From Gammaproteobacteria bacterium (lineage in GTDB: Bacteria; Pseudomonadota; Gammaproteobacteria; Pseudomonadales; Pseudohongiellaceae), in NCBI GenBank assembly GCA_030831165.1, contig JAURLP010000026.1:1-64000 (forward strand): a stretch of 64,000 nt of DNA, in the 5' to 3' direction. Positions within the stretch are counted from its first letter, which is position 1; each line of letters begins with the position of its first letter. Under the pieces are notes generated by a model. That model had not been told where the DNA came from. It did no database searches and saw nothing but the letters and a program-made list of their open reading frames with translations. Positions 1-64,000 of the stretch are shown here, piece by piece. The position numbers and the translations under genes were made by a program.

Positions 1-137
1 GCCCCCTTCAAGACTAGATCTCCCTGGAGCTTTAAGCTCCCTAAAGTGCCGTTCAAGACTAGGACGTTGATAGGCTGGATGTGTAAGGGTTGTGAGGCCT
101 TGAGCTAACCAGTACTAATTGCACGTGAGACTTGACC
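1..137 (+). rRNA. rrl: 23S rRNA, 3' end (partial)
   Basis: The window opens inside the last domain of 23S rRNA. The conserved run around 71-135 (GATAGGCTGGATGTGTAAG, then GAGCTAACCAGTACTAATTG) is the classic 3' end, and the molecule probably finishes near 137. Only the tail is present; the rest of the operon lies before the window. No tRNA cloverleaf is visible in the 168-base spacer before the 5S gene. Confidence 0.93.
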
Positions 138-305
138 ATATAATCGCAGGCTTTCTACAATAAAGTCAGATTATGTGATCGTAGCAAAACACAATAAGCA
201 AGGCATAAACGCAGCCGTTTTTTATTAAACAGCAACTTGTACAGAGATAAGATATGTCAACGATTTGGTTTTTATCGCTTTCATTGCGGTGAAGACAAAA
301 AGAAT

Positions 306-425
306 TGCCTGACGACAATAGCGAGTGTGAACCACCTGATCCCATCCCGAACTCAGCAGTGAAACCGCTCAGCGCCGATGGTAGTGTGGGGTCTCCCCAT
401 GTGAGAGTAGGACATTGTCAGGCAT
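306..425 (+). rRNA. rrf: 5S rRNA
   Basis: A complete 120-base 5S rRNA of gammaproteobacterial type. The ends TGCCTGACGACAATAGCG and ATTGTCAGGCAT pair as helix I. The internal signatures CCCATCCCGAACTCAG and CGCCGATGGTAGTGTGGGG (about 341-392) are diagnostic. It is the last gene of the rRNA operon and is followed at once by a strong terminator. Confidence 0.97.
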
Positions 426-437
426 CAAACTAAGAAA

Positions 438-469
438 GGCTCGCCCCGTTGGGGTGGGCCTTTTTTTTT
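438..469 (+). terminator. rRNA operon terminator
   Basis: A 10-bp GC-rich hairpin (GGCTCGCCCC / GGGGTGGGCC, two G-U pairs, loop GTT) is followed by nine T residues, 13 bases after the 5S rRNA. It is a textbook Rho-independent terminator for the rRNA operon. Confidence 0.93.
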
Positions 470-711
470 AATATTTTTACAGTTCTGACTTCCAATACCT
501 GCGTTAATATTTGGATACAATGTGGTGGCAACCATAATATTATGAGGAAACAAGCCATCAGTTTTTAGTTTGGCATTTCCCAGTAGATCAAGGGCCAAAG
601 GGTACAGGCTTAAGAACGAAAGTATTTGAGGCTATACGTGTGTAGCCAATAATTTGCTATCGTTTATTACCATAGATGCTAGTAATTAATGCTGCGTGAG
701 GTGGCTCTAGA

Positions 712-1614
712 TTGATGAGATTGATCACAGGCTACTTCCCTCTCTTGGCTATTGTGGCAGCTGCCATCGGTTTTCTTCTGCCACAAATGTTTAGGCCACT
801 ATCTGATTTTATTGTTCCCTTGTTAACCCTCATCATGTTTGCCATGGGGATGACATTAACATTCAGTAATTTTAAAAGTGTGCTAAAAGAGCCACTAAAA
901 ATTGCTTTAGGGACATCGTTGCAGTTCATATTGATGCCTTTAACAGCATTTTTAATCAGCCATTTATTTTCTATGGAAAGAGAGTTGATGGTCGGCATGA
1001 TTTTAGTAGGATGTTGTCCAGGCGGGACAGCGTCCAATGTGGTTTGTTATTTAGCTAAGGGTGATCTTGCTTTATCCATATCTTTAACCATGGTGTCTAC
1101 TTTTCTTTCTGTAATAGCAACACCATTTTTAACCTTATTGTATTTAGGGCAGGCTATCGAAGTCCCTATTTTAGCGATGATGCTCAGCATCTTGCAGATG
1201 GTCATTTTGCCAGTATTTGCAGGCCTTATTTTAAATACATATTTTAATGATAGCCTTGTCAAGCTAGTACCAGCACTTCCTGCTATATCAGTACTGGCCA
1301 TCGTCTTAATTATTGGTATTGTGGTGGCGCTTAACAGTGACAATTTAGTGATGATAAGTGGACTACTGCTAATTGCAGTTATTCTGCATAATTTATTAGG
1401 CATATGTTCGGCATATGTAATATCTAAACGATTTAACTATGATGATAAAACCTGTCGTACTATCGCTATTGAGGTGGGTATGCAAAATTCAGGTTTGGGA
1501 GTGGCGCTAGCAACCCAATTCTATAGCTCTCTGGCCGCTTTGCCTGGTGCTGTGTTCAGTTTATGGCACAACTTATCTGGCTCCTTGCTGGCAGGATATT
1601 GGTCTAGGAAATAG
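712..1614 (+). CDS. Bile acid:sodium symporter (BASS/SBF) family transporter
   Basis: An inner-membrane transporter of about 10 hydrophobic segments over its whole 300 residues, the normal BASS length. Family signatures are seen: GCCPGGTASNVV near residue 100 and IEVGMQNSGLG near residue 255, the two crossover regions that form the Na+ and substrate sites. Family members carry bile acids, pantothenate, pyruvate or other organic anions with Na+; the substrate cannot be read here. Start: GAGGTG at 698-703 sits 8 bases before a TTG at 712 and 11 before the ATG at 715, so either may be used. It is monocistronic, with no partner gene close by. Confidence 0.88.
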   Translation: MMRLITGYFPLLAIVAAAIGFLLPQMFRPLSDFIVPLLTLIMFAMGMTLTFSNFKSVLKEPLKIALGTSLQFILMPLTAFLISHLFSMERELMVGMILVGCCPGGTASNVVCYLAKGDLALSISLTMVSTFLSVIATPFLTLLYLGQAIEVPILAMMLSILQMVILPVFAGLILNTYFNDSLVKLVPALPAISVLAIVLIIGIVVALNSDNLVMISGLLLIAVILHNLLGICSAYVISKRFNYDDKTCRTIAIEVGMQNSGLGVALATQFYSSLAALPGAVFSLWHNLSGSLLAGYWSRK

Positions 1615-1867
1615 ACAGCATTAACCAGGAGGTGGAATTCGCAGAATGCGGCATAGGTGAGAGCTGAAAACCAAATCGATACTAACGCGATAAATAAAAG
1701 CACTTATAAAAGCACTTAAAGCTTGGATAAAAAATAATACGATCCACATAAAGCTGCATATAATAAGTCTCGGTCAGTAATGATTGGCTAGTGCTTGATG
1801 AAAAACTTTAAATTGCTAAAAAAGCTAATAATAAGGACAAGTCTAAAACTAAGAATAGGTAACAAAG

Positions 1868-3079
1868 TTGTTTAAACAAATTCAGAATTATAAAAGTGAC
1901 CCCATTGAGTCTCTATTTGATCGATTGGCGGCGGACAATAATCCTGCCAAGATTGATCTCGGCATTGGCGTCTATCGTGATGATGCCGGTAGGGTGCCAG
2001 TTATGCTGGCTGTTAGACGAGCGGAACAGCAATTATTTGAGAGGGACCTGTCAAAGTCTTACTTATCACCCTTAGGCAATACTGCCTATTGCGAAGATAT
2101 AGAGAAACTTACATTAGGCCTTAATCACCCGATACTGCGTGAAGGACGCATTGTGTCTGCGCAAACACCTGGAGCCGGTAGCGCCTTACGTGCTGGTGCT
2201 GAACTGGTTAATAGCCTAAGTCCTGATTCAGAGCTTTGGGCATCTCAGCCTGTCTGGGGGCACCAACTGGAATTCTTTGACAAGGTAGGAATAAAAATTA
2301 ATCGTTATCGCTATTATGATCAACAGAATTCAGTGCTCGATTTTAATGGCATGCTGGAAGACCTCAAAGGCATGCGCTCTGGCGATATCTTTTTAGTGCA
2401 TGGCTGTTGCCATAACCCAACCGGTCAGGATCTTAATCTTCAGCAATGGAAAGCACTCGCCGATATCGTCAATCAGACGGGTGCACTACCTTTCGTTGAT
2501 GTCGCTTATCAGGGCTTTGGCGAAGGAATCGAAGAGGATGTAGCCGGAGTTCGTTTATTTGCTGAGAACGTCCCACAAATGCTATTGACGGTATCTTCTT
2601 CCAAGTCTTTTGGTATTTACCGCGAGAGAGCGGGAATATTGTCCGTTATCGTATCTTTGGATGATGGAACAGACCTTAACAGTGTCCGCCTTAAACTGCG
2701 TGATACGGTCAGACAGCTTTATTTTATGGCGCCTGATCATGGTCCTGCGGTCGTTCATGAAATTATGTCGACTCCTGAATTGAAACAGCTCTGGCGTCAG
2801 GAATTGGATGAGGTTCGAATCCATATCACTGAAATGCGACGTTTGCTGCGTTTGGCGATAGAAAAAGCCAATCCGGATTTTGATGCAGAGTTTATAGAGC
2901 GCCAGCACGGCATGTTTTCCTGCCTGCCAATCACTGAAGAAGAGCAGCAACTCATGGAGCAAAAATATCATATTTATATGCTGCCCAATGCCCGAATGAA
3001 CGTAGCCGCAATGAATAACAAGCAATCAGCCATACTGGCAAAGGTGTTTGCCGAAATCAGAGCGGCCAGAGCAAACTAA
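1868..3079 (+). CDS. Aspartate/aromatic amino acid aminotransferase, class I
   Basis: A cytosolic PLP enzyme of the AspC/TyrB type, 403 residues, full length for the family. Visible active-site features are W130 (stacks on PLP), N183-P-T-G, D211 with Y214, and the Schiff-base lysine K246 in SSSKSFGIYRERAG. It should interconvert aspartate, glutamate or aromatic amino acids with their 2-oxo acids. Aspartate and aromatic preference cannot be separated by eye. The start is TTG at 1868, giving MFKQIQ; upstream there is only a weak AGGT, so the exact start is moderately sure. It stands alone, 114 bases before an exported propeller protein. Confidence 0.92.
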   Translation: MFKQIQNYKSDPIESLFDRLAADNNPAKIDLGIGVYRDDAGRVPVMLAVRRAEQQLFERDLSKSYLSPLGNTAYCEDIEKLTLGLNHPILREGRIVSAQTPGAGSALRAGAELVNSLSPDSELWASQPVWGHQLEFFDKVGIKINRYRYYDQQNSVLDFNGMLEDLKGMRSGDIFLVHGCCHNPTGQDLNLQQWKALADIVNQTGALPFVDVAYQGFGEGIEEDVAGVRLFAENVPQMLLTVSSSKSFGIYRERAGILSVIVSLDDGTDLNSVRLKLRDTVRQLYFMAPDHGPAVVHEIMSTPELKQLWRQELDEVRIHITEMRRLLRLAIEKANPDFDAEFIERQHGMFSCLPITEEEQQLMEQKYHIYMLPNARMNVAAMNNKQSAILAKVFAEIRAARAN

Positions 3080-3193
3080 TTCGGTATTTTGGTTTACACC
3101 GAGGCTTTATAAGATATTGATAAAAATTCAATGTATAAGCCCGTCAAGTAATAGAGCCAACAAGGTGATGCATTTGAATAAGGAGTTTTAACA

Positions 3194-4540
3194 GTGAGCA
3201 AAGTCGTTAGTATCGGTCTGGCATTGGTTATTGGGCTTGTTTTTGGTCTTATTGGCAGTCAGTTCATCATGCCTGCCGATGAAGTTGTCACCGTCTTGAC
3301 TGATGCTGCTTCAGTACAGGTAGATTCTACAGAACCTAGCAGTTTTAGTGCTGTTCCTGGAGCGATCGGTGCTCAGGATATTTCGGGTCCCTATGAAGTA
3401 GTGCAGGGTTGGCCTCAGGATTTGGCTTCGTTGCCAGGCCATGAAGCATGGACCTATGGTGGCGCCAGAGGAATTTTCGCTGAAAGCCCTGATCGAGTAT
3501 TTCTTTTGGGGGGAGGAGAGCTCCCAAATATACAACGTCCTCAGATGCGCCAGTTAACGGATATTGGCCCCAATGTACTGTTTCCTGTTGCTGGTTTGCC
3601 TTGGCGCAATGCCAATCTGGCAACGCCGCCGGGGAGTGGGGGCTCACGGCAAGATCCCGGTATTGGCATGGAGGTATGGCGTGGGACTGAACCGCCGTTT
3701 CGTGAGATGGGTGTGGACGCCCGTTGGCATCATTCCATTATTGTGGTTAATCGTGAAGGCCAAATCATAGAAGACTGGACACAATGGGATGATTTATTCA
3801 AACGGCCTCATGCTATTTATATCAGTCCATATGATCCAGAAAAGCGTGTCTGGGTTGTTGATGATCACTCACATGCGATTTATATTTTTTCCAACGACGG
3901 CCAGCAACTTCTACAAACACTTGGTACACCCGATGTGGCAGGTGCTGATGGGACACATTTTAATCGGCCAACATTTATAGCATGGGCGCCTGACGGAAGT
4001 TTTTATGTTGCCGATGGTTATAACGGTACGCGCGTTGCTAAATTCGATGCCGAGGGTAATTTCTTGCTGGATTTTGGTTTGTCAGGTGAGCCTGGCACTG
4101 AAACCAGACCCGGCTATATGAACAATGTTCACGGCGTTGCTGTCGACCCAAATACAAGTCGGGTTTTTGTTAATGACCGAGATAATCATCGTATCCAGAT
4201 ATTTGATGCCCAAGGTAACTATCTATCAGAATGGCGTATTAACGTCAGCCCTTCGAGCCTTCATTTTATTCAAATTGGCGCCGATGGAAATGCCGTGGTT
4301 TTCGACAGGAACACCCATAAGATGCTGAAATATGACCTTGAAGGGCACCTGATTTATTCCTGGGGGACGATTGGTACCTTTCCGGGCACGCTTTGGGGTG
4401 TGCATGGCATGTCTACTGATCAAGAGGGGAATTTATACGTGGCTGAAGTCGACGCCGGGCGTTTTCAGAAATTCAAGCCTCGTGAAGGCGCTAATCCATT
4501 GGCTCTGATTGGCAGGCCGGTTTATGCTGCATGGCAATAA
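3194..4540 (+). CDS. Exported NHL-repeat beta-propeller, peptidylglycine amidating-lyase-like
   Basis: A 448-residue protein with an N-terminal hydrophobic segment (residues 6-26) acting as signal or anchor. The rest is NHL-type propeller blades, such as FNRPTFIAWAPDGSFYVADG, GVAVDPNTSRVFVNDRDNHR and the final EGNLYVAEVDAGRFQKF. The pattern resembles the peptidyl-alpha-hydroxyglycine alpha-amidating lyase family, which in bacteria is mostly of unknown function. The start is GTG at 3194 with AGGAG at 3181-3185, spacing 8. A shorter relative lies at 9790-10869. Its enzymatic role is unproven; it could equally be a binding or scaffolding propeller. Confidence 0.8.
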   Translation: MSKVVSIGLALVIGLVFGLIGSQFIMPADEVVTVLTDAASVQVDSTEPSSFSAVPGAIGAQDISGPYEVVQGWPQDLASLPGHEAWTYGGARGIFAESPDRVFLLGGGELPNIQRPQMRQLTDIGPNVLFPVAGLPWRNANLATPPGSGGSRQDPGIGMEVWRGTEPPFREMGVDARWHHSIIVVNREGQIIEDWTQWDDLFKRPHAIYISPYDPEKRVWVVDDHSHAIYIFSNDGQQLLQTLGTPDVAGADGTHFNRPTFIAWAPDGSFYVADGYNGTRVAKFDAEGNFLLDFGLSGEPGTETRPGYMNNVHGVAVDPNTSRVFVNDRDNHRIQIFDAQGNYLSEWRINVSPSSLHFIQIGADGNAVVFDRNTHKMLKYDLEGHLIYSWGTIGTFPGTLWGVHGMSTDQEGNLYVAEVDAGRFQKFKPREGANPLALIGRPVYAAWQ

Positions 4541-4750
4541 CGAGAAACAAAGAATAAGGTTAGTAGGTGTTAAGTTTAAAAGATTTTAAATGGGCTGTAA
4601 TGGGCCGTATAGATAGTGATTAGATAGATCATGGTTAAGAGATAGATACTTTCTTTTCTTTAGCAGCAATTTCCTGCAACATTTTCAGCATCAATCGTAA
4701 AAGCAATAGTTGCGTATTATCTTGGCATATATAAGGCTGTTTAAAGGGCT

Positions 4751-4800
4751 TTGTAAAAGCCAAGTGAGTGAGCATTTATCACTTGGCCTTTTCTTACAAA
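4751..4800. terminator. Bidirectional terminator between convergent genes
   Basis: A 9-bp perfect stem GCCAAGTGA (4759-4767) / TCACTTGGC (4779-4787) is extended by TTGTAAAA on the left and CTTTTCTTACAA on the right. It has a T-rich flank in either reading direction and lies between two convergent genes. Confidence 0.72.
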
Positions 4801-4811
4801 GAAGCTATTGC

Positions 4812-5399
4812 TCAACGGAAGTTCAAGCCTTCTATCCAGCTCACCATGGCATGTCGTTCGCCCGCTGTTACAGGGGTGACCATATGTCTGACAAAGGATG
4901 GGAAGATGATAATCGTGCCCTGTTTTCGGACTAATTCCTTAGCGGGGCAGAGCTCAGGGGGCAGATCGAATATTAAATCGCCCCCTTCATATTCTGCAGA
5001 ATCAGATAGCTGTACCGAAAATGACAGTTTGCGCTGAAACATATTGTCATTACACCAGGTAATATCTTCATGCCAGTTATAAAAGCCCTCTTCACTGGCC
5101 AGGTATTTTGCATATTGCACATCAATCACTTTTTGAATTTCAAATCCAAAGGTAGAACGATTAGCAGCAATGGCATGGTCAAACACAATATCAAATAGCA
5201 CTTTGTGTTTAGCATTACTGTAATTAAAAAACTTTATCTTGGAGCGTCTCGAGTCATTCTTCTTATCGCCCTTGTTAAGTGATTCTTTTCTATTGCCAAC
5301 CAGGCCTTCAGCATCGGGGATCTCAGCACCCATACGTTTAATTTCTTCACACAGCTCGGGAGCGATTCGGCTCTCCCAGATACACCACCAGTTTTTCAT
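4812..5399 (-). CDS. 2-oxoglutarate/Fe(II)-dependent oxygenase (prolyl 4-hydroxylase-like fold)
   Basis: A 195-residue double-stranded beta-helix oxygenase. The iron triad is H110-E-D112 in YNWHEDITW and H172 in FPSFVRHMV; R182 in GERHAMVSW is the expected 2-oxoglutarate-binding arginine. The shape and C-terminal FPSF-RH-V-PV--GERH--V-W pattern match PKHD/prolyl 4-hydroxylase alpha-like proteins of phage and bacteria. The substrate may be a protein side chain or small molecule and cannot be told. No signal peptide, so cytosolic. It converges with the NHL gene and is not in an obvious operon. Confidence 0.85.
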   Translation of the reverse strand: MKNWWCIWESRIAPELCEEIKRMGAEIPDAEGLVGNRKESLNKGDKKNDSRRSKIKFFNYSNAKHKVLFDIVFDHAIAANRSTFGFEIQKVIDVQYAKYLASEEGFYNWHEDITWCNDNMFQRKLSFSVQLSDSAEYEGGDLIFDLPPELCPAKELVRKQGTIIIFPSFVRHMVTPVTAGERHAMVSWIEGLNFR

Positions 5400-5585
5400 T
5401 TTGACTCTTTCTCCTACTAATAGGGCTTAATAATAGCTAAAAAGGTTAATGCTAAACTAACGCATTTTAATCGGCGTTATGTTAGCACTAGATTAATGTC
5501 CATGCAGGTTCATCAGAGCATTAAATCTCTAATTTATTGGGAAACTTGATATATATCCAAGCTTTTTGAGTACTTTTTTTAGGGC

Positions 5586-5626
5586 AAAAAAAACGGCCAC
5601 CCTTCAAGGAAAGATGGCCGCGTTTT
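5586..5626 (-). terminator. Terminator of the TonB receptor gene
   Basis: Read on the minus strand: hairpin CGGCCATC ... GTGGCCG (5594-5620) followed by eight T residues (A-run at 5586-5593). It lies 24 bases beyond the receptor stop codon. Confidence 0.85.
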
Positions 5627-5649
5627 TGACTTACTAAAGAATTACAGTT

Positions 5650-8175
5650 TTAGAAGTTATATTTCGCTCTAACACCGTAAGTCTGTGGGTTGCCGTAAAG
5701 TACCTGAGCCTGACGGGCTGAAGCAATGTAAAGCTCATCAGTCAGATTCATGATGTAACCCTGAACGGTCCAATTGTCATTCTCATAAGTAAGAGAGAAA
5801 TTCAATATTGAACGTTCGTCTTGCAGGTTGTATAGCTGTTGATCCAAGGCTGAATAGTTCTCATCAGTGTAAGAATAATCCAAACGAGGAGTCAAGGTTC
5901 CTGCACCGAATGGAATCGCATAGTCGATACCAAGGTTATAAGATAACTCAGGTGCCTGAATCATTTGCTGTCCAGTATAGGTCTGCACATATGGCGTGTA
6001 GTCAAAACAATCACCATTAGGCGTACCAGGTGCTGTTAAGCCAGTAGATGGCGTAGTACCACCGACACCACATTGTGGCTGGTAAGCAAAGTTGTTGTTT
6101 AAAGAAGCATCTGTACTAGCCCAAGCTGGTAAAGAACCCAATGGTACGTCTGATGCTGTACCAATTTCAGAATCCTGCCAAGCAAATGAAAAGTTAAGAC
6201 CCAAATTGCCAATAAAGGTTTGAGCTGAAGCTTCAACACCATACATCTCAGCATCACCAATGTTTGAGTTGGTGAATGAAGAACCGATAGGATCTGTTCT
6301 GACGAAGGTCTCACCTTGCATACCTCTATAATCCATCATGTAGAAGCCCAGATCACCAGTAATAAGGCCATCCATGATTGAACCTTTCCAGCCTAGCTCA
6401 TAATCATCTACTTCTTCAGGAGCTACACCAGAACCAGCAAAACTACCTGCTTTATAGCCTCGGGCATAGAAAGCATAAAAATAGTCCGTGTCAGTTGGCG
6501 ACCAGTTCAGACCCACTTTATAAGTCATCACTTCATTGTCAACACCATCAGCTTCCAGTGAGTTAACTGCTTGGAAAATGGTAAAACATTCATAAGAAGG
6601 AACGGCACCATTCAAGTCTGGAGCAAGGCCCACTGTTGTACCGAAGACACCAACTTGCTGACAGTTTTCAGGGCTCCATGCTGCACTACCAACATGGTCT
6701 GCACCAGGCTGACGAAGCACAACACGAGTTTGTGAGTGACTATCATCATGATTGTAACGTAGACCAACAGCCAATTCTAACTCATCAGTAAGTTGGTAGT
6801 TGTATTGACCAAAAATCGCTTGGTGCTCAACAGTGGTTGGGGCAATGATGTGAGTCCATGTTGTTGGTACAACTAACGGTCCACAAGCTACCTGGGTACC
6901 ATCATTTTGCCATCCGCAGGCACTGTTAGCATTTTGGTTACCTGGAATTTGAAGGTTAACAGGGGTGGTTCTGTGGAAATCGAATACACCCACAATCCAG
7001 CTGTTTTCTTCACTTTCAGCAGATGACAAAGTGATCTCATGGGTCCAAGAACTATTGCTTTCATCCAGGCTGAAACGCGTTGGCCAAAGAGGAACACCAG
7101 AGTTACCGCCATTGTTATCGCCAGATTTCCACTGCAGCATTTCAGTGAACAGTTTGTTATGACCTGATTTGGCGTTTATCGTCATCCCATTTCCCAACTC
7201 ATAAGTCAGGAACATAGACCACTGCTGATTTTCTTGGAAATCAGAGTCAGGGAATTGCTGATTAATTTCAAAAGGGTTAGTCGGTGAATATTCACGGTAT
7301 TGTGAAAAAGTTGTAACTGGAACTGGGTTACCAGTTACAGGATCTGGAATGGTAGTTTGGAAAGGCAGTGTTTTTGGCTTACGAACATCACCAAAATGAT
7401 CTACCCGGTTTTGTTCAACTTTAAAAATGGCCTCAAATTGATCATTGGGTTGCCACAACAAGCTCAAACGTACCTGGCGGTTTTCAAGGCCACCTGGAGA
7501 GCGAATTTCCTGACCATTACCGAATACATTTTGGCCGATGTTTTTATAGAAGCTCTCTCTTTCTTCAGTGTTCCAGGCAATACGTGCTGCCCAGGTATCA
7601 CTCATAGGAAGGTTAAGTGCACCAGTCACAGCATTATGCTGGTAATTACCCATACGGCCTTCTACAAAGCCGTTAATGCCATCAAAGTTAGGGTTAGCAG
7701 AGTTGACCAGAATCGCACCACCGGCAGCAGACTGTCCAACGAAAGTACCCTGTGGTCCACGCAATACCTCAATAGTACCTACGTCGAAGAAACCACCGTT
7801 CAAGCCCATTGGCTCACCGTGAGTTTGGCCATCGTTAACAACCTGCACACCCATCTGTACAGACGGTGCGAAAGTGTTGTTACCAATACCACGGATGTTG
7901 ATGTCGTTACCCACACCGTTATTGGTGATCTGGATACCAGGCATAGCATTTTGTAGGTCTTGAAGTTGCGAAATGCCACCAGCGGACAACATGTCCTGGT
8001 TAAACACTTCCATGGAAATAGAAGTTGTCTGTTCTGTAGCTTCACGACGCTCGGCCGTAACAACCACTTCTTCAATCTGACGTTGCGCAAAGCCGGCGTT
8101 GGCACCCATGCCAACAGCTACTGCGGTAGCGATAGAAAGTGTAAGCGGTCTAATCTTGTAAGATTTGGATTTCAT
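5650..8175 (-). CDS. TonB-dependent outer-membrane receptor
   Basis: An 841-residue outer-membrane receptor. It has a signal peptide ending near GANAGFA-Q, a TonB box (IEEVVVTA) and an N-terminal plug (about 35-150; NIRGIGNN and VEVLRGPQGT-type motifs). A 22-strand barrel follows and ends in the aromatic C-terminal residue F (RAKYNF). Such receptors import siderophores, vitamin B12, sugars or aromatic compounds with energy from TonB; the substrate is not readable. Start: AAGGGGG on the minus strand (8185-8191) lies 9 bases before the ATG at 8175. The in-frame GTG at 8184 abuts that site and is rejected. A terminator follows. No regulator or transporter gene is adjacent. Confidence 0.95.
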   Translation of the reverse strand: MKSKSYKIRPLTLSIATAVAVGMGANAGFAQRQIEEVVVTAERREATEQTTSISMEVFNQDMLSAGGISQLQDLQNAMPGIQITNNGVGNDINIRGIGNNTFAPSVQMGVQVVNDGQTHGEPMGLNGGFFDVGTIEVLRGPQGTFVGQSAAGGAILVNSANPNFDGINGFVEGRMGNYQHNAVTGALNLPMSDTWAARIAWNTEERESFYKNIGQNVFGNGQEIRSPGGLENRQVRLSLLWQPNDQFEAIFKVEQNRVDHFGDVRKPKTLPFQTTIPDPVTGNPVPVTTFSQYREYSPTNPFEINQQFPDSDFQENQQWSMFLTYELGNGMTINAKSGHNKLFTEMLQWKSGDNNGGNSGVPLWPTRFSLDESNSSWTHEITLSSAESEENSWIVGVFDFHRTTPVNLQIPGNQNANSACGWQNDGTQVACGPLVVPTTWTHIIAPTTVEHQAIFGQYNYQLTDELELAVGLRYNHDDSHSQTRVVLRQPGADHVGSAAWSPENCQQVGVFGTTVGLAPDLNGAVPSYECFTIFQAVNSLEADGVDNEVMTYKVGLNWSPTDTDYFYAFYARGYKAGSFAGSGVAPEEVDDYELGWKGSIMDGLITGDLGFYMMDYRGMQGETFVRTDPIGSSFTNSNIGDAEMYGVEASAQTFIGNLGLNFSFAWQDSEIGTASDVPLGSLPAWASTDASLNNNFAYQPQCGVGGTTPSTGLTAPGTPNGDCFDYTPYVQTYTGQQMIQAPELSYNLGIDYAIPFGAGTLTPRLDYSYTDENYSALDQQLYNLQDERSILNFSLTYENDNWTVQGYIMNLTDELYIASARQAQVLYGNPQTYGVRAKYNF

Positions 8176-8679
8176 GGAATCCACCCCCTTATTTTATTGA
8201 GATTTATAGGTTTTAACTCTTTATGGCACAGGAAATACAATAACAAAAATCACAAAAAACACAGTATTAAGCCATGCTTATTGAGAAAATATTATGGATT
8301 CCCGATTCCAGCGGTCATCTTGCCACGTATTTAAAGGAAATAAAAGCCTTTTTGAGATAAAAATTCTCTGAGAATTAATTTGTTTCTACTCACTTTGAGA
8401 CTGGAACAATAAAACATAAAATAAAATTTAAAATCAATCGCTTAAATGATAAATATAATAAAGTTTATTAAAGTCTGAAAAGAGAGTGTGAGATGGTTAA
8501 TTTTTTATGGTTTTGTTCGTTTTTTTTTTGCAAACATATTCAAACTATTTGTTGCCAAGCCTATGCCTTTTTCATTTGGCTAGAGTTTGTGTTTGCAGTT
8601 TCAATCCAGCTAATTCAGATTTCGAGGAGCCAATAAATGCAATCATTATAGAAAGCCCTACAAATCTACATTTGGATAA
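8176..8679. other. Intergenic region upstream of TonB receptor
   Basis: About 500 AT-rich bases between the receptor start and the end of the reductase gene, both on the minus strand. It should hold the receptor promoter. No hairpin terminator, repeat, RNA gene or convincing sigma-70 pair was found. A T10 tract lies at about 8520-8529. Confidence 0.5.
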
Positions 8680-9645
8680 TTAAATAACCCTGCTGGGCAA
8701 GGTTTTACCTAAAAAAAATGCATCTAGGTTATCTATGGCAAGCATGCCCATGGCCGTTCGAACTTCCATAGTGGCTGATCCGATATGAGGAAAAAGGCTC
8801 ACATTGTCCAAAAGACGTAACTTTTCAGGGACCTGCGGTTCATTTGCATAAACATCCAGGCCGGCGCCGGCAATTCGCCCTGTAGTCAAAACTTCTATCA
8901 ATGCTGCTTGATCGACACAGTTTCCCCGCGCAGTATTAATAAAGTAAGCACTGGGTTTTAATTTGGCCAAGTGAGATGCATTGATCAATGGGCTTGGCCC
9001 ACCTCCGGGTACATGTATAGAGACCACATCGGCTTCAGCCATCACCTCATCAATGCTGCTAAACTGTTCAGCTGCAAAATCCAGATTGGCAACAATTGAG
9101 CGATTATAGAAAATCACTTTCATGCCCAAGCCAAAGATTGCGCGTCTTGCGGTAGCTTGGCCTATGCGCCCCATCCCGATGATACCAAGTGTTTTTCCTT
9201 GCACACTGCAACCAAGCCCTTCAGTTAATGAAAAGTCATTCCAGCGATTCTCTCGTAATTTAAGTTCAGCTGCGTAAGCTCGCCGAGTACTTGCCAGAAT
9301 TAATAAAAGGGCGATGTCAGCGGTGGCGTCGGTCAGTACATCAGGGGTGTTTGTGACTGCAATACCCTTTACGCGAGCGGTATCGATATCAATATTGTTA
9401 TAACCGACGCCTATATTGGCGATGATACGAAGCCGGCAGTCAGGGGCTTGTAGAATACTACTATCAATCTGATCACTTACAGTTGGAACCAAAGCATCGT
9501 ATTCGCTCATTGCCATTAACAGTTGAGACTTGCTCATGGCCTTGTCATCAAGGTTCAGGCTCACCTTATAGGATGCACGTAAACGCGCTTCAACTGGCTC
9601 TGGTAATTTTCGAGTAACCAATACTCTGGTTTGGCTATTTTTCAT
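8680..9645 (-). CDS. NAD(P)-dependent D-2-hydroxyacid dehydrogenase (glyoxylate/hydroxypyruvate reductase type)
   Basis: A 321-residue D-isomer-specific 2-hydroxyacid dehydrogenase. The Rossmann motif GMGRIG is at 157-162 and the catalytic triad is R240 (NTARG), E269 (ANEP) and H287 (FPHIGSAT). The family reduces glyoxylate, hydroxypyruvate or similar 2-keto acids with NAD(P)H; the IGVGYNNIDID stretch near residue 78 is typical of the GyaR/GhrB subgroup. No signal peptide, so cytosolic. It is divergent from the exported NHL protein at 9790. It fits the window's other 2-hydroxyacid and glyoxylate enzymes, but the exact substrate is inferred. Confidence 0.9.
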   Translation of the reverse strand: MKNSQTRVLVTRKLPEPVEARLRASYKVSLNLDDKAMSKSQLLMAMSEYDALVPTVSDQIDSSILQAPDCRLRIIANIGVGYNNIDIDTARVKGIAVTNTPDVLTDATADIALLLILASTRRAYAAELKLRENRWNDFSLTEGLGCSVQGKTLGIIGMGRIGQATARRAIFGLGMKVIFYNRSIVANLDFAAEQFSSIDEVMAEADVVSIHVPGGGPSPLINASHLAKLKPSAYFINTARGNCVDQAALIEVLTTGRIAGAGLDVYANEPQVPEKLRLLDNVSLFPHIGSATMEVRTAMGMLAIDNLDAFFLGKTLPSRVI

Positions 9646-9789
9646 GTCAATCAGCTTTTCAGTAGCAGAATTTCAAAAGGAGATTATTCCAGTATGCTTT
9701 TCTAAGCAATTATTTGTATAGTTGATAGCAAGATGCATAACTGATGGTCAATGACTCCTATGATAAAAACATTTACTAAGGCTTCTCAC

Positions 9790-10869
9790 ATGAAATTATT
9801 TTTTATTGCTGGTTCGTTGCTGTTGTCAACAATATCCTTTGCGCAGTCCCAGTCCGCTTCGGTTGTGCCTCGTTTTGAGCTGGATCTATTTTGGCCACAA
9901 GTCCCAATGCATGAAAATTGGTTGACAGGTGGTCTGGGCGGTATGTGTATGGGGCAAAGAGACGAAGTTTATCTGTTGAATAGACAAAATGTAGTAGAGG
10001 CTGATCTTGATGCTGCCATCCTGGCGCCGCCGGTTATAGTGCTTAACAAGCAAGGAGAGGTGATCAATGGCTGGGGCGATCCTGATCTGATAGGTGGGCG
10101 TTTGCACGATTGCCATGTTGACAGTGCTGGGGATGTCTGGATAGTGGCTGCGGCTACCGGTTATATCCAAAAATACTCCGCGGATGGAGAGCTGCTAATG
10201 CAGCTTGGAGAAAGCGGACGCTATGACTCTTCCGATGGGACTCGTGAAGGTACTCCGCTTAATTCAGACAGGGCCAGTTTTTTTCTGCCTGCTGCCATTG
10301 ATGTTGACACTAGCACGGGCGAAATTTTTGTCGCCGATGGAGAAGTGCCCGGGGGCAATACCCGGATTGCAGTATTAAATAGAAATGGCGAGTTTTTAAG
10401 GCAGTGGCGTTTAACAAGGCAGGCAGGCGAAGAAGATATTTTTGCCGGCCCTCATTGTCTGCGCCTCTCAAATGATGGTCTGGTATATGTCTGTGATCGT
10501 AGCGGTAATCGTATACAAGTGTTTAATCAGCAAGGGCAAATAGAGCAGATTATTAATGCTCAATTTGACCCGCTTACATCACCGCTAGGAAGAGACAGTG
10601 GTAATCGGGGTAATGCTGTGGTTTTGGCGTTTTCAGCTGATCCAGAGCAGCGTTATTTATACCTCATTAACCAAAACAGTGTGCGAATCGAAGTGTATGA
10701 TCGTTCAAGTGGTGAGGTCTTAACGAATTTTGGAAGTGGGCCCGGGCGTTATCGAGGGCAGTTTGAATTACCCCATGGGATTGGGGTTGATTCGGAAGGC
10801 AATGTCATTATTGCCGAACAAGAGGGCCGTCGCGTCCAGAAATTTAACATTCTCGGTTTGGCGCCTTGA
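9790..10869 (+). CDS. Exported NHL/SMP-30-like beta-propeller
   Basis: A 359-residue propeller protein with a clear signal peptide (MKLFFIAGSLLLSTISFA-Q). NHL-type blades repeat along the chain, for example DGLVYVCDRSGNRIQVF near residue 235 and GIGVDSEGNVIIAEQEGRRVQKF at the end. It resembles the propeller at 3194-4540 but is shorter. Start chosen: ATG at 9790 with AAGG at 9778-9781, spacing 8, which opens directly into the signal peptide. ATGs at 9751 and 9760 would add 10-13 residues without a ribosome site. Function unknown; a periplasmic lactonase or lyase is possible but no catalytic residues can be assigned. Confidence 0.78.
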   Translation: MKLFFIAGSLLLSTISFAQSQSASVVPRFELDLFWPQVPMHENWLTGGLGGMCMGQRDEVYLLNRQNVVEADLDAAILAPPVIVLNKQGEVINGWGDPDLIGGRLHDCHVDSAGDVWIVAAATGYIQKYSADGELLMQLGESGRYDSSDGTREGTPLNSDRASFFLPAAIDVDTSTGEIFVADGEVPGGNTRIAVLNRNGEFLRQWRLTRQAGEEDIFAGPHCLRLSNDGLVYVCDRSGNRIQVFNQQGQIEQIINAQFDPLTSPLGRDSGNRGNAVVLAFSADPEQRYLYLINQNSVRIEVYDRSSGEVLTNFGSGPGRYRGQFELPHGIGVDSEGNVIIAEQEGRRVQKFNILGLAP

Positions 10870-10912
10870 ATCAAGTTAAATCTAGACCTGTAGGTGAATC
10901 AGTTCCCCATGT

Positions 10913-10946
10913 AAAAACCACTTAGCGCAAACTAAGTGGTTTTTTT
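10913..10946. terminator. Bidirectional terminator
   Basis: Perfect stem AACCACTTAG (10916-10925) / CTAAGTGGTT (10932-10941) with a 6-base loop, A-run on the left and T-run on the right. It serves both the propeller gene ending at 10869 and the aldehyde dehydrogenase gene ending at 10979. Confidence 0.92.
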
Positions 10947-10978
10947 GGATTGATCGGCGAGCTCTAATGTTCGCTATC

Positions 10979-12430
10979 TTAGAACGGATAGTGTTCCGCT
11001 TGAGTGGCAACCGTAATCCAGCGTAATTCAGTAAAGGCATCGATGCCCGCTTTGCCGCCAAAACGACCATAGCCGGAATTTTTCACACCACCGAACGGAA
11101 TCTGGGCTTGATCCTGCACTGTGGGGCCATTGACATGACAGATACCAGATTTAATTCTCCGCGCAACGCCAAGGCCTCTGGCAATATCGCGGGTAAATAC
11201 GGCAGACGACAGTCCGTATTCGGAATCGTTTGCTATATTGATGGCTTCTTCTTCATCTTTGGCGCGAATCACAGCAACCACAGGGCCAAAGGACTCTTCA
11301 CTGTAGAGTCTCATCTCAGCAGTTACATCGCTGACGACATTGGCAGGCATTAAGACACCATTGGCGTCTCCCCCGCAAAGCCTGGTCGCGCCTTTTTCAA
11401 CCGCATCGGCAATCAAACTTTCAACATGATCAACAGATTTGCGATGTACGACAGCGCCCAGCGGTGTTTTTCCTTCGGTGGGGTCGCCAACAGCCAGTTG
11501 ATCGACTTTGGCTTTGAATTTTGCCAGAAATTCATCGGCTATAGCGTCAACGACAATGACTCTTTCAGTCGACATACATATTTGACCCTGATTCATGAAA
11601 GCACCAAAAGCGGCGGCATCAACAGCAGCATCCAGATCGGCATCTTCCAGAACCAGTAATGGAGCCTTACCGCCGAGCTCAAGCAATACAGGTTTAAGAT
11701 TGGTCGCGGCACGTTGAGCAATTATTCGCCCAACATTTGAAGAGCCAGTAAAGTTAATTCTTCTTACTGCAGGATGATCGATTAAGGCACCGACTATCTC
11801 ACCGGCATCTTCGGGGGTGTTGGAGATGAAATTAACTACTCCATCACCAAAACCGGCTTCCATGAAGGCGCTGGCAATAAGATAGTGAGTTCTTGGACAT
11901 TGTTCTGATGCTTTAAAGATAACTGTGTTGCCGCAAGCCAGAGGCACAGCAATTGATCTGACCCCCAAAATAATAGGCGCATTCCATGGAGCGATACCAA
12001 GGATAACGCCAACAGGTTCTCTCAATCCCATGGACAATTGGCCAGGCTTATCAGATGGAATGACTTCACCATTTATCTGAGTGGTTAAAGAGGCGGCTTC
12101 TCTGACGATAGATACTGCCAGCATTAAATTAAAACGCGCCCAACCTTCAGTAGCGCCAATCTCACCCATCATGGCAGCGACAAAATCATCAGCCTTTGAC
12201 TCCAGGGCGTCAGCCGCGCGATTCAAGACTGCTCTTCTTGCGTTTGGGCTTTGCGTTGACCATTCTGGAAAAGCTTTATTGGCTGCTTCGGCGGCACTAT
12301 TTGCATCCGAAACCGATGCTGCTGAAGCGACAGTCACTACCTCGCCTGACAGGGCGCTTTTGATTTCCAGATGCTTGCTTGTGTCTTGACTCTTGCCGCC
12401 TATTAATAATGGGATCTTCGATGTGGACAT
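10979..12430 (-). CDS. NAD(P)-dependent aldehyde dehydrogenase (aromatic-aldehyde type)
   Basis: A 483-residue class-3 aldehyde dehydrogenase oxidising an aldehyde to its acid with NAD(P)+. Catalytic residues seen are N150 (APWNAP), K173 (FKASE), E251 (ELGGK) and nucleophile C285 (GQICMS). The PWNAPIILGVRSIAVPLACGN region and overall length resemble salicylaldehyde/vanillin dehydrogenases, so an aromatic substrate is plausible. Start: AAGGAG on the minus strand (12436-12441) is 5 bases before ATG at 12430; the GTG at 12436 overlaps that site. It lies 1.9 kb from the PchCF-like genes on the opposite strand. In Pseudomonas the pch genes include 4-hydroxybenzaldehyde dehydrogenase, so it is a candidate for that step. 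Confidence 0.9.
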   Translation of the reverse strand: MSTSKIPLLIGGKSQDTSKHLEIKSALSGEVVTVASAASVSDANSAAEAANKAFPEWSTQSPNARRAVLNRAADALESKADDFVAAMMGEIGATEGWARFNLMLAVSIVREAASLTTQINGEVIPSDKPGQLSMGLREPVGVILGIAPWNAPIILGVRSIAVPLACGNTVIFKASEQCPRTHYLIASAFMEAGFGDGVVNFISNTPEDAGEIVGALIDHPAVRRINFTGSSNVGRIIAQRAATNLKPVLLELGGKAPLLVLEDADLDAAVDAAAFGAFMNQGQICMSTERVIVVDAIADEFLAKFKAKVDQLAVGDPTEGKTPLGAVVHRKSVDHVESLIADAVEKGATRLCGGDANGVLMPANVVSDVTAEMRLYSEESFGPVVAVIRAKDEEEAINIANDSEYGLSSAVFTRDIARGLGVARRIKSGICHVNGPTVQDQAQIPFGGVKNSGYGRFGGKAGIDAFTELRWITVATQAEHYPF

Positions 12431-12643
12431 TGTCACTCCTTGGAAAAATATTGATTAAACTTTGTGGCGCGCTGGCGTTAAATTATGAACAGCTTAACTC
12501 GAAATAGGCGACACTATTTTCTTTTCTATAATCTTGAAGGCAGCCAATATAGTGTGAGGGTTTGGATAATTCAATTAATTTTTAAGCTCACTAATATAAG
12601 TTTTTAAGAATGCACTTTGATTACAGTCTATATTATATGAAGC

Positions 12644-13981
12644 TTATTTGATGATAAGAATATGACTGCTAGCCGGGTATAGCCATTCAACGCCTCTTTG
12701 CGTCACTACTGCATCATCTTCCAGCGGAATCCGGATTTTTGCATTATCCCATTCCGGATTAGCGGTATAAGCAAATAATTCTATTGAAATAAGGTTTGAT
12801 GGTCTTAATTCATAAGTGAGCTGTTCAGGATTAAAAAATGCCAGTGAAGGACCTATTCCATGCCCCCAGTTACCAACTGAGTGAGGGCCTATCACAACAT
12901 CCGTGACGCTTATGTCTGAGCTTGGCTGATTGAAAGCGATTTGATTAAACCCGGCAGCTCTAATAGCTTCCCAGGTGGCATCCAGAGCAATTTGAGCACT
13001 GGCGGCAGGTTTGATAGACCTTTTCATGATCTCCCTCACTTCAAGGGCCTGATTGAAAGCATGTTGAATCCCGTCAGGAGCTTTAGTTTCGCCATCACGC
13101 AGAACATATGCAATCCGCTTCATATCGGTATAGAAATCCAGAAAGCCAACACCCCAGTCCAGCATGAGCAAATCGCCATGTTGAATAATTCGATCCGTGG
13201 ACGTTGCTGCAATTCCATCAGGCCCCGTGACATAAACAGAAGGCATATCAAAAGATGATTCCAGACCACGGCTTAATTGCTGGTCGGACATCCACCAGGC
13301 AACATCTTCAAGGGTGGTCACACCGGGGGTAATGACTTCATTTGAGAATGCTCGTTCTGCGATTTCGCGGCTAATCTCGCCAGCCTCTGCAAAGGCGGCG
13401 ATTTCTACTGTGGTGCGTGTTGAGCGAAAATCTGAAACAAAACGTTCTGCTGAAACCAGCCGATTACCATAGATACCCAGCGTCTCTCTTAAATGCAAGT
13501 ATGAGGTGTGGGACAGGCCATCAGCGCCCCCAATTGAATCGGCCATGTTGATACCAATACGCTCAGGGTTACGCTCAGTGACATAGTCGACAAGTTCATC
13601 AGCACTGCCAAAGTAATCATAAACGCCGCATTGTTCCAGGCGATAGCCTTCAGCGCCCAGCACTGCACGCTCAACCCGTTCGCCTTGATTGGTAAATATA
13701 TAATATGCCCAACCAGTCACATAACCACGGCCAAGGGCCTCCCAAAGAGGGTCAAGGTTGCCTTCGCGCATGACAACGATCCACATATCCAGATTATTTT
13801 CCTGCATTGCAGAGGGCATGATCAGGTCAAATTTTTCTGAGCGAATCTGGCACATCCGCTCCCAGCGTGCTCGCGCCTCCTGGGAGTAGGCCGTGTTTGA
13901 GGTAAAAACCAAAGTGGACAAGACCAATACGAAGGTGTTGGCAGTTAGTAAAGTTGTTGCAGATAAGAAGCGCTTGAACAT
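12644..13981 (-). CDS. Exported M24-family metallopeptidase (Xaa-Pro aminopeptidase-like)
   Basis: A 445-residue protein with an N-terminal signal peptide (hydrophobic 7-30, cleavage near AYS-Q). An N-terminal creatinase-like domain is followed by a pita-bread M24 domain. The five dinuclear-metal ligands are in place: D275 (LDWGVGF), D286 (YTDMKR), H374 (NWGHGIG), E401 (IELFAY) and E421 (PLEDD). The family removes N-terminal residues before proline, or cleaves creatine-like C-N bonds; the substrate is not readable. Start: AGGAT is 6 bases before the ATG. It reads in the same direction as the aldehyde dehydrogenase but with a 213-base gap, so co-transcription is uncertain. Confidence 0.88.
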   Translation of the reverse strand: MFKRFLSATTLLTANTFVLVLSTLVFTSNTAYSQEARARWERMCQIRSEKFDLIMPSAMQENNLDMWIVVMREGNLDPLWEALGRGYVTGWAYYIFTNQGERVERAVLGAEGYRLEQCGVYDYFGSADELVDYVTERNPERIGINMADSIGGADGLSHTSYLHLRETLGIYGNRLVSAERFVSDFRSTRTTVEIAAFAEAGEISREIAERAFSNEVITPGVTTLEDVAWWMSDQQLSRGLESSFDMPSVYVTGPDGIAATSTDRIIQHGDLLMLDWGVGFLDFYTDMKRIAYVLRDGETKAPDGIQHAFNQALEVREIMKRSIKPAASAQIALDATWEAIRAAGFNQIAFNQPSSDISVTDVVIGPHSVGNWGHGIGPSLAFFNPEQLTYELRPSNLISIELFAYTANPEWDNAKIRIPLEDDAVVTQRGVEWLYPASSHILIIK

Positions 13982-14318
13982 AGTGATCCTGTAAGGTTTT
14001 TTTATTAGGGTTCTTTAAGAAGTTTTATAAAGAATTCTAAAAGCGATCCTGCAGCTTATAAAATAATCGTCTATTAAACAAATCCAAGGCCAATGAAGTG
14101 CATAATTAATAAACTTGCATAGTCATTAACAGAGAGGTTGAGCTGAGCTTTTGGAGCCAGTCAGGATGGCTTCCCTTGATGCTTATATCAAAAATTAATA
14201 TTACTTGGCCCAATTTTAATTTTCATTAAATTTGCTTTAGTTATATTAGGCGTCCATACTATTTGCATAATTAAGTTTGCACAGTCAGTTTGCTGAGAAA
14301 GAGGAAGGAACATTGAAG
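13982..14318. other. Divergent promoter region before the pch-like genes
   Basis: About 340 AT-rich bases between the divergent M24 peptidase and the cytochrome gene. It must contain both promoters. No regulator gene, riboswitch or clear operator palindrome is visible. Confidence 0.45.
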
Positions 14319-14618
14319 ATGATAAAAATTATTAGCCTGGTGATTTGCATGGCTTTCATGAGCTCTTTTGCATGGGCGCAGTCCGCTAATGACTGGGAAT
14401 CGGGTGAGCAGATTTTCGATAAGATTTGCCAGTATTGCCACACTCAGGGAGTCGGTCCGGTGTTAACCGGCCGGAATCTGCCGCCAGTATATTTCACTAC
14501 AATAGCCCGCAATGGACTCAACGCAATGCCAGCCTTCAGACCGACTGAACTATCGCCAGAGGATCTTGAAAAAGTGGCTAACTTTTTGAGCCAAAGCGCT
14601 GGCGAGGGGAACCAATGA
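14319..14618 (+). CDS. PchC-like c-type cytochrome (flavocytochrome subunit)
   Basis: A 99-residue periplasmic cytochrome c. The signal peptide (1-20, ending SFAWA-Q) leaves a mature chain of about 79 residues, close to the small cytochrome subunit of p-cresol methylhydroxylase. The heme site is C37-QY-C40-H41 and the likely axial methionine is M70 in NAMPAF. It would accept electrons from the flavoprotein encoded at 15149 and pass them to other periplasmic cytochromes. Start: AAGGA (14306-14310 region) lies about 8-10 bases before ATG 14319; an upstream TTG at 14277 would wreck the signal peptide. The next gene overlaps it by four bases (ATGA), so translation is probably coupled. Confidence 0.85.
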   Translation: MIKIISLVICMAFMSSFAWAQSANDWESGEQIFDKICQYCHTQGVGPVLTGRNLPPVYFTTIARNGLNAMPAFRPTELSPEDLEKVANFLSQSAGEGNQ

Positions 14619-15103
14619 GTATGGATTTTTCCAGACGTCAGAGTTTAAAACTGGCGGCAGGCGCTGGGCTACTTGCTGTGATGCCGCTATCTTCGGCTAC
14701 TGCTCTGGTGCCAGAACATGTATACGTGGTTACCAGAGAGGGTAGTGCAGGTGCCGATTTCGAGCAGTATACGAAAGAGTCTTTAGAGATAAGTTCAATT
14801 CGGATTGAACGCAACAATTATGACAGTATCTTAACTATCGCCAATCTGCCCAAAGGGTCTTTGTTGCTTGGCTTGGTTAGTGAGGCTGAAAAAGTATTGA
14901 TTGATGCCGCCGTGTATGATCGACGAGGGTTCGTTCATATGACTGCGCGGAAAGATGCATCTATTTCCGGTGCTAGGATTGGTGAGCTCGCTGATTTGAC
15001 CGCTCAGGCTGCAAGTGCCCGGTCACAGGGTATGGCTTTTGAAAAAGCTCATGATCCTGAAATCACAAAGGCTTCTTTAATCAGTTTTTATGCCTATTTA
15101 TGA
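14615..15103 (+). CDS. Small Tat-signal protein between PchC- and PchF-like genes (PchX position)
   Basis: A 162-residue protein of unknown function. The N-terminus has a twin-arginine signal (SRRQSLKLAAGAGLL, cleavage near SATA-L), so it is probably exported folded. The mature part (about 130 residues) is mixed alpha/beta by eye, with no cysteine and no recognised catalytic motif. It starts inside the cytochrome stop codon and ends 45 bases before the flavoprotein gene. In Pseudomonas putida, from memory, an uncharacterised gene pchX sits at exactly this place between pchC and pchF. That suggests an assembly or chaperone role for the flavocytochrome, but this rests on position only; I cannot verify sequence similarity. 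Confidence 0.7.
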   Translation: MSMDFSRRQSLKLAAGAGLLAVMPLSSATALVPEHVYVVTREGSAGADFEQYTKESLEISSIRIERNNYDSILTIANLPKGSLLLGLVSEAEKVLIDAAVYDRRGFVHMTARKDASISGARIGELADLTAQAASARSQGMAFEKAHDPEITKASLISFYAYL

Positions 15104-15148
15104 GTCGCTGTATAAGGGCTTTTACTAATAATATTTTAGGAGAATTTA

Positions 15149-16690
15149 ATGGCCGATTTTAATGTACTACCCGATGGTGTGTCTGCTGAACAATTTGGCA
15201 ATGCCATTGAAGAATATGCCGCAATCGTCGGTGATGAAAATGTTTTTGTTTCTGCAGACAACCTGGCCAGTTACAACAAAATTATGATCCCTGCTGATAA
15301 CGCGGATCATGCCCCTTCGGGTGCTTTGGCGCCAGCGTCTGTTGAAGAGGTTCAGGCAATTATAGGCGTTTGTGATAAGTACACGATTCCTGTCTGGCCA
15401 GTTTCGACAGGTAAAAACTTTGGTTATGGATCGGCAGCTGCAGCGACCAGAGGCCAGGTGATTCTGGATTTGCGTCGAATGAACAAGATAATTGAAGTGG
15501 ATGCCGAGCTGGGAACTGCTCTGGTGGAGCCCGGTGTCACCTATCAACAGTTAAAGGATTATCTTGAGGAAAATAACATTCCTCTGTGGCTGTCTCCGCC
15601 AGCACCTTCTTCCTTGGTTAGCCCCTTGGGCAATGCGGTAGACAGAGGGGTCGGTTATACGCCCTACGGTGATAATTTTTTCTTCTCTTGTGGAATGGAA
15701 GTGGTCTTGGCCAATGGTGAAGTGCTTCGAACGGGTATGGGCTCCATGCCTAACTCTACTTCATGGCAGGTGTTTAAATGGGGCTATGGACCCTCACTGG
15801 ATGGAATATTTACGCAATCTAATTATGGTGTCGTCACCAAGCTTGGCATGTGGTTAATGCCTCAACCGCCAGCATTTAAAGCCTTTGTTATCCGCTATCC
15901 TGATGATGCTGATATCGAAAAAGCCATTGAAACAATCCGACCGCTCAGAATTGCACAGATCATTCCCAATGCGGTGGTGATCGCGCATGCTTTATGGGAA
16001 GGAGGCGCGGAAGTTGTACGTTCTGACTATTATCAGGGAGAAGGTTCCATTTCTGATGAGGCAGTGGAAAGAATGAAGTCAGACCTCGGCATGGGGGCAT
16101 GGAATATTTATGCTGGACTCTATGGTACACCTGAGCAAATTGCATTGAACTGGGACATTGTCAGAAATACCTTTGCCGGCACTGGGGCCATTATTCAGGA
16201 TGAAAATGATTTGGCTGGCAATCCGACCTTCGATTATCGAGCCAAATTAATGCGTGGTGAAATGACCCTGAAAGAATTTGGCCTTTATAACTGGCGTGGA
16301 GGCGGTGGATCTGCCTGGTTTGCTCCTGTGGCACAAGCCAGAGGCTCTGAAGGTTTAGCACAAATGGAGTTGGCCAAAGAGATCCTGGGCAAATACGGTT
16401 TTGACTATGTCGCTGAGTACATTGTTGGCTGGCGTGAAGGTCATCATATTATTGACCTCTTGTTTGATAAAACCAACGCTGAAGAGACTGAACGGGCGAA
16501 CCAGTGTTTTGATGAGCTTTTAAGAGAATTTAGTGAACGCGGCTGGGGCTCTTATCGCACAAACATCGCCTTCATGGACAAAGTCGCCAATACCTTTGGT
16601 CCGGTTAAACGAGATGTCGATCAAAAAATTAAGCGAGCTTTGGACCCCAAAGGAATCATCGCACCCGGTAAGTCAGGCATTTATATTTAA
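15149..16690 (+). CDS. 4-cresol dehydrogenase-like flavoprotein (PchF/vanillyl-alcohol oxidase family)
   Basis: A 513-residue FAD enzyme of the vanillyl-alcohol oxidase family, oxidising 4-alkylphenols at the para carbon. An N-terminal PCMH FAD domain (about 55-245; STGKNFGYGSA near 90-100) is followed by the substrate domain. Compared from memory with P. putida PchF, key positions are conserved: Y380 in LYNWRGGGGS matches the tyrosine that covalently binds FAD (Y384), E423 matches E427, H432 H436, D436 D440, and Y469-R470 Y473-R474. At the expected R512 there is lysine (K508, APGKSG). Tyr at the flavin-linkage site plus a cytochrome gene argues for a flavocytochrome rather than an oxidase. 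It has no signal of its own, so export would need help. AGGAG lies about 8 bases before ATG. Confidence 0.88.
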   Translation: MADFNVLPDGVSAEQFGNAIEEYAAIVGDENVFVSADNLASYNKIMIPADNADHAPSGALAPASVEEVQAIIGVCDKYTIPVWPVSTGKNFGYGSAAAATRGQVILDLRRMNKIIEVDAELGTALVEPGVTYQQLKDYLEENNIPLWLSPPAPSSLVSPLGNAVDRGVGYTPYGDNFFFSCGMEVVLANGEVLRTGMGSMPNSTSWQVFKWGYGPSLDGIFTQSNYGVVTKLGMWLMPQPPAFKAFVIRYPDDADIEKAIETIRPLRIAQIIPNAVVIAHALWEGGAEVVRSDYYQGEGSISDEAVERMKSDLGMGAWNIYAGLYGTPEQIALNWDIVRNTFAGTGAIIQDENDLAGNPTFDYRAKLMRGEMTLKEFGLYNWRGGGGSAWFAPVAQARGSEGLAQMELAKEILGKYGFDYVAEYIVGWREGHHIIDLLFDKTNAEETERANQCFDELLREFSERGWGSYRTNIAFMDKVANTFGPVKRDVDQKIKRALDPKGIIAPGKSGIYI

Positions 16691-16790
16691 TTTCCGTTGA
16701 ATTTTTGCTTATCGGTTCTCCAACTATCTTCTATTTGCCAATTAGTTAATAATTATTGCTACTGGGTAAATAGAGGATATTTTCTGAAGC

Positions 16791-18935
16791 ATGCTAATCC
16801 ATGAAAAAAGCTACGGCAGGCCTGTAGAGCTTGGATCCTATCCTCTTGAAGCATTACCCAGGGATCTTGATGTCATTGATGAAGAAAGCAAGCTTCCTCC
16901 TGTACGTGAAGAGCATTATATTGCCTCGACTAAAACACTGGCAAAAGCTACAAATTTATATGCGAGCTATTTCGAAGCTTACTTTGAGGGAGATGTAAGT
17001 CCAGTCTTGGCGCCAGTCCCGAAATCATTAGAGCGCAGAAGTGTTGACATGAAAGGCGCCGTTTACTTCCTTGATGCCTCTCACGCAGGAATATGCAAAA
17101 TCCCGGAAAATGCCTGGTTAATAGATGCAGTACGAGCTGGGCATTCCTTTGCCATTGTTTTTAGTGTCGCTTATGGCAGATTGCCTGAGCAGGAAAATTT
17201 AGCCCACGAATGGTTGACTGCCACAGAGCATGATATTGCTCGAATGCGCTGCGCCGGGATTGCCGCTTCAATATCCGGGTATATTCGACGCTTAGGGTTT
17301 AGGGCGCAATCACATATAGAAGGGAATAGCTTGCTGGACCTTAATCGACTGGCAGTGTTGTCAGGAATTGCTGAGCGCACAAGCGATAGCTCAAGCGTTC
17401 AGAGTCCTTTTCTGGGCAAGGATTTTGCGTTAGCTGTAGTTTCAACGGATTATGAATTAGCTGCTGATTCTCCTTTCAAGGCAGATTCCAAAGTGAGTAA
17501 ATTCAGTAACTGGAGAGGCATCAACGGTGCCATGTCATTGCGAGAAATAAACCGACGAAATAAACGACAAAGCCATCTAAGTGCTTATCCGATGGAGCAA
17601 GTAAAAAGAGTTGAACGGCCGACGACACTGATTCTCGATGATGAAGTGCCACGTGTCCCTAAAAGAGCTGCGTTCTTTGCTCGAGCAAGAGTTGGGGATC
17701 TGGGAGAAAAAGCTCAGAAAGAAGTTGCACGATTTGCTGTTAAACATCCCTTAACCGCCGGATTGGTGCCATTGCTGGCGACCTTAGCGAGCAAGCAGGA
17801 AGGTGAGGTCGCGCCGGTCAGTAGCGCGGAGTTCAATGATCCTCTCGCAAACGCTAAGGCTTTGAAATCTTTGGCATATCATTTAGGGGCTGACCTAACC
17901 GGTATTTGTGAAATACCTCGTTATGCCTGGTATAGCCACCATATGGATGGTACAGAAATAGAGACTTATCATCGCTATGCCGTCGTCATGTTAATAGATC
18001 AGGGTCACGGCACCATGGAAGGTGCCAGCGGCGATGACTGGATTTCTGGCGGGCAGTCAATGCGTGGTTATCTTCGTGGGGCAGAAATTGCTGGCATTAT
18101 GTCAGAGTTTTTAAGAAAAAAGGGTCACTCTGCTCGACCCCACACTCAGGCAGACAGTGATGTACTGCACATACCATTGGTGCTATGGGCAGGTTTGGGA
18201 GAACTTAGCCGCATTGGTGAGCTTGTTTTAAACCCCTATGTTGGTCCCAGATTTAAATCAGTCGTATTAACCACAGATATTCCACTTGAAGTGGATAAGC
18301 CCATTGATTTTGGTCTGCAATATTTTTGTGAAAACTGCTTGAAGTGCGCCAGAGAATGTCCAGTTAGCGCTATTCCGTTTAAAGAAAAAGTAATGTTCAA
18401 CGGCTATGAAATCTGGAAGCCAGATGTTGAACGTTGCACGAGATATCGCGTAACAAATCAAAAAGGGTCAGCCTGCGGTCGCTGTATGAAAACCTGTCCC
18501 TTAAATAAGGTTGTTACCGCAGATGGGTCTTTATTGCATCGAGTAGGTACTTGGCTTGGTGTTCATGCGCGCTGGCTAAAACCAATAATGGTCCCTATCG
18601 CTGTGCTTTTGGATGATAGCCTAGGTTTTGGGAAGCGTAACCTTTTAAAAAAATGGTGGTTAGATCTGGAAATTGTAGATGGTGTTTGTGTGCTGCCAAA
18701 AGCAACTAATCAACGAGATATTGATATGAAAAAAGATATTTCTGGTGATAAATCTCCGGTTGGTTATTATTCTGCTAATGTGATGCCACCTCCAAACTCA
18801 AGAGAAGCAGTATTGCTCAATCACCGTGAAGCAGTTAAACGGGGAGAGGAATTGGAAACCGTCAGTGCAGCTAAAACCAGACATCAGGATATGGGTGAAA
18901 GACCTGCACACTATATTCCTACTAAAAACATATAA
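16791..18935 (+). CDS. Reductive dehalogenase-family protein (RdhA-like), two 4Fe-4S motifs, internal duplication
   Basis: A 714-residue cobamide/iron-sulfur protein of the RdhA/QueG superfamily. The C-terminal core (about 355-504) carries RdhA hallmarks: WAGLGELSRIGELVLNPYVG, TTDIPLEVDKPIDFG, then cluster one C513-x2-C516-x2-C519-x3-C523-P and cluster two C549-x12-C562-x2-C565-x3-C569-P. Residues 85-228 look like a degenerate copy of the core without clusters (AGICKIPENAW 99-109 versus TGICEIPRYAW 370-380). There is no Tat or Sec signal, so it is probably cytosolic like the catabolic aerobic RdhA enzymes, and no RdhB anchor gene or fused reductase domain is present. Possible role: reductive removal of halogen, or another B12-dependent reduction. 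It is 100 bases after the PchF-like gene, same strand. Family confident; substrate inferred. Confidence 0.83.
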   Translation: MLIHEKSYGRPVELGSYPLEALPRDLDVIDEESKLPPVREEHYIASTKTLAKATNLYASYFEAYFEGDVSPVLAPVPKSLERRSVDMKGAVYFLDASHAGICKIPENAWLIDAVRAGHSFAIVFSVAYGRLPEQENLAHEWLTATEHDIARMRCAGIAASISGYIRRLGFRAQSHIEGNSLLDLNRLAVLSGIAERTSDSSSVQSPFLGKDFALAVVSTDYELAADSPFKADSKVSKFSNWRGINGAMSLREINRRNKRQSHLSAYPMEQVKRVERPTTLILDDEVPRVPKRAAFFARARVGDLGEKAQKEVARFAVKHPLTAGLVPLLATLASKQEGEVAPVSSAEFNDPLANAKALKSLAYHLGADLTGICEIPRYAWYSHHMDGTEIETYHRYAVVMLIDQGHGTMEGASGDDWISGGQSMRGYLRGAEIAGIMSEFLRKKGHSARPHTQADSDVLHIPLVLWAGLGELSRIGELVLNPYVGPRFKSVVLTTDIPLEVDKPIDFGLQYFCENCLKCARECPVSAIPFKEKVMFNGYEIWKPDVERCTRYRVTNQKGSACGRCMKTCPLNKVVTADGSLLHRVGTWLGVHARWLKPIMVPIAVLLDDSLGFGKRNLLKKWWLDLEIVDGVCVLPKATNQRDIDMKKDISGDKSPVGYYSANVMPPPNSREAVLLNHREAVKRGEELETVSAAKTRHQDMGERPAHYIPTKNI

Positions 18936-18990
18936 TTGAGCACAATTAACCAATAGATTTCATCAAACAAGTGGTAGATAAGGATACGAA

Positions 18991-20169
18991 ATGAGCAATA
19001 CTTCATTTAAACCGGGTCGGCATTTTTTACAAATTCCAGGCCCATCAAATGTTCCAGACAGTGTTTTACGTGCTATGGCACAGCCGGTCATTGATCATAG
19101 AGGCCCTGATTTTCCAGCCTTAACCTTTAATATTCTTGAGCAGATAAAGCCTGTATTTAATACTGAATCTCCGGTTTTTATTTATCCAGCATCGGGGACA
19201 GGCGGCTGGGAATGTGCACTGCTGAACGCCCTTTCACCTGGCGACAAAGTGCTCGCTTTTGAGACGGGGCACTTTGCTACCTTATGGAAAGAAGTCGCTG
19301 ACAAACTGGGTCTGGATGTGCAATGGATACTGGGCGACTGGCGCCATGGAGTAGATCCTGAAAAAGTAGAAGAAGCTCTTACACTGGATACTCAGCACAG
19401 CATTAAAGCGGTGCTCGCAGTTCATACTGAAACATCGACAGGTGTAACCAGTCAAATAAGTAAAGTTCGTCAGGCGATTGATGCAGCAAATCATCCGGCT
19501 TTATTTTTTGTGGATGCCGTTTCCTCTCTGGCATGTACGGAGTACTTACATGACGACTGGAAAGTGGATGTCACTGTCAGCGGGTCACAAAAAGGTCTGA
19601 TGCTACCACCAGGGCTTAGTTTTAATGCCGTTAGTGAGAAAGCGCTGGCAGCGTCCAAACAGTCAAAATCGCACCACTCCTATTGGCGCTGGGATGCCAT
19701 GCTTAGTTTTAATGAAAAAGGCTATTATCCTTATACGCCCAGTACAAATTTACTTTATGGCCTGCAGGAAGCCTTATCTTTATTGCATCAGGAAGGCCTT
19801 GATAATGTGTTTGCCCGACATCGTCGTTTTGCTGAGGCAACTCGACGAGCGGTCAATGCCTGGGGACTGGAAAATATATGTTTAAATCCTGATGAATTTT
19901 GTAATTCAACAACGGCGGTTTTGGTACCAGAAGGGCAAAATGCGGACGCTTTGCGAGACATTATTTTACGTCGTTTTAATATGTCTCTTGGCACCGGGCT
20001 GGGAAAACTCAAGGGTAAAATTTTCAGGATAGGGCATATTGGGGATTTAAATGAGCTCATGCTTGCTGGCACTCTGAGTGGTGTTGAGATGGGCCTGGGT
20101 CTCTCCGGGATTCCTTATAAAAAAGGCGGCGTAAATGCGGCACTGGACTATCTGGCTGAACCGGAATAA
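18991..20169 (+). CDS. Class V aminotransferase (serine/alanine-glyoxylate aminotransferase type)
   Basis: A 392-residue fold-type I PLP enzyme. Seen are PGPSNVP at 17-23, PASGTGGWE near 66-74, D175 (FVDAVSS) and the PLP lysine K201 in SGSQKGLMLPPG. This pattern is that of serine-glyoxylate aminotransferase (SgaA) and alanine-glyoxylate aminotransferase, making glycine from glyoxylate. It follows the RdhA-like gene by 55 bases with a good AAGGA site and is followed 31 bases later by a permease gene, so the three may be co-transcribed. A second, divergent paralogue lies at 57608-58738. The amino donor is not determinable here. Confidence 0.9.
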   Translation: MSNTSFKPGRHFLQIPGPSNVPDSVLRAMAQPVIDHRGPDFPALTFNILEQIKPVFNTESPVFIYPASGTGGWECALLNALSPGDKVLAFETGHFATLWKEVADKLGLDVQWILGDWRHGVDPEKVEEALTLDTQHSIKAVLAVHTETSTGVTSQISKVRQAIDAANHPALFFVDAVSSLACTEYLHDDWKVDVTVSGSQKGLMLPPGLSFNAVSEKALAASKQSKSHHSYWRWDAMLSFNEKGYYPYTPSTNLLYGLQEALSLLHQEGLDNVFARHRRFAEATRRAVNAWGLENICLNPDEFCNSTTAVLVPEGQNADALRDIILRRFNMSLGTGLGKLKGKIFRIGHIGDLNELMLAGTLSGVEMGLGLSGIPYKKGGVNAALDYLAEPE

Positions 20170-20200
20170 GGCTAGATAAAAATAATAAAAGGATTACATA

Positions 20201-21574
20201 ATGGATGCTTCTACAGCGGTAAGTAATAACGCTGCAATTTCATTGATTGGCTTTGCGATTGTCATTTTCCTCTTGCTGTTCCTAATAGCAAAATGGAAAT
20301 GGCATGTTTTTTTCGCATTGCTAATTCCTATTATGTTGTTTGGGGTATTACCGGGCGTTCAGCAAAACAATTTTATTGACGCCTTCGAAAGTGGCTTTGG
20401 TAATACCCTGGGATCTATCGGGGTAGTGATTGTATTAGGCTCTATCATTGCCGAAGCATTGAAGCATACTGGCGCAATTCAAGTTATCACCAAGTCGATG
20501 GTTAATCTGGTTGGCACCAAGCGAATGCCGCTGGCTTTAACACTCACAGGCTTTGTTATCGGTATCGCTATTTTTTCAGATGTCGCCTATGTCATCTTGA
20601 ACCCCCTGGTACATTCGGCGGCCAAAACCATGGGCGTTGGCATCGCAACCATGTCTACAGGCTTGGTCGGGGCTTTACAGTTAACACACGCCATCGTACC
20701 ACCAACCCCTGGTCCCCTAGCGGCAGCTGCCCTGGTTGGCGCTGATATTGGCAAGACCATTATTTTTGGTGGAATCGCCTGCTTTTTTGGTTCTATTGCC
20801 GGTTGGGCATGGGGGGCTTTTGTTGCAGGTCCTCGGATTAGCACTATGGCGAGTGATGAGTTTGAAGGCGTCTCTATTGAGGATCTGGATGCTGATGGCC
20901 CTTCAGAATTACCCAGTACGCTCAGCTCCTATATGCCGATTATTATTCCCATTATCTTGATTGGTACTCAAAGTGTGGTGTCATTGGTCTTTGCAGAAGG
21001 GCATATCCTTAGAACCATTTTTGCCTATCTTGGCTGGCCAGTGATCGCACTGTCCGTGGGTGTGTGGCTGGCATATCGTAATATCAAGAGTGAAGACGAC
21101 AAGGAAAAAGCCAAAGATGCCTGGGTAGAATCAGCATTAAAAACCTCGGCGATGATATTAGTGGTGACAGGTCTTGGTGGTTCGTTAAGTGCTATTTTAA
21201 GAGGCACGCCTGCTGTGGATTTTATAGCCTCCATTTTTACTGATTATGGCCTGCCAACGATTATGCTGCCATTTGTCATCGGTATAATCGGCAACATGAT
21301 TACCGGTTCAACCACTGTGGGGGTGATTACGGCGGCTTCTTTGGTGGCGCCTATGCTTGGGACACTGGGTTTGTCGCCTGAAGCTGCCATGTTGGCAGGA
21401 GCAAGCGGATCCGTCATTATCAAGTATGTGAATAGCAGCTATTTCTGGGTTTGTACTTCGCTGTCACGATTAAGCGTGACTGATGCGGTGTTCAGTTATG
21501 GTGGTGCAACTCTGGTTGGTGGGCTGGTTTCATTTATGGCTGTCTGTGCCATGTGGGTGCTGGGTTTAATTTAG
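20201..21574 (+). CDS. GntP-family organic-acid permease
   Basis: A 457-residue inner-membrane permease with about 12-14 hydrophobic segments. The signature THAIVPPTPGPLAAAALVGAD (near 165-185, quoted in part) and the FSDVAYVILNPLV stretch identify the gluconate:H+ symporter (GntP) family. Known substrates are gluconate, glycerate, D-serine and related hydroxy acids, which suits the neighbouring aminotransferase that could yield hydroxypyruvate or glyoxylate. AAAAGGA lies just before the ATG. It converges with the next gene: only one base separates the two stop codons and no terminator hairpin is visible. Confidence 0.88.
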   Translation: MDASTAVSNNAAISLIGFAIVIFLLLFLIAKWKWHVFFALLIPIMLFGVLPGVQQNNFIDAFESGFGNTLGSIGVVIVLGSIIAEALKHTGAIQVITKSMVNLVGTKRMPLALTLTGFVIGIAIFSDVAYVILNPLVHSAAKTMGVGIATMSTGLVGALQLTHAIVPPTPGPLAAAALVGADIGKTIIFGGIACFFGSIAGWAWGAFVAGPRISTMASDEFEGVSIEDLDADGPSELPSTLSSYMPIIIPIILIGTQSVVSLVFAEGHILRTIFAYLGWPVIALSVGVWLAYRNIKSEDDKEKAKDAWVESALKTSAMILVVTGLGGSLSAILRGTPAVDFIASIFTDYGLPTIMLPFVIGIIGNMITGSTTVGVITAASLVAPMLGTLGLSPEAAMLAGASGSVIIKYVNSSYFWVCTSLSRLSVTDAVFSYGGATLVGGLVSFMAVCAMWVLGLI

Positions 21575-21575
21575 A

Positions 21576-24470
21576 TTAAGTCAGCGCCATCTGTAAGACT
21601 CTGGCAACATGTAGAGCTTCTCTTCCTGTGCCATGCTGAATCTGACTGCGACAACTGGTCCCGTCAGCAACAATAATACTATCGCCTGAATCGTTATTGA
21701 TTGCCGGAAATAATGAAAGTCCCGCCATTTGCATGGATACCTCATAGTGCTCTTTTTCATAGCCAAAGGATCCGGCCATTCCACAACAGCTACTATCAAT
21801 TGTTTGAACCTTAAGGTCTGGAATTAACCCCAAAACTTCTTGTACAGGCGACATTGCAGCAAAGGCTTTCTGGTGGCAATGCCCATGTAATAAAGCTTGC
21901 TTGTTTGTAATAGGGTTCAACTTCAGGTTCAGCTTCCCCTCCAGCTTTTCCTTGGCCAGAAATTCTTCAAACAGATAAGCATTCTCTGACAGTAAGCGAG
22001 TATCTTCACCAGGAAGAAGGGCAAGGTATTCATCTCTTAGGGTCAGCAGGCAGGAAGGCTCCAATCCGACAACAGGCACGCCACGCTTTACATAAGGCAA
22101 CAATGCTTCAATCATTCGATTAGCCTCAACACGGGCTTCATCCAGTAAACCATTGCTAAAGAAGGTTCTGCCACAGCATAAAGGTCTTCCTCTATCAGCG
22201 GGGCTTGGGCAAGTGACCTTATAACCAGCAGCATTGAGAACTTCCAATGCAGCATTAGCATTTTCTGCCTCAAAGCAGCTGTTAAAGGTATCAACCAGCA
22301 AGATGACTTCTGGCTTGTTGGCAGTATCCGCTGTTTCCTGTGTGTCTGGTGTAAAGTGATCAGTACGCCAAAGAGGCAATTTACGTTTGCTGCTTATGCC
22401 CAATATACTTTCTGAAATTTTTGCAAAGCCGGGAATTTGATCACGCAGATTGAGCAGGAAACTAAAATACCTTAGCTTAGGTGCATAGCGTGGCAGGTAG
22501 GCGAATAATCGATCTCTCAGAGTTAAACCATGTTTCTGATGATAGTGATGCAGAAACTCAGTTTTCATTTTCGCCATATCAATGCCGGTGGGGCATTCAC
22601 GTTTACAGCCTTTACAGCCGACACAAAGGTCCATGGTCTGGTACATTGCATCTGAAGTGAAAGCATCGGCTCCCAGTTGTCCAGTAATAGCCAGGCGTAA
22701 AGTATTAGCACGGCCTCGGGTTAAATGTTGTTCATTCTTGCTGACCCGATAGGAGGGACACATGACCCCAACATTTGCTTTTCGGCAGGCTCCATTGTTA
22801 TTGCACATCTCGATAGCACGATCAAAGCCATCCCATTCAGACCAGTCGAGACTGGGTTTGATATCAATAGGGGTATAGCCAGGTGCAAAACGCATAATGT
22901 TGCGATCATCCATTTTATGAGGATGCACAATTTTGCCTGGATTAAATAAGCCGGTCGGATCAAAGTAGTTTTTAACTTCTTCGAAATTATCAACCATGCG
23001 ACGGCCGAACATTGGCTCATGAAATTCTGAACGTGAAATGCCGTCGCCATGTTCACCTGAATGTGAACCCTTATATTCACGCACCATAGCCATGGTTTCT
23101 TCGACAATGTCGCGCATTTTGGTAGCGCCACTAGCATCTTTCATGTTTAAAACCGGCCTTACATGTAAAGTGCCAACTGATGCATGTGCATAAAAGGTGC
23201 CAGTTGTACCGTGCTTATGAAAAATATCAGTTAGGCGCCGAGTGTACTCCGCCAGATCTTCAAGACGAACAGCGCAGTCTTCAATGAATGAAATTGGTTT
23301 GCCGTCACCCTTCATTGACATCATGATATTGAGACCAGATTTGCGGACCTCCCAGATTTCATTCTGAAAATCATCGGTTGCTTCGACAACGGAGTTTGGA
23401 AAGCCCAGATCCCCCATCAATTCTACAAGTTGCTTTAAGCCTTTGAGTTGTTCGTCATGATTTTCACCTGAGAACTCTACTAACAATAAAGCTTGGGGTT
23501 CGCCCTGCACAAAACGATTCACTATGGGTGCATATATTGGTATATCCCGAGCCAGATCAATCATGGTTCTATCAACTAGCTCTACTGCCGAGGGATTAAG
23601 TTTGACAATATGTTGTGTGCTGTCCATTGCCTCGTAGAAAGTGGGGAAATGGCAAACTCCCAGTACTTTATTTTTTGGGATAGGCTGTAAATTGAGATGT
23701 ATGCGCTGAAAGAAACCCAAGGTGCCTTCAGAACCAACCAGCAAACGTGCAAGATTGGGATCTGCTTTGACCAATTCGTCGATATTGTAGCCGCCAACGC
23801 GTCTCAATAAATTGGGGAAACGCTCTGCAATTTCTTTGGCTTCTCTTTTTCCCAGATTGATGAGTTGCTTAACTAATTCCTGATGCTTTGGATTGGTAAG
23901 CGTCTCGCCATTAAATTTTTTGAAATGAGCGCGGCTGCCATCTGCTAGCAAGGCTTCTATAGATCTAACATTGTGCACCATATTGCCATAGCGAATTGAA
24001 CGCGCGCCACAGCTATTGTTGCCGGTCATGCCGCCTATAGTGGCGCGGTTAGCTGTTGATACATCCACGGGATACCAAAGTCCTTCTGCTTTTAGCTGCC
24101 TATTCAATTCATCCAGAACCATGCCGGGCTGCACACAGACTGTCGCTTGTTCCTTGTTAAAATCAATTAACCTATTCAAGGATCTGGTCGTGTCGATCAT
24201 CAGCGCTTCACCAATCGCCTGACCATTTTGTGAAGTTCCACCACCACGGGGTAAAACGGGTATCCCTTCTTCAGCCGCAATTTGCACAGCGATTTCAACA
24301 TCTTGCTCAGATGCCGGAATGACCACCCCAATCGGCATCAATTGATAGATAGAAGCGTCAGTACTGTAACGTCCTCTGGAGAAGGTATCGTGAAGCACAT
24401 CGCCCTGGATTTCCCGTTCTAAACGTCTAAACACAGGATTGTGGACAGAGCTGTTACTGGTTTTTGGCAT
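21576..24470 (-). CDS. Fused FAD/Fe-S D-2-hydroxyacid dehydrogenase (GlcD-GlcF type, YdiJ/D-2-hydroxyglutarate-like)
   Basis: A 964-residue fusion. The N-terminal FAD-binding_4 domain (about 40-260; RGGGTSQNGQA, GGMTGNNSCGARS) is followed by an FAD-oxidase C domain (to about 555; HSGEHGDGISRSE). Then come ferredoxin-like cysteines (CNNNGACRK...MCPSYR and CVGCKGCKRECP near 575-660) and two CCG domains (GLEPSCLLTLRDE; DSSCCGMAGSFGYE). The layout matches YdiJ-type D-2-hydroxyglutarate dehydrogenase and D-lactate dehydrogenases, which feed electrons to the quinone pool from the inner face of the membrane. Full length for the type (about 950-1020). The start lacks a strong Shine-Dalgarno. It is not co-directional with the flanking genes. 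Confidence 0.9.
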   Translation of the reverse strand: MPKTSNSSVHNPVFRRLEREIQGDVLHDTFSRGRYSTDASIYQLMPIGVVIPASEQDVEIAVQIAAEEGIPVLPRGGGTSQNGQAIGEALMIDTTRSLNRLIDFNKEQATVCVQPGMVLDELNRQLKAEGLWYPVDVSTANRATIGGMTGNNSCGARSIRYGNMVHNVRSIEALLADGSRAHFKKFNGETLTNPKHQELVKQLINLGKREAKEIAERFPNLLRRVGGYNIDELVKADPNLARLLVGSEGTLGFFQRIHLNLQPIPKNKVLGVCHFPTFYEAMDSTQHIVKLNPSAVELVDRTMIDLARDIPIYAPIVNRFVQGEPQALLLVEFSGENHDEQLKGLKQLVELMGDLGFPNSVVEATDDFQNEIWEVRKSGLNIMMSMKGDGKPISFIEDCAVRLEDLAEYTRRLTDIFHKHGTTGTFYAHASVGTLHVRPVLNMKDASGATKMRDIVEETMAMVREYKGSHSGEHGDGISRSEFHEPMFGRRMVDNFEEVKNYFDPTGLFNPGKIVHPHKMDDRNIMRFAPGYTPIDIKPSLDWSEWDGFDRAIEMCNNNGACRKANVGVMCPSYRVSKNEQHLTRGRANTLRLAITGQLGADAFTSDAMYQTMDLCVGCKGCKRECPTGIDMAKMKTEFLHHYHQKHGLTLRDRLFAYLPRYAPKLRYFSFLLNLRDQIPGFAKISESILGISSKRKLPLWRTDHFTPDTQETADTANKPEVILLVDTFNSCFEAENANAALEVLNAAGYKVTCPSPADRGRPLCCGRTFFSNGLLDEARVEANRMIEALLPYVKRGVPVVGLEPSCLLTLRDEYLALLPGEDTRLLSENAYLFEEFLAKEKLEGKLNLKLNPITNKQALLHGHCHQKAFAAMSPVQEVLGLIPDLKVQTIDSSCCGMAGSFGYEKEHYEVSMQMAGLSLFPAINNDSGDSIIVADGTSCRSQIQHGTGREALHVARVLQMALT

Positions 24471-24792
24471 AAGGTTTAAATCGCAATTTAATAAAGAATT
24501 TATATCATGTTCTGCAATACAGACGTCGGTTTCATAATGCTTATGGCAGTCAAGAAATCAATACGAGTTTAGAAATGGTATTTTAACAGTACTCACTAGA
24601 CACGCCTAATTAAAGACACCTAATTAAACACTACTAGCACAACGGTCTGATTTTGGACAGTAGATAAGAGCAATGAACATATATCCAAGGCCTTGGTATA
24701 AAGCTCAGCAAGATTGTCAGTTGATGATACTCCACGTAAACTGTCCTATCAGTAATTCCAAGATTATAAGAAGAATATCAGGGAGTGTGCCC
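24471..24792. other. Divergent intergenic region
   Basis: About 320 bases between divergent genes. A near-repeat CTAATTAAAGACACCTAATTAAACAC at about 24607-24632 contains the 8-mer CTAATTAA twice, 15 bases apart. No gene, terminator or RNA seen; it should carry promoters for both sides. Confidence 0.4.
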
Positions 24793-26928
24793 ATGCGAAA
24801 TTACAAATTACCTTTAGCCTTATGCTTTAGTTTTATCCTTTGTATTTCTCTTGCCGCTTGCAGTGCTGAGCAAGAGAGCAATGCCAATTCAATTATCCAG
24901 TCAAGCCCGGAAAGTAATGAGGCTCAGTTAAACAACGATAATATAAGCGGTATGGTTACCAGTACGGCAGGACCCGAGGCTGGAGTTTGGGTAATAGCCG
25001 AGACTGATGAACTGGAAACTCGTTATTCCAAAATAGTCGTAACTGATGATGATGGTCGCTACTTAATACCCGACTTGCCACCAGCTTCCTATCAGGTCTG
25101 GGTAAGGGGGTACGGTTTATCTGATTCTGCAAAAGTAGTCGCCAAGCCCGGCGATCAGCTAGACCTGTTAGCCACTATTGCTCCTGATGCGGCTTCGGCC
25201 GCTGAAATATATCCGGCGGCATACTGGTATTCCATGGTTGATTTGCCGACAGACGAAGAACTGTCCAACTTAAATGGTGGGATGAATTTTTACCTGACTT
25301 GGGTAAAAAACATGGGCTGTATTGGTTGTCACCAGTTGGGTCAGCTTGCCACCAGAACGATTCCTCAAGAATTCAGCAGTTTGGGTACCTCGCATGAAGC
25401 CTGGATTAGACGCATGCAATCTGGGCAGGCTGGCAGCCAAATGGTAGGAATAGCGGCGGGACAATTATTAGGCTTACCCTATAAATATTTAAGTGATTGG
25501 ACAGATCGCGTTGCTGCAGGAGAGCTGCCGTTGACTCAACCAGAGCGTCCTAGTGGACTGGAAAGAAATGTTGTAATGACAGTTCGTGATTGGGCAACAG
25601 AGAAGGCTTATCTTCATGATTTAACGGGGACAGATAGACGTAACCCCACAGTTAACGGCTATGGCCTGCTCTATGGCTCTCCAGAATTGAGTACTGATGA
25701 ATTTCCAATGCTTGACCCAATTGCCAATACCGCTACCAGCTTCACGGCACCGGTAAGAGATGCAGATACTACGAGTACTTTTGAAGATCCTGTGGTCATG
25801 CCTTCAGCCTATTGGGGTGATGAACGCATTTGGGATAGTAAAGCCAATACCCATAATCCAATGCTGGATGCCACTGGCAGGGTTTGGTATACAGCGCGTA
25901 TCAGGAATAATCAAAATCCTGACTGGTGTCTGGAGGGTTCAGATCATCCTTCAGCACAAGTTTTTCCCAATGATAATTCGTCCAGGCAATTATCTGTTTA
26001 TGATCCAGAAACTGAAGAATACACCTTTGTAGATACTTGTTTTGGTACGCATCATTTGCAATTTGCGGAAGATCAGAATAATACCTTATGGACCAGTGGG
26101 GGAGGCCCAGTTGTCGGGTGGCTTAATACCAATTTGTTTGACGAAACCGGAGATGCTGAAGCGGCGATTGGCTGGTCACCTTTTATTGTTGATACCAATG
26201 GCAACGGTGTACGCGATGAATGGGTAGAGCCTGGACAGCCGCTTGATCCTGAAAAAGACATGCGTTTTCCACAGGGTTTTTATGCAGTCATGCCGAATCC
26301 GGTAGATGGGTCTGTCTGGGGTTCTCAGGCCTTCAGTTATCCAGGTTCAATTTCCCGCTTTGATCCTGAAACACAACTCACCGAAGTCTATAGAGTGCCA
26401 TTACCGGGTTATGGTGTTCGAGGCGCAGATATAGATAGAAATGGGGTTGTATGGGTGTCTTTGGCGAGCGGCCATTTAGGGGAATTTGATCGTAGTAAGT
26501 GCTCTGCTGCTTTGAATGGTCCAGAAGCAACCGGCGGACATTGTGATGAAGGCTGGACTTTCCATCGGGCACCAGGGCCAGGTTTTGAGGATCGACCAGA
26601 AGAAAGTATTGAGTCCAGCTACTACACTTGGGTTGATCAGCATAACACGCTTGGTTTGGGAGCCAATGTTCCCATCCTCACGGCGAATCTTTATGATGGA
26701 ATACATGCCCTTGTTGATGGTGAGTTTGTGACGCTTAATTTACCCTATCCCTTGGGTTTTTATGCCAAGGGTATGGAAGGCAGAATTGATGATATTGATG
26801 CCGGCTGGAAAGGTCGGGGAATTTGGGCGACCAGCGGGGATAGGACTCCCTGGTTAAAAGAAGATGGAGTAGGCAGTAAGCCACTGGTTGTGCATTTTCA
26901 GATGAGACCCGATCCTTTGTCAGATTAG
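24793..26928 (+). CDS. Lipoprotein with carboxypeptidase-regulatory domain, c-type heme site and streptogramin-lyase-like propeller
   Basis: A 711-residue exported lipoprotein. The signal ends in lipobox LAA-C23, followed by a low-complexity linker. Residues about 50-125 form a carboxypeptidase-regulatory-like beta sandwich (GMVTSTAGPEAGVWV..., DDDGRYLIPDLPPASY). A cytochrome-like part follows with C176-IG-C179-H180. The remainder is a propeller with Vgb/streptogramin-lyase-like blades (ATGRVWYTARIRNN, DRNGVVWVSLASGHLGEFD). Proteins of this design are found in marine bacteria with PQQ dehydrogenases; their function is not established. Start: GGGAG at 24781-24785, 7 bases before ATG 24793, leading straight into the lipoprotein signal, is far better than the ATG at 24673. 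Confidence 0.8.
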   Translation: MRNYKLPLALCFSFILCISLAACSAEQESNANSIIQSSPESNEAQLNNDNISGMVTSTAGPEAGVWVIAETDELETRYSKIVVTDDDGRYLIPDLPPASYQVWVRGYGLSDSAKVVAKPGDQLDLLATIAPDAASAAEIYPAAYWYSMVDLPTDEELSNLNGGMNFYLTWVKNMGCIGCHQLGQLATRTIPQEFSSLGTSHEAWIRRMQSGQAGSQMVGIAAGQLLGLPYKYLSDWTDRVAAGELPLTQPERPSGLERNVVMTVRDWATEKAYLHDLTGTDRRNPTVNGYGLLYGSPELSTDEFPMLDPIANTATSFTAPVRDADTTSTFEDPVVMPSAYWGDERIWDSKANTHNPMLDATGRVWYTARIRNNQNPDWCLEGSDHPSAQVFPNDNSSRQLSVYDPETEEYTFVDTCFGTHHLQFAEDQNNTLWTSGGGPVVGWLNTNLFDETGDAEAAIGWSPFIVDTNGNGVRDEWVEPGQPLDPEKDMRFPQGFYAVMPNPVDGSVWGSQAFSYPGSISRFDPETQLTEVYRVPLPGYGVRGADIDRNGVVWVSLASGHLGEFDRSKCSAALNGPEATGGHCDEGWTFHRAPGPGFEDRPEESIESSYYTWVDQHNTLGLGANVPILTANLYDGIHALVDGEFVTLNLPYPLGFYAKGMEGRIDDIDAGWKGRGIWATSGDRTPWLKEDGVGSKPLVVHFQMRPDPLSD

Positions 26929-26985
26929 TATTGGGGTAACAAGTTTGCTTACTATAATGAAAGTTGTTTAATTGAGGGGTATCTT

Positions 26986-27228
26986 GTGGCGATTAGACCA
27001 GAGTTTATTGAAGAGTTAAATTTACTAAGTTTATTTAACCTGGATAGTATTCAGGAAGGCATAAAAATTCATCATGAAGCTGGTGCTGATAAAATTGCAG
27101 CAGCTGAGCGCCTGTTCGATAAGGGAATCATTACCCAGATTGACGGGGGTTATTTAACTAATCTGGGCATCGAGGCCGCTGAGCATGCCCATGCCCTGAT
27201 TAATATACTTATGCTGGTCGAGCACTAG
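26986..27228 (+). CDS. TIGR02647-family small protein
   Basis: An 80-residue protein matching the gammaproteobacterial TIGR02647 family of unknown function. Typical features are the LALFNLDS-like LLSLFNLDSIQEGIK-HH start, AAAERLFDKGIITQ and DGGYLTNLGIEAAEH. The second half looks like a winged-helix or MarR-like wing (GYLTNLG), which hints at nucleic-acid binding, but this is only inference. Start: GTG at 26986 with GAGGGG at 26974-26979. It sits 57 bases after the lipoprotein gene and is convergent with the next gene. Confidence 0.8.
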   Translation: MAIRPEFIEELNLLSLFNLDSIQEGIKIHHEAGADKIAAAERLFDKGIITQIDGGYLTNLGIEAAEHAHALINILMLVEH

Positions 27229-27270
27229 TAGTTTTAATACCAGTGCTACTCTTATTTTAGTACTAGTCGA

Positions 27271-27795
27271 TCAATTCCCGATAGTAATGTGCATTACATA
27301 TTCTTTTTCGTTGGGAATGCCGCCGCCACGTAATTCGCGAATGGAATTATCAAAAAACTCTTCTACAAATTCCATGGGTTCTAGACCGCGACGGACCAGT
27401 AGTTTCACTTCATGAACGTCGCCAGCAGCCAGAGAGTCATCTATGTCATTTAACTGGATATGAATACCCTGCGCCCGCATATCCAAGCGCTCACCAGGAA
27501 GTAATTCAATATATTCCAACTCCTGATTATTGCTGCCTAAGATGGTAGCGTTTTCAAAAATATCACTCGTCACATTCAATAGCAGAATAGGCTCATAGTG
27601 GAAGTTTGTCATGGTGAAATAAGCCCTTGTTGAATCGGATCCTGCTGCTGGGGCTTCAATATGGGAGCTTTCTACCCCTAAAAAGCCAGGAATGAGCAGC
27701 GGCTCAGCCAATACGGATGATTGACTAAGTATGGTCAAAGCAGACATTACGAGCGCCTTTCGGAATAAGTTAACTAAGTTGAATTTCATGTTCAT
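27271..27795 (-). CDS. Exported PCu(A)C-like copper-chaperone fold, metal ligands degenerate
   Basis: A 174-residue periplasmic protein. The signal peptide spans about 1-30 (cleavage near VLA-E). The mature part follows the PCu(A)C domain plan: TRAYFTMTNFHYEPILLLNV, then LLPGERLDMRAQGIHIQL, then AAGDVHEVKLLV. True PCu(A)C proteins bind Cu(I) through an H-x10-M-x21-H-x-M set. Here the first His/Met segment reads ATILGSNNQELEYIEL and the last reads GIHIQL, so Met ligands are missing and only one His stays. A structural relative that does not deliver copper, or binds something else, is likely. A GAGGT site precedes ATG 27795. Confidence 0.65.
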   Translation of the reverse strand: MNMKFNLVNLFRKALVMSALTILSQSSVLAEPLLIPGFLGVESSHIEAPAAGSDSTRAYFTMTNFHYEPILLLNVTSDIFENATILGSNNQELEYIELLPGERLDMRAQGIHIQLNDIDDSLAAGDVHEVKLLVRRGLEPMEFVEEFFDNSIRELRGGGIPNEKEYVMHITIGN

Positions 27796-27985
27796 TTCTC
27801 ACCTCAAATAAATTAACGGTTTTAATGACTTCTAATTGGTTTTGTAGCCCTGAATTTATCACTTATCAGCATATTTACAAGCCATTTCATTATTTAATTT
27901 TGATTTTGAGCTTAACTTCCATGTAATTGCAGGTATCATCACTTTTGAACAAAAGTAACTCAATAATGATTAAGGTTTTTATTAA

Positions 27986-29641
27986 ATGAAAAAGAATATG
28001 ACTGGTGGCGAAGCCATGGCGCTGGCCGCAAAAGCCAACGGTATCAAGCAGATTTTTGGTATTCCAGGTGCCCAGATTTATCCCTTATTTGATGCTTTTG
28101 CAAGAGAGGATTTCGATGTCATAGTCCCCAGACATGAACAGACAGCGGGCTACATGGCCATGGGAGCGGCTAAATCAACAGGGCGGCCAGCAGCAATGGC
28201 TGTCGTCCCGGGGCCGGGCGTCCTAAATGCATCATCAGCACTTTGTACAGCAATGGGCAATTGCTCTGAAGTACTTTGCCTGGTTGGTCAGGTACCTTCA
28301 AGTTATCTAGGAGTTGGCAGAGGGCATTTGCATGAATTAGCGGATCAGGCCGGTACCCTTAGGAGTCTTATCAAAGATGCTGTTCGCATAGATAAAGCAG
28401 AGGATTCAACGGCTGTTATGAATGCAGCTTTTGAGACGATGACCAGTGGCCGACCCGGTCCGGTTTCGGTAGAGATGTGTTGGGATACCATGGCTGAGAG
28501 CTGGGATGTTGAAATTGGCCCTGGCGGACAGCAAGGAATTAAGCCTGAGCTGGATCTGGACAAGATTAAAGCAGCTGCGAAGGCTATCAGTAGTGCAAAA
28601 AACCCCATGATAATGTGTGGCGCTGGTGCTCAGGATGCCAGTAAGGAAGTGCTGGCTTTAGCAGAATTATTAAATTGTCCAGTGACCGCTTTCAGAAGTG
28701 GTCGAGGCGTTGTCGCTGAAGATCATCCTCTTTATGCGCCTCCGGTAGCGGCTCGAGTCTTGTGGGATGATTGTGATTTACTAATTGGGGTTGGTTCAAG
28801 GCTGGAAATGCCCTATATGCGCTGGGTTCCCGGCTCTGACTATCATCAGAAACCACAAGATGGCCGTACCCTGATTCGAATTGAAATTGACCAGGCAGAA
28901 CTTGATCGTTTTGTGCCGGATATAGGTTTGCTAGCTGATGCCGCTGAAGGCTGTAGTGCATTAATTTCTGAGCTGGAATCACAGCTTAAACCAAACCTTT
29001 CCAGAAGCCATGAGCTTGCTGAGATTAAAGCGAAGTCCTGGCAGCTTATACAAAAAGTACAGCCTCAAATGGACTATTTGAATACGATCAGGGAAGTTTT
29101 GCCGCGTAATGGCTGCTTTGTCCCAGAATTATCCCAGATGGGGTTTGCTACCTGGATAGGCGGCATGCCTATTTATGAACCAAGAACTTATATTTCTGAA
29201 GGTTTCCAGGGCACCTTAGGCTTTGGTTTCCCTACAGCATTAGGCGTAAAAGCGGCTAATCCTGAGCGCGCTGTGGTGTCAGTGAACGGCGATGGGGGAT
29301 TTATGTTTGCTATGCAGGAATTAGCCACTGCTGCACAATACAATATTGGGCTGATAACTCTGGTTTTTAATAACAATGCCTTTGGTAACGTGCGCCGTGA
29401 TCAGCAAATGGGCTTTGGCGGCAGGTTAATCGGCGCTGACTTAAAAAATCCTGATTTCATGCGACTGGCCGAAAGTTTTGGCGTTGCCGGATACAGGGTG
29501 TCTACCCCTGAGCAACTTAAACCTGTGCTGGCAAAAGCCATAGATGATAATGTACCCGCCTTAATTGAAATAAGCACTGTAACGGGTTCTGAAGCAGCGG
29601 CGTGGGAATTTATTAATATGTATGACACCCCCAAGTTTTAA
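27986..29641 (+). CDS. Thiamine-pyrophosphate-dependent carboligase/decarboxylase (acetolactate synthase family)
   Basis: A 551-residue TPP enzyme with the usual three domains. The Pyr domain has cofactor-activating E51 (PRHEQTAGYMA). A central Rossmann-like domain spans about 190-330. The PP domain has the Mg-TPP motif GDGGFMFAMQELATAAQYN (about 434-452) ending in NNNAFGN. Family relatives include acetolactate synthase, glyoxylate carboligase, oxalyl-CoA decarboxylase and benzoylformate decarboxylase; this one cannot be assigned by eye. No small regulatory subunit gene (ilvN) is nearby, which argues against a biosynthetic acetolactate synthase. Given the glyoxylate and 2-hydroxyacid enzymes in the window, a 2-keto acid substrate fits. 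The gene after it follows by 44 bases. Confidence 0.87.
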   Translation: MKKNMTGGEAMALAAKANGIKQIFGIPGAQIYPLFDAFAREDFDVIVPRHEQTAGYMAMGAAKSTGRPAAMAVVPGPGVLNASSALCTAMGNCSEVLCLVGQVPSSYLGVGRGHLHELADQAGTLRSLIKDAVRIDKAEDSTAVMNAAFETMTSGRPGPVSVEMCWDTMAESWDVEIGPGGQQGIKPELDLDKIKAAAKAISSAKNPMIMCGAGAQDASKEVLALAELLNCPVTAFRSGRGVVAEDHPLYAPPVAARVLWDDCDLLIGVGSRLEMPYMRWVPGSDYHQKPQDGRTLIRIEIDQAELDRFVPDIGLLADAAEGCSALISELESQLKPNLSRSHELAEIKAKSWQLIQKVQPQMDYLNTIREVLPRNGCFVPELSQMGFATWIGGMPIYEPRTYISEGFQGTLGFGFPTALGVKAANPERAVVSVNGDGGFMFAMQELATAAQYNIGLITLVFNNNAFGNVRRDQQMGFGGRLIGADLKNPDFMRLAESFGVAGYRVSTPEQLKPVLAKAIDDNVPALIEISTVTGSEAAAWEFINMYDTPKF

Positions 29642-29685
29642 GAAATATTAATTAATCCCTGTCGTAATAAGATTATTTATTTCAT

Positions 29686-30636
29686 ATGAAAAAGGCTCTC
29701 TATAAAACCTTAGATATCGTACTTTTACCCTTTGTTTATTTTTCGGCCTGGCTGTTAAAAGTTGTGCGAAAAAAAGGGGTGCATCGATTACCTAATATCA
29801 AGAGAGCTCTTTTCCAGGTTGGCGTTTTTCCTATACGCAATCATTATTATGAGCCGCAATTTGATTTTCGTGAGCCGCATAAAGATTTATCTTTAGACAG
29901 AAATCTCCCTGGTATTAAACTCAATGTTGAAGCTCAACTTATTCGTTTAAAAAAATATACCTATAGCAGCGAGTTGGAACATATTGCTTTAGAAAAAAAA
30001 GGTGAGCTTGAGTTTTACTTAAACAATGGCTCTTTTGGTCCCGGTGACGCAGAGTACTGGTACCAACTAATTCGAGATATCAAACCTAAAAGAATAATTG
30101 AAGTCGGCAGCGGCAATTCAACCTTGATGGCCATTAAGGCTATAGAAAAAAACCAGGCTGAAATAACCGGGTATTGCTGTGAACATACCTGCATAGAACC
30201 ATATGAAATGCCCTGGCTGGAAAAAACGCAGGTCTCTGTTCTCAGAAAAAAAGTTGAAGAAGTGGATATTGGGTTTTTTTCACAACTGGAAGAAAACGAT
30301 ATTTTATTTATCGATTCATCTCATGTGATTCGACCGCAGGGAGATGTTTTGTTTGAGTATCTGGAGTTGTTACCAACACTAAACAAAGGCGTGATTGTCC
30401 ACGTGCATGATATTTTCCTCCCAAAAAATTATTCAAAAGCATGGCTGGAAGAAAAAGTCACTTTATGGAATGAGCAATATCTGCTGGAAGCCTTCCTTAG
30501 CCATAATGATAGTTGGGAAATTATGGGTGCACTAAATTATCTGAGCCACAAGCATTTTGATGAATTAAAGGGAGTGACTCCTTTCCTGACGCCTGCCCAT
30601 GAGCCGGGTTCTTTTTATATGAAAAAGATTGCCTAG
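29686..30636 (+). CDS. Class I SAM-dependent methyltransferase (Methyltransf_24-like)
   Basis: A 316-residue protein. Residues 10-26 form a hydrophobic segment that may anchor it to the membrane. The SAM motif I is IIEVGSGNSTLMA (about 138-150) and the acidic motif later is ILFIDSSHVIRPQGD (about 205-219), followed by VIVHVHDIF. This matches methyltransferase-24-type enzymes often found near polysaccharide or glycan genes. The target is unknown. It has no clear ribosome site before its ATG and lies 44 bases after the TPP enzyme. It converges with the PQQ dehydrogenase gene 47 bases on. Confidence 0.82.
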   Translation: MKKALYKTLDIVLLPFVYFSAWLLKVVRKKGVHRLPNIKRALFQVGVFPIRNHYYEPQFDFREPHKDLSLDRNLPGIKLNVEAQLIRLKKYTYSSELEHIALEKKGELEFYLNNGSFGPGDAEYWYQLIRDIKPKRIIEVGSGNSTLMAIKAIEKNQAEITGYCCEHTCIEPYEMPWLEKTQVSVLRKKVEEVDIGFFSQLEENDILFIDSSHVIRPQGDVLFEYLELLPTLNKGVIVHVHDIFLPKNYSKAWLEEKVTLWNEQYLLEAFLSHNDSWEIMGALNYLSHKHFDELKGVTPFLTPAHEPGSFYMKKIA

Positions 30637-30683
30637 CTTTGCCAGAAAAAAATTTATAAGAATAGTTTTCTGTGCTTAAGCAA

Positions 30684-32840
30684 TCACTCCTGGCTAGCTG
30701 CAAACTGCTGTCGCGTTAGGATGTAATGTCTTATTGCTTCAGCGTCGTCAGTGCTCAGTTCCGACCCAAAGCCAACCATGCCCATTTCCGCAAAAGCCCC
30801 TTCCAGAACCACAGAAGCCCAGGCTTCAGAACTTGCAGGAAAGGCACTATAACGTAAGTCTTGAATGACCCCGCTGCCCACCGCGCCGGCACCGTGGCAG
30901 GCGCCACAATAGCGGTCATAAACGGCAAAGCCCTGTTCAGCTAATGTTGTATCGACGCTGATATTTGAAAGATCGGGAACAACAGGTGTTGCCAATTCAT
31001 AAGCGGGAAGCATTGCTTCGCCGCCCAATTTAAAAGTCAGTATTCTGCTGTTTGCCAATGTAGGGCCAGAGTTCGTTGCAAGAGGACCTAAAATGATTGG
31101 CAGGATGCCTCCCCAGCCAGCCATCACAGTAATGTATTGTTCGCCATCAACTTCATAGCTTACCGGCGGAGCAACAATCGCGGTTTGGGTTGGGTATTCC
31201 CATAAGGAGGAACCATCATTGGCGGCATAGGCCTTAAGGAAACCGGCAGCAGTCCCCTGAAAAACCAGGTCGCCTGCTGTGGACAGTACACCCCCATTCC
31301 AGGGTCCGGGATACTGAACTCTCCAGCGTTCCTCCTGAGCCACAGGATCCCAGGCAGCCAGATGACCAAGAGTGGCTCCTTTTACGGCAAGAATAACCTC
31401 AGGATCGTCAGGAAGTCTGGCGACTTTGGTATCAATGCCTAAATTTGCAGCCAGGGTTTTCGGTTCAAAATCATTGTCGGCCATGTAGGGGAAACTGATT
31501 TCCTGTGCCGGTAGATACACCAGCCCGGTTTCAGGATTGAAAGACATCGGATGCCAGTTGTGTCCCCCCAGAAAGCTTGGAGACTGTAAAGATACTTCAC
31601 CGGTTTCCCAATATTTTGCAGAATCAAGTATATTGGGTCGGCCTGTCTCAGGGTCAATGCCATCAGCCCATGTGATTGGTACAAAATTCTCACCAGAAAT
31701 AAATTCACCTGTGATTCTGTCGATGACATAAAAGAAGCCATTTTTAGGCGCCTGCATAACCACTTGACGTAATTCGCCATCGATTTCCAGGTCAGCAAGA
31801 ATCATGTGTTGAGTAGCAGTATAGTCCCAGGCATCCCCAGGAGTGGTTTGGTAGTGCCAAACGTATTCGCCAGTATCAGCATCCAGAGCGACAATAGAAG
31901 AGACGAATAAATTATCACCTACGCCTTCGCTTCTAATTAAGGGATTCCAGGGTGATGAATTTCCCGTGCCTATATATAAAAGACCTAAGTCAGGATCATA
32001 GGCCATAGAATCCCAGGCAGTTCCTCCACCGCCTAAAAGCCACCATTCGCCTTGCCAGGTTTCTGCAGCCATCTCCATAGTGTCAGATTCGAAGCCATCA
32101 GCGGGGTTGCCGGGAACAGTATAGAAACGCCAGCGTTGTTCACCGGTTTCAATGTCATAAGCGGTGACATAGCCTCTGACACCAAACTCAGCACCACCAT
32201 TACCAATAAATACCAGTCCTTCAGCCACACGCGGTGCTCCGGTAATGGTATAGGGCTGGGATAAATCGACGGTAAGTACTGACCAAAGTTCTTCACCTGT
32301 CTGGCTATCAAGTGCGATAAGTCTGCCATCCAGCGTTCCAACAATAACGCGATCTTCCCACCAGGCAACTCCACGATTGACTGCATCACAGCATCCATGA
32401 ACGGCATGAGAGCGATCAACCTCAGGATCGTAGCTCCAAAGAGTCTCCCCAGTGCGAGCATCAAGTGCATGGACGATGCTCCAGGCAGTCGTGGTATACA
32501 TGATGCCATCAACAATGATTGGAGACGCCTCCTGGCCACGACTTCCAGGTAAGTCGACATACCAGGCCAGCGACAAATTCTCGACGGTATCCATGTTGAT
32601 TTCTTCCAGGGGGCTAAAACGTTGCTCAGACCAGGTTCTGCCATGAGCCAGCCAATCACCGGGTCTATTGTCAGCAGCAGCAATTGTTGGCGCCAATGGT
32701 GAAGCATTCTCCATGACAACCGAAGCTTCAGAGCTTTGTGTAGAATCAGTCTGTGCACCACAGCCCGATAACATTAAAGTTACGACTGTAATCAGTGATA
32801 ATGTAAGCAATTTTTTGTTATTTATTAGATCTTGTTGCAT
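30684..32840 (-). CDS. PQQ-dependent quinohemoprotein alcohol dehydrogenase, lipoprotein
   Basis: A 718-residue periplasmic quinoprotein with an eight-bladed PQQ propeller and a C-terminal cytochrome c domain. The lipobox LSG-C27 anchors it. The vicinal disulfide C150-C151 (VHGCCDAVNRG) that covers PQQ is present, as is the catalytic Asp region PGDAWDYTA. Heme site: YDRYCGACHGAGAVG near residue 650, with a later Met. It matches type II quinohemoprotein alcohol dehydrogenases: alcohol to aldehyde or acid, with electrons to periplasmic cytochromes. Start: ATG 32840 chosen, with GAG 8-10 bases upstream; GTG 32852 is the alternative. PQQ biosynthesis genes are not in the window. Confidence 0.92.
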   Translation of the reverse strand: MQQDLINNKKLLTLSLITVVTLMLSGCGAQTDSTQSSEASVVMENASPLAPTIAAADNRPGDWLAHGRTWSEQRFSPLEEINMDTVENLSLAWYVDLPGSRGQEASPIIVDGIMYTTTAWSIVHALDARTGETLWSYDPEVDRSHAVHGCCDAVNRGVAWWEDRVIVGTLDGRLIALDSQTGEELWSVLTVDLSQPYTITGAPRVAEGLVFIGNGGAEFGVRGYVTAYDIETGEQRWRFYTVPGNPADGFESDTMEMAAETWQGEWWLLGGGGTAWDSMAYDPDLGLLYIGTGNSSPWNPLIRSEGVGDNLFVSSIVALDADTGEYVWHYQTTPGDAWDYTATQHMILADLEIDGELRQVVMQAPKNGFFYVIDRITGEFISGENFVPITWADGIDPETGRPNILDSAKYWETGEVSLQSPSFLGGHNWHPMSFNPETGLVYLPAQEISFPYMADNDFEPKTLAANLGIDTKVARLPDDPEVILAVKGATLGHLAAWDPVAQEERWRVQYPGPWNGGVLSTAGDLVFQGTAAGFLKAYAANDGSSLWEYPTQTAIVAPPVSYEVDGEQYITVMAGWGGILPIILGPLATNSGPTLANSRILTFKLGGEAMLPAYELATPVVPDLSNISVDTTLAEQGFAVYDRYCGACHGAGAVGSGVIQDLRYSAFPASSEAWASVVLEGAFAEMGMVGFGSELSTDDAEAIRHYILTRQQFAASQE

Positions 32841-33267
32841 CAATAGTCTCACTTAATTGAAATAGTGATGGTGAAAGAGAAATTACTCCCAAAAATTTTA
32901 GAAGGATCTGGGATATAGGTAATTATAAATTTTTATGCGAGCGTTCTGTTTGGGTAGTTTCTGTGACAGATTAATGTGTGTTTTGTAATTATCTTTTAGT
33001 TGGCTCACTAACTCCTCCAAGTGGGACAGTAAATGATTATGGGCACAAAAAAACATATTACCTTAATTTTTAAAAAGGGAGGTTTTTTTCTGAAAATAAT
33101 TTTTAATTTTTTTTTATTGTTTAATAAGTAATGGCTTATTTACAGAGAATTTTATTGCGCCAACATATTAATTAGGATTTTAAAAAATATATGCTGGACG
33201 ATATGTGCTTCCATGTTTATTCTTTCTTCCCTTGGAGCACGATAATTAAAAGAATAGAGTGATTATT
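32841..33267. other. AT-rich divergent intergenic region
   Basis: About 430 very AT-rich bases between divergent genes, with long T and A runs at 33066-33118. It must hold promoters for the PQQ dehydrogenase and the esterase. No RNA, repeat or hairpin could be supported. Confidence 0.4.
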
Positions 33268-34935
33268 ATGGACCGCCGAAAATTTTTTAAAAGTAGTCAG
33301 ATTTCATTAGCAACTGGATTAGTTGCGCCCTTGCTATGGACCAAAGCAGTTGCCCAAGGGAATGGAGCTAGTAGTATTGTGAATACAACTTCAGGCCGTG
33401 TGCAAGGATATTTGAGTAACTCTGTTGAAGTGTTTCGGGGAGTTCCATATGGAGCACCAACCAGTGGAGATAACCGGTTTATGCCACCTCAGGAACCCAG
33501 ACCCTGGAATGGTGTGCGTAGTACGACGGTTTTCGGTACTAGGTCACCGCAGCCATTTCGACCTATGATTCCTGAAATTGGTGACGCCTTAACGGGCACT
33601 GGAGCAATGGGAGAAGACAATCTTAAATTGAATGTATGGACCTCAGATGCTAATCCTAACGCACAGAAACCTGTTCTAATCTGGTTTCATGGTGGAGGTT
33701 TTAGAACCGGTTCCGGTAATTCACCTTTCTTTGATGGTGAACAACTGGCGCGTTACCACGACATGGTGGTTGTGACGGTTACCCACCGCTTGAACGCTTT
33801 GGGTTTTTTATATCTCGCTGATGCTCCGGATGAACGATATGTGAATTCATCCAATATGGGTATGCAAGATATTCTTCTGGCCTTGCAATGGGTAAACAGG
33901 AATATCGAAAACTTCGGGGGCAACCCTGATAATGTCACTATTGGCGGTCAATCCGGTGGCGGTGGCAAGACCAGTATTCTGCATGGCATGCCCGAAGCAC
34001 GGGGCCTTTTTCATAAGGCCATCATCATGGCCACGATTATTGAAACAGCAGTAACTGCTTTAGAAATAGAAGAAGCAGTGCATAACAGAGATCTATTGCT
34101 TTCTCGTCTTGGATTGAGCATGAATAATCTGGGGGCTCTGCATGCTTTGCCTTTTGAAGTCATTATTCGTGCCTTGGGAAGGCAGCCTGGACCTGCAACT
34201 CCAGAAAATGGGGATCTGGGATTACGTTATGTTCCTGTGGTTGATAATCGGGTCTTGACTGTTCATCCCTTTTCTCCGGTGGCGTCACCAATGGCTGAAG
34301 AGGTTCCTATACTCTGTGGTTCTAATGAAACTGAAGGCGTACCTTACGGCAACCCTGATGATAGTTTTTGGAATTCTGAACCAGGAAATTTAGATGAGTT
34401 GATAACAGAAATTGTACAGAGTCATAGGATAACCGACCAAGAAGCACGTAGTTTAATCAGTTTATATCAAAGTAATAGACCGAATGCTTCATATGGAGAC
34501 CTTGCTCTTTATATTCAGGCGGATATTCGCCCAACTCGAATTGCCCCCTATATAATTGCGGAGCGTAAAGTTGAACAGAACACTGCCCCAGTCTTTATGT
34601 ATTATTTTCAATGGAACTCTCCAGTTCTATATGGAAAACTTCGCTCCATGCATTGTATGGAAGTCCCTTTCTTTTTTGACAATATCGACAATACGGCCTT
34701 TATGAATGGTCGCGGCCGAGAACAGTATGATTTAGCATGGAAAATGTCTGAATCCTGGGCAGCTTTTGCTCGCACTGGTAACCCGAGCCACGCCGGCATC
34801 CCTGAATGGCCTGCTTTTAATTTAAATGACAGGCCTACCATGGTGTTTAGTAATGATACCCGTGTGGTAAATGACCCTTACGGCGCCGAGCGTCGGGCAA
34901 GCGAAGAGATATTAGCACGACGGCAAGACGCCTAA
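33268..34935 (+). CDS. Tat-exported type B carboxylesterase
   Basis: A 555-residue alpha/beta-hydrolase of the carboxylesterase/p-nitrobenzyl-esterase family. It has a twin-arginine signal (MDRRKFFKSSQ, cleavage near AVA-Q). The oxyanion-hole motif is H141-GGG-F and the nucleophile S229 lies in GGQSGGG. The acid residue is probably the Glu in SNETEGV (about 350), and the catalytic His is in MHCMEVPFFFDN (about 459). The nucleophile elbow is GQSGG in place of the usual GESAG. It would hydrolyse an ester in the periplasm. Start: ATG 33268, with weak GAG upstream; GTG 33259 would add three residues before the Tat motif. Confidence 0.9.
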   Translation: MDRRKFFKSSQISLATGLVAPLLWTKAVAQGNGASSIVNTTSGRVQGYLSNSVEVFRGVPYGAPTSGDNRFMPPQEPRPWNGVRSTTVFGTRSPQPFRPMIPEIGDALTGTGAMGEDNLKLNVWTSDANPNAQKPVLIWFHGGGFRTGSGNSPFFDGEQLARYHDMVVVTVTHRLNALGFLYLADAPDERYVNSSNMGMQDILLALQWVNRNIENFGGNPDNVTIGGQSGGGGKTSILHGMPEARGLFHKAIIMATIIETAVTALEIEEAVHNRDLLLSRLGLSMNNLGALHALPFEVIIRALGRQPGPATPENGDLGLRYVPVVDNRVLTVHPFSPVASPMAEEVPILCGSNETEGVPYGNPDDSFWNSEPGNLDELITEIVQSHRITDQEARSLISLYQSNRPNASYGDLALYIQADIRPTRIAPYIIAERKVEQNTAPVFMYYFQWNSPVLYGKLRSMHCMEVPFFFDNIDNTAFMNGRGREQYDLAWKMSESWAAFARTGNPSHAGIPEWPAFNLNDRPTMVFSNDTRVVNDPYGAERRASEEILARRQDA

Positions 34936-35035
34936 TATCGGTTTAAAGGCAGTTGTATAGTCAAATACTGAGACTTGGCCTGCTTTGAGGGATCCGATTT
35001 TTCTTGTTCGTGTGCGACAATTACCATGCGCCTTG

Positions 35036-36205
35036 CTACCGTGCCTCCTGCGCAGTTCTAATGCCTGTTGGTCCACCACTTACAGGAATCGAACCACTTC
35101 GAATAAGATTATCGCCATTAAAATCAAATAAGGTCAGCTCATGTTCTACAGAACATTGAACGGCTAGTTTTGTCGCATCATTGCTCCAGACAACTCCCTG
35201 GCACCAGTGCCCAATTTCAGCTTCTGCAACCAAGCTCAAATTTATACCGGATCTTTTATATATTTTAAGAATGCCAAAATCATGAAACCAGGGTGTATCA
35301 GGTGGCAAGTTAGAGCCATTCATAATGGGCACTGCAAGATAGTTACCGTCTGGTGACAGAGCCAAGCCTTCAGGGATAATTCCGACGGTTATCGCATTCA
35401 CCAAACGGGGAGGGGAAAGCTGCAAATCAATGACACTAACTGTATCTACCCCACCAGTGGGACCATTGCCGATATTGGCTGCTATGGCATAATGCCCATC
35501 CGGGGTGATGTCAATCGAATATGGTCCGAGGTTCGAAGAAATATCAATTCCATTGTAAATAACATCTTCTCCTTCTATGTCCAAGACAGAAATACTATGA
35601 TCGGCATTTCTTGTAACCAAAGCTTTAGAGCCGTCAGGTGTAAAAACGGGCAAGCTTGGTTGGCAGTAGTCACATACCTGCACATCTCCAAGTCGAGTTA
35701 CCAGCTTCCCTGAAATTCTAAATACGCTTACTGTCCCGTTAGCTCGGTTTGCCACCAAAGCCATGGTTCCAGCTGGGTTAATTGATATACCAGATGCTCT
35801 TTCTCCTGCATGCACTGTATCAATGACTTGTGGTGGGGAGGATTCCAGATCAACCACGGTGACTTCATCATTGAAGATTGTCCTTGAGGGATCGTTTGGA
35901 TCTATACGCGTTGACGAAACTATTAGAGCAATTGATTCATCAGGTGCAACCGCTACACTTTGTGGCGGGGCAGACCAGCCTCCGGGAGCATTGAGTTCTG
36001 CTATCAGTTGTGGGGGGGTTGCCCCCATATCCACAATACTTACAGTATCTGGTGGAGGGTTTCTGACTAGGGTGTTTACTCCTGCAATAAGCTCGGCTTT
36101 ATTGTCATTGGAAGATACTGCCAATTGCGCGAAGGAATTTTGCATGAAGGGAAATGCCAGCAGCAGCTGTAAACTAAGCAAGGATAAACAGGGTCTTAAA
36201 TTCAA
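35036..36205 (-). CDS. Exported YVTN/YncE-type beta-propeller protein
   Basis: A 389-residue exported propeller. The signal peptide (about 1-26, cleavage NSFA-Q) is followed by seven-bladed YVTN-like repeats: VAVAPDESIALIVSS, ISINPAGTMALVANRANGTVSVF, IDITPDGHYAIAANIGNG and LALSPDGNYLAVPIM. Several blades include the phrase S/DPPQ-I. The role is unknown; YncE-like propellers are often binding proteins or partners of quinoprotein systems. The start is TTG at 36205, preceded by a consensus GGAGGTG (36210-36216) at ideal spacing, which decides the start. It converges with the esterase gene; the 100-base gap lacks an evident terminator. Confidence 0.8.
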   Translation of the reverse strand: MNLRPCLSLLSLQLLLAFPFMQNSFAQLAVSSNDNKAELIAGVNTLVRNPPPDTVSIVDMGATPPQLIAELNAPGGWSAPPQSVAVAPDESIALIVSSTRIDPNDPSRTIFNDEVTVVDLESSPPQVIDTVHAGERASGISINPAGTMALVANRANGTVSVFRISGKLVTRLGDVQVCDYCQPSLPVFTPDGSKALVTRNADHSISVLDIEGEDVIYNGIDISSNLGPYSIDITPDGHYAIAANIGNGPTGGVDTVSVIDLQLSPPRLVNAITVGIIPEGLALSPDGNYLAVPIMNGSNLPPDTPWFHDFGILKIYKRSGINLSLVAEAEIGHWCQGVVWSNDATKLAVQCSVEHELTLFDFNGDNLIRSGSIPVSGGPTGIRTAQEAR

Positions 36206-36654
36206 AATTCACCTCCTAAGATATGTTTGGATTCTAAGTGAGCTAGTGGGAATAAACAATTTTTCAGAAATCTGAACATATAGGCAGACTAAGTTGTTGG
36301 TGTTAAATGGCTAATCTTGATGGAAACTTCTAGTATTAATTTTTAAAAAATTACTAAAACAAAATGGCATGAAAGAATAATCTACAAAAACAGATGGTAA
36401 TTTAGTTCATTGAACTACTAAAAGCATAAGTTCGAAATATAACTATATATAAACACCAAGAGAAAAAACGTGCTTGCACTATTGCACTTGTAAACCGGCA
36501 ACAAGAAAAAATGAAAAATAAAGTTAAATGGATACCCATGAGTTTTTGAAAAGGGTAAGATTGCTGTCATATTTACAGTCAGTTCGTGACTGACGTATTG
36601 GGTTGTCGGCCTGTTCTTTTTTGACGTTTTATAAAATATTTTTTGAGAAACAAT
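36206..36654. other. Divergent intergenic region with a short palindrome
   Basis: About 450 AT-rich bases between divergent genes. At 36576-36592 lies the inverted repeat CAGTCA-GTTCG-TGACTG, about 60 bases before the next start. It could be an operator or a short hairpin; no T-run follows. Confidence 0.4.
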
Positions 36655-37848
36655 ATGATCAAAATTAATTTTCCAATCCAAATAAAAATCTTTTTCACCG
36701 CATTTGCTCTCTTGTGTACTGGTGAGAATCTGGCTCAAACAGCAGCTTTTGATCCTCTAGATCCTTTTGCAGATATTGGCTCTGCAGAAGAATGGAAGAA
36801 TGCCTTTAGAACCCAAGGAGAAATTGAGGCTGACGATGTTTTCCATAATCTAACCGGGGGAGAGTTGTGGCGTAGAACCTGGCAAGGACAGTGGAAAACA
36901 GCCGCCAATGAAGGAAAAAGTTTTTCTGAATTTTATGACACTATTCAAGGCAATAGCGGTAACAGCTACCAGGTTCGAAGTCCTTATTCTTATATCACGG
37001 CCGAAGATCATTGGCAGGCTTGGTTTGAGGCAGCTGAAGGAGGCGTAAAGCATACACGTTCTAGTGTGCCGGATTGGTCAGGAGACTGGTTTGGTGAACG
37101 TTCTACACCCGGGGTAGTTGGTGGTGGTGCGCTGTTACGAGATATATACGACGGTATCTCTGAAGAATATAAGCCTTACTTCATTCAGTCTGTTCAGGCT
37201 GAACTGGAAGGCCGTAACTGGTGGCCAGCAGACACCTGCTTGCCTAATGGTTTTTTACGGGATGGCTGGCGCGCCCGTTTTGTGCGTACCGGACCTGAGA
37301 TGACTCTAATTGTTAAAGATCAGCCACTGCCTGAGACTAGATTTATTTATACTGATGGTCGGGGCTTTCTTCCCGAAGATTGGGCTTTAAGCCAATGGTA
37401 TGGTGAATCACAAGGTATCTGGGATGGTGATGAGCTCATCATCTGGACTAAAAATATCAAAGGCTGGAATGGAGGGCATGGTTTGCCTGAATACAGTGAT
37501 TCATTAGAGATTATAGAGCGCTGGGCAAAAGTTGGTGAGCAGTTATTGGTTGATATTACATTGTATGACTCGCTTGCCTTTGCCTACCCCTGGCATGATG
37601 TTGCTGTTTTTGATGCAGCACAAAACCTGGATAAATGGATGCAGCAACCACCCTCAATGAATGATTGCGTCTCCACGAATAACACCTATCATGACAACCT
37701 GGGGCTGATCAATGAACGTTCTCCGGCTCATCCTGAATATCATGATCCTTTTGATGCACGACCTTGGGCGACAAATTTTAAAAAAGCTGAGGATGCAAAA
37801 CAGCAAGGCTTGCTTCCAGCTGCTGAATACTTTAACGAACTAAAATAG
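36655..37848 (+). CDS. Exported protein of the DUF6152-partner family (copy A)
   Basis: A 397-residue protein with a signal peptide (about 1-28, cleavage ENLA-Q) and no named domain that I can assign. It shares a scaffold with the proteins at 46497-47543 and 53591-54625: an early SVPDWSG motif, then a cysteine followed by a basic/aromatic stretch (CLPNGFLRDGW), a predicted barrel-like run with RFIYTDGR and IWDGDELIIWT, and SLEIIERW. It is the most divergent of the three. The next gene encodes DUF6152, the same pairing as at 46015-47543. Function unknown. Start: ATG 36655 chosen over TTG 36643 because the signal peptide follows it directly. Confidence 0.72.
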   Translation: MIKINFPIQIKIFFTAFALLCTGENLAQTAAFDPLDPFADIGSAEEWKNAFRTQGEIEADDVFHNLTGGELWRRTWQGQWKTAANEGKSFSEFYDTIQGNSGNSYQVRSPYSYITAEDHWQAWFEAAEGGVKHTRSSVPDWSGDWFGERSTPGVVGGGALLRDIYDGISEEYKPYFIQSVQAELEGRNWWPADTCLPNGFLRDGWRARFVRTGPEMTLIVKDQPLPETRFIYTDGRGFLPEDWALSQWYGESQGIWDGDELIIWTKNIKGWNGGHGLPEYSDSLEIIERWAKVGEQLLVDITLYDSLAFAYPWHDVAVFDAAQNLDKWMQQPPSMNDCVSTNNTYHDNLGLINERSPAHPEYHDPFDARPWATNFKKAEDAKQQGLLPAAEYFNELK

Positions 37849-37916
37849 ATAATATTCATTTGGCCAATTACAACTAATTGATTTTAATAAATTCATTAAT
37901 GCTGAGGGTTAAAACA

Positions 37917-38327
37917 ATGCCAATGCAAAGATTAAGTAAGGTGATAGTTTTTTTTATGACAACATGTTTTTTGGCAAGTGTTGCTCCTGTGATGGCACAT
38001 CATTCACACGCGATGTTCGATGCTGAAACTGAAATAACTATTAGCGGAAAAGTAGCCGGGTTGCGTTATGCCAATCCGCATGTCCGCTTGCTGGTTGAAG
38101 CAGAAAATGAAGCTGGGGAGATTGAAAGATGGGACGTTGAAATGTCGACCATCGTAAATATGAGGACGCGCGGAGTAAATAGGTCTACTTTTCCTCAAGG
38201 TGCCGATATCAGTCTTGTAGTTAACCCTCTACGTGATGGAGGTCAAGGTGGCAATCTTGTCCATATAAACTCAATCAACGGTGTTGAGAATTCTGCTGAG
38301 AGTGGCAACTGGGCTCCCTCCACCTGA
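37917..38327 (+). CDS. DUF6152 family exported protein (copy A)
   Basis: A 136-residue periplasmic protein. After the signal peptide (cleavage near VMA-H) the mature chain begins with the family hallmark HHSHAMFDAETEITISGKV. A small beta-sandwich or OB-like fold follows (ANPHVRLLVEAENEAGEIERWDVE). DUF6152 has no established function. It follows its partner gene by 68 bases. GAGGG at 37904-37908 with spacing 8 fixes ATG 37917 as the start; TTG 37878 and ATG 37899 have no such site. The paralogue at 46015-46473 starts HHSFAMFDKNQELFISG. Confidence 0.85.
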   Translation: MPMQRLSKVIVFFMTTCFLASVAPVMAHHSHAMFDAETEITISGKVAGLRYANPHVRLLVEAENEAGEIERWDVEMSTIVNMRTRGVNRSTFPQGADISLVVNPLRDGGQGGNLVHINSINGVENSAESGNWAPST

Positions 38328-38488
38328 AAATTCTAAAAGTTAAGGTAATAACGAAGAGTATTTATTCTTAGGCTTTTGAGCACAAAAAAGTATAAATAAA
38401 GTTACAATTAAAAACATTTGCAATACAAGCTAACTGGGTTTAAATTGCTGCTATTCATCGATCTCGGTGTTTCAGGGAGCATATAAGC

Positions 38489-40879
38489 GTGTTCAATCCA
38501 GGAGAGTCTCGCCTTAATAAACTGCTGACTTTTTCGATCTTGGCAGCATCATCCTTTGGAGTTCAATCTCAAGAATCGGTTACTGAGTTCAGAACCGAGT
38601 TTGTCTATGATTATTGTACTGAATGCCATAATTCCATTGACTACTCAGGCAGTCTGGATTTTTGGGAAATGGATATCGCCAATGTTCATGTTGACGCGGA
38701 ACGTTGGGAAAAAGCCATTCGAAAGCTTAAGACCGGTCAGATGCCACCAAGAGGTGAAGAGCGGCCAGATCCTGAAGCCCTCGATGCATTTCTTGACAGT
38801 ATAGTCGCGGATCTGGACTCTGCTGAAGCAAATCCTGGTATTGCCGGTTTGCGACGCATGAACCGCATCGAATATAGCAATGCTGTTCGTGATTTGCTGG
38901 GGATTAAAATTGATGTCCGTTCCATGCTGCCGCCCGATGACAGCACTGTCGGGTTTGATAATATTGCCCTTGGAATAAACCCTCTCTTGCTGGAACAGTA
39001 TCTTACCACAGCCACCCGAATCAGTAGACTCGTGGTAGGCAGCCCCGAAATTCCACTGCTTGCCGAGTCTTACAGAGCAGCACCGGATCTGTCACAGGAT
39101 GTCCATTTACCCGGACTTCCACTCGGCACCCGCGGTGGTTTGCTAATTGAGCACAATTTTCCGCTGGATGCCGATTACCATTTTGATATCAGGCTGATGA
39201 TGACCACTGTAGATCAGATAAAAGGGGTCGAATTTGAGCAGCAAGCTGATATCTGGATTGATGATGAACTGGTGCACAGTATTACTTTTGGAGGATATGA
39301 AGACTTCAATTTGGGAAGAGGAGCGCAACGAGTCGCCGTTGAGGACAAAATGCAGGTCACCTTGCCAGTAACGGCAGGTCGCCATGAAATCGCAATTGCT
39401 TTTGTCGACGAAAACAGCGCCCTGAATACGGAAAACCTGAGTCCGTTCATCAAGCCAGCTACGGTTATTCAGCCGCTTGACCCGACAGGTCCACCTCATC
39501 TTGACCGTTTGACCATAACCGGGCCTTACAATCCGGTCGGTCCGGGCAATCCCGATTACAGGCAGAGACTGTTCAGTTGTCGGCCCAATGCCACATTGAG
39601 TGCAGATGAGTGTGCATACAATATCCTCTCTGAACTGACACAAAGGGTTTATCGCAGACCAGTCAGTGAAGAGGATATCAACCCGGTGATGCGCCTGTTT
39701 GCTGAAGGTAACCGGGACGGCAGTTTTGATCAGGGTATTGACTATGCCTTGCGTTATATCCTGTCAAATCCCAAATTTATTTTCCGTTTTGAAGAACCCC
39801 CGGAATCTGCTGTTCCGGGCGATGATTATTTCATATCGGATCTGGAACTGGCATCGCGCTTATCCTTTTTTATCTGGAGCAGCATCCCGGATGAAGAGTT
39901 ATTAGAAACCGCAATCAATGGCCGTTTGTCCGATACGGAAGTGTTAAACCAGCAAATCGAGCGTATGTTGCTGGATGAAAAATCCTTTGCCCTCTCAGAA
40001 AATTTTGCTGGCCAGTGGCTGTACTTGAGAAACCTGTCTACAACTGATCCTGATCCTCAGAAATTTCCTGACTGGGACGATAATCTGAGGCAGGCCATGC
40101 TCACAGAAACACAGATGTTTTTCGATAGTATTGTTCGCGAGGATCGCAGTGTGCTGGACCTCCTCAATGCAGATTACAGCTTCATCAACGAACGCCTAGC
40201 GCTGCATTATGGCTATAGAGGCATCAGAGGTGAAAGGTTCCGTCGTGTGGAGGTGCCAGAAGAACGTCGTGGTTTGCTAGGTCATGGCAGCATTTTGACG
40301 GTTACCTCACATGCTCACAGGACTTCGCCAGTCCTGCGCGGTAAATTTATCCTTGAGAACATGATGGGGACTCCACCACCAGCTCCACCACCCAATGTAC
40401 CAGACCTTCAGGCCACATCAGAAGGTGGGATTCCTTTGTCTATTCGACAACAGATGGAGCAGCACAGGGCAGATCCGGTCTGTGCCAGCTGTCACAATGT
40501 GATGGACCCCTTGGGACTGGCTCTGGAAAACTTTGATGCCTTGGGTCGATGGAGAGAGCTGGGTATAACAGGTCGCCCAATCGACGCCAGTGGTGAGCTT
40601 TCGGATGGAACTCCTGTTTCCGGACCTCGGGACCTCCGGGCCGCTTTGATGGCAGATCCTGAGATATTTGTGTCTACCATGCTGGAGAAAATGTACATTT
40701 ATGCACTGGGTCGGCCGATAGAGTATTACGACCAACCGACCATGCGCAGGATTCTGGAAGCATCAGCTCAAGACAATTACAGCTTTTCCTCACTGGTAGA
40801 GGGAATTGCCAATAGTATTGCTTTTCGTATGAATCGATATGAAAAAGATGCTGCAACATTAAGTATGAATGAAAATTGA
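38489..40879 (+). CDS. Planctomycete-type cytochrome protein (DUF1587/1595/1592/1588/1585)
   Basis: A 796-residue exported multi-domain protein. After a signal peptide (to about residue 28) come a cytochrome-like N-terminal domain with C43-TE-C46-H47, DUF1587 (RRMNRIEYSNAVRDLLG, about 122-138), a putative ligand-binding beta domain (190-340), and DUF1595/DUF1592 (YRRPVSEEDI, SNPKFIFRFEEPP, ASRLSFFIWSSIPDEELL). DUF1588 follows with VLDLLNADYSFINERLALHYG and a second CxxCH (VCASCHNVMDPLGLALENFD), then DUF1585 at the end. Such proteins are abundant in planctomycetes and some polymer- and sulfate-degrading bacteria; no reaction is established. Start: GTG 38489 with AGGGAG upstream. It probably forms an operon with the next two genes. 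Confidence 0.88.
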   Translation: MFNPGESRLNKLLTFSILAASSFGVQSQESVTEFRTEFVYDYCTECHNSIDYSGSLDFWEMDIANVHVDAERWEKAIRKLKTGQMPPRGEERPDPEALDAFLDSIVADLDSAEANPGIAGLRRMNRIEYSNAVRDLLGIKIDVRSMLPPDDSTVGFDNIALGINPLLLEQYLTTATRISRLVVGSPEIPLLAESYRAAPDLSQDVHLPGLPLGTRGGLLIEHNFPLDADYHFDIRLMMTTVDQIKGVEFEQQADIWIDDELVHSITFGGYEDFNLGRGAQRVAVEDKMQVTLPVTAGRHEIAIAFVDENSALNTENLSPFIKPATVIQPLDPTGPPHLDRLTITGPYNPVGPGNPDYRQRLFSCRPNATLSADECAYNILSELTQRVYRRPVSEEDINPVMRLFAEGNRDGSFDQGIDYALRYILSNPKFIFRFEEPPESAVPGDDYFISDLELASRLSFFIWSSIPDEELLETAINGRLSDTEVLNQQIERMLLDEKSFALSENFAGQWLYLRNLSTTDPDPQKFPDWDDNLRQAMLTETQMFFDSIVREDRSVLDLLNADYSFINERLALHYGYRGIRGERFRRVEVPEERRGLLGHGSILTVTSHAHRTSPVLRGKFILENMMGTPPPAPPPNVPDLQATSEGGIPLSIRQQMEQHRADPVCASCHNVMDPLGLALENFDALGRWRELGITGRPIDASGELSDGTPVSGPRDLRAALMADPEIFVSTMLEKMYIYALGRPIEYYDQPTMRRILEASAQDNYSFSSLVEGIANSIAFRMNRYEKDAATLSMNEN

Positions 40880-40966
40880 TTGATTATTGGCTAAATTTTG
40901 CACATGATTGCATGTGATATGCATTTTTGGCCGAAAACTAAGGGTGAATCTTAGAAGGAGAAAAGC

Positions 40967-42292
40967 ATGAGCTTTATATCAAAAAAACAACTAGCTCGTC
41001 GTACTGTCCTTAGAGGGCTTGGAGCAGCGGTTTCACTGCCTGTATTGGATGCAATGATTCCAGCAATGGCGCCACAGGCTTTTGCCAGTGACCTGAAAAA
41101 GCATCGCCACGCCTTTATTTATCTGGCTCATGGCGCTCCCGCTGCAACCTGGGTGCCACCCACACTAGGTAAGGATTTTGAATTTTCCCAGGCGCTTAAA
41201 CCAGCTGAAAGATTCCGGGATTACCTGACTGTGGTGTCAGGGATGAATCATCCTGCAGCAGATGCCCCTGCACCTCATGCGCTGTCACAACCAGTCTGGT
41301 TGACAGGTGCGCATCCAAAAGCCACCGATGGTAAAGACGTTCGTGCTGCCAAGACAATAGATCAGATTATTGCGGATAATCTAGGGCAGGACACCCAGTT
41401 TCCTTCAATTGAAATGGGAACTGAAGACATGACAGGTCTAATCGGGACCTGTGATGCAGGTTACAGCTGCACCTACATGAACACTATCTCCTGGCGTGAT
41501 GCGACGACACCATTACCCATGGAGCTTAACCCAAGGACTGTTTTTGAATATATGCTAGGTCGAGAAAGCACGCCAGAATTGAGAGCCCGGCGCCTGGCTG
41601 CTGACAGAAGTATTCTGGATGAGATTATGGTGGACGTAAATCAGCTTCAGCGTGCGCTCGGTGCAGCTGACCGCAATCGCATGGACTCCTATCTTGAGAA
41701 TATTCGTGAGGTTGAGCGCCGTATTCAGATTGCTGAATCACGGGACCAGTTGGAGACCGTTCCTGAAGCACCGATTGGTATTCCAGCCACATTTGAAGAA
41801 CATACACAAATGATGTTTGATCTGATAGCACTAGCCTGGGAAGCCGACCTGACTCGTGTGGCCTCATTTCTCATGGTGCGTGAAGTGAGTGAGCGAACGT
41901 ATCCGCATATTGGTATTCCTGATCCGCACCATAGCCTTTCTCATCATCAGAATAACCCGGCAAATTTGGATAAACTCGCTATCCTAAATGCGCATCATAT
42001 GATGCTTTTTACTCATTTCCTGGAAAAACTGCACAATACCCAGGATGTTGACGGTTCACTGCTGGATAATTCAACCATTCTTTATGGCAGTTCCATGGGG
42101 AACAGTAATCTGCATGATCACGTGAATATTCCAGCACTGCTGGCTGGTCATGGAGCTGGCACGCTGGAAGGAAACCTGCACGTGGCACACACGGGTGAAA
42201 CCATGTCAAATCTGCTGGTTACCATCCTTAACAAGGCTGGTATTCCAACCGAAACCGTTGGTGACAGTACTGGTTATATTACTGACGTCTAA
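40967..42292 (+). CDS. DUF1552 family Tat-exported protein
   Basis: A 441-residue protein of the DUF1552 family, the regular partner of DUF1592 cytochromes. The N-terminus carries a twin-arginine signal (ARRTVLRGLGAAVSLPVLDAM, quoted in part), so it is exported folded, perhaps with a metal centre. The fold resembles sulfatase or alkaline-phosphatase-like exported proteins such as DUF1501. Visible conserved stretches are HGAPAATWVPP, MNHPAADAPAPHAL and ILYGSSMGNSNLHDH near the C-terminus. A strong AAGGAG is just before the ATG. It lies 87 bases after the DUF1592 gene. No activity is known. Confidence 0.88.
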   Translation: MSFISKKQLARRTVLRGLGAAVSLPVLDAMIPAMAPQAFASDLKKHRHAFIYLAHGAPAATWVPPTLGKDFEFSQALKPAERFRDYLTVVSGMNHPAADAPAPHALSQPVWLTGAHPKATDGKDVRAAKTIDQIIADNLGQDTQFPSIEMGTEDMTGLIGTCDAGYSCTYMNTISWRDATTPLPMELNPRTVFEYMLGRESTPELRARRLAADRSILDEIMVDVNQLQRALGAADRNRMDSYLENIREVERRIQIAESRDQLETVPEAPIGIPATFEEHTQMMFDLIALAWEADLTRVASFLMVREVSERTYPHIGIPDPHHSLSHHQNNPANLDKLAILNAHHMMLFTHFLEKLHNTQDVDGSLLDNSTILYGSSMGNSNLHDHVNIPALLAGHGAGTLEGNLHVAHTGETMSNLLVTILNKAGIPTETVGDSTGYITDV

Positions 42293-42331
42293 TACATGGC
42301 AGCATAAGCCGACATTATGAGGAATAAGTTT

Positions 42332-43798
42332 GTGAATAAATTTCGTCAACTTTTTGTGGCTGTTTTATTAACATTCTTGACGGGATCGGTTATTGCCTCG
42401 GAAAATATTGCATCAGCTGCCCGGGATGCTAACTGGGATCTGGTCCAGAGTTTTCTTGAACAGGGCGAAGATGTAAATACGGCTCTTAATGATGGTTCAA
42501 CAGCTCTTATCTGGGCGACCTACCACGATAATCTGGGTATGTTACAGCGCCTACTTGCTGCAGGAGCGAATGTCAGTGCCTATAACCGTTATGGCATATC
42601 TGCACTCTATAATGCCGCCCTGAATGCCAGTTCAGAAGCGGTGGCCTTGCTGGTTGATCATGGAGCTGATATTGAAGCAACACAGCGCAGTGGTGAAACG
42701 CCTTTCATGACTGCGGTATATACGGGCGATGTGGAGGTTGTTCGTACTCTGATCCAGTATGGCGCTGATGTAAACCAGGCCGAGAGTTTCTTGGGGCAAA
42801 CTCCTTTGATGTGGGCTGCTTCCAAGAATTATTACGACATCGTTCAATTACTACTGGAAAACGGTGCCGAGGTCGATACGCAGTCTCTGCGTGTACTTTA
42901 TGATGGCACTGAAGGAGATGATATCCCTCGAAATATGCCTGCTGGCGGCATGACAGCCTTGCTGTTTGCGTCTCGAGATGGTGCCTATGAATCAGCCGAA
43001 CTGCTACTGGATTACGGAGCGGATCCAAATATCAGAAATTACGATGAATTCCCTGCCATGAACCTGGCTATTCTGAATCAGCATTACGATATTACGGAAC
43101 TGCTCTATAACTATGGGGCAGACCCAAATTTGGCGGATATCTATAATAGAACTCCGCTATTTGCTGCAGTTTGGATGCGCAGAAACCCTTATTCAACCAG
43201 ACCCTATCATCTGGTACACAACGAAAACACGGCGACAGATATCGTTCACTTATTATTGAGTTATCCTGTGATTGACATTGATAAGGGATTAAAACGAACC
43301 GTGCCGCGCCGTGGTTCTCTGGATACCACTGACCCAACGTTGGGTAAAGGTGGATCACCTTTAATGTGGGCTATTCGGACTGGCGATATGGAAATGTTTG
43401 ACATCCTGCTTGAAGCGGGTGCAGATCCCTTCAAGCTTACCAGTGAAGGGGTGACCACTTTGATGATAGCTTCCGGTACTGGCTGGGGTCGAGATGACGA
43501 CTTCAAGATTCCTGTCACACTTGAAGAATCGGTGGCCATGACTCAGCGCCTCATTGACATGGGGCTTGATGTCAACGCTCGTGACAACAATGGTAGAACG
43601 GCATTACACGGCGCCTTACCCAAAGGCGATCTTGCAGCAGTCAGAGCCCTGATTGTCGCGGGGGCAGATGTATGCCTGGCCGATAATGATGGCAAAATTC
43701 CATTGCAGGCAGCATTGACAGAAGATTATATTGAAGAGCCTGTTAAACAGTTAATTGGTGAGTTAACTCTACAAGCTGGCTGCGAATACCAGCTTTAA
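42332..43798 (+). CDS. Exported ankyrin-repeat protein
   Basis: A 488-residue exported solenoid. The signal peptide (about 1-22, cleavage VIA-S) is followed by about ten ankyrin repeats, for example DGSTALIWATYHDNLGML, GETPFMTAVYTGDVEVV, GQTPLMWAASKNYYDIV, GMTALLFASRDGAYESA and NGRTALHGALPKGDLAAV. There is an irregular insert near 275-320. It likely serves as a periplasmic protein-binding scaffold for the DUF1592/DUF1552 pair with which it forms an operon. Start: GAGGAA at 42319-42324 is 7 bases before GTG 42332; ATG 42317 has no ribosome site and is the alternative. A strong terminator follows. Confidence 0.88.
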   Translation: MNKFRQLFVAVLLTFLTGSVIASENIASAARDANWDLVQSFLEQGEDVNTALNDGSTALIWATYHDNLGMLQRLLAAGANVSAYNRYGISALYNAALNASSEAVALLVDHGADIEATQRSGETPFMTAVYTGDVEVVRTLIQYGADVNQAESFLGQTPLMWAASKNYYDIVQLLLENGAEVDTQSLRVLYDGTEGDDIPRNMPAGGMTALLFASRDGAYESAELLLDYGADPNIRNYDEFPAMNLAILNQHYDITELLYNYGADPNLADIYNRTPLFAAVWMRRNPYSTRPYHLVHNENTATDIVHLLLSYPVIDIDKGLKRTVPRRGSLDTTDPTLGKGGSPLMWAIRTGDMEMFDILLEAGADPFKLTSEGVTTLMIASGTGWGRDDDFKIPVTLEESVAMTQRLIDMGLDVNARDNNGRTALHGALPKGDLAAVRALIVAGADVCLADNDGKIPLQAALTEDYIEEPVKQLIGELTLQAGCEYQL

Positions 43799-43812
43799 AA
43801 TATGCAGCCACT

Positions 43813-43839
43813 AAAAGCCGGCTACGGGCCGGTTTTTTT
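43813..43839 (+). terminator. Terminator of the DUF1592-DUF1552-ankyrin operon
   Basis: Stem AAAAGCCGGC (43813-43822) paired with GCCGGTTTTT, loop TACGG, followed by a T7 run. It lies 15 bases after the ankyrin stop codon. Confidence 0.9.
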
Positions 43840-43993
43840 ATGCACTGAGCTCTGCACATAATATTCAGACTTTTAACAGGCTGGGAATGTTTATGCGCTA
43901 CATAGGCAATGATTTAAGGCGGCTTAACACTCTGGAAACAGCTTGAGTGGTGAGCCTAGAGTGGCAGAGAAAGCTAAAACGGGAGACGAATCA

Positions 43994-45073
43994 ATGCAAA
44001 ATATTTTAAAAATTACCGGACTCATTTGTTTGAGTATATGTGTGGGTTGCCAGCAGGTTTCAGGGCAAATAGATTCAAGTTTAGATGATGGACGTCCAGA
44101 AGTTCGCGGAATTTATAACTGGATACACTCAACAGGTTATGGTGAGCGAGCCTTTGCATTTTACCATGACATGTTGGGGCTTGAGCTGGCCCGTTCTCCT
44201 TTTGGAGGTCCTGCTCCAACTGATGCGCCTCCTCCTCAGATCAGACCAGCCTCAGAAGCAAGGTCTGACCCGCTTATCTGGCATCTGACTGACAGTGAAG
44301 GGGGACGATTCCGCAATATTTTCATGCATTCGGCCAATACCCCTTATGGGCTCGAGCTATCAGAGTTCTATGATATTCCCCGCAGAGAAAGAGTTGACAG
44401 TCCATATGATCCGGGTAGTTCACGAATAATCTTTTATGTTCGAGATCTGGATACGCTCTACGACAATCTCCGTGCTATGAATACTCCTGTGGTCAGCTTG
44501 AATGGGGCGATTGTTAATACTTCACTCGGGGAAAGTGTATTGATCAGGGATCCGGATGGTTACATGATCCAGTTAGTTCAGGCGAGCGCTACAGAAATTG
44601 CCGCAGCTGCTTTCCCCGAACAAATCATATCAACCCATATTGGCCTGACAGTTGCTGATACAACCCGATCCTTGCTTTACTATCAGGACTTGCTGGGCTT
44701 TGAGTTAGAGGGCATCCGTCAGGGCACAGCATCTGACTTGCAAGTGAATGGTCTGTCTGCTGGTAGTCTCAGCCAGACTACAATGATTATCCCAGGCACG
44801 GATACCATGGTGATTCTGGATGAATATCAGGTTCCTGCCAATACGACGCCTGCTCCACGAGCACTGAGTTGGACTATCCAGGATGTGGGTTCACCCCAGT
44901 TTCAGCTACAGGTTAGCGATATTGATGCCTTTATAGAGTTGACCCTGGATGCAGGCTATGAATTCCTGAGCTGGGATGCCGAACCTATACAACGTGATTT
45001 TGGACGCTTTGTATTTGCCATCGACCCAGATGGTGTACTTGTAGAATATGTAGAGCCAACAATGCAGCTCTAG
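43994..45073 (+). CDS. Lipoprotein with two VOC (glyoxalase-like) domains
   Basis: A 359-residue exported lipoprotein: the signal ends at the lipobox CVG-C (residue 19). Two vicinal-oxygen-chelate modules follow. The first, about 35-195, has WIHSTGYGERAFAFYHDMLGLEL and ends IRDPDGYMIQLVQ. The second, about 205-355, has HIGLTVADTTRSLLYYQDLLGFEL and ends IDPDGVLVEYVEP. VOC proteins include glyoxalase I, extradiol dioxygenases and resistance proteins; export as a lipoprotein is unusual. Metal ligands of a standard site are only partly seen (H in STHIGLTV, E in LVEYVE). Start: GGGAG lies 9 bases before ATG 43994, leading into the lipoprotein signal. Confidence 0.83.
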   Translation: MQNILKITGLICLSICVGCQQVSGQIDSSLDDGRPEVRGIYNWIHSTGYGERAFAFYHDMLGLELARSPFGGPAPTDAPPPQIRPASEARSDPLIWHLTDSEGGRFRNIFMHSANTPYGLELSEFYDIPRRERVDSPYDPGSSRIIFYVRDLDTLYDNLRAMNTPVVSLNGAIVNTSLGESVLIRDPDGYMIQLVQASATEIAAAAFPEQIISTHIGLTVADTTRSLLYYQDLLGFELEGIRQGTASDLQVNGLSAGSLSQTTMIIPGTDTMVILDEYQVPANTTPAPRALSWTIQDVGSPQFQLQVSDIDAFIELTLDAGYEFLSWDAEPIQRDFGRFVFAIDPDGVLVEYVEPTMQL

Positions 45074-45277
45074 TCAGCCAGTTCATCACATTTACCTGTC
45101 CAACTCTGAGAGAAATTTAACACAGGAAAATAATGAGACATAGAGGCGAAAATGTCTGCTATTGGCCAATAGCAGAAGTTCGAACCTGAGACTAGAGTGT
45201 TTATTCAAGAACTGATACTAAACCTGCAATTAAGCAAGCTCTAGATCTTAATTAAATCGAAACTAACGCTATTCTTA

Positions 45278-45862
45278 TTAAGGCATTCTTGCCCCGGGTC
45301 CCGGATTATAGTTTTGTGGAAATTCCAGATGCCAAAGTTGACGCTCAGTTTTTTCGCTAGAGCAATAGTCAACTACGACATGGCGAAACCAGTATTGAAT
45401 AAATCCTTCTGGGGTTGCTGCTTCATAAGAATCAGAGCCAACAGTAATACACATTTCAGGATTGCTGACCAATTGCAGGAAGCCTTCCCCGTTTAATTGC
45501 CATTGCTGTAAGACATTGTTATCACAATGTTTCAGTAAAAGATCAGAGCCTGGGGTGTCAGCTCTTGCTTCCAGGCAAATATCATAAACCGGCATATACA
45601 AATTTCCACCAGTAGCTGAAATTCTACTGGATTCTATTATTTGGTCACCATGAGATCTGTTTTGTTTACAGGTATGAGCCTGCAATCTTCTGTCCCAGTT
45701 GATGTTTTCGTCAAAACCACTTAGATCAAAACAGTAGCCTCTCGCTTCATCAAGTTGTGTAGTTAAGCGAGCAAACATTGGATCTGCAATAGCATGTTGA
45801 ATAAAGCCTGACAGTAATACTATAGGCAGAAAAAAACGAATAATGAACTGGATATAATTCAT
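45278..45862 (-). CDS. Exported ricin B-type beta-trefoil protein
   Basis: A 194-residue exported protein with a signal peptide ending near QHAIA-D. The mature part resembles a ricin-B lectin trefoil: YCFDLSGFDENINWDRRLQAHTC, ICLEARADTPGSDLLLKHC and QQWQLNGEGFLQLVSNPEMCI form repeated C-x-n-QxW-like units with six or more cysteines in disulfide-like pairs. It may bind sugars or be a structural trefoil. Start: ATG 45862 chosen since the signal peptide begins there, with AGGA upstream; ATG 45919 would add 19 mostly basic residues. It lies downstream of the DUF6152 module on the same strand, 150 bases away. Confidence 0.75.
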   Translation of the reverse strand: MNYIQFIIRFFLPIVLLSGFIQHAIADPMFARLTTQLDEARGYCFDLSGFDENINWDRRLQAHTCKQNRSHGDQIIESSRISATGGNLYMPVYDICLEARADTPGSDLLLKHCDNNVLQQWQLNGEGFLQLVSNPEMCITVGSDSYEAATPEGFIQYWFRHVVVDYCSSEKTERQLWHLEFPQNYNPGPGARMP

Positions 45863-46014
45863 GACAATATTTTTCCTAAAATGCAATTTATATGGATAAT
45901 TTTTTTTCTTATAAAACATAAAGCGAGTATGATTTTTTTCTTGCTCAGAAGTATAGCAATTTTTCCTTCGCCTTGGCGTTTCGTAAACTGGTTGTAAATG
46001 ACGGTTACTATAAT

Positions 46015-46473
46015 TTACATAGCAGCTTCTGCTTCTTCTTTGGATTTATAACCAGCTTCATACCATTCACTTTCCCATTTTCTGTCAGCAGGGCATCCAC
46101 CATGACCTGGACGATACCAGACTCCATCAGCATGAATGTAACCCAGTGCGCCACCATTGCGGCCGTCGGCTAATGGGCACATTACTACATCCACCTGTTG
46201 GTCCTGCTCCAGGGTATAACCTGTCATGGGATTTTCTTCAGACATCAGTAAACTTTGTGGAGCTCGTCCTTCAAAAGTCCAGATTTCACCATTTTCATCT
46301 TCCAGGAAAAGAAATACATGGGGGGCATTGAAGCCCCATCGGGAAACAGTACCTGAGATAAACAATTCCTGATTTTTGTCGAACATGGCGAAGCTGTGGT
46401 GGGCAGACGTATAGTTAGCTAGGCCGGCACTTAAAAGTACTGTGACCATTGTTATTATTTTGTTTAATTTCAT
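46015..46473 (-). CDS. DUF6152 family exported protein (copy B)
   Basis: A 152-residue exported protein. The signal peptide ends at TSA-H and the mature chain starts HHSFAMFDKNQELFISGTV, the DUF6152 hallmark. FNAPHVFLFLEDENGEIWTFEG then matches the NPHV-L region of copy A. The C-terminal 60 residues, rich in Gly, Glu and Tyr with two cysteines, are an extension not seen in copy A. It starts 23 bases after the end of the partner gene at 46497, so they are one transcription unit. AGGAT precedes ATG 46473 at good spacing. Function unknown. Confidence 0.85.
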   Translation of the reverse strand: MKLNKIITMVTVLLSAGLANYTSAHHSFAMFDKNQELFISGTVSRWGFNAPHVFLFLEDENGEIWTFEGRAPQSLLMSEENPMTGYTLEQDQQVDVVMCPLADGRNGGALGYIHADGVWYRPGHGGCPADRKWESEWYEAGYKSKEEAEAAM

Positions 46474-46496
46474 TATTCTTATCCTGCAATAAAATT

Positions 46497-47543
46497 TCAA
46501 AAAAAGCTGTCATTAAAAATGGGGCTTTTTTCCTGCCCAGTCAAATCAAGTGGTAAATCGGGGTTGCGATTTGGATCAACGCCACGTGGATCACTAAAGC
46601 CTTCTTCACCAGGCAGACGGGTCTGGGTGGTTGGGTTGCCGTCCGCATCTGTAGTCAGGTACTGATTATCATTGCTACTGCATTCAAAATAACGAATTCT
46701 GAAACCAAACTCCTCTAGCTCTGGTCTTTCCCGCCATGCATAAGTCAGAGTAACGGGTTTAGCCAGCATTAGTTCATCATAAAAAGTCGCGTTAACAAAA
46801 ATTCTTTTTTCACCATCAGGTAGAATGCCTTCCCAAAATATTTCCACAGATTCGAACTGGTTGCTGGTAGGGGGAGAGCCACGAAAGAAGTCCTGAGGCC
46901 ATACATCCACTGTGTGAACAACCAGTCGGTTATCTTCTGTCCAGAAGCCGATACTATCGCCTTCCGGATAATGTGTGCCATCGAGGTTTTGATGCTCTGC
47001 ATTGATATAGATTCTGCGAGTGTCATTACCTAGGTCATTCATAAACCATGATTGATGAGGTTCATTGGTGAATTCACGAACATAAGGTTCAAGTAGCCAG
47101 CGTGGGTGTCCCGCAGGTTCGCAGTTAGTCAGACGGTCAACTGTCACACCATTATCACTGTTAAAATTATCTGACTGACTTAGACGGTGTCGATATGCTG
47201 CTTCATATTCAGGCGTTAGCATGCCTTCAATAATTTCACCATCGGCTGTTCTGAAAATAGTTCCATTATCGGTTCTGTAGTTATTGCCGGCTGTTGAGTA
47301 TATGCCATTCCATTTTGGCACAGTAGCCTGAGTGTGTGTAACTCCGCCATTATGCAGTTCTAAAAGATAGTTATAGTGTTCTGTCGAGTTGGCAAAAGCG
47401 TGAGGAGGTGCAATAGATGCAGGGACGCCGGGTCTGGCTGATCCTGTATACCATTCTGAAACGTCGTTCTGGGAAAGGACTCCTTCAGTGAGGAATATGT
47501 TGATTGAGGTAACTATTACTAGTAGGAATCTTTTGGTCTTCAT
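46497..47543 (-). CDS. Exported DUF6152-partner family protein (copy B)
   Basis: A 348-residue exported protein with a signal peptide (to about residue 24). It has no named domain I can assign. It is closely related to the protein at 53591-54625: shared motifs are CEPAGHPRWLLEPYVREF, NDLGNDTRRIYIN, GTHYPEGDSIGFW, FFRGSPPTSNQFESVEI and an end RLPGEEGFSDPRG...NPDLP...GQEKSPIFND. This level of identity means recent duplication. The beta-rich middle part looks like a lipocalin or barrel. It is the first gene of a two-gene operon with DUF6152 copy B, divergent from the amidohydrolase. GGGAAG lies directly upstream of the ATG. Confidence 0.75.
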   Translation of the reverse strand: MKTKRFLLVIVTSINIFLTEGVLSQNDVSEWYTGSARPGVPASIAPPHAFANSTEHYNYLLELHNGGVTHTQATVPKWNGIYSTAGNNYRTDNGTIFRTADGEIIEGMLTPEYEAAYRHRLSQSDNFNSDNGVTVDRLTNCEPAGHPRWLLEPYVREFTNEPHQSWFMNDLGNDTRRIYINAEHQNLDGTHYPEGDSIGFWTEDNRLVVHTVDVWPQDFFRGSPPTSNQFESVEIFWEGILPDGEKRIFVNATFYDELMLAKPVTLTYAWRERPELEEFGFRIRYFECSSNDNQYLTTDADGNPTTQTRLPGEEGFSDPRGVDPNRNPDLPLDLTGQEKSPIFNDSFF

Positions 47544-47759
47544 TTAACTTCCCTTATTATTATTTGTGTATATTCCTAATTACTTCTCGGTCACATGATA
47601 CGTTCTTAAGATTAATATAGTCTAGACTCAGGGAAGTTAATCTTTTTAGGCTGCTTTCTTTGATTTAACCTTGATTCTGTGCTGGTAAGGGCTTTTATCT
47701 TTCTTATATACTCCCAACACTTTAAACAACTGTACGTGTTATTAATTGGAGAGAGACAA

Positions 47760-49004
47760 ATGATAAGAAAAACGACCTTATTAACTAAAACGCTTATCTT
47801 GGGCGGCTTAATGCAACTACTAACCCTGGATGCTATGGCCCAGGATTTAACAATCACCAATGCGCGCATTATTACGACACCAGGCAATATCATAGAGAAT
47901 GGCTCAATTGTGATTGAGGACGGTCGAATATCTGCTGTCACCTCAGGCCGGCCTCGACAGACAGTTGGGCAGGTAATTGATGCATCTGGACTGACAGCAA
48001 TGGCCGGTTTTATCGACGACCATAAACATGTCAGGGATAGCGATGACTTCGAAGCCCAGATGCTTTCATTACTCGAAGCTGGCTATACCACCGTTCTGAA
48101 TGGCGGGGGTGACGCTGAAGGTAATCTTGCATTAAGTAATCGTATCTCCAGTGGGGAAGTACTTGGCCCACGTTTGATTCCATCAGGCAGTGTCAGTTTA
48201 CGTCAAACACCTGCTGAAGCTCGAGCTGCAATTCGTGCATTGGCCGCGATGGGTGTTAGACATACCGGAGAAATTGCTTTAACACCGGAACCTGCGCCAC
48301 CTCAATCAGAAATTTCTGTTTTAAGGGCAATCGTCGAAGAAGCGGCTGAAGTCGGTGTTCAAGTTAATGTTCATGCAGTTAGTAGTTCAGCCACCGTCGC
48401 CGCCGTAGAGGTTGGTGTTACCCGTCTGGTTCACCTGCCCAATAAAGACTGGACCAGTTATGATGAAGCTGAAGTTGTAGCAGAAAATGGCGCCATCGTT
48501 TCCGGGCTAATCGCTTTTGGTGCGCCAACACTTGAGCGCGAATCGGCTGCTCCAGCCCCCGTTCAATACCCAAGAGATAATATGCCTCGTTTCCGTGATG
48601 GTAATGCCTGGCCAGAGGCTATTGCCGGAGCAAACCGTGACACACAAGGCCGTGCTACAGGAACAGAAGGTGGTTACACCATCATAAATGCTCGACGTAT
48701 CTGGGATGCTGATCCATCTCATAGAACGATTTCATATTCGACTGACCAAAATTTTGCAGATGTTTCAGTCCTGGAACATGAACTTAAATCTTTTAGCATT
48801 GTGTTTTCAATGACTGATATTCATCAGATCATGGGGCCAAATTCTGCACGCTACATCAATATGGAAGATGATCTGGGGACTATTGAGCCTGGCAAACTGG
48901 CAGATATTATTTTGCAAGCAGGTGATCCTACTGAAAACATTTATGGCATGTTAACTAACATGGTCACCATCGTTGGTGGCGAAGTGCTTGTTGATAAACG
49001 TTAA
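47760..49004 (+). CDS. Exported amidohydrolase (imidazolonepropionase-like)
   Basis: A 414-residue metal-dependent hydrolase of the amidohydrolase superfamily with a signal peptide (about 1-28, cleavage AMA-Q). The N-terminal metal motif is GFIDDH88-K-H90, further histidines are in VNVHAV and RLVHLPN, and the C-terminal element is DLGTIEPGKLADIIL, the typical small beta-sandwich return. The domain order is right and the length typical. Likely reaction: hydrolysis of a cyclic amide, lactone or peptide-like bond in the periplasm; the substrate is unknown. Start: GGAGAG at 47748-47753 lies 6 bases before ATG 47760. A perfect hairpin terminator follows the gene. Confidence 0.87.
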   Translation: MIRKTTLLTKTLILGGLMQLLTLDAMAQDLTITNARIITTPGNIIENGSIVIEDGRISAVTSGRPRQTVGQVIDASGLTAMAGFIDDHKHVRDSDDFEAQMLSLLEAGYTTVLNGGGDAEGNLALSNRISSGEVLGPRLIPSGSVSLRQTPAEARAAIRALAAMGVRHTGEIALTPEPAPPQSEISVLRAIVEEAAEVGVQVNVHAVSSSATVAAVEVGVTRLVHLPNKDWTSYDEAEVVAENGAIVSGLIAFGAPTLERESAAPAPVQYPRDNMPRFRDGNAWPEAIAGANRDTQGRATGTEGGYTIINARRIWDADPSHRTISYSTDQNFADVSVLEHELKSFSIVFSMTDIHQIMGPNSARYINMEDDLGTIEPGKLADIILQAGDPTENIYGMLTNMVTIVGGEVLVDKR

Positions 49005-49026
49005 GCTGTTTTGAAAGTTTAAAAAA

Positions 49027-49062
49027 TATAATGCGGGGGCTATAGGCCCCCGCATTATTTTA
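49027..49062 (+). terminator. Terminator of the amidohydrolase gene
   Basis: A long near-perfect palindrome, with stem ATAATGCGGGGGC and its complement GCCCCCGCATTAT around loop TATAG, followed by TTTTA. It begins 23 bases after the stop codon. Confidence 0.9.
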
Positions 49063-49159
49063 CGCTTTGCAAAATCAGGGAATTGGTTTACTTTTACAGA
49101 ATCAAATTTGTGTCATGAATAGTTATTGTGAAATTAATAATCAGTAAGGGATATTTAGC

Positions 49160-51355
49160 ATGATGAGATTGTTTACTTTATTTCTCGGGGCAGGATTAAT
49201 GAGCTCTATCAGCTTCGCCCAGGAATTAAATTCCGATCGTGGGGCTGCAATATTTCAGGCGCAATGTATTCGTTGTCATATCCCGATAGAAATAAACGCG
49301 CGTCTACAGAATGACTGGACAGGTCGCAGCGCTCAAGAACTGTTTGAACGCGTGAGCCAATCTATGCCGGCAGAAAATCCTGGTTCCCTGACTAATCAGG
49401 AATACCTTGATATCACAGCATTCTTATTAGATTCGGTAAGAATTGATCTTCCGGCTAATTCGACCCCTGCGCTTCTGGCGTCTATTCAAATTGACCCGCC
49501 ACCTTTAACAATGGCTAGCGGTGAGACAGTTAACTGGACTCATTTAGGGGGAGATGAGCACTCAACCAGGTATTCTCCTCTGAACCAAATAAATGCTGAT
49601 AATGTAGGGACGCTCGAGCAGGCCTGGCTTTTTGATATTGGACCCTTTGGGCCTAACCCAGAAACCAACAGTGTCACCACACCACTGATGGTTAATGGCA
49701 CGATGTATACCACAGCTGGCGCAACGAGAAATATAGTTGCACTGGACCCTGCAAGTGGACAGCTATTGTGGATGTGGCGTCCTCAGGAAGGCGAGCGCTT
49801 TGATGTTGCACCTCGAAAAGGTTCTGGCAAGGGGCTTTCTTATTATAGTAACGGCGCTCAGGAAACGATATTTACGGTGACACCGGGCTATTTTTTGGTG
49901 GCATTAAATGCCAGAACTGGTTTACCCAGGGAAAATTTTGGCGCTGGCGGATTCATAGATTTAAAAAATGGTTTGCGTTTGGCCATAGACAGAGATGTGA
50001 TTGACATAGGAATTTCTTTTCCTCCGCTGGTAGTTGAAGACGTCATCATCGTTGGTGCAGCTCATACAGTTGGATCCAGACCCGAGACTGCGAGTAACGT
50101 TAAAGGTGATATCCGAGGCTATGATGCGAACACGGGTGAATTGCTCTGGACCTTCAAATCAATCCCGGAAGCCGGGGAGCCCGGTTTCGAAAGCTGGATA
50201 ACGGGTGCAGATATAACCGGTAATGCTGGGGCCTGGGCTCCTCTGTCGGCTGATGCTGAGCTGGACTTGGTTTACATTCCAGTTGAAGCCCCTACAGGTG
50301 ATTATTATGGTGGCGACAGGCATGGAAATAATTTGTTTTCCAGCTCAACGGTTGCAGTAAATTACCGAACAGGTGAAATGCAATGGTATTTCCAAACCAC
50401 GCATCACGACATTTGGGATTTTGATACACCGGCCGCGCCGATCGTTGCTGATCTGCCAGACGGCACTCCAATAGTCATCCAAATGTTGAAGCAAAGTCAT
50501 CTTTTTGCATTTAACAGATCCAGTGGTGAACCAATATTTCCGGTTGAAGAAAGAAACGTTCCTTTAACCGATGTCCCCGGTGAATGGACCTCTGCCGTGC
50601 AACCATTTCCATTATTGCCAGCTCCTTATGACCGGCAGGGCTTCCATGAAGAAGATATAGTCGACTTCACCCCTGAAATTGCTGCAATGGCTAGAGAAAT
50701 TGTGTCAGATTACCGGCTCAGTTCCTTGTTTACACCTCCGAGTCTTTATCAGGATCCTAATGATGGCACACTTGGCACCTTGCATTTGCCTCATTCAACC
50801 GGCGGATCTAATTGGGAAGGGGCGGCATATGATCCGGAAACTGGCATGGTTTATATTCCAACCATCACACGAGTACATGTTAAAGCACTGCAAAACTTAC
50901 CTGAAGTTTCCACTATTGAATATGTGCTATCCCAGAATGCCATTACACCTACCGTTGAAGGTATCCCCATCGTCAAACCTCCCTATGGTCGCATCACAGC
51001 GATTGATATGACTAATGGGGAGCATGTATGGATGCAGGTTAATGGTGATACGCCGGAAGCAATAAAGAATCACCCTTTACTGCAAGGGGTAGACCTTCCT
51101 CCTACAGGTAAAGATACCCACTCGACTTTATTGCTAACCAAAACTCTGTTATTTCAGGGTGAAGGCGAAGGTGGTGCAGCAGGTTTATGGGTCAGAGATA
51201 AGGCAACTGGAGAGGTCATCACCCATATTGATCTGCCTGGAACAGTATCGGGAATGCCAATGACTTATATGCTCAATGGCAAGCAATATATTGTTGCGGC
51301 TTTAAGTGACCAGAACTCTACAGCCAAATTGGTTGCATTGCGTTTACCCGATTAA
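49160..51355 (+). CDS. PQQ-dependent dehydrogenase with N-terminal cytochrome c domain
   Basis: A 731-residue exported quinoprotein. The signal peptide (cleavage near SFA-Q) is followed by a short cytochrome c domain, C36-IR-C39-H40, with a likely Met ligand in SMPAENPG. The PQQ propeller (about 125-730) shows HLGGDEHSTRYSPLNQI, DPASGQLLWMW, TTHHDIWDFDTPAAP and KGDIRGYDANTGELLWTF. It lacks the vicinal Cys pair of alcohol dehydrogenases, so it belongs to the glucose-dehydrogenase-like branch (sugar, polyol or cyclic alcohol oxidation). The heme domain is at the N-terminus, opposite to the protein at 30684-32840. It is followed by a rhodanese lipoprotein gene 108 bases away. Confidence 0.9.
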   Translation: MMRLFTLFLGAGLMSSISFAQELNSDRGAAIFQAQCIRCHIPIEINARLQNDWTGRSAQELFERVSQSMPAENPGSLTNQEYLDITAFLLDSVRIDLPANSTPALLASIQIDPPPLTMASGETVNWTHLGGDEHSTRYSPLNQINADNVGTLEQAWLFDIGPFGPNPETNSVTTPLMVNGTMYTTAGATRNIVALDPASGQLLWMWRPQEGERFDVAPRKGSGKGLSYYSNGAQETIFTVTPGYFLVALNARTGLPRENFGAGGFIDLKNGLRLAIDRDVIDIGISFPPLVVEDVIIVGAAHTVGSRPETASNVKGDIRGYDANTGELLWTFKSIPEAGEPGFESWITGADITGNAGAWAPLSADAELDLVYIPVEAPTGDYYGGDRHGNNLFSSSTVAVNYRTGEMQWYFQTTHHDIWDFDTPAAPIVADLPDGTPIVIQMLKQSHLFAFNRSSGEPIFPVEERNVPLTDVPGEWTSAVQPFPLLPAPYDRQGFHEEDIVDFTPEIAAMAREIVSDYRLSSLFTPPSLYQDPNDGTLGTLHLPHSTGGSNWEGAAYDPETGMVYIPTITRVHVKALQNLPEVSTIEYVLSQNAITPTVEGIPIVKPPYGRITAIDMTNGEHVWMQVNGDTPEAIKNHPLLQGVDLPPTGKDTHSTLLLTKTLLFQGEGEGGAAGLWVRDKATGEVITHIDLPGTVSGMPMTYMLNGKQYIVAALSDQNSTAKLVALRLPD

Positions 51356-51463
51356 ACTTTTGCAATTGCCGATGATAGTAATAAAGCACTTGATTCAGCA
51401 TAATCGCTGAGTAATGATTGATGAGAACTATGAATAAAAAATTTAATCGCAGGAGTGTTAATA

Positions 51464-51838
51464 ATGAAAAAAATACTTAACTCCAATCTAATGGTTGTTC
51501 TATTTGCTTTACTTTTAGCCTCTTGTTCCAGTATGAATGGCAATCAAAACACCGCAGCAAGCCTGGCAGATACTGAGACGGTCTGGATTGATGTCAGAAC
51601 AATCGAAGAATATGAAAACGATCATATTGACGGTGATCGTAACATTCCAATTCAGACAATGAGTGCAGCAAGCATAGTTGATCAGCTAGGCTTGGACACG
51701 GATACGAGGATTGGGCTTTATTGTGCTTCAGGAGGTAGAGCAGGACGGGCATTGATCATGCTGGAAGAAGCGGGTTTTACCAATGCCTTTAACGCAGGCG
51801 GTATAAGTGATGCACGTGAACTGCGACAGTTCAAATAA
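51464..51838 (+). CDS. Rhodanese-like lipoprotein
   Basis: A 124-residue lipoprotein with lipobox LAS-C21. A single rhodanese domain (about 36-124) follows, with IDVRTIEEYENDHIDG and the active-site loop C87-ASGGRAG. The catalytic cysteine is present, so sulfur transfer (for example thiosulfate to cyanide or to a protein thiol) is possible in the periplasm. Start: AGGAG at 51451-51455 is 8 bases before ATG 51464; GTG 51455 overlaps that site and is rejected. No other sulfur gene is near, so the role is uncertain. Confidence 0.85.
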   Translation: MKKILNSNLMVVLFALLLASCSSMNGNQNTAASLADTETVWIDVRTIEEYENDHIDGDRNIPIQTMSAASIVDQLGLDTDTRIGLYCASGGRAGRALIMLEEAGFTNAFNAGGISDARELRQFK

Positions 51839-52016
51839 CAATATTTTCAGCTAGCAGGTTACATTCTTGCCTGGTGTTTATTCCTGTGACCGGTTAATGC
51901 TCATTTGTAAGAAGGGCTTAACCTGGGTGTATAAGGCGTTCTTTATTATTCTGCTTAACGGATACTGAAAATCTTCGTTCTTAAGAAAAGCTTCCTAAAA
52001 AGGTTGTTCAAGAAAG

Positions 52017-52676
52017 ATGTTGCAGCATAAACAAATAATACTAACGCTCACTGCTGCATACATTGCTGTTTTTCCCCAATGTGTCTTTACGCAAACTATC
52101 GGAATCGGGCTTTTCTCCTTGGGCGATATGTCTACCTGGGAAGAACAATCGTTTGTCGGTAATACCCAGTACCAGTTGGTAGAGGAACAGGGGCAGGGTC
52201 AGGTTCTAAAAGCTTTTTCCCAGTCTGCTGCCTCTGGCATGTTTTGTGAAGTGCATATTGATTTGACTGAGACACCCTATCTTAACTGGTCATGGAAAGT
52301 CGATAATATCTTTAATGAAAATGATGAACATACCCGAGAGGGAGATGATTACCCGGTTCGTATTTTTATTGTTGCTTCGGGTGGTATTTTTTTCTGGAAT
52401 ACCAAGGCAGTTAATTATGTCTGGTCCAGTAATCAGGCTGTTGATTCGCAATGGGAAAGTGCAGTGACCAGAAATGCCATGATGCTGGCACTACGTTCCG
52501 GGGATCGTGAAGCAGGCCAGTGGTTCAGTGAAAAACGTAATATTCGTGAGGACTTTAAAGCCCTTTTTGGGGAAGATATTACAGAAATTCATGCTGTTGC
52601 CATCATGAGTGACAGTGATAACACCGGGCAAAGCACAACCGCCTACTATGGTGATATTTTCTTTACGTCTCAGTAG
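52017..52676 (+). CDS. DUF3047 family exported protein
   Basis: A 219-residue protein with a signal peptide (about 1-25). The DUF3047 hallmarks are clear: PYLNWSWKVDNIF, GDDYPVRIFIVASGG, AVNYVWSSNQAVDSQW, RSGDREAGQWFSEKRNI and VAIMSDSDNTGQSTTAYYGDI. It looks like a jellyroll domain of the carbohydrate-binding type. No function is established for the family. It is convergent with the DUF547 gene, whose stop is 48 bases away. The ATG has only a weak ribosome site. Confidence 0.85.
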   Translation: MLQHKQIILTLTAAYIAVFPQCVFTQTIGIGLFSLGDMSTWEEQSFVGNTQYQLVEEQGQGQVLKAFSQSAASGMFCEVHIDLTETPYLNWSWKVDNIFNENDEHTREGDDYPVRIFIVASGGIFFWNTKAVNYVWSSNQAVDSQWESAVTRNAMMLALRSGDREAGQWFSEKRNIREDFKALFGEDITEIHAVAIMSDSDNTGQSTTAYYGDIFFTSQ

Positions 52677-52723
52677 AGTGGTTGACAGGAAAAAACTTTA
52701 AAAAGAAGGTTTAGAACTAAGGT

Positions 52724-53449
52724 TTAAGGTGTGGAATTCAGATTCCAGTTATATGGGAGATTTGTCCGTAAATCATTGTACTCAAGTTCAGGACGATATA
52801 ATTTAATAAAATTTTCCAGGTTGCCGTATGCATCAAAATCTTCTCCATACCAGTCAAATATTTTAGATAGCCTGAGCCGATCTCCTTCCAACAAAAGTCC
52901 TCTTTCATTGTTGAGGAAGAGCCGGGTCTGCTCATCTAATTGTTCATCGAGTCGGTCAGCCCGATAAGCTTCCTGGCGCAAGTCAGGACAGCTGATAGAG
53001 GCGCAATTTACCGCAAAGTGAATTCGAGGTTCATTTAATTTTCTAATAATATTATGTTCAATATCATCAAGTGTCAGTTGGCCGTCGGCATTTTCGAGTA
53101 CGACCACATCCCAAGGCCCTTTGAAAAAACTGCCTATATCCCTGATTGAATCAACAGGCCAATTATCAAGGATCAGTTTGATAGTGAGCACATTGTAGGC
53201 GTTGATATAAAAAGCCAGCTTTTCCTCATCTGAGCCAAGTTGCTCAACATCAAATTGGATAATCCGGTTAACGATTGAATAGAAATCAGGATCAGTGGCA
53301 ATGCTTGCATAGTTGACGAGATTAAGACGAAGGCCGTCCTTTTCAGCTGTAAGCAAATGTGACTGTAATAGCTCATCATAAGTGGCCCAGTCTGGCTCTG
53401 CGGCTAAACTTGTTGCTGTCAGTGTCCAAAAAAAAAGTAATCGAATCAT
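52724..53449 (-). CDS. DUF547 family exported protein
   Basis: A 241-residue protein with a signal peptide (about 1-17, cleavage SLA-A). The DUF547 signature is present: KLAFYINAYNVLTIKLIL, SIRDIGSFFKGPWD, LDDIEHNIIRK and HFAVNCASISCPDLR with two cysteines near residues 150-155. The fold of this family is thought to resemble papain or transglutaminase-like proteins, but activity is not proven. It is convergent with the DUF3047 gene. Confidence 0.87.
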   Translation of the reverse strand: MIRLLFFWTLTATSLAAEPDWATYDELLQSHLLTAEKDGLRLNLVNYASIATDPDFYSIVNRIIQFDVEQLGSDEEKLAFYINAYNVLTIKLILDNWPVDSIRDIGSFFKGPWDVVVLENADGQLTLDDIEHNIIRKLNEPRIHFAVNCASISCPDLRQEAYRADRLDEQLDEQTRLFLNNERGLLLEGDRLRLSKIFDWYGEDFDAYGNLENFIKLYRPELEYNDLRTNLPYNWNLNSTP

Positions 53450-53532
53450 ATCCTTACCTGTGTGAGCATTGTGCTTTATTGATGCTCCTAAGCTGATTTT
53501 GTTACAAAAAATGCGACTTTACCAATAAGTAT

Positions 53533-53567
53533 AAAAAAGCCCCTTTGCCAGGCAGTGAGGGGCTTAA
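53533..53567 (-). terminator. Terminator of the minus-strand gene ending at 53591
   Basis: Minus-strand reading: AAGCCCCT ... AGGGGCTT stem (53538-53565) followed by a T-run (A-run at 53533-53539). It lies 24 bases after the stop codon. Confidence 0.82.
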
Positions 53568-53590
53568 ATATTTTTGATGTTGTGAATTAA

Positions 53591-54625
53591 TTAAAATGCA
53601 AAATCAAAGGCATCATCAAATACTGGATTTTTTTCCTGTCCGACTAGGCCTCTGGGTAAATCAGGGTTTCTTGTGGTTGGAATACCACGTGGATCAACAT
53701 AACCGTCTTCGCCAGGTAGTCGATACTGGGTATTAGGCAAACCATTTTCATCAAAAGTCAGGTAGGTGTTGTTGTTCTGGGCGCATTCCCAGTAACGGAT
53801 TCTTAAGCCGGCATCTTCCATATCCTGGCGATGCTGATAGGTATAAACAACATTAAGCGGTTCCTGCAACATCAGATCATCATAAAAATAAACATTTACA
53901 GCCACTTTAAACTGATCATTTTCAGCGTCCCAATACTCGTACCAAATCTCAACGGTTTCTGCCTGATTACTTGTTGGTGGTGTTCCTCGGAAAAAATCAG
54001 CAGGATAAATGTCTTCTGTATGGACGACCAGTACATCACCTAATTCTTCATCCACTGCCCAGAATCCAATACTGTCTCCAGCAGCAAAATGGGTTCCATC
54101 AATATTGATATGTTCCTGGTTTATGTAAATGCGTCGAGTATCGTTACCGAGGTCGTTATGCCATAGAGAATAGCTCGGCGTGTTGATGAACTCTCTGACA
54201 TAAGGCTCCATAAACCAGCGTGGAAGGCCTGCAGGTTCACAAGTCGTCAGGCGGTCATAGTCAACCCCGGCGTTGTAGGCCTGATTGCCGAGATTAAGGC
54301 GATATTCCCATGCAGCCTTATATTCCGGAGTGAGAACACCTTCTTTAATTTCCCCATCTTCATCCAGAAACATGGCGTTGGAACGGATGCCTGAATCACC
54401 GCCTGCAGACCAGAGGCCTTCCCATTTAGGGACGCTCATATAATCATGGATTACTCCACCTTTGTAATGATCCAACAAATAATCGTAATGCTCACGGGAC
54501 GTTTCAAACGCCATCGGGAAAGGTATCAGTTCTGGAATATTTCCATTTCGCTGTGAATAAGCAAGTCCAGAGAAGCTAAGCGTAGTGCCAACAATTAAAA
54601 GTTTTATTTTTGTTTTGAAATCCAT
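53591..54625 (-). CDS. Exported DUF6152-partner family protein (copy C, without DUF6152)
   Basis: A 344-residue exported protein with a signal peptide (cleavage near AYS-Q). It parallels the protein at 46497-47543 along its length: SVPKWEGLWSAGG, TPEYKAAWEYRL, CEPAGLPRWFMEPYVREF, NDLGNDTRRIYIN, DSIGFW, FFRGTPPTSNQAETVEI and a C-terminal GEDGYVDPRG...NPDLPRG...GQEKNPVFDD. The Asp/Asn-rich ending may bind calcium. No DUF6152 gene accompanies this copy. The function is unknown; the paired paralogy and location among PQQ and cytochrome genes point to a shared periplasmic pathway. Confidence 0.75.
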   Translation of the reverse strand: MDFKTKIKLLIVGTTLSFSGLAYSQRNGNIPELIPFPMAFETSREHYDYLLDHYKGGVIHDYMSVPKWEGLWSAGGDSGIRSNAMFLDEDGEIKEGVLTPEYKAAWEYRLNLGNQAYNAGVDYDRLTTCEPAGLPRWFMEPYVREFINTPSYSLWHNDLGNDTRRIYINQEHINIDGTHFAAGDSIGFWAVDEELGDVLVVHTEDIYPADFFRGTPPTSNQAETVEIWYEYWDAENDQFKVAVNVYFYDDLMLQEPLNVVYTYQHRQDMEDAGLRIRYWECAQNNNTYLTFDENGLPNTQYRLPGEDGYVDPRGIPTTRNPDLPRGLVGQEKNPVFDDAFDFAF

Positions 54626-55219
54626 GTTTTCCCCTTACTATTTTGATCGATTTCGTATTTATTTCCGGCAGGCAGAAAAATATTGCATGCTATTCTTTGA
54701 TTGCCAAAATAATGTTATTCAGTCATAAATTTACAGGAAATTAAAGCTTCATGGTAGGGTTATTAAATGTAGATTTATGTTCAGCGTATTAATTTCAGAT
54801 GAAAGGTGCTTAACGGTGGGTGGCTATATTCAATGAGGGCTAATACTTATGAATTTTTTATATTGCTATGCTATAAAAATAACGCTAATACGAATAAAAA
54901 AATAAGAGGCGCTTGTGTCCGATCCAGCTAAGTTATTTGTTGCTGAGTATAACCCTGAGTCAAGTATAGTGAATGATTTAATGATATTTTCTTAATCTTT
55001 GCACTTTAAGGAGAACCATTAACCAGAATAGGATGCCCTTGTTAAGAAATTCCATAACATATTGATATAGTTGGTTTTATATTGAAAAAATTACTAAATT
55101 GAGTTATTTAAAAAGCGTTTTCTGGCGAGCGACATGAAAGTCTCACTTATAGTATCGCTCAAAGGAACACATTAGAATCAGGCACTTTACAGGCGAGATA
55201 AATACCTAGAGGATCATGC
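54626..55219. other. Long AT-rich intergenic region
   Basis: About 590 bases between divergent genes. A possible 26-codon reading frame, GTG 54915 to TAA 54995 (starts VSDPAKLFVAEYNPESS), has GAGG at spacing 6-7, but nothing else supports it. No terminator, repeat or RNA gene recognised. Confidence 0.35.
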
Positions 55220-56578
55220 ATGAAAGGCCTTATCCAAAAGTTTACCAATATAAAGGGAGAGGAAGTTCCGGTTGTTATTGCATCCGGCTTCTTTTTCTTT
55301 TGCCTGCTGACCGCTTTAATGGTGCTAAGGCCTGCCCGTGAAGCTCTGGGAATGGAAAGCGGCCTGGATACCGTACGCTGGTTATTTCTGGGTACTGCGT
55401 TTTTTACCTTGCTGGTAAATCCAGTATTTGGTTATCTGGTCAGCCATTTCAGACGTTTTACCTTTGTTGCCAGTACTTACCTGTTTTTTGCCGCCAGCCT
55501 TTTTGTGTTTTATTTGTTTCTGACCCTGGCACCCGAATCTATGGGGCAGATAAGCGGCAGGGTGTTTTACGTTTGGTACAGTGTATTTAATCTGTTTAAT
55601 ACCATGGTTTTTTGGGCCATGATGGCGGATACCTATAAGCTAGAGCAAAGCAAGCGCTTATATGGAACTATCGCCGTTGGCGGTACCTTGGGTGCTATTT
55701 TTGGGCCCTGGCTTAGCTCGGTATTGGCGTTGCCAATTGGAACGGCCAATCTAATTCTGGTGTCAATTCTATTTCTTGTTCTGGGGGTTTTCTTTGCCTG
55801 GCTGGTTTTTCGTTTCAGCGCCACAGTGTCTTTTGCCAGCGCAGCCGGCGATAGCCCAGTTGCAAAGGTTGATCGTGACGCGGTAATCGGAGGCAGTGCC
55901 TGGGAAGGTTTCAGCGCAGCCTTGAGTTCGCCTTATTTATTGGGTATTACGGCATATGTCTTAATCATTGCTGTTATCGGTACTTTTCTTTATTTCACGC
56001 GCTTGGATCTGGTTGCCCAGGTGGGCGACGATACGGATTTACGAACGACGCTGTTTGCACAAATTGACATGATCACTCAGGTAACCACCCTGTTTATGCA
56101 GCTAATAGTGACCGGCCATATCATGAGGCGCCTGGGAGTAGCCATTGCACTGGCAATTCTGCCAGTGATCGTGATCTTTGGCATGATTGGACTTACGATT
56201 GTCGGCACCCTGGCTACCCTGGTTGTATTTGAAGCGATTTACCGAGCGGTGCAGCGTGCAATTATGCGTCCGGCAAGAGAAACGCTGTTTACTGTTATCA
56301 GTAAAGAGGACAAGTATAAGGCCAAAGCCTTTATTGATACCTTTGTCTATCGTGGAGGAGACGTTGTTGGAGCCTGGACTGAAGGTTTAATAGGTCGACT
56401 GGGCATGGGCTTATTTGCCCTGGCGACGATCACCATTCCGATGGCGATTGTATGGGGCGCTTTAGGGCTATGGCTGGGCCTCCAGCAAAAACGCAAAGCA
56501 CAGGATCAAGACTTATCAAATACCCGTGAACAAGATGCTAGACTCGGCCTTAATAAGACAGCAAGCGTGGGCAGTTAA
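55220..56578 (+). CDS. ATP/ADP-translocase-like (NTP/NDP exchange) MFS transporter
   Basis: A 452-residue inner-membrane protein with about 12 transmembrane segments and an extended polar C-terminus. The pattern MVLRPAREALGM near residue 32, RLYGTIAVGGTLGAIFGP and RPARETLFTVISKEDKYKAKAFIDTFVYRGGD (near 350-380, quoted in part) matches the AAA-type nucleotide translocase-like branch of the major facilitator superfamily. In free-living bacteria these relatives are not known to exchange ATP, and the substrate is open. Start: GAGG is 7 bases before ATG 55220. The next gene begins 44 bases downstream in the same direction. Confidence 0.82.
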   Translation: MKGLIQKFTNIKGEEVPVVIASGFFFFCLLTALMVLRPAREALGMESGLDTVRWLFLGTAFFTLLVNPVFGYLVSHFRRFTFVASTYLFFAASLFVFYLFLTLAPESMGQISGRVFYVWYSVFNLFNTMVFWAMMADTYKLEQSKRLYGTIAVGGTLGAIFGPWLSSVLALPIGTANLILVSILFLVLGVFFAWLVFRFSATVSFASAAGDSPVAKVDRDAVIGGSAWEGFSAALSSPYLLGITAYVLIIAVIGTFLYFTRLDLVAQVGDDTDLRTTLFAQIDMITQVTTLFMQLIVTGHIMRRLGVAIALAILPVIVIFGMIGLTIVGTLATLVVFEAIYRAVQRAIMRPARETLFTVISKEDKYKAKAFIDTFVYRGGDVVGAWTEGLIGRLGMGLFALATITIPMAIVWGALGLWLGLQQKRKAQDQDLSNTREQDARLGLNKTASVGS

Positions 56579-56622
56579 TAATTTAAACAAACTTAAAAAC
56601 GAAAAAAGAGGAGCGAATTATC

Positions 56623-57597
56623 ATGACAACTGGCTCTAAAAAATCAGCAATTTCAAGACGCCGTTTCATCCAGAGTAGTGCTTGCGCAGGGACAGCCCTG
56701 GCCATGAATCCAGTATTGCTTAGTCGAGCAGCCCAAAGTGAGCTGATCATGGGAACCATTCCATCTACCGGTGAACAAATCCCCGCTATTGGGCTGGGCA
56801 GTTCAGCCAATTTTTCTCAGGTCGCCAGAAGTGAAGATATTTCTGCTTTGAGAGATGTGCTTTCGACTCACTTTGAGATGGGGGGCAGAGTATTTGATAC
56901 GGCACCCAGTTACGGCGCATCAGAAGAAGTTTCAGGGCAAATAGCGCAGGAGCTGGGAATAGCCGATGAGCTGTTCTGGGCAACGAAATTAAATGTGGCT
57001 GGTCGTGGCGGCGGGGGTGCTGATCCTGAAAGAGCACGCCAGCAAGTTGAAGCATCTTTTCAGCGTGTTAGAAGATCGGTTATTGACCTTATTCAGGTGC
57101 ACAATATGGGTGCCCCGGATGTGCAATTACCAATACTTAGAGAATACAAGGAAGAAGGCAGAATCCGTTATATCGGCATTACCACAACTTTTCCGAATCA
57201 ATATCCAAGTCTGATCAACGTGATGCAGAACGAGGAACTGGATTTCATAGGGATTGATTATGCTGTTGATAATCGAAGTGTTGAGGATGTTATTTTACCC
57301 CTGGCAATGGATCGTGGGATCGCTGTCTTGTGTTATATGCCATTTGGGCGAAACAGATTATGGTCAAGAGTGAGTGGGCAGACCTTGCCAGATTATGCAG
57401 AGGAGTTTGATGCGACAACATGGGCGCAGTTTTTCCTGAAGTTTGTTATTAGTAATCCTGCGATCACGGCAGCAACCCCTTCGACCAGTCGACCAAGTAA
57501 TATGGCTGATAATATCGGTGGGATGACGGGGCGCTTGCCGGATGAGGCTATGCGACGCAGAATGATTGCGACAGTAGATGCGCTGCCATCGGCCTGA
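56623..57597 (+). CDS. Tat-exported aldo/keto reductase
   Basis: A 324-residue aldo/keto reductase with an N-terminal twin-arginine signal (SRRRFIQSSACAGTALA). The catalytic tetrad of the family is present: D92, Y97 (FDTAPSYG), K122 (WATKLN) and H160 (VHN). The C-terminal phosphate-binding part reads NPAITAATPSTSRPSNMADN. Such enzymes use NADPH to reduce aldehydes or ketones; an exported form must either fold with cofactor before Tat export or act otherwise. GAGGAG is well placed before the ATG. It follows the transporter gene by 44 bases, perhaps one transcription unit, and converges with the next gene. Confidence 0.87.
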   Translation: MTTGSKKSAISRRRFIQSSACAGTALAMNPVLLSRAAQSELIMGTIPSTGEQIPAIGLGSSANFSQVARSEDISALRDVLSTHFEMGGRVFDTAPSYGASEEVSGQIAQELGIADELFWATKLNVAGRGGGGADPERARQQVEASFQRVRRSVIDLIQVHNMGAPDVQLPILREYKEEGRIRYIGITTTFPNQYPSLINVMQNEELDFIGIDYAVDNRSVEDVILPLAMDRGIAVLCYMPFGRNRLWSRVSGQTLPDYAEEFDATTWAQFFLKFVISNPAITAATPSTSRPSNMADNIGGMTGRLPDEAMRRRMIATVDALPSA

Positions 57598-57607
57598 TTA
57601 ACCAAGC

Positions 57608-58738
57608 CTACTTGTTTAATAAAGCCTCTATTGCGCTAAGGCAGTAGAGGACATTGCCTTTATTTGCTGAATAACCCATTAAGCCTATACGCCAGAGTTT
57701 GCCTGCGCTGGCACCTAAGCCAGCACCAATTTCAAGGTTATAGTCTTTCAATAACTGACTGCGGAAAGCAGCATCATTGATGCCCTCAGGAATAATGATA
57801 GCGTTTAACTGGGGCAGACGTTCGGCCTCAGGCACTGATAATTCCAGTCCCATTTTTTCCAGGCCGGCTTTCAGAATGTTGTGTTGTGTCCTGTGACGCT
57901 CCCAGGAATTTTCAAGGCCTTCATCGTGCAAAATACAAAGCGCTTCATGCAGACCATAGAGTGGATTGATTGGCGCGGTGTGATGATAGGCACGTTTACC
58001 TTCTCCCTCCCAATAGCCCAACATAAGATTTAAGTCCAGAAACCATGATTGCACCATGGTTTTGCGGGTTTTCACTTTTGCCAGGGCTCTGTCATTAAAG
58101 GTCACCGGTGAAAGACCAGGAATACAAGACAGACATTTTTGAGTGCCGGAATAGACAGCATCCAATTGCCATTCATCAACTTTAAGGGGAACACCGGCCA
58201 GGGAAGTCACCGTATCAACAATACACAGGCAATCGTAGTCATGAGCAAGTTTCGCCAGTGTCTGTGCATCAGATAGAGCGCCTGTTGAGGTTTCTGCATG
58301 AACAAAGGCAAGTATGCTTGCATCAGGATTAGCCTTCAGGGCAGCTTCGACCTTGGAAGGATCGACTGCGCGGCCCCAGGGGTCTTCAACAATGATGGCT
58401 TGGCCCCCACAGCGGATGACATTTTCTTTCATTCTGCCGCCAAAGACCCCGTTGATACACACGATAACCTTGTCGCCTGGTTCTACCAGATTGGCAAAGC
58501 AACATTCCATGCCGGCTGAGCCGGGGGCAGATATAGGCAGTGTCACCTCGTTTTCAGTCTGAAAGGCATAGCGTAAAAGACTTTTAAGCTCATCCATCAT
58601 GCCAATAAAAAGTGGATCAAGATGGCCAATTGTCGGGCGCGACAAGGCTTCCAGTATCCTGGGGTTAACATCTGATGGGCCTGGACCCATTAGCGTGCGT
58701 TGAGGAGGGTGGAATGAAGTAAAGTGACCTGCTGGCAT
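57608..58738 (-). CDS. Class V aminotransferase, alanine-glyoxylate type (second copy)
   Basis: A 376-residue PLP enzyme of the alanine/serine-glyoxylate aminotransferase family: MGPGPSDVNPRILEA near residue 17-31, PGSAGMECC (about 72-80), D175 (IVDTVTS) and PLP lysine K201 in SGTQKCLSCIPG. It is only distantly similar to the enzyme at 18991-20169 (KCLSCIPG here versus KGLMLPPG there), so they are probably not functional duplicates. It is cytosolic. It should convert glyoxylate to glycine with an amino donor. It stands 11 bases from the convergent aldo/keto reductase gene and is divergent from the lactate permease operon, with which it shares the metabolic theme. Confidence 0.9.
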   Translation of the reverse strand: MPAGHFTSFHPPQRTLMGPGPSDVNPRILEALSRPTIGHLDPLFIGMMDELKSLLRYAFQTENEVTLPISAPGSAGMECCFANLVEPGDKVIVCINGVFGGRMKENVIRCGGQAIIVEDPWGRAVDPSKVEAALKANPDASILAFVHAETSTGALSDAQTLAKLAHDYDCLCIVDTVTSLAGVPLKVDEWQLDAVYSGTQKCLSCIPGLSPVTFNDRALAKVKTRKTMVQSWFLDLNLMLGYWEGEGKRAYHHTAPINPLYGLHEALCILHDEGLENSWERHRTQHNILKAGLEKMGLELSVPEAERLPQLNAIIIPEGINDAAFRSQLLKDYNLEIGAGLGASAGKLWRIGLMGYSANKGNVLYCLSAIEALLNK

Positions 58739-59067
58739 AGTAAGACCCTTAATAGATTTGTTCTGATTGTGGCGTTAAATCCTGGAATGATAACGCAGTA
58801 TAAAACAGAGGGCAGAACTATAAAACGCCAAAGTGTGTTTCTTGCAATAAAGAAAGGGCTCCTTGATAATGTTTTAAAGAGATTTAACCTATAAGAATTA
58901 TATTCATTGTTTAGTCTTCAGATTTAAGGTTCAAGACATAAAGTTTAAGGGCTTGCTCGCCAATCAAGCGCTGCTGCTGGTCGGGGGGGGGGCAAGTAAA
59001 TTTACGGAATAATTATAAAACAGCTCAGTCCCCACTGATTGAGACTACATAACAAAAGGAACCGCTT
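58739..59067. other. Divergent intergenic region with G10 tract
   Basis: About 330 bases between the aminotransferase and lactate permease genes. At 58983-58992 there is an uninterrupted run of ten G residues, about 75 bases before the permease start. No gene or hairpin seen. Confidence 0.6.
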
Positions 59068-60885
59068 TTGAACTCATTGACGCTTTCGTTACTTTCCTTT
59101 CTGCCTATTCTGATTGTTGCTATATTTTTAGTAATCTTGAAATGGCCAGCCAGACGAGCCATGCCCTTGGCATATATTACTGTTGTTGCTTTAAGTCTGG
59201 CTGTGTGGAAGATTCCATTTAATCAAATTGCTGCAGCTACGGTAAATGGCATCATCGTTGCCCTGACACTGCTATATATAATATTTGGCGCCATTCTTTT
59301 GCTGAACACCCTGCAACAAAGTGGCGCCATGCGAGTCATCCGCCAGGCTTTCATCGATATCTCGCCAGACAGACGCATACAAGTCATTCTGATAGCCTGG
59401 TTATTTGGGTCTTTTATTGAAGGTTCATCGGGTTTTGGCACACCTGCTGCTGTGGCAGTTCCTCTTTTAGTGGGCTTGGGTTTTCCGGCAATGGCAGCAG
59501 TAGTTTCTGGCATGATCATTCAGAGCACGCCTGTTTCTTTTGGGGCATTAGGCACACCGATTCTGGTGGGTGTTGGTACCGGACTTTCAGGTGATAGCAG
59601 CGTTTTGGCTTACATTCAGCAGGCGGGAGTTGATGGTGCAAGCCTGGAGTCTGTCGGCAGACCGTTTTTAGAATTAGTCGCTCAAAAAGTTGCCATACTG
59701 CATGCCATTACCGGCACGTTTATTCCCTTGTTTGTGGTTGCCTTGATGACACGATTTTTTGGTGCCAACAGATCCTTTGTTGAGGGTCTTAAAGTCTGGA
59801 AATTCGCAATATTTTCTGCGTTTTCAATGACCATTCCTTATCTTATGGCGGCCTATATTTTTGGCCCAGAATTCCCTTCCATTTTTGGTGGAATGATTGG
59901 TCTGTTAATTGTTATTCCGGCAGCAAAGGCTGGCTGGTTTATGCCTGATAATGGAGAAATTTGGGATTTCCCCGACAAGGCGGAATGGGAGCCGGAATGG
60001 ACAGGGCTGGTCAAAATTCAGGCTGAGCAGAGTACGTCAGAAGAAAAAAGCAGCATGCCAATTTTAATGGCAGCTCTGCCTTATTTGTTTTTGGCCTTAT
60101 TGTTAATCATCACTCGAGTTCCGGCGTTCGGGATAAATACCTTCCTACAATCATTCGCTTTTGCCTGGTCGAATATTTTTAATTCCACTGTAGGGACTGG
60201 TAATATCCAACTCCTGTATTCGCCGGCAGCCATTTTTATTGTGGTCTCTGCATCGACATTTTTAATTCACAAAATGAGTATAAAATCCTACGGTCTGGCA
60301 GTTAAAGACTCCTGCCAAAACATGCTTAAGGTTTCTTTGCCGCTGCTGGTCACTGTGCCCATGGTGCAAGTCTTTCTCAATACCGACGGGGGCTTGGCAG
60401 GCTTCGCTAAAATGCCTAATGCATTGGCCGAAGGGGTAGCAGATTTGGCTGGATCCAGTTGGCCAATTTTTTCTACCTTTATTGGTGGTTTAGGTGCGTT
60501 TATTGCTGGCAGTAATACGGTGAGCAATATGACCTTTTCGCTGTTTCAGTTTGGTGTAGGAGAGCGCATTGGTGTTGACCCAAGCTGGATTGTTGCATTA
60601 CAGGCAGTCGGTGGCGCTGCAGGAAACATTATTTGTGTCCATAATGTTGTCGCGGCATCGGCAGTAGTAGGCTTGCTGGGTAAAGAAGGTCTGGTTATTC
60701 GTAAAACCCTGGCAGCCTTTGTCTATTATGCCTTACTGGCAGGCTCAATGGGTTATGCCATTGTTTGGTCGGGCACCCGTGGCTGGTTAAATCTGGGGAC
60801 TCTATTTAGTGTGCTGATCGTGGTTAGTCTTGTAGGATTTATCAGTATGCAATTAAGGCAGGATAAGAAAGGAGCAGACATTTAG
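59068..60885 (+). CDS. lldP: L-lactate permease (LctP/GlcA family)
   Basis: A 605-residue inner-membrane symporter with about 14 hydrophobic segments, the full length for the LctP family (lactate and glycolate permeases). Characteristic stretches are [20 protein letters not shown] near 110-130 and [15 protein letters not shown] near 485-500. It moves lactate (or glycolate) with protons. Start: TTG 59068 preceded by AAAGGA at about 8 bases spacing; no nearby ATG gives a better start. Its stop codon TAG directly abuts the ATG of the dehydrogenase gene (zero bases between), so the two are one operon. Confidence 0.93.
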
Positions 60886-62040
60886 ATGTTTAAACGCTTG
60901 AAAGATGTTCACAATATTTCAGATTTTCGTAGTTTAGCCAAGCAACGTTTACCAGGACCCATTTTTCATTATATTGATGGAGCGGCTGATGATGAGGTGA
61001 CCTATCGTCGCAATACCTCTGCCTATGATCAGGTAGATCTGGTACCCAATATTTTAACGGGCGTTGAGAATATTGATTTATCTACCACTGTGCTGGGACA
61101 AAAAATTGATATGCCCCTGTTTTTATCGCCAACAGCCTTACAACGTTTGTTCCATCATGATGGGGAAATGGCAGTGGCCCGGGCGGCAGAAAAATTTCAT
61201 ACTATTTTTGGGGTTTCTTCCCTCGGGACTGTAAGTGTCGAAGAAGTGGGTGAGAAAATTAAGACACCAAAAATGTTTCAACTTTATTACCACAAGGATA
61301 AGGGTCTTACACAGAATATGATTGACCGCAGCAAGGATGCCAATTTCGAGATACTGGCCTTAACCGTTGATACCATTGTCGGTGGTAACCGAGAACGGGA
61401 TTTACATACAGGCTTTACTACGCCGCCCCGATTAAGTTTGAAAAGTCTAATGAGCTTTGCTACCCACCCGGCCTGGGCCCTGAATTATTTCACTCATCCG
61501 GCTTACGAACTGTCGCAGCTAAAAGACTATGTGAAAGAGGGGACTAATATTTCAGTCTCCATTGGAGACTACTTTACCCGTATGATCGATCAATCCATGA
61601 CCTGGAAAGATGCGGAAGAGGTTAATAAGAACTGGGGAAGGCAATTTGTACTAAAAGGGGTGATGTCGGTCGAAGATGCTAAACGTGCGGTTGATATAGG
61701 TGCTACCGGGATTATGGTTTCCAACCATGGGGGCAGGCAACTGGATGGCTCCCGATCGCCCTTTGATCAATTGGCAGAAATTTGCGATGCCGTTGGTGAC
61801 AAAATCGATGTCATTTGTGATGGGGGGATCCGGCGCGCTACGCATATCCTGAAAGCGCTATCAGTTGGTGCAAAAGCTTGCTCAGGTGGGCGTCTTTATC
61901 TTTATGCTTTGGCAGCTGCCGGGCAGCCTGGTGTTGAAAAAGCTCTGGGCATTTTGCATGAAGAGCTGGTCAGAGATATGAAGCTCATGGGCTGTAAGTC
62001 GATCAGTGATTTACATCGGGGTAATTTGCGTTTTCGCTGA
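60886..62040 (+). CDS. lldD: FMN-dependent L-lactate dehydrogenase (L-2-hydroxyacid oxidase family)
   Basis: A 384-residue FMN TIM-barrel enzyme oxidising L-lactate (or another L-2-hydroxy acid such as glycolate or mandelate) to the 2-oxo acid, with electrons to the membrane quinone pool. Active-site residues seen are K257 (LKGVM), H281 and R284 in VSNHGGRQLD, and GIRRATHILKAL in the phosphate-binding loop. It has no transmembrane segment and is likely a peripheral inner-membrane protein. The start abuts the permease stop, and the ribosome site (AAGGAG, about 12 bases upstream) lies within the permease end. Confidence 0.92.
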   Translation: MFKRLKDVHNISDFRSLAKQRLPGPIFHYIDGAADDEVTYRRNTSAYDQVDLVPNILTGVENIDLSTTVLGQKIDMPLFLSPTALQRLFHHDGEMAVARAAEKFHTIFGVSSLGTVSVEEVGEKIKTPKMFQLYYHKDKGLTQNMIDRSKDANFEILALTVDTIVGGNRERDLHTGFTTPPRLSLKSLMSFATHPAWALNYFTHPAYELSQLKDYVKEGTNISVSIGDYFTRMIDQSMTWKDAEEVNKNWGRQFVLKGVMSVEDAKRAVDIGATGIMVSNHGGRQLDGSRSPFDQLAEICDAVGDKIDVICDGGIRRATHILKALSVGAKACSGGRLYLYALAAAGQPGVEKALGILHEELVRDMKLMGCKSISDLHRGNLRFR

Positions 62041-62042
62041 GC

Positions 62043-62100
62043 AAAAACGACTGCTGTCAGCTGAATCCTGCGTGAATGGCTTCGCTTGGTGACAGCAGTC
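62043..62100 (-). terminator. Terminator of the minus-strand gene ending at 62109
   Basis: Inverted repeat GACTGCTGTCA (62049-62059) / TGACAGCAGTC (62090-62100), 11 bp perfect with a 30-base spacer. On the minus strand it is followed by GTTTTTGC. The long loop makes it weaker than the other hairpins. Confidence 0.6.
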
Positions 62101-62108
62101 AGTAGTAT

Positions 62109-62810
62109 TCACATTGAGGGTTTTCTGACGACAAATAAAAATCGATCGGTATTTCTGCCCAGCAACGGATCAAAAATCATCCGGCTATGATCATCAACAT
62201 TATTTCGCAGGATGTCTGATTCTGCTTCAATAATAAACCCTGCAGCAGTAATGGTCTGTCTGGCTACTTCAATGGGTATTCTATGCAGGCTAGCAAAATT
62301 TTTATTATCAGCATCCGCAATATGATCGGTGACGATAAGCACACCGCCAGGCTTGAGTGCTGCATAGATTTGGCCGTACATATCAGCACCGGCTTCCCCA
62401 ACAAAATGATGGGACTCAAGCGCAAAAATCAACACATCGAGACTATTAGCAGGGATGTCGGACACAGCAGATACCGGTTCAACATTTCTCATAGCCAGAA
62501 TGTCTGCAGGAGGCTCACCCCTTCCACCCAGGCCTTGTGAATAAACTGTTCCTTCCGGGCCGACTGCCAGTGATAAGACACGCACATACCAGCCGCCGCC
62601 AGAAATGATGTCAGCCACGGTCATGCCTTCCTCTATACCGGCCATTTCCAAGACCTGATATGGGCGACGAACGCCATCTCGTGCTCTATCTTCTGCGGGT
62701 CGAGCGTCTGAATTCAGCTTTTCAATAAAATCCGGTGCCAGGGCCAGAGCTGAAGAGATTGTAAATAGACTGCTCATCAATAAAAGACTTTTTAAAATCG
62801 GCGTTTTCAT
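62109..62810 (-). CDS. Exported class I methyltransferase-like protein (COG4798 type)
   Basis: A 233-residue protein with a signal peptide (about 1-23, cleavage ALA-L). The rest resembles a Rossmann-fold methyltransferase: VADIISGGGWYVRVLSLAVG (about 65-84) stands for motif I, PANSLDVLIFALESHHF for the acidic region and LKPGGVLIVTDH for the post-motif strand. Motif I is GGG-WY rather than G-G-G spacing. Export is odd because SAM is not expected in the periplasm, so it may have lost that activity or bind another ligand. GAGGAAA lies just before the ATG. Confidence 0.8.
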   Translation of the reverse strand: MKTPILKSLLLMSSLFTISSALALAPDFIEKLNSDARPAEDRARDGVRRPYQVLEMAGIEEGMTVADIISGGGWYVRVLSLAVGPEGTVYSQGLGGRGEPPADILAMRNVEPVSAVSDIPANSLDVLIFALESHHFVGEAGADMYGQIYAALKPGGVLIVTDHIADADNKNFASLHRIPIEVARQTITAAGFIIEAESDILRNNVDDHSRMIFDPLLGRNTDRFLFVVRKPSM

Positions 62811-62967
62811 GTATTTCCTCTGATCAGTAAAGCTTAATAAGCTCGGTAAATTTTATACTATATTCAGACTCGCCATACTAACATATATAGGCGACTGTTT
62901 TCTGCGAAAGCTATTTTCACTGTTTGAGATTAGGGCTTTTTTATTCCTGGATTTATAACCAGAAAAC

Positions 62968-63657
62968 TTACCAGGGATGAATTTCACCATTCCATTTGAA
63001 AAAACTGCCGGTATTCGTCATATCCATTTTTTCAATCACACGACGAATTCCCTCCGCACTCTCCTTCGGGGTGATTGCTGCATCCGGTCCACCCATATCG
63101 GTTTGCACCCAGCCCGGATGAATTAAGCTGACGGATATTCCGTGTTGTTGCCACTCGGAAGCAAGAATTTGCATCACTTTATTGACCGCTGCCTTGGAAC
63201 TGGAATAGGCATAGATAGGCATAGAAAAAGTTGAAGCGCCTACCTGACTGGATACAGTCAGCATTTTAGGACTTTTAGCCGATTTCAGGTGCTGCTGAAA
63301 AGCTTCAGCCACCCTGAAGGGTCCAATGGTGTTGATCTGTATGGTCATCAACCAATCTTCCAGACTCGCATCACCAAGTGACTGGTGCTCACCACCGTAA
63401 ACGCCGGCATTATTGATTAATATATCAATTGGAACCTGCGACAGTTCTTCAGCACAGGCTTTTATGGAATCTTCGCTGGACACATCCATGGTGTGGATGC
63501 TTAGTGCGCCATTACTTTTGCTTGCCAAGGCACTCAACTTTTCAGCCGCATCTGGCTTACGGCAGCAGGCATAAACCCGGTCACCCTTAGCGACATATTG
63601 TTGGCTTAGCTCCAAACCAATGCCCCGATTGGCGCCGGTAATTAATACACTTGTCAT
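62968..63657 (-). CDS. Short-chain dehydrogenase/reductase (SDR)
   Basis: A 229-residue classical SDR. The nucleotide motif is TGANRGIG (7-14), NNAG at 82-85, catalytic Ser near 136-137, and Y151-SSS-K155. The C-terminal HPGWVQTDMGG is typical of the CsgA/sniffer-like subgroup, whose physiological substrate is not known. Cytosolic. No close operon partner: the gene upstream lies 157 bases away, same strand. Confidence 0.9.
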   Translation of the reverse strand: MTSVLITGANRGIGLELSQQYVAKGDRVYACCRKPDAAEKLSALASKSNGALSIHTMDVSSEDSIKACAEELSQVPIDILINNAGVYGGEHQSLGDASLEDWLMTIQINTIGPFRVAEAFQQHLKSAKSPKMLTVSSQVGASTFSMPIYAYSSSKAAVNKVMQILASEWQQHGISVSLIHPGWVQTDMGGPDAAITPKESAEGIRRVIEKMDMTNTGSFFKWNGEIHPW

Positions 63658-63856
63658 TGTTATTTCACTCCGTTTTTAATTTCTATCATATTCATTTTTG
63701 TCACATACAGGAAAAATAAATATGCATGATTCCCATTGAGAAATAGCGCTTAAATGACGCTTTGGTCGATTTTGGTATTCCTAGACAGTTCAGAGCCCCT
63801 TGCATACAATCTATGCAAATTATGTCAATTATTCCAATGAAAAATAAGAGGTTCTG

Positions 63857-64000
63857 ATGAAATCGCAAGCACTAGTATTTAGTCTTCTGACGTTTTTTGC
63901 ACTACCTGTTTTTGCGCAAAATATTGCTGATGCCTTTGACCCAGGTTATAGCTTGCAATCCTGGCAGCATCCTGAGCTGGCAAAGGTAAGGGCAAATTGT
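63857..64000 (+). CDS. Exported protein, N-terminus only (partial)
   Basis: A reading frame opens at ATG 63857 with GAGG 5 bases upstream and runs to the window end: 48 codons. Residues 1-20 (MKSQALVFSLLTFFALPVFA) are a clear signal peptide, followed by Q-N-I-A-D-A-F-D-P-G-Y. The remainder lies outside, so the product cannot be named. Confidence 0.6.
   Translation, partial: MKSQALVFSLLTFFALPVFAQNIADAFDPGYSLQSWQHPELAKVRANC

Follow-up and report, generated by a model that had tools for sequence, protein, structure and literature searches.

A p-cresol-type flavocytochrome cluster with an adjoining stand-alone reductive dehalogenase gene in a gammaproteobacterial genus

The window, by which we mean the whole stretch of 64,000 nucleotides analysed, contains all of the genes named in the earlier note at the starts given there, with pchC, a pchX-like gene, pchF and rdhA on one strand. 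An aldehyde dehydrogenase gene (10979–12436, minus strand; PF00171, E 6.2e-152) and a gene for an M24-family peptidase-like protein (12644–13981, minus strand; PF00557, E 1e-15) lie on the other side of pchC. The aldehyde dehydrogenase gene had been described as divergent nearby; it is on the opposite strand, but in this genome the M24 peptidase gene intervenes. That gene is a co-conserved neighbour, found also at L006 and L045, the loci of two further species of the genus, and in another congener, G797, the aldehyde dehydrogenase gene and pchC are directly divergent without it. Downstream of rdhA lie genes for a BhcA-like class-V aminotransferase (18991–20169, plus strand; NF045640 at 440 bits, below the cut-off of 650) and a GntP-family permease (20201–21574, plus strand; PF02447, E 7.8e-87). 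The aminotransferase gene, which lies directly 3′ of pchF in G797, is probably a separate unit. Promoter and terminator scans gave matches at chance level.

By homology, positions 14319–16690 are a pchC-X-F cluster. PchC (14319–14618, plus strand; PF13442, E 1.2e-19) is a single-haem c-type cytochrome with the CXXCH motif CQYCH; its gene adjoins pchX–pchF, and the protein is 71–86% identical to its counterparts in four other genomes of the genus. Because PchC carries a signal peptide, recognised by eye, the PchCF step is probably periplasmic, although p-cresol methylhydroxylase (PCMH) is listed as membrane associated, not periplasmic, in the available text of a review (PMC6472588). The pchX-like gene (14615–15103, plus strand) shares its first 4 nt with the end of pchC, and its fast-evolving product (dN/dS 0.34–0.43 in the genus comparison) has a twin-arginine signal, SRRQSLK, also identified by eye. 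This protein had no Pfam match at E 0.1 and in NCBIfam matched a SoxY-paralogue model alone (E 0.033), and the mean pLDDT of a structure model from three sequences (41.8) was too low to use. A small Tat-type ORF accompanied PchF at 14 of the 16 retrieved PchF loci with at least 50% identity, three of them from this genus, and we found no paper on pchX together with cresol in the open-access literature searched.

The flavoprotein (15149–16690, plus strand) is 56% identical to PCMH 1dii (phmmer E 1.6e-206), its nearest match, which scored 690 bits where eugenol oxidase 5fxd scored 419 and VAO 1e0y 386. All nine positions checked are kept (Y95, E380, Y384, W394, E427, H436, D440, Y473 and R474), following what we take to be the active-site assignments of PCMH, with Tyr384 as the covalent-FAD site; the earlier description of a VAO/PchF-family flavoprotein with tyrosine at that position therefore holds. 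On this homology PchF is a PCMH-type enzyme, for which turnover of p-cresol or 4-hydroxybenzyl alcohol is predicted, and its dN/dS in the genus comparison is 0.02–0.05. The pch genes of Pseudomonas putida (PDB 1DII, 1WVE), presumably ordered pchACXF, show the same succession of cytochrome, small protein and flavoprotein, whereas here pchA is divergent and rdhA follows pchF.

The best PDB matches of the aldehyde dehydrogenase were vanillin dehydrogenase 9ihb (E 9.4e-213) and salicylaldehyde dehydrogenase 6qhn. Since it shows 62% identity over 422 residues with the aldehyde dehydrogenase in the pchF cluster of Novosphingobium plasmid pNL2, it fits as PchA, and the gene is probably pchA, encoding 4-hydroxybenzaldehyde dehydrogenase; the occurrence of the same kind of enzyme in a pchF cluster elsewhere upholds its earlier classification as aromatic-aldehyde type. 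On another contig of the same genome, pobA (PobA 635 bits, cut-off 538.7) lies within a lig-type cluster for protocatechuate 4,5-cleavage. LigA (208.6 bits, cut-off 108.6), LigB (554.4, 317), LigK (330.8, 304.5) and 4-oxalomesaconate tautomerase (545.7, 440) all scored above their cut-offs, and the lig genes form one run with those for two amidohydrolases and a GFO_IDH dehydrogenase. The genome also has a cobalamin riboswitch (66.7 bits, gathering threshold 31.5) about 120 nt before the start of btuB, which is cut off by the contig end (fragment TIGR01779, E 6.5e-62).

The product of the gene at 16791–18935 (plus strand) scored 186.3 bits against TIGR02486, above the curated cut-off of 160.35, and its best PDB match was 4ras (E 1.1e-191), the NpRdhA of Nitratireductor pacificus pht-3B (PDB 4RAS, 6ZXU), with 47% identity; the RdhA-family assignment made earlier is thus sustained. 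The protein, of 714 aa, contains no PDOR, FNR or Fer2 domain and is therefore not a BhbA-type fusion; homologues of 1065–1114 aa exist and were counted as fusions from length alone. Unlike respiratory reductive dehalogenases, it lacks a Tat signal (N-terminus MLIHEKSYGRPV), and no separate small gene of the RdhB-anchor kind directly adjoined rdhA when ORFs of 80 aa or more were considered. It thus resembles NpRdhA, a stand-alone catabolic enzyme without a Tat signal, and the two share their catalytic residues and two sets of [4Fe-4S] cysteines. Y426, K488, R552, S422 and the eight cluster cysteines are all kept here; in an alignment of 88 RdhA rows, S422 was present in 87 and the others in every row. 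The PF13486 profile was uninformative, with no match in this genome and likewise none in 14 controls.

Relative to NpRdhA, the protein differs at positions 307 (Lys to Val), 419 (Ala to Gly) and 452 (Asn to Gln). The roles of the catalytic residues, including that of 419, a small Gly here, in lining the second-bromine pocket, are given in the available text of PMC7565698. Position 307 is basic in 66 of the 88 rows, and the valine may argue against a substrate with a carboxylate. We dropped it as proof of a non-carboxylate substrate; it decides nothing, because seven long, fused-type rows carry Ser or Ala there and JtRdhA, a fused enzyme outside the alignment, uses benzoates according to the available part of PMC10463259. 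The same source places the NpRdhA gene beside ferredoxin and reductase genes, whereas rdhA here is without them: a Pfam scan of 45 window proteins turned up neither a stand-alone ferredoxin nor a ferredoxin reductase, and one 247-aa Fpr-like reductase is encoded elsewhere in the genome. The residues kept suggest that RdhA likely performs ortho-dehalogenation, and we predict that it likely binds a cobamide and releases halide from ortho-halophenols.

We read the locus as the upper part of a p-cresol-type pathway, encoded by pchA and pchCXF, which an adjoining accessory reductive dehalogenase of the catabolic kind extends to ortho-brominated relatives, and our confidence in this reading is evenly balanced. 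Enzymes of the PchCF family act on the para substituent of a phenol, methyl or hydroxymethyl, and convert it to the aldehyde, with cytochrome c receiving the electrons. PchA would convert the aldehyde to 4-hydroxybenzoate, and a cytoplasmic RdhA carrying cobalamin and two [4Fe-4S] clusters would strip halogens ortho to the phenol hydroxyl from a brominated phenol, aldehyde or acid by NpRdhA-type chemistry, with a cobalt–halide contact and Tyr426 as proton donor. After hydroxylation of 4-hydroxybenzoate by PobA and cleavage by LigAB, carbon would leave through the protocatechuate 4,5-pathway, whose genes are present. RdhA would in this way open a pathway for 4-alkylphenols or 4-hydroxybenzyl alcohols to naturally occurring compounds brominated in the ortho position; brominated 4-alkyl or 4-hydroxybenzyl phenols are plausible substrates. 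The compound called 3,5-dibromo-4-cresol in the earlier note was misnamed and is correctly 2,6-dibromo-4-methylphenol.

A second explanation, which we regard as possible though somewhat doubtful, is that RdhA is a true ortho-halophenol dehalogenase whose substrates (2,6-dibromophenol or polybrominated phenols, in detoxification or other catabolism) bypass PchCF, and that its position is historical and its promoter its own. A marine catabolic reductive dehalogenase that debrominates 2,6-dibromophenol is known (available text of PMC13101508), which favours this explanation. Against it, rdhA follows pchF directly wherever it was found in the genus (three genomes), and the product expected from dehalogenation has a route onward in this genome. 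Synonymous sites between these three genomes are near saturation (pS 0.60–0.73 for pchF and 0.66–0.73 for rdhA), and the preserved adjacency therefore exceeds chance. However, a block of 11 genes is conserved as a whole in the three, with inserted genes in L006, so that synteny by itself is no proof of a functional tie and the adjacency may be passive. The pchF–rdhA gap also holds an AT-rich imperfect palindrome (16743–16761, plus strand), a possible promoter or operator element, which is identical in L045 and has one change in L006. It was not found in L156, and in its own genome it has no other exact copy, near-matches being at control level. With a conserved upstream element of its own, rdhA could be independent of the pch operon, as the bypass of PchCF would have it.

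The same explanation gains from the search outside the genus, which covered 79 RdhA loci from the best 80 of 585 matches in genome contigs. PchF had no match in the retrieved flanks of 77 of these 79, only L006 and L045 being positive; one of the 77, L033, showed a weak 27% match to an FAD protein over 185 residues. Linkage may have been missed on short contigs, since both flanks extended to 2 kb or more in 54 loci and to 5 kb or more in 41. Among the matches listed, the RdhA nearest to those of the three linked genus genomes (74% identity) had no PchF in 19 kb and lay beside an integron-like repeat array. Clustering of flank ORFs, which was weak because longest-ORF calling performs badly on GC-rich loci and lost NpRdhA itself, returned no family besides RdhA in more than eight loci.

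At the genome level, a class sample (E ≤ 1e-60) had RdhA in 7 of 369 genomes, a PchF-like gene in 11 and both in two, namely this genome and G550, where the genes are on different contigs. An order sample had RdhA in 5 of 390 (E ≤ 1e-50), a PchF-like gene in 12 and again both in two, this genome and, with a weak match, G221. Without our own genome, co-occurrence gave Fisher p 0.15 and 0.11, respectively. PchF-like genes (E ≤ 1e-60) occurred in 12 of 46 RdhA genomes (46 of 83 RdhA loci) versus 12 of 390 order genomes; leaving out the own lineage, the figures were 10/44 versus 11/389 (p 7e-6), a comparison between different taxa, and for close PchF 2/44 versus 4/389 (p 0.12). A general pch–rdh module is thus unsupported outside the genus, with no linkage found and, once our own genome is left out, no significant genome-level association in the class and order samples.

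Within the genus, the co-occurrence whose absence outside this genome the earlier note would have taken as a refutation was recovered as linkage in two further species and as an rdhA remnant in a third. The pchCXF genes were present in all five genomes examined, and rdhA lay beside pchF in three. In G797 the flanking genes are kept and rdhA is reduced to about 40 nt of its 5′ end, a match between the gap and the rdhA 5′ region that was reached by 1, 4 and 0 of 2000 shuffles. This remnant indicates that the pairing is older than G797; rdhA was lost at least once within the genus and looks like an optional accessory widening a phenol pathway. One could go further and suppose that PchCF serves non-halogenated p-cresol or lignin-type phenols only and that rdhA is a mobile accessory being lost, as the distribution just described and the greater divergence of RdhA than of PchF among the three species (80–84% versus 88–96% identity) would allow. 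We consider this unlikely, since rdhA is under purifying selection (dN/dS 0.05–0.065 across the three genomes) with its catalytic residues all intact, and the near-saturated synonymous sites imply long residence at the locus. Between the rdhA carriers and both rdhA-less congeners, PchF differs at nine positions, none among the active-site positions checked. A further 20 differ in G797 alone, including 435 beside His436; position 435 is Gly in the carriers and G796 but Met in G797 and 1dii. We saw no clear pocket difference between the PchF of carriers and that of rdhA-less congeners, and this, like the lack of ferredoxin and reductase genes near rdhA, counts against the extended pathway.

That this RdhA-fold protein uses a cobamide for some reaction other than dehalogenation is very improbable. 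In a quick, midpoint-rooted tree it falls in a 42-row group, apart from the 27-row group of NpRdhA, and we know of no assayed member of its group, but it retains every phenol-hydroxyl-binding residue of NpRdhA as well as the proton donor, and its TIGR02486 score is above cut-off.

Our preferred reading of an extended p-cresol-type pathway has partial precedents. The bromoxynil pathway of Comamonas sp. 7D-2, attributed to Chen et al. 2013 in the available text of PMC10463259, likewise places a catabolic RdhA, BhbA, in an aerobic carbon-source pathway, one whose end point is the product of protocatechuate 4,5-cleavage, 4-carboxy-2-hydroxymuconate-6-semialdehyde. It starts from a nitrile, bromoxynil, rather than with a p-cresol flavocytochrome, and BhbA is plasmid-borne and fused to a PDOR reductase domain, whereas the RdhA here stands alone and pobA–lig lie on a contig other than that of rdhA. 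Ros_A3X954, a marine Roseobacter catabolic reductive dehalogenase, is similar by description, coming from a heterotroph, lacking a Tat signal and ortho-debrominating a phenol; pch genes, present here, go unmentioned in the available text of PMC13101508. The combination of pch with rdhA was not found in the open-access literature searched, and the novelty is this combination, its parts being already known. In its fullest form, which we put forward only tentatively, the proposal is a new aerobic route: the periplasmic flavocytochrome would oxidise the side chain of naturally occurring ortho-brominated 4-alkylphenols or 4-hydroxybenzyl alcohols while they are still brominated, and RdhA, its substrate entrance altered by V307 and Q452, would debrominate the product towards protocatechuate 4,5-cleavage. 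The dehalogenase would be optional, having disappeared between sister species, and its nearest outside relative lies beside an integron-like cassette array.

If this is true, bacteria with small genomes could feed aerobically on brominated 4-substituted phenols, and the locus would illustrate how a phenol pathway already in place can have a dehalogenase added to it. Comparison across the genus amounts to a natural experiment, with the pch cluster accompanied by rdhA, without it, or with its remnant, and the locus points to a widespread group of stand-alone RdhA proteins whose substrate range is directly accessible to assay. Bacteria with this locus may thus be able to use natural brominated phenols as food.

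The genome from which the window is taken comprises 2.30 Mb in 39 contigs and is 97.9% complete; the window corresponds to bases 1-64000 of contig 17. On the forward strand, the cytochrome gene pchC (14319-14618) is followed by a gene for a small Tat-signal protein (14615-15103), pchF (15149-16690) and rdhA (16791-18935), and an aldehyde dehydrogenase gene (10979-12436) lies on the reverse strand. The best PDB match of PchF was p-cresol methylhydroxylase (1dii, 690 bits), with eugenol oxidase at 419 and VAO at 386 bits, and Tyr384 and eight further checked positions are kept. The RdhA protein scored 186.3 against a curated RDH cut-off of 160.35. The assignments of the earlier note, a pch-type flavocytochrome beside an RdhA-like gene, proved correct. 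Contig 30 of the same genome (L131 4188-6811) holds a second VAO/PCMH paralogue that shares 34% identity with PchF; it has a cytochrome and a Tat protein to itself, and the genes run Tat protein, flavoprotein, cytochrome.

A small Tat-type reading frame adjoins the PchF gene in 14 of the 16 fetched PchF loci (at least 50% identity), eleven being recognized by a motif script and three, all from the window's genus, by tblastn. Outside the window, small Tat-type reading frames also lie at 6236-6811 of L131 (reverse strand) and at 3398-3976 of locus L086. Within the genus the rate of evolution of this protein is about tenfold that of PchF (pairwise dN/dS 0.34-0.43), and the C-terminal end, SLISFYAYL, is conserved. 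Because PchF itself shows no signal peptide, the small protein could act as its carrier or chaperone in Tat export.

NpRdhA aligned along the length of the window's RdhA (E = 1.1e-191), in which no Tat signal was found and from which, by Pfam, the PDOR domain of BhbA-type enzymes is absent. We examined an alignment of 88 sequences, obtained from 90 rows by removing L002 and L003, which repeat genes already included. Tyr426, Lys488, Arg552 and the eight cluster cysteines are invariant in all 88 rows, and Ser422 is kept in 87. In NpRdhA the phenol hydroxyl is bound by Ser422, Lys488 and Arg552, with Tyr426 as proton donor and Ala419 in the wall of the pocket that takes the second bromine (PMC7565698). 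Its Lys307 contacts the carboxylate in one non-productive conformer of the substrate. Position 419 is Gly in the window's RdhA, as in 74 of the 88 rows. At position 307, 66 rows have Lys or Arg and 11, including the group of the window, have Val; Gln at position 452 occurs only in the window, in the congeneric loci L006 and L045, and in L132, a locus from another family of the class. Val307 and Gln452 hint at an altered pocket entrance, without telling what the substrate might be.

A survey of genome contigs gave 79 RdhA loci, drawn from the 80 best of 585 relatives, and PchF was present in the fetched flanks only at L006 and L045, which belong to two further species of the window's genus (G798 and G799). 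Genome-level co-occurrence was not significant once the window's own genome was left out. In the class sample, RdhA was found in 7 and PchF-like proteins in 11 of 369 genomes, with both in 2; the corresponding counts in the order sample were 5, 12 and 2 of 390. The p values were 0.15 (class) and 0.11 (order) without the window's genome, and 0.016 and 0.008 with it. A general pch-rdh association is therefore unsupported by these samples.

Within the genus, pchCXF is present in all five genomes examined and rdhA adjoins it in three. The congener G797 keeps the order pchA, pchC, X, F, aminotransferase, GntP, FAD/Fe-S dehydrogenase, and M24 and rdhA are absent. The 358-bp gap between its pchF and aminotransferase genes (L176 6268-6625, reverse complement) resembles the rdhA upstream region together with roughly 40 bases at the start of rdhA. 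Scores as high came from 1, 4 and 0 out of 2000 dinucleotide shuffles in alignments with the window, L045 and L006, respectively. The gap gave no RdhA protein match at E≤1, and no DNA match to rdhA was found in G797 or in the fifth genome, G796, a search that a diverged copy could escape. The gap thus probably holds what is left of the 5' end of rdhA, a gene that was most likely once present in G797 and then lost. In G796, pchCXF lies in a different context: in place of rdhA, pchF has downstream of it (L177 9318-11662, reverse strand) genes for a TetR-like regulator (recognized by eye), an aromatic-ring hydroxylase with FAD and an FMN reductase of flavodoxin-like type. These genes are another add-on at the pch cluster.

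Where the pair is retained, both genes are under purifying constraint in pairwise comparisons (rdhA, dN/dS 0.05-0.065; pchF, 0.02-0.05; synonymous sites near saturation). A 19-bp imperfect palindrome between them (16743-16761) is identical in L045 and differs by one change in L006. It has no second exact copy in the window's genome, where near-matches were not above control, and it was not found, allowing up to 3 mismatches, at the RdhA gene of L156, from the genome G768 of another family. This pattern favours a regulatory element belonging to rdhA itself in the genus. The element also seems to be present, inverted, in the G797 gap.

A quick tree was built from 81 of the 90 rows, after nine repeats or partial sequences had been dropped. 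The three pch-linked RdhAs grouped with L132 at an SH-aLRT of 100, and the three alone at 94. They belong to a group of 42 rows that is separate from NpRdhA's group of 27 and from the seven long, fused-type rows. The L132 RdhA, 74% identical and from G768, has no PchF within 19 kb. The rdhA contig of that genome (L156 9646-17944) carries eight attC-like repeats near rdhA (14401-17944), accompanied by short, mostly same-strand reading frames, with an adjoining GNAT acetyltransferase gene; a transposase of the IS type is encoded where the contig ends. The region has the appearance of a chromosomal integron cassette array. The repeats and the lack of PchF point to mobility of the RdhA lineage that includes L132.

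The nearest PDB structures to the aldehyde dehydrogenase are vanillin and salicylaldehyde dehydrogenases, and across 422 residues the protein shares 62% identity with the aldehyde dehydrogenase of a pchF cluster on the Novosphingobium plasmid pNL2. On contig 12 of the window's genome, ligK, a 4-oxalomesaconate tautomerase gene, two amidohydrolase genes, ligA, ligB, a GFO_IDH dehydrogenase gene and pobA form one run, in which, by our own reading, the amidohydrolases are ligJ- and ligI-like and the dehydrogenase is ligC-like. Taken together, these likenesses make a route that leads from 4-hydroxybenzaldehyde and passes through protocatechuate 4,5-cleavage look encoded. A cobalamin riboswitch (66.7 bits) lies about 120 nt upstream of btuB, which is cut by a contig end. 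No stand-alone ferredoxin or ferredoxin reductase was found by Pfam among the 45 window proteins. The three Fer2 matches in the genome (E≤0.01) fall in two molybdo-hydroxylase-type small subunits (Fer2 and Fer2_2) and one molybdopterin/NuoG-like protein, and PF00175 matched a single protein, an Fpr-like reductase of 247 residues encoded on contig 9.

A BhcA-like aminotransferase, a GntP permease and an FAD/4Fe-4S oxidase-family protein (18991-24470) form a conserved neighbour unit, which suggests that glyoxylate or hydroxyacids are used, independently of phenols. At 38489-43798, a DUF1592/1588/1585/1587/1595 protein, a DUF1552 (HXXSHH) protein and an ankyrin-repeat protein stand in a row, a set known from Planctomycetes. 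The L-lactate permease adjoining an FMN-dependent 2-hydroxyacid dehydrogenase (59068-62040) is an ordinary lactate-use unit.

No report of the pch-rdhA combination was found in an open-access collection that lacks most subscription journals. Among described systems the bromoxynil pathway, with BhbA, comes nearest; it leads to the same protocatechuate 4,5-cleavage product but starts from a nitrile (PMC10463259). We infer a halogenated substrate from RdhA alone. Overall, a pch-rdhA module for brominated phenols, proposed earlier, is plausible, and the genome has what appears to be a lower pathway for it; the pairing is old within one genus, with probable loss of rdhA.
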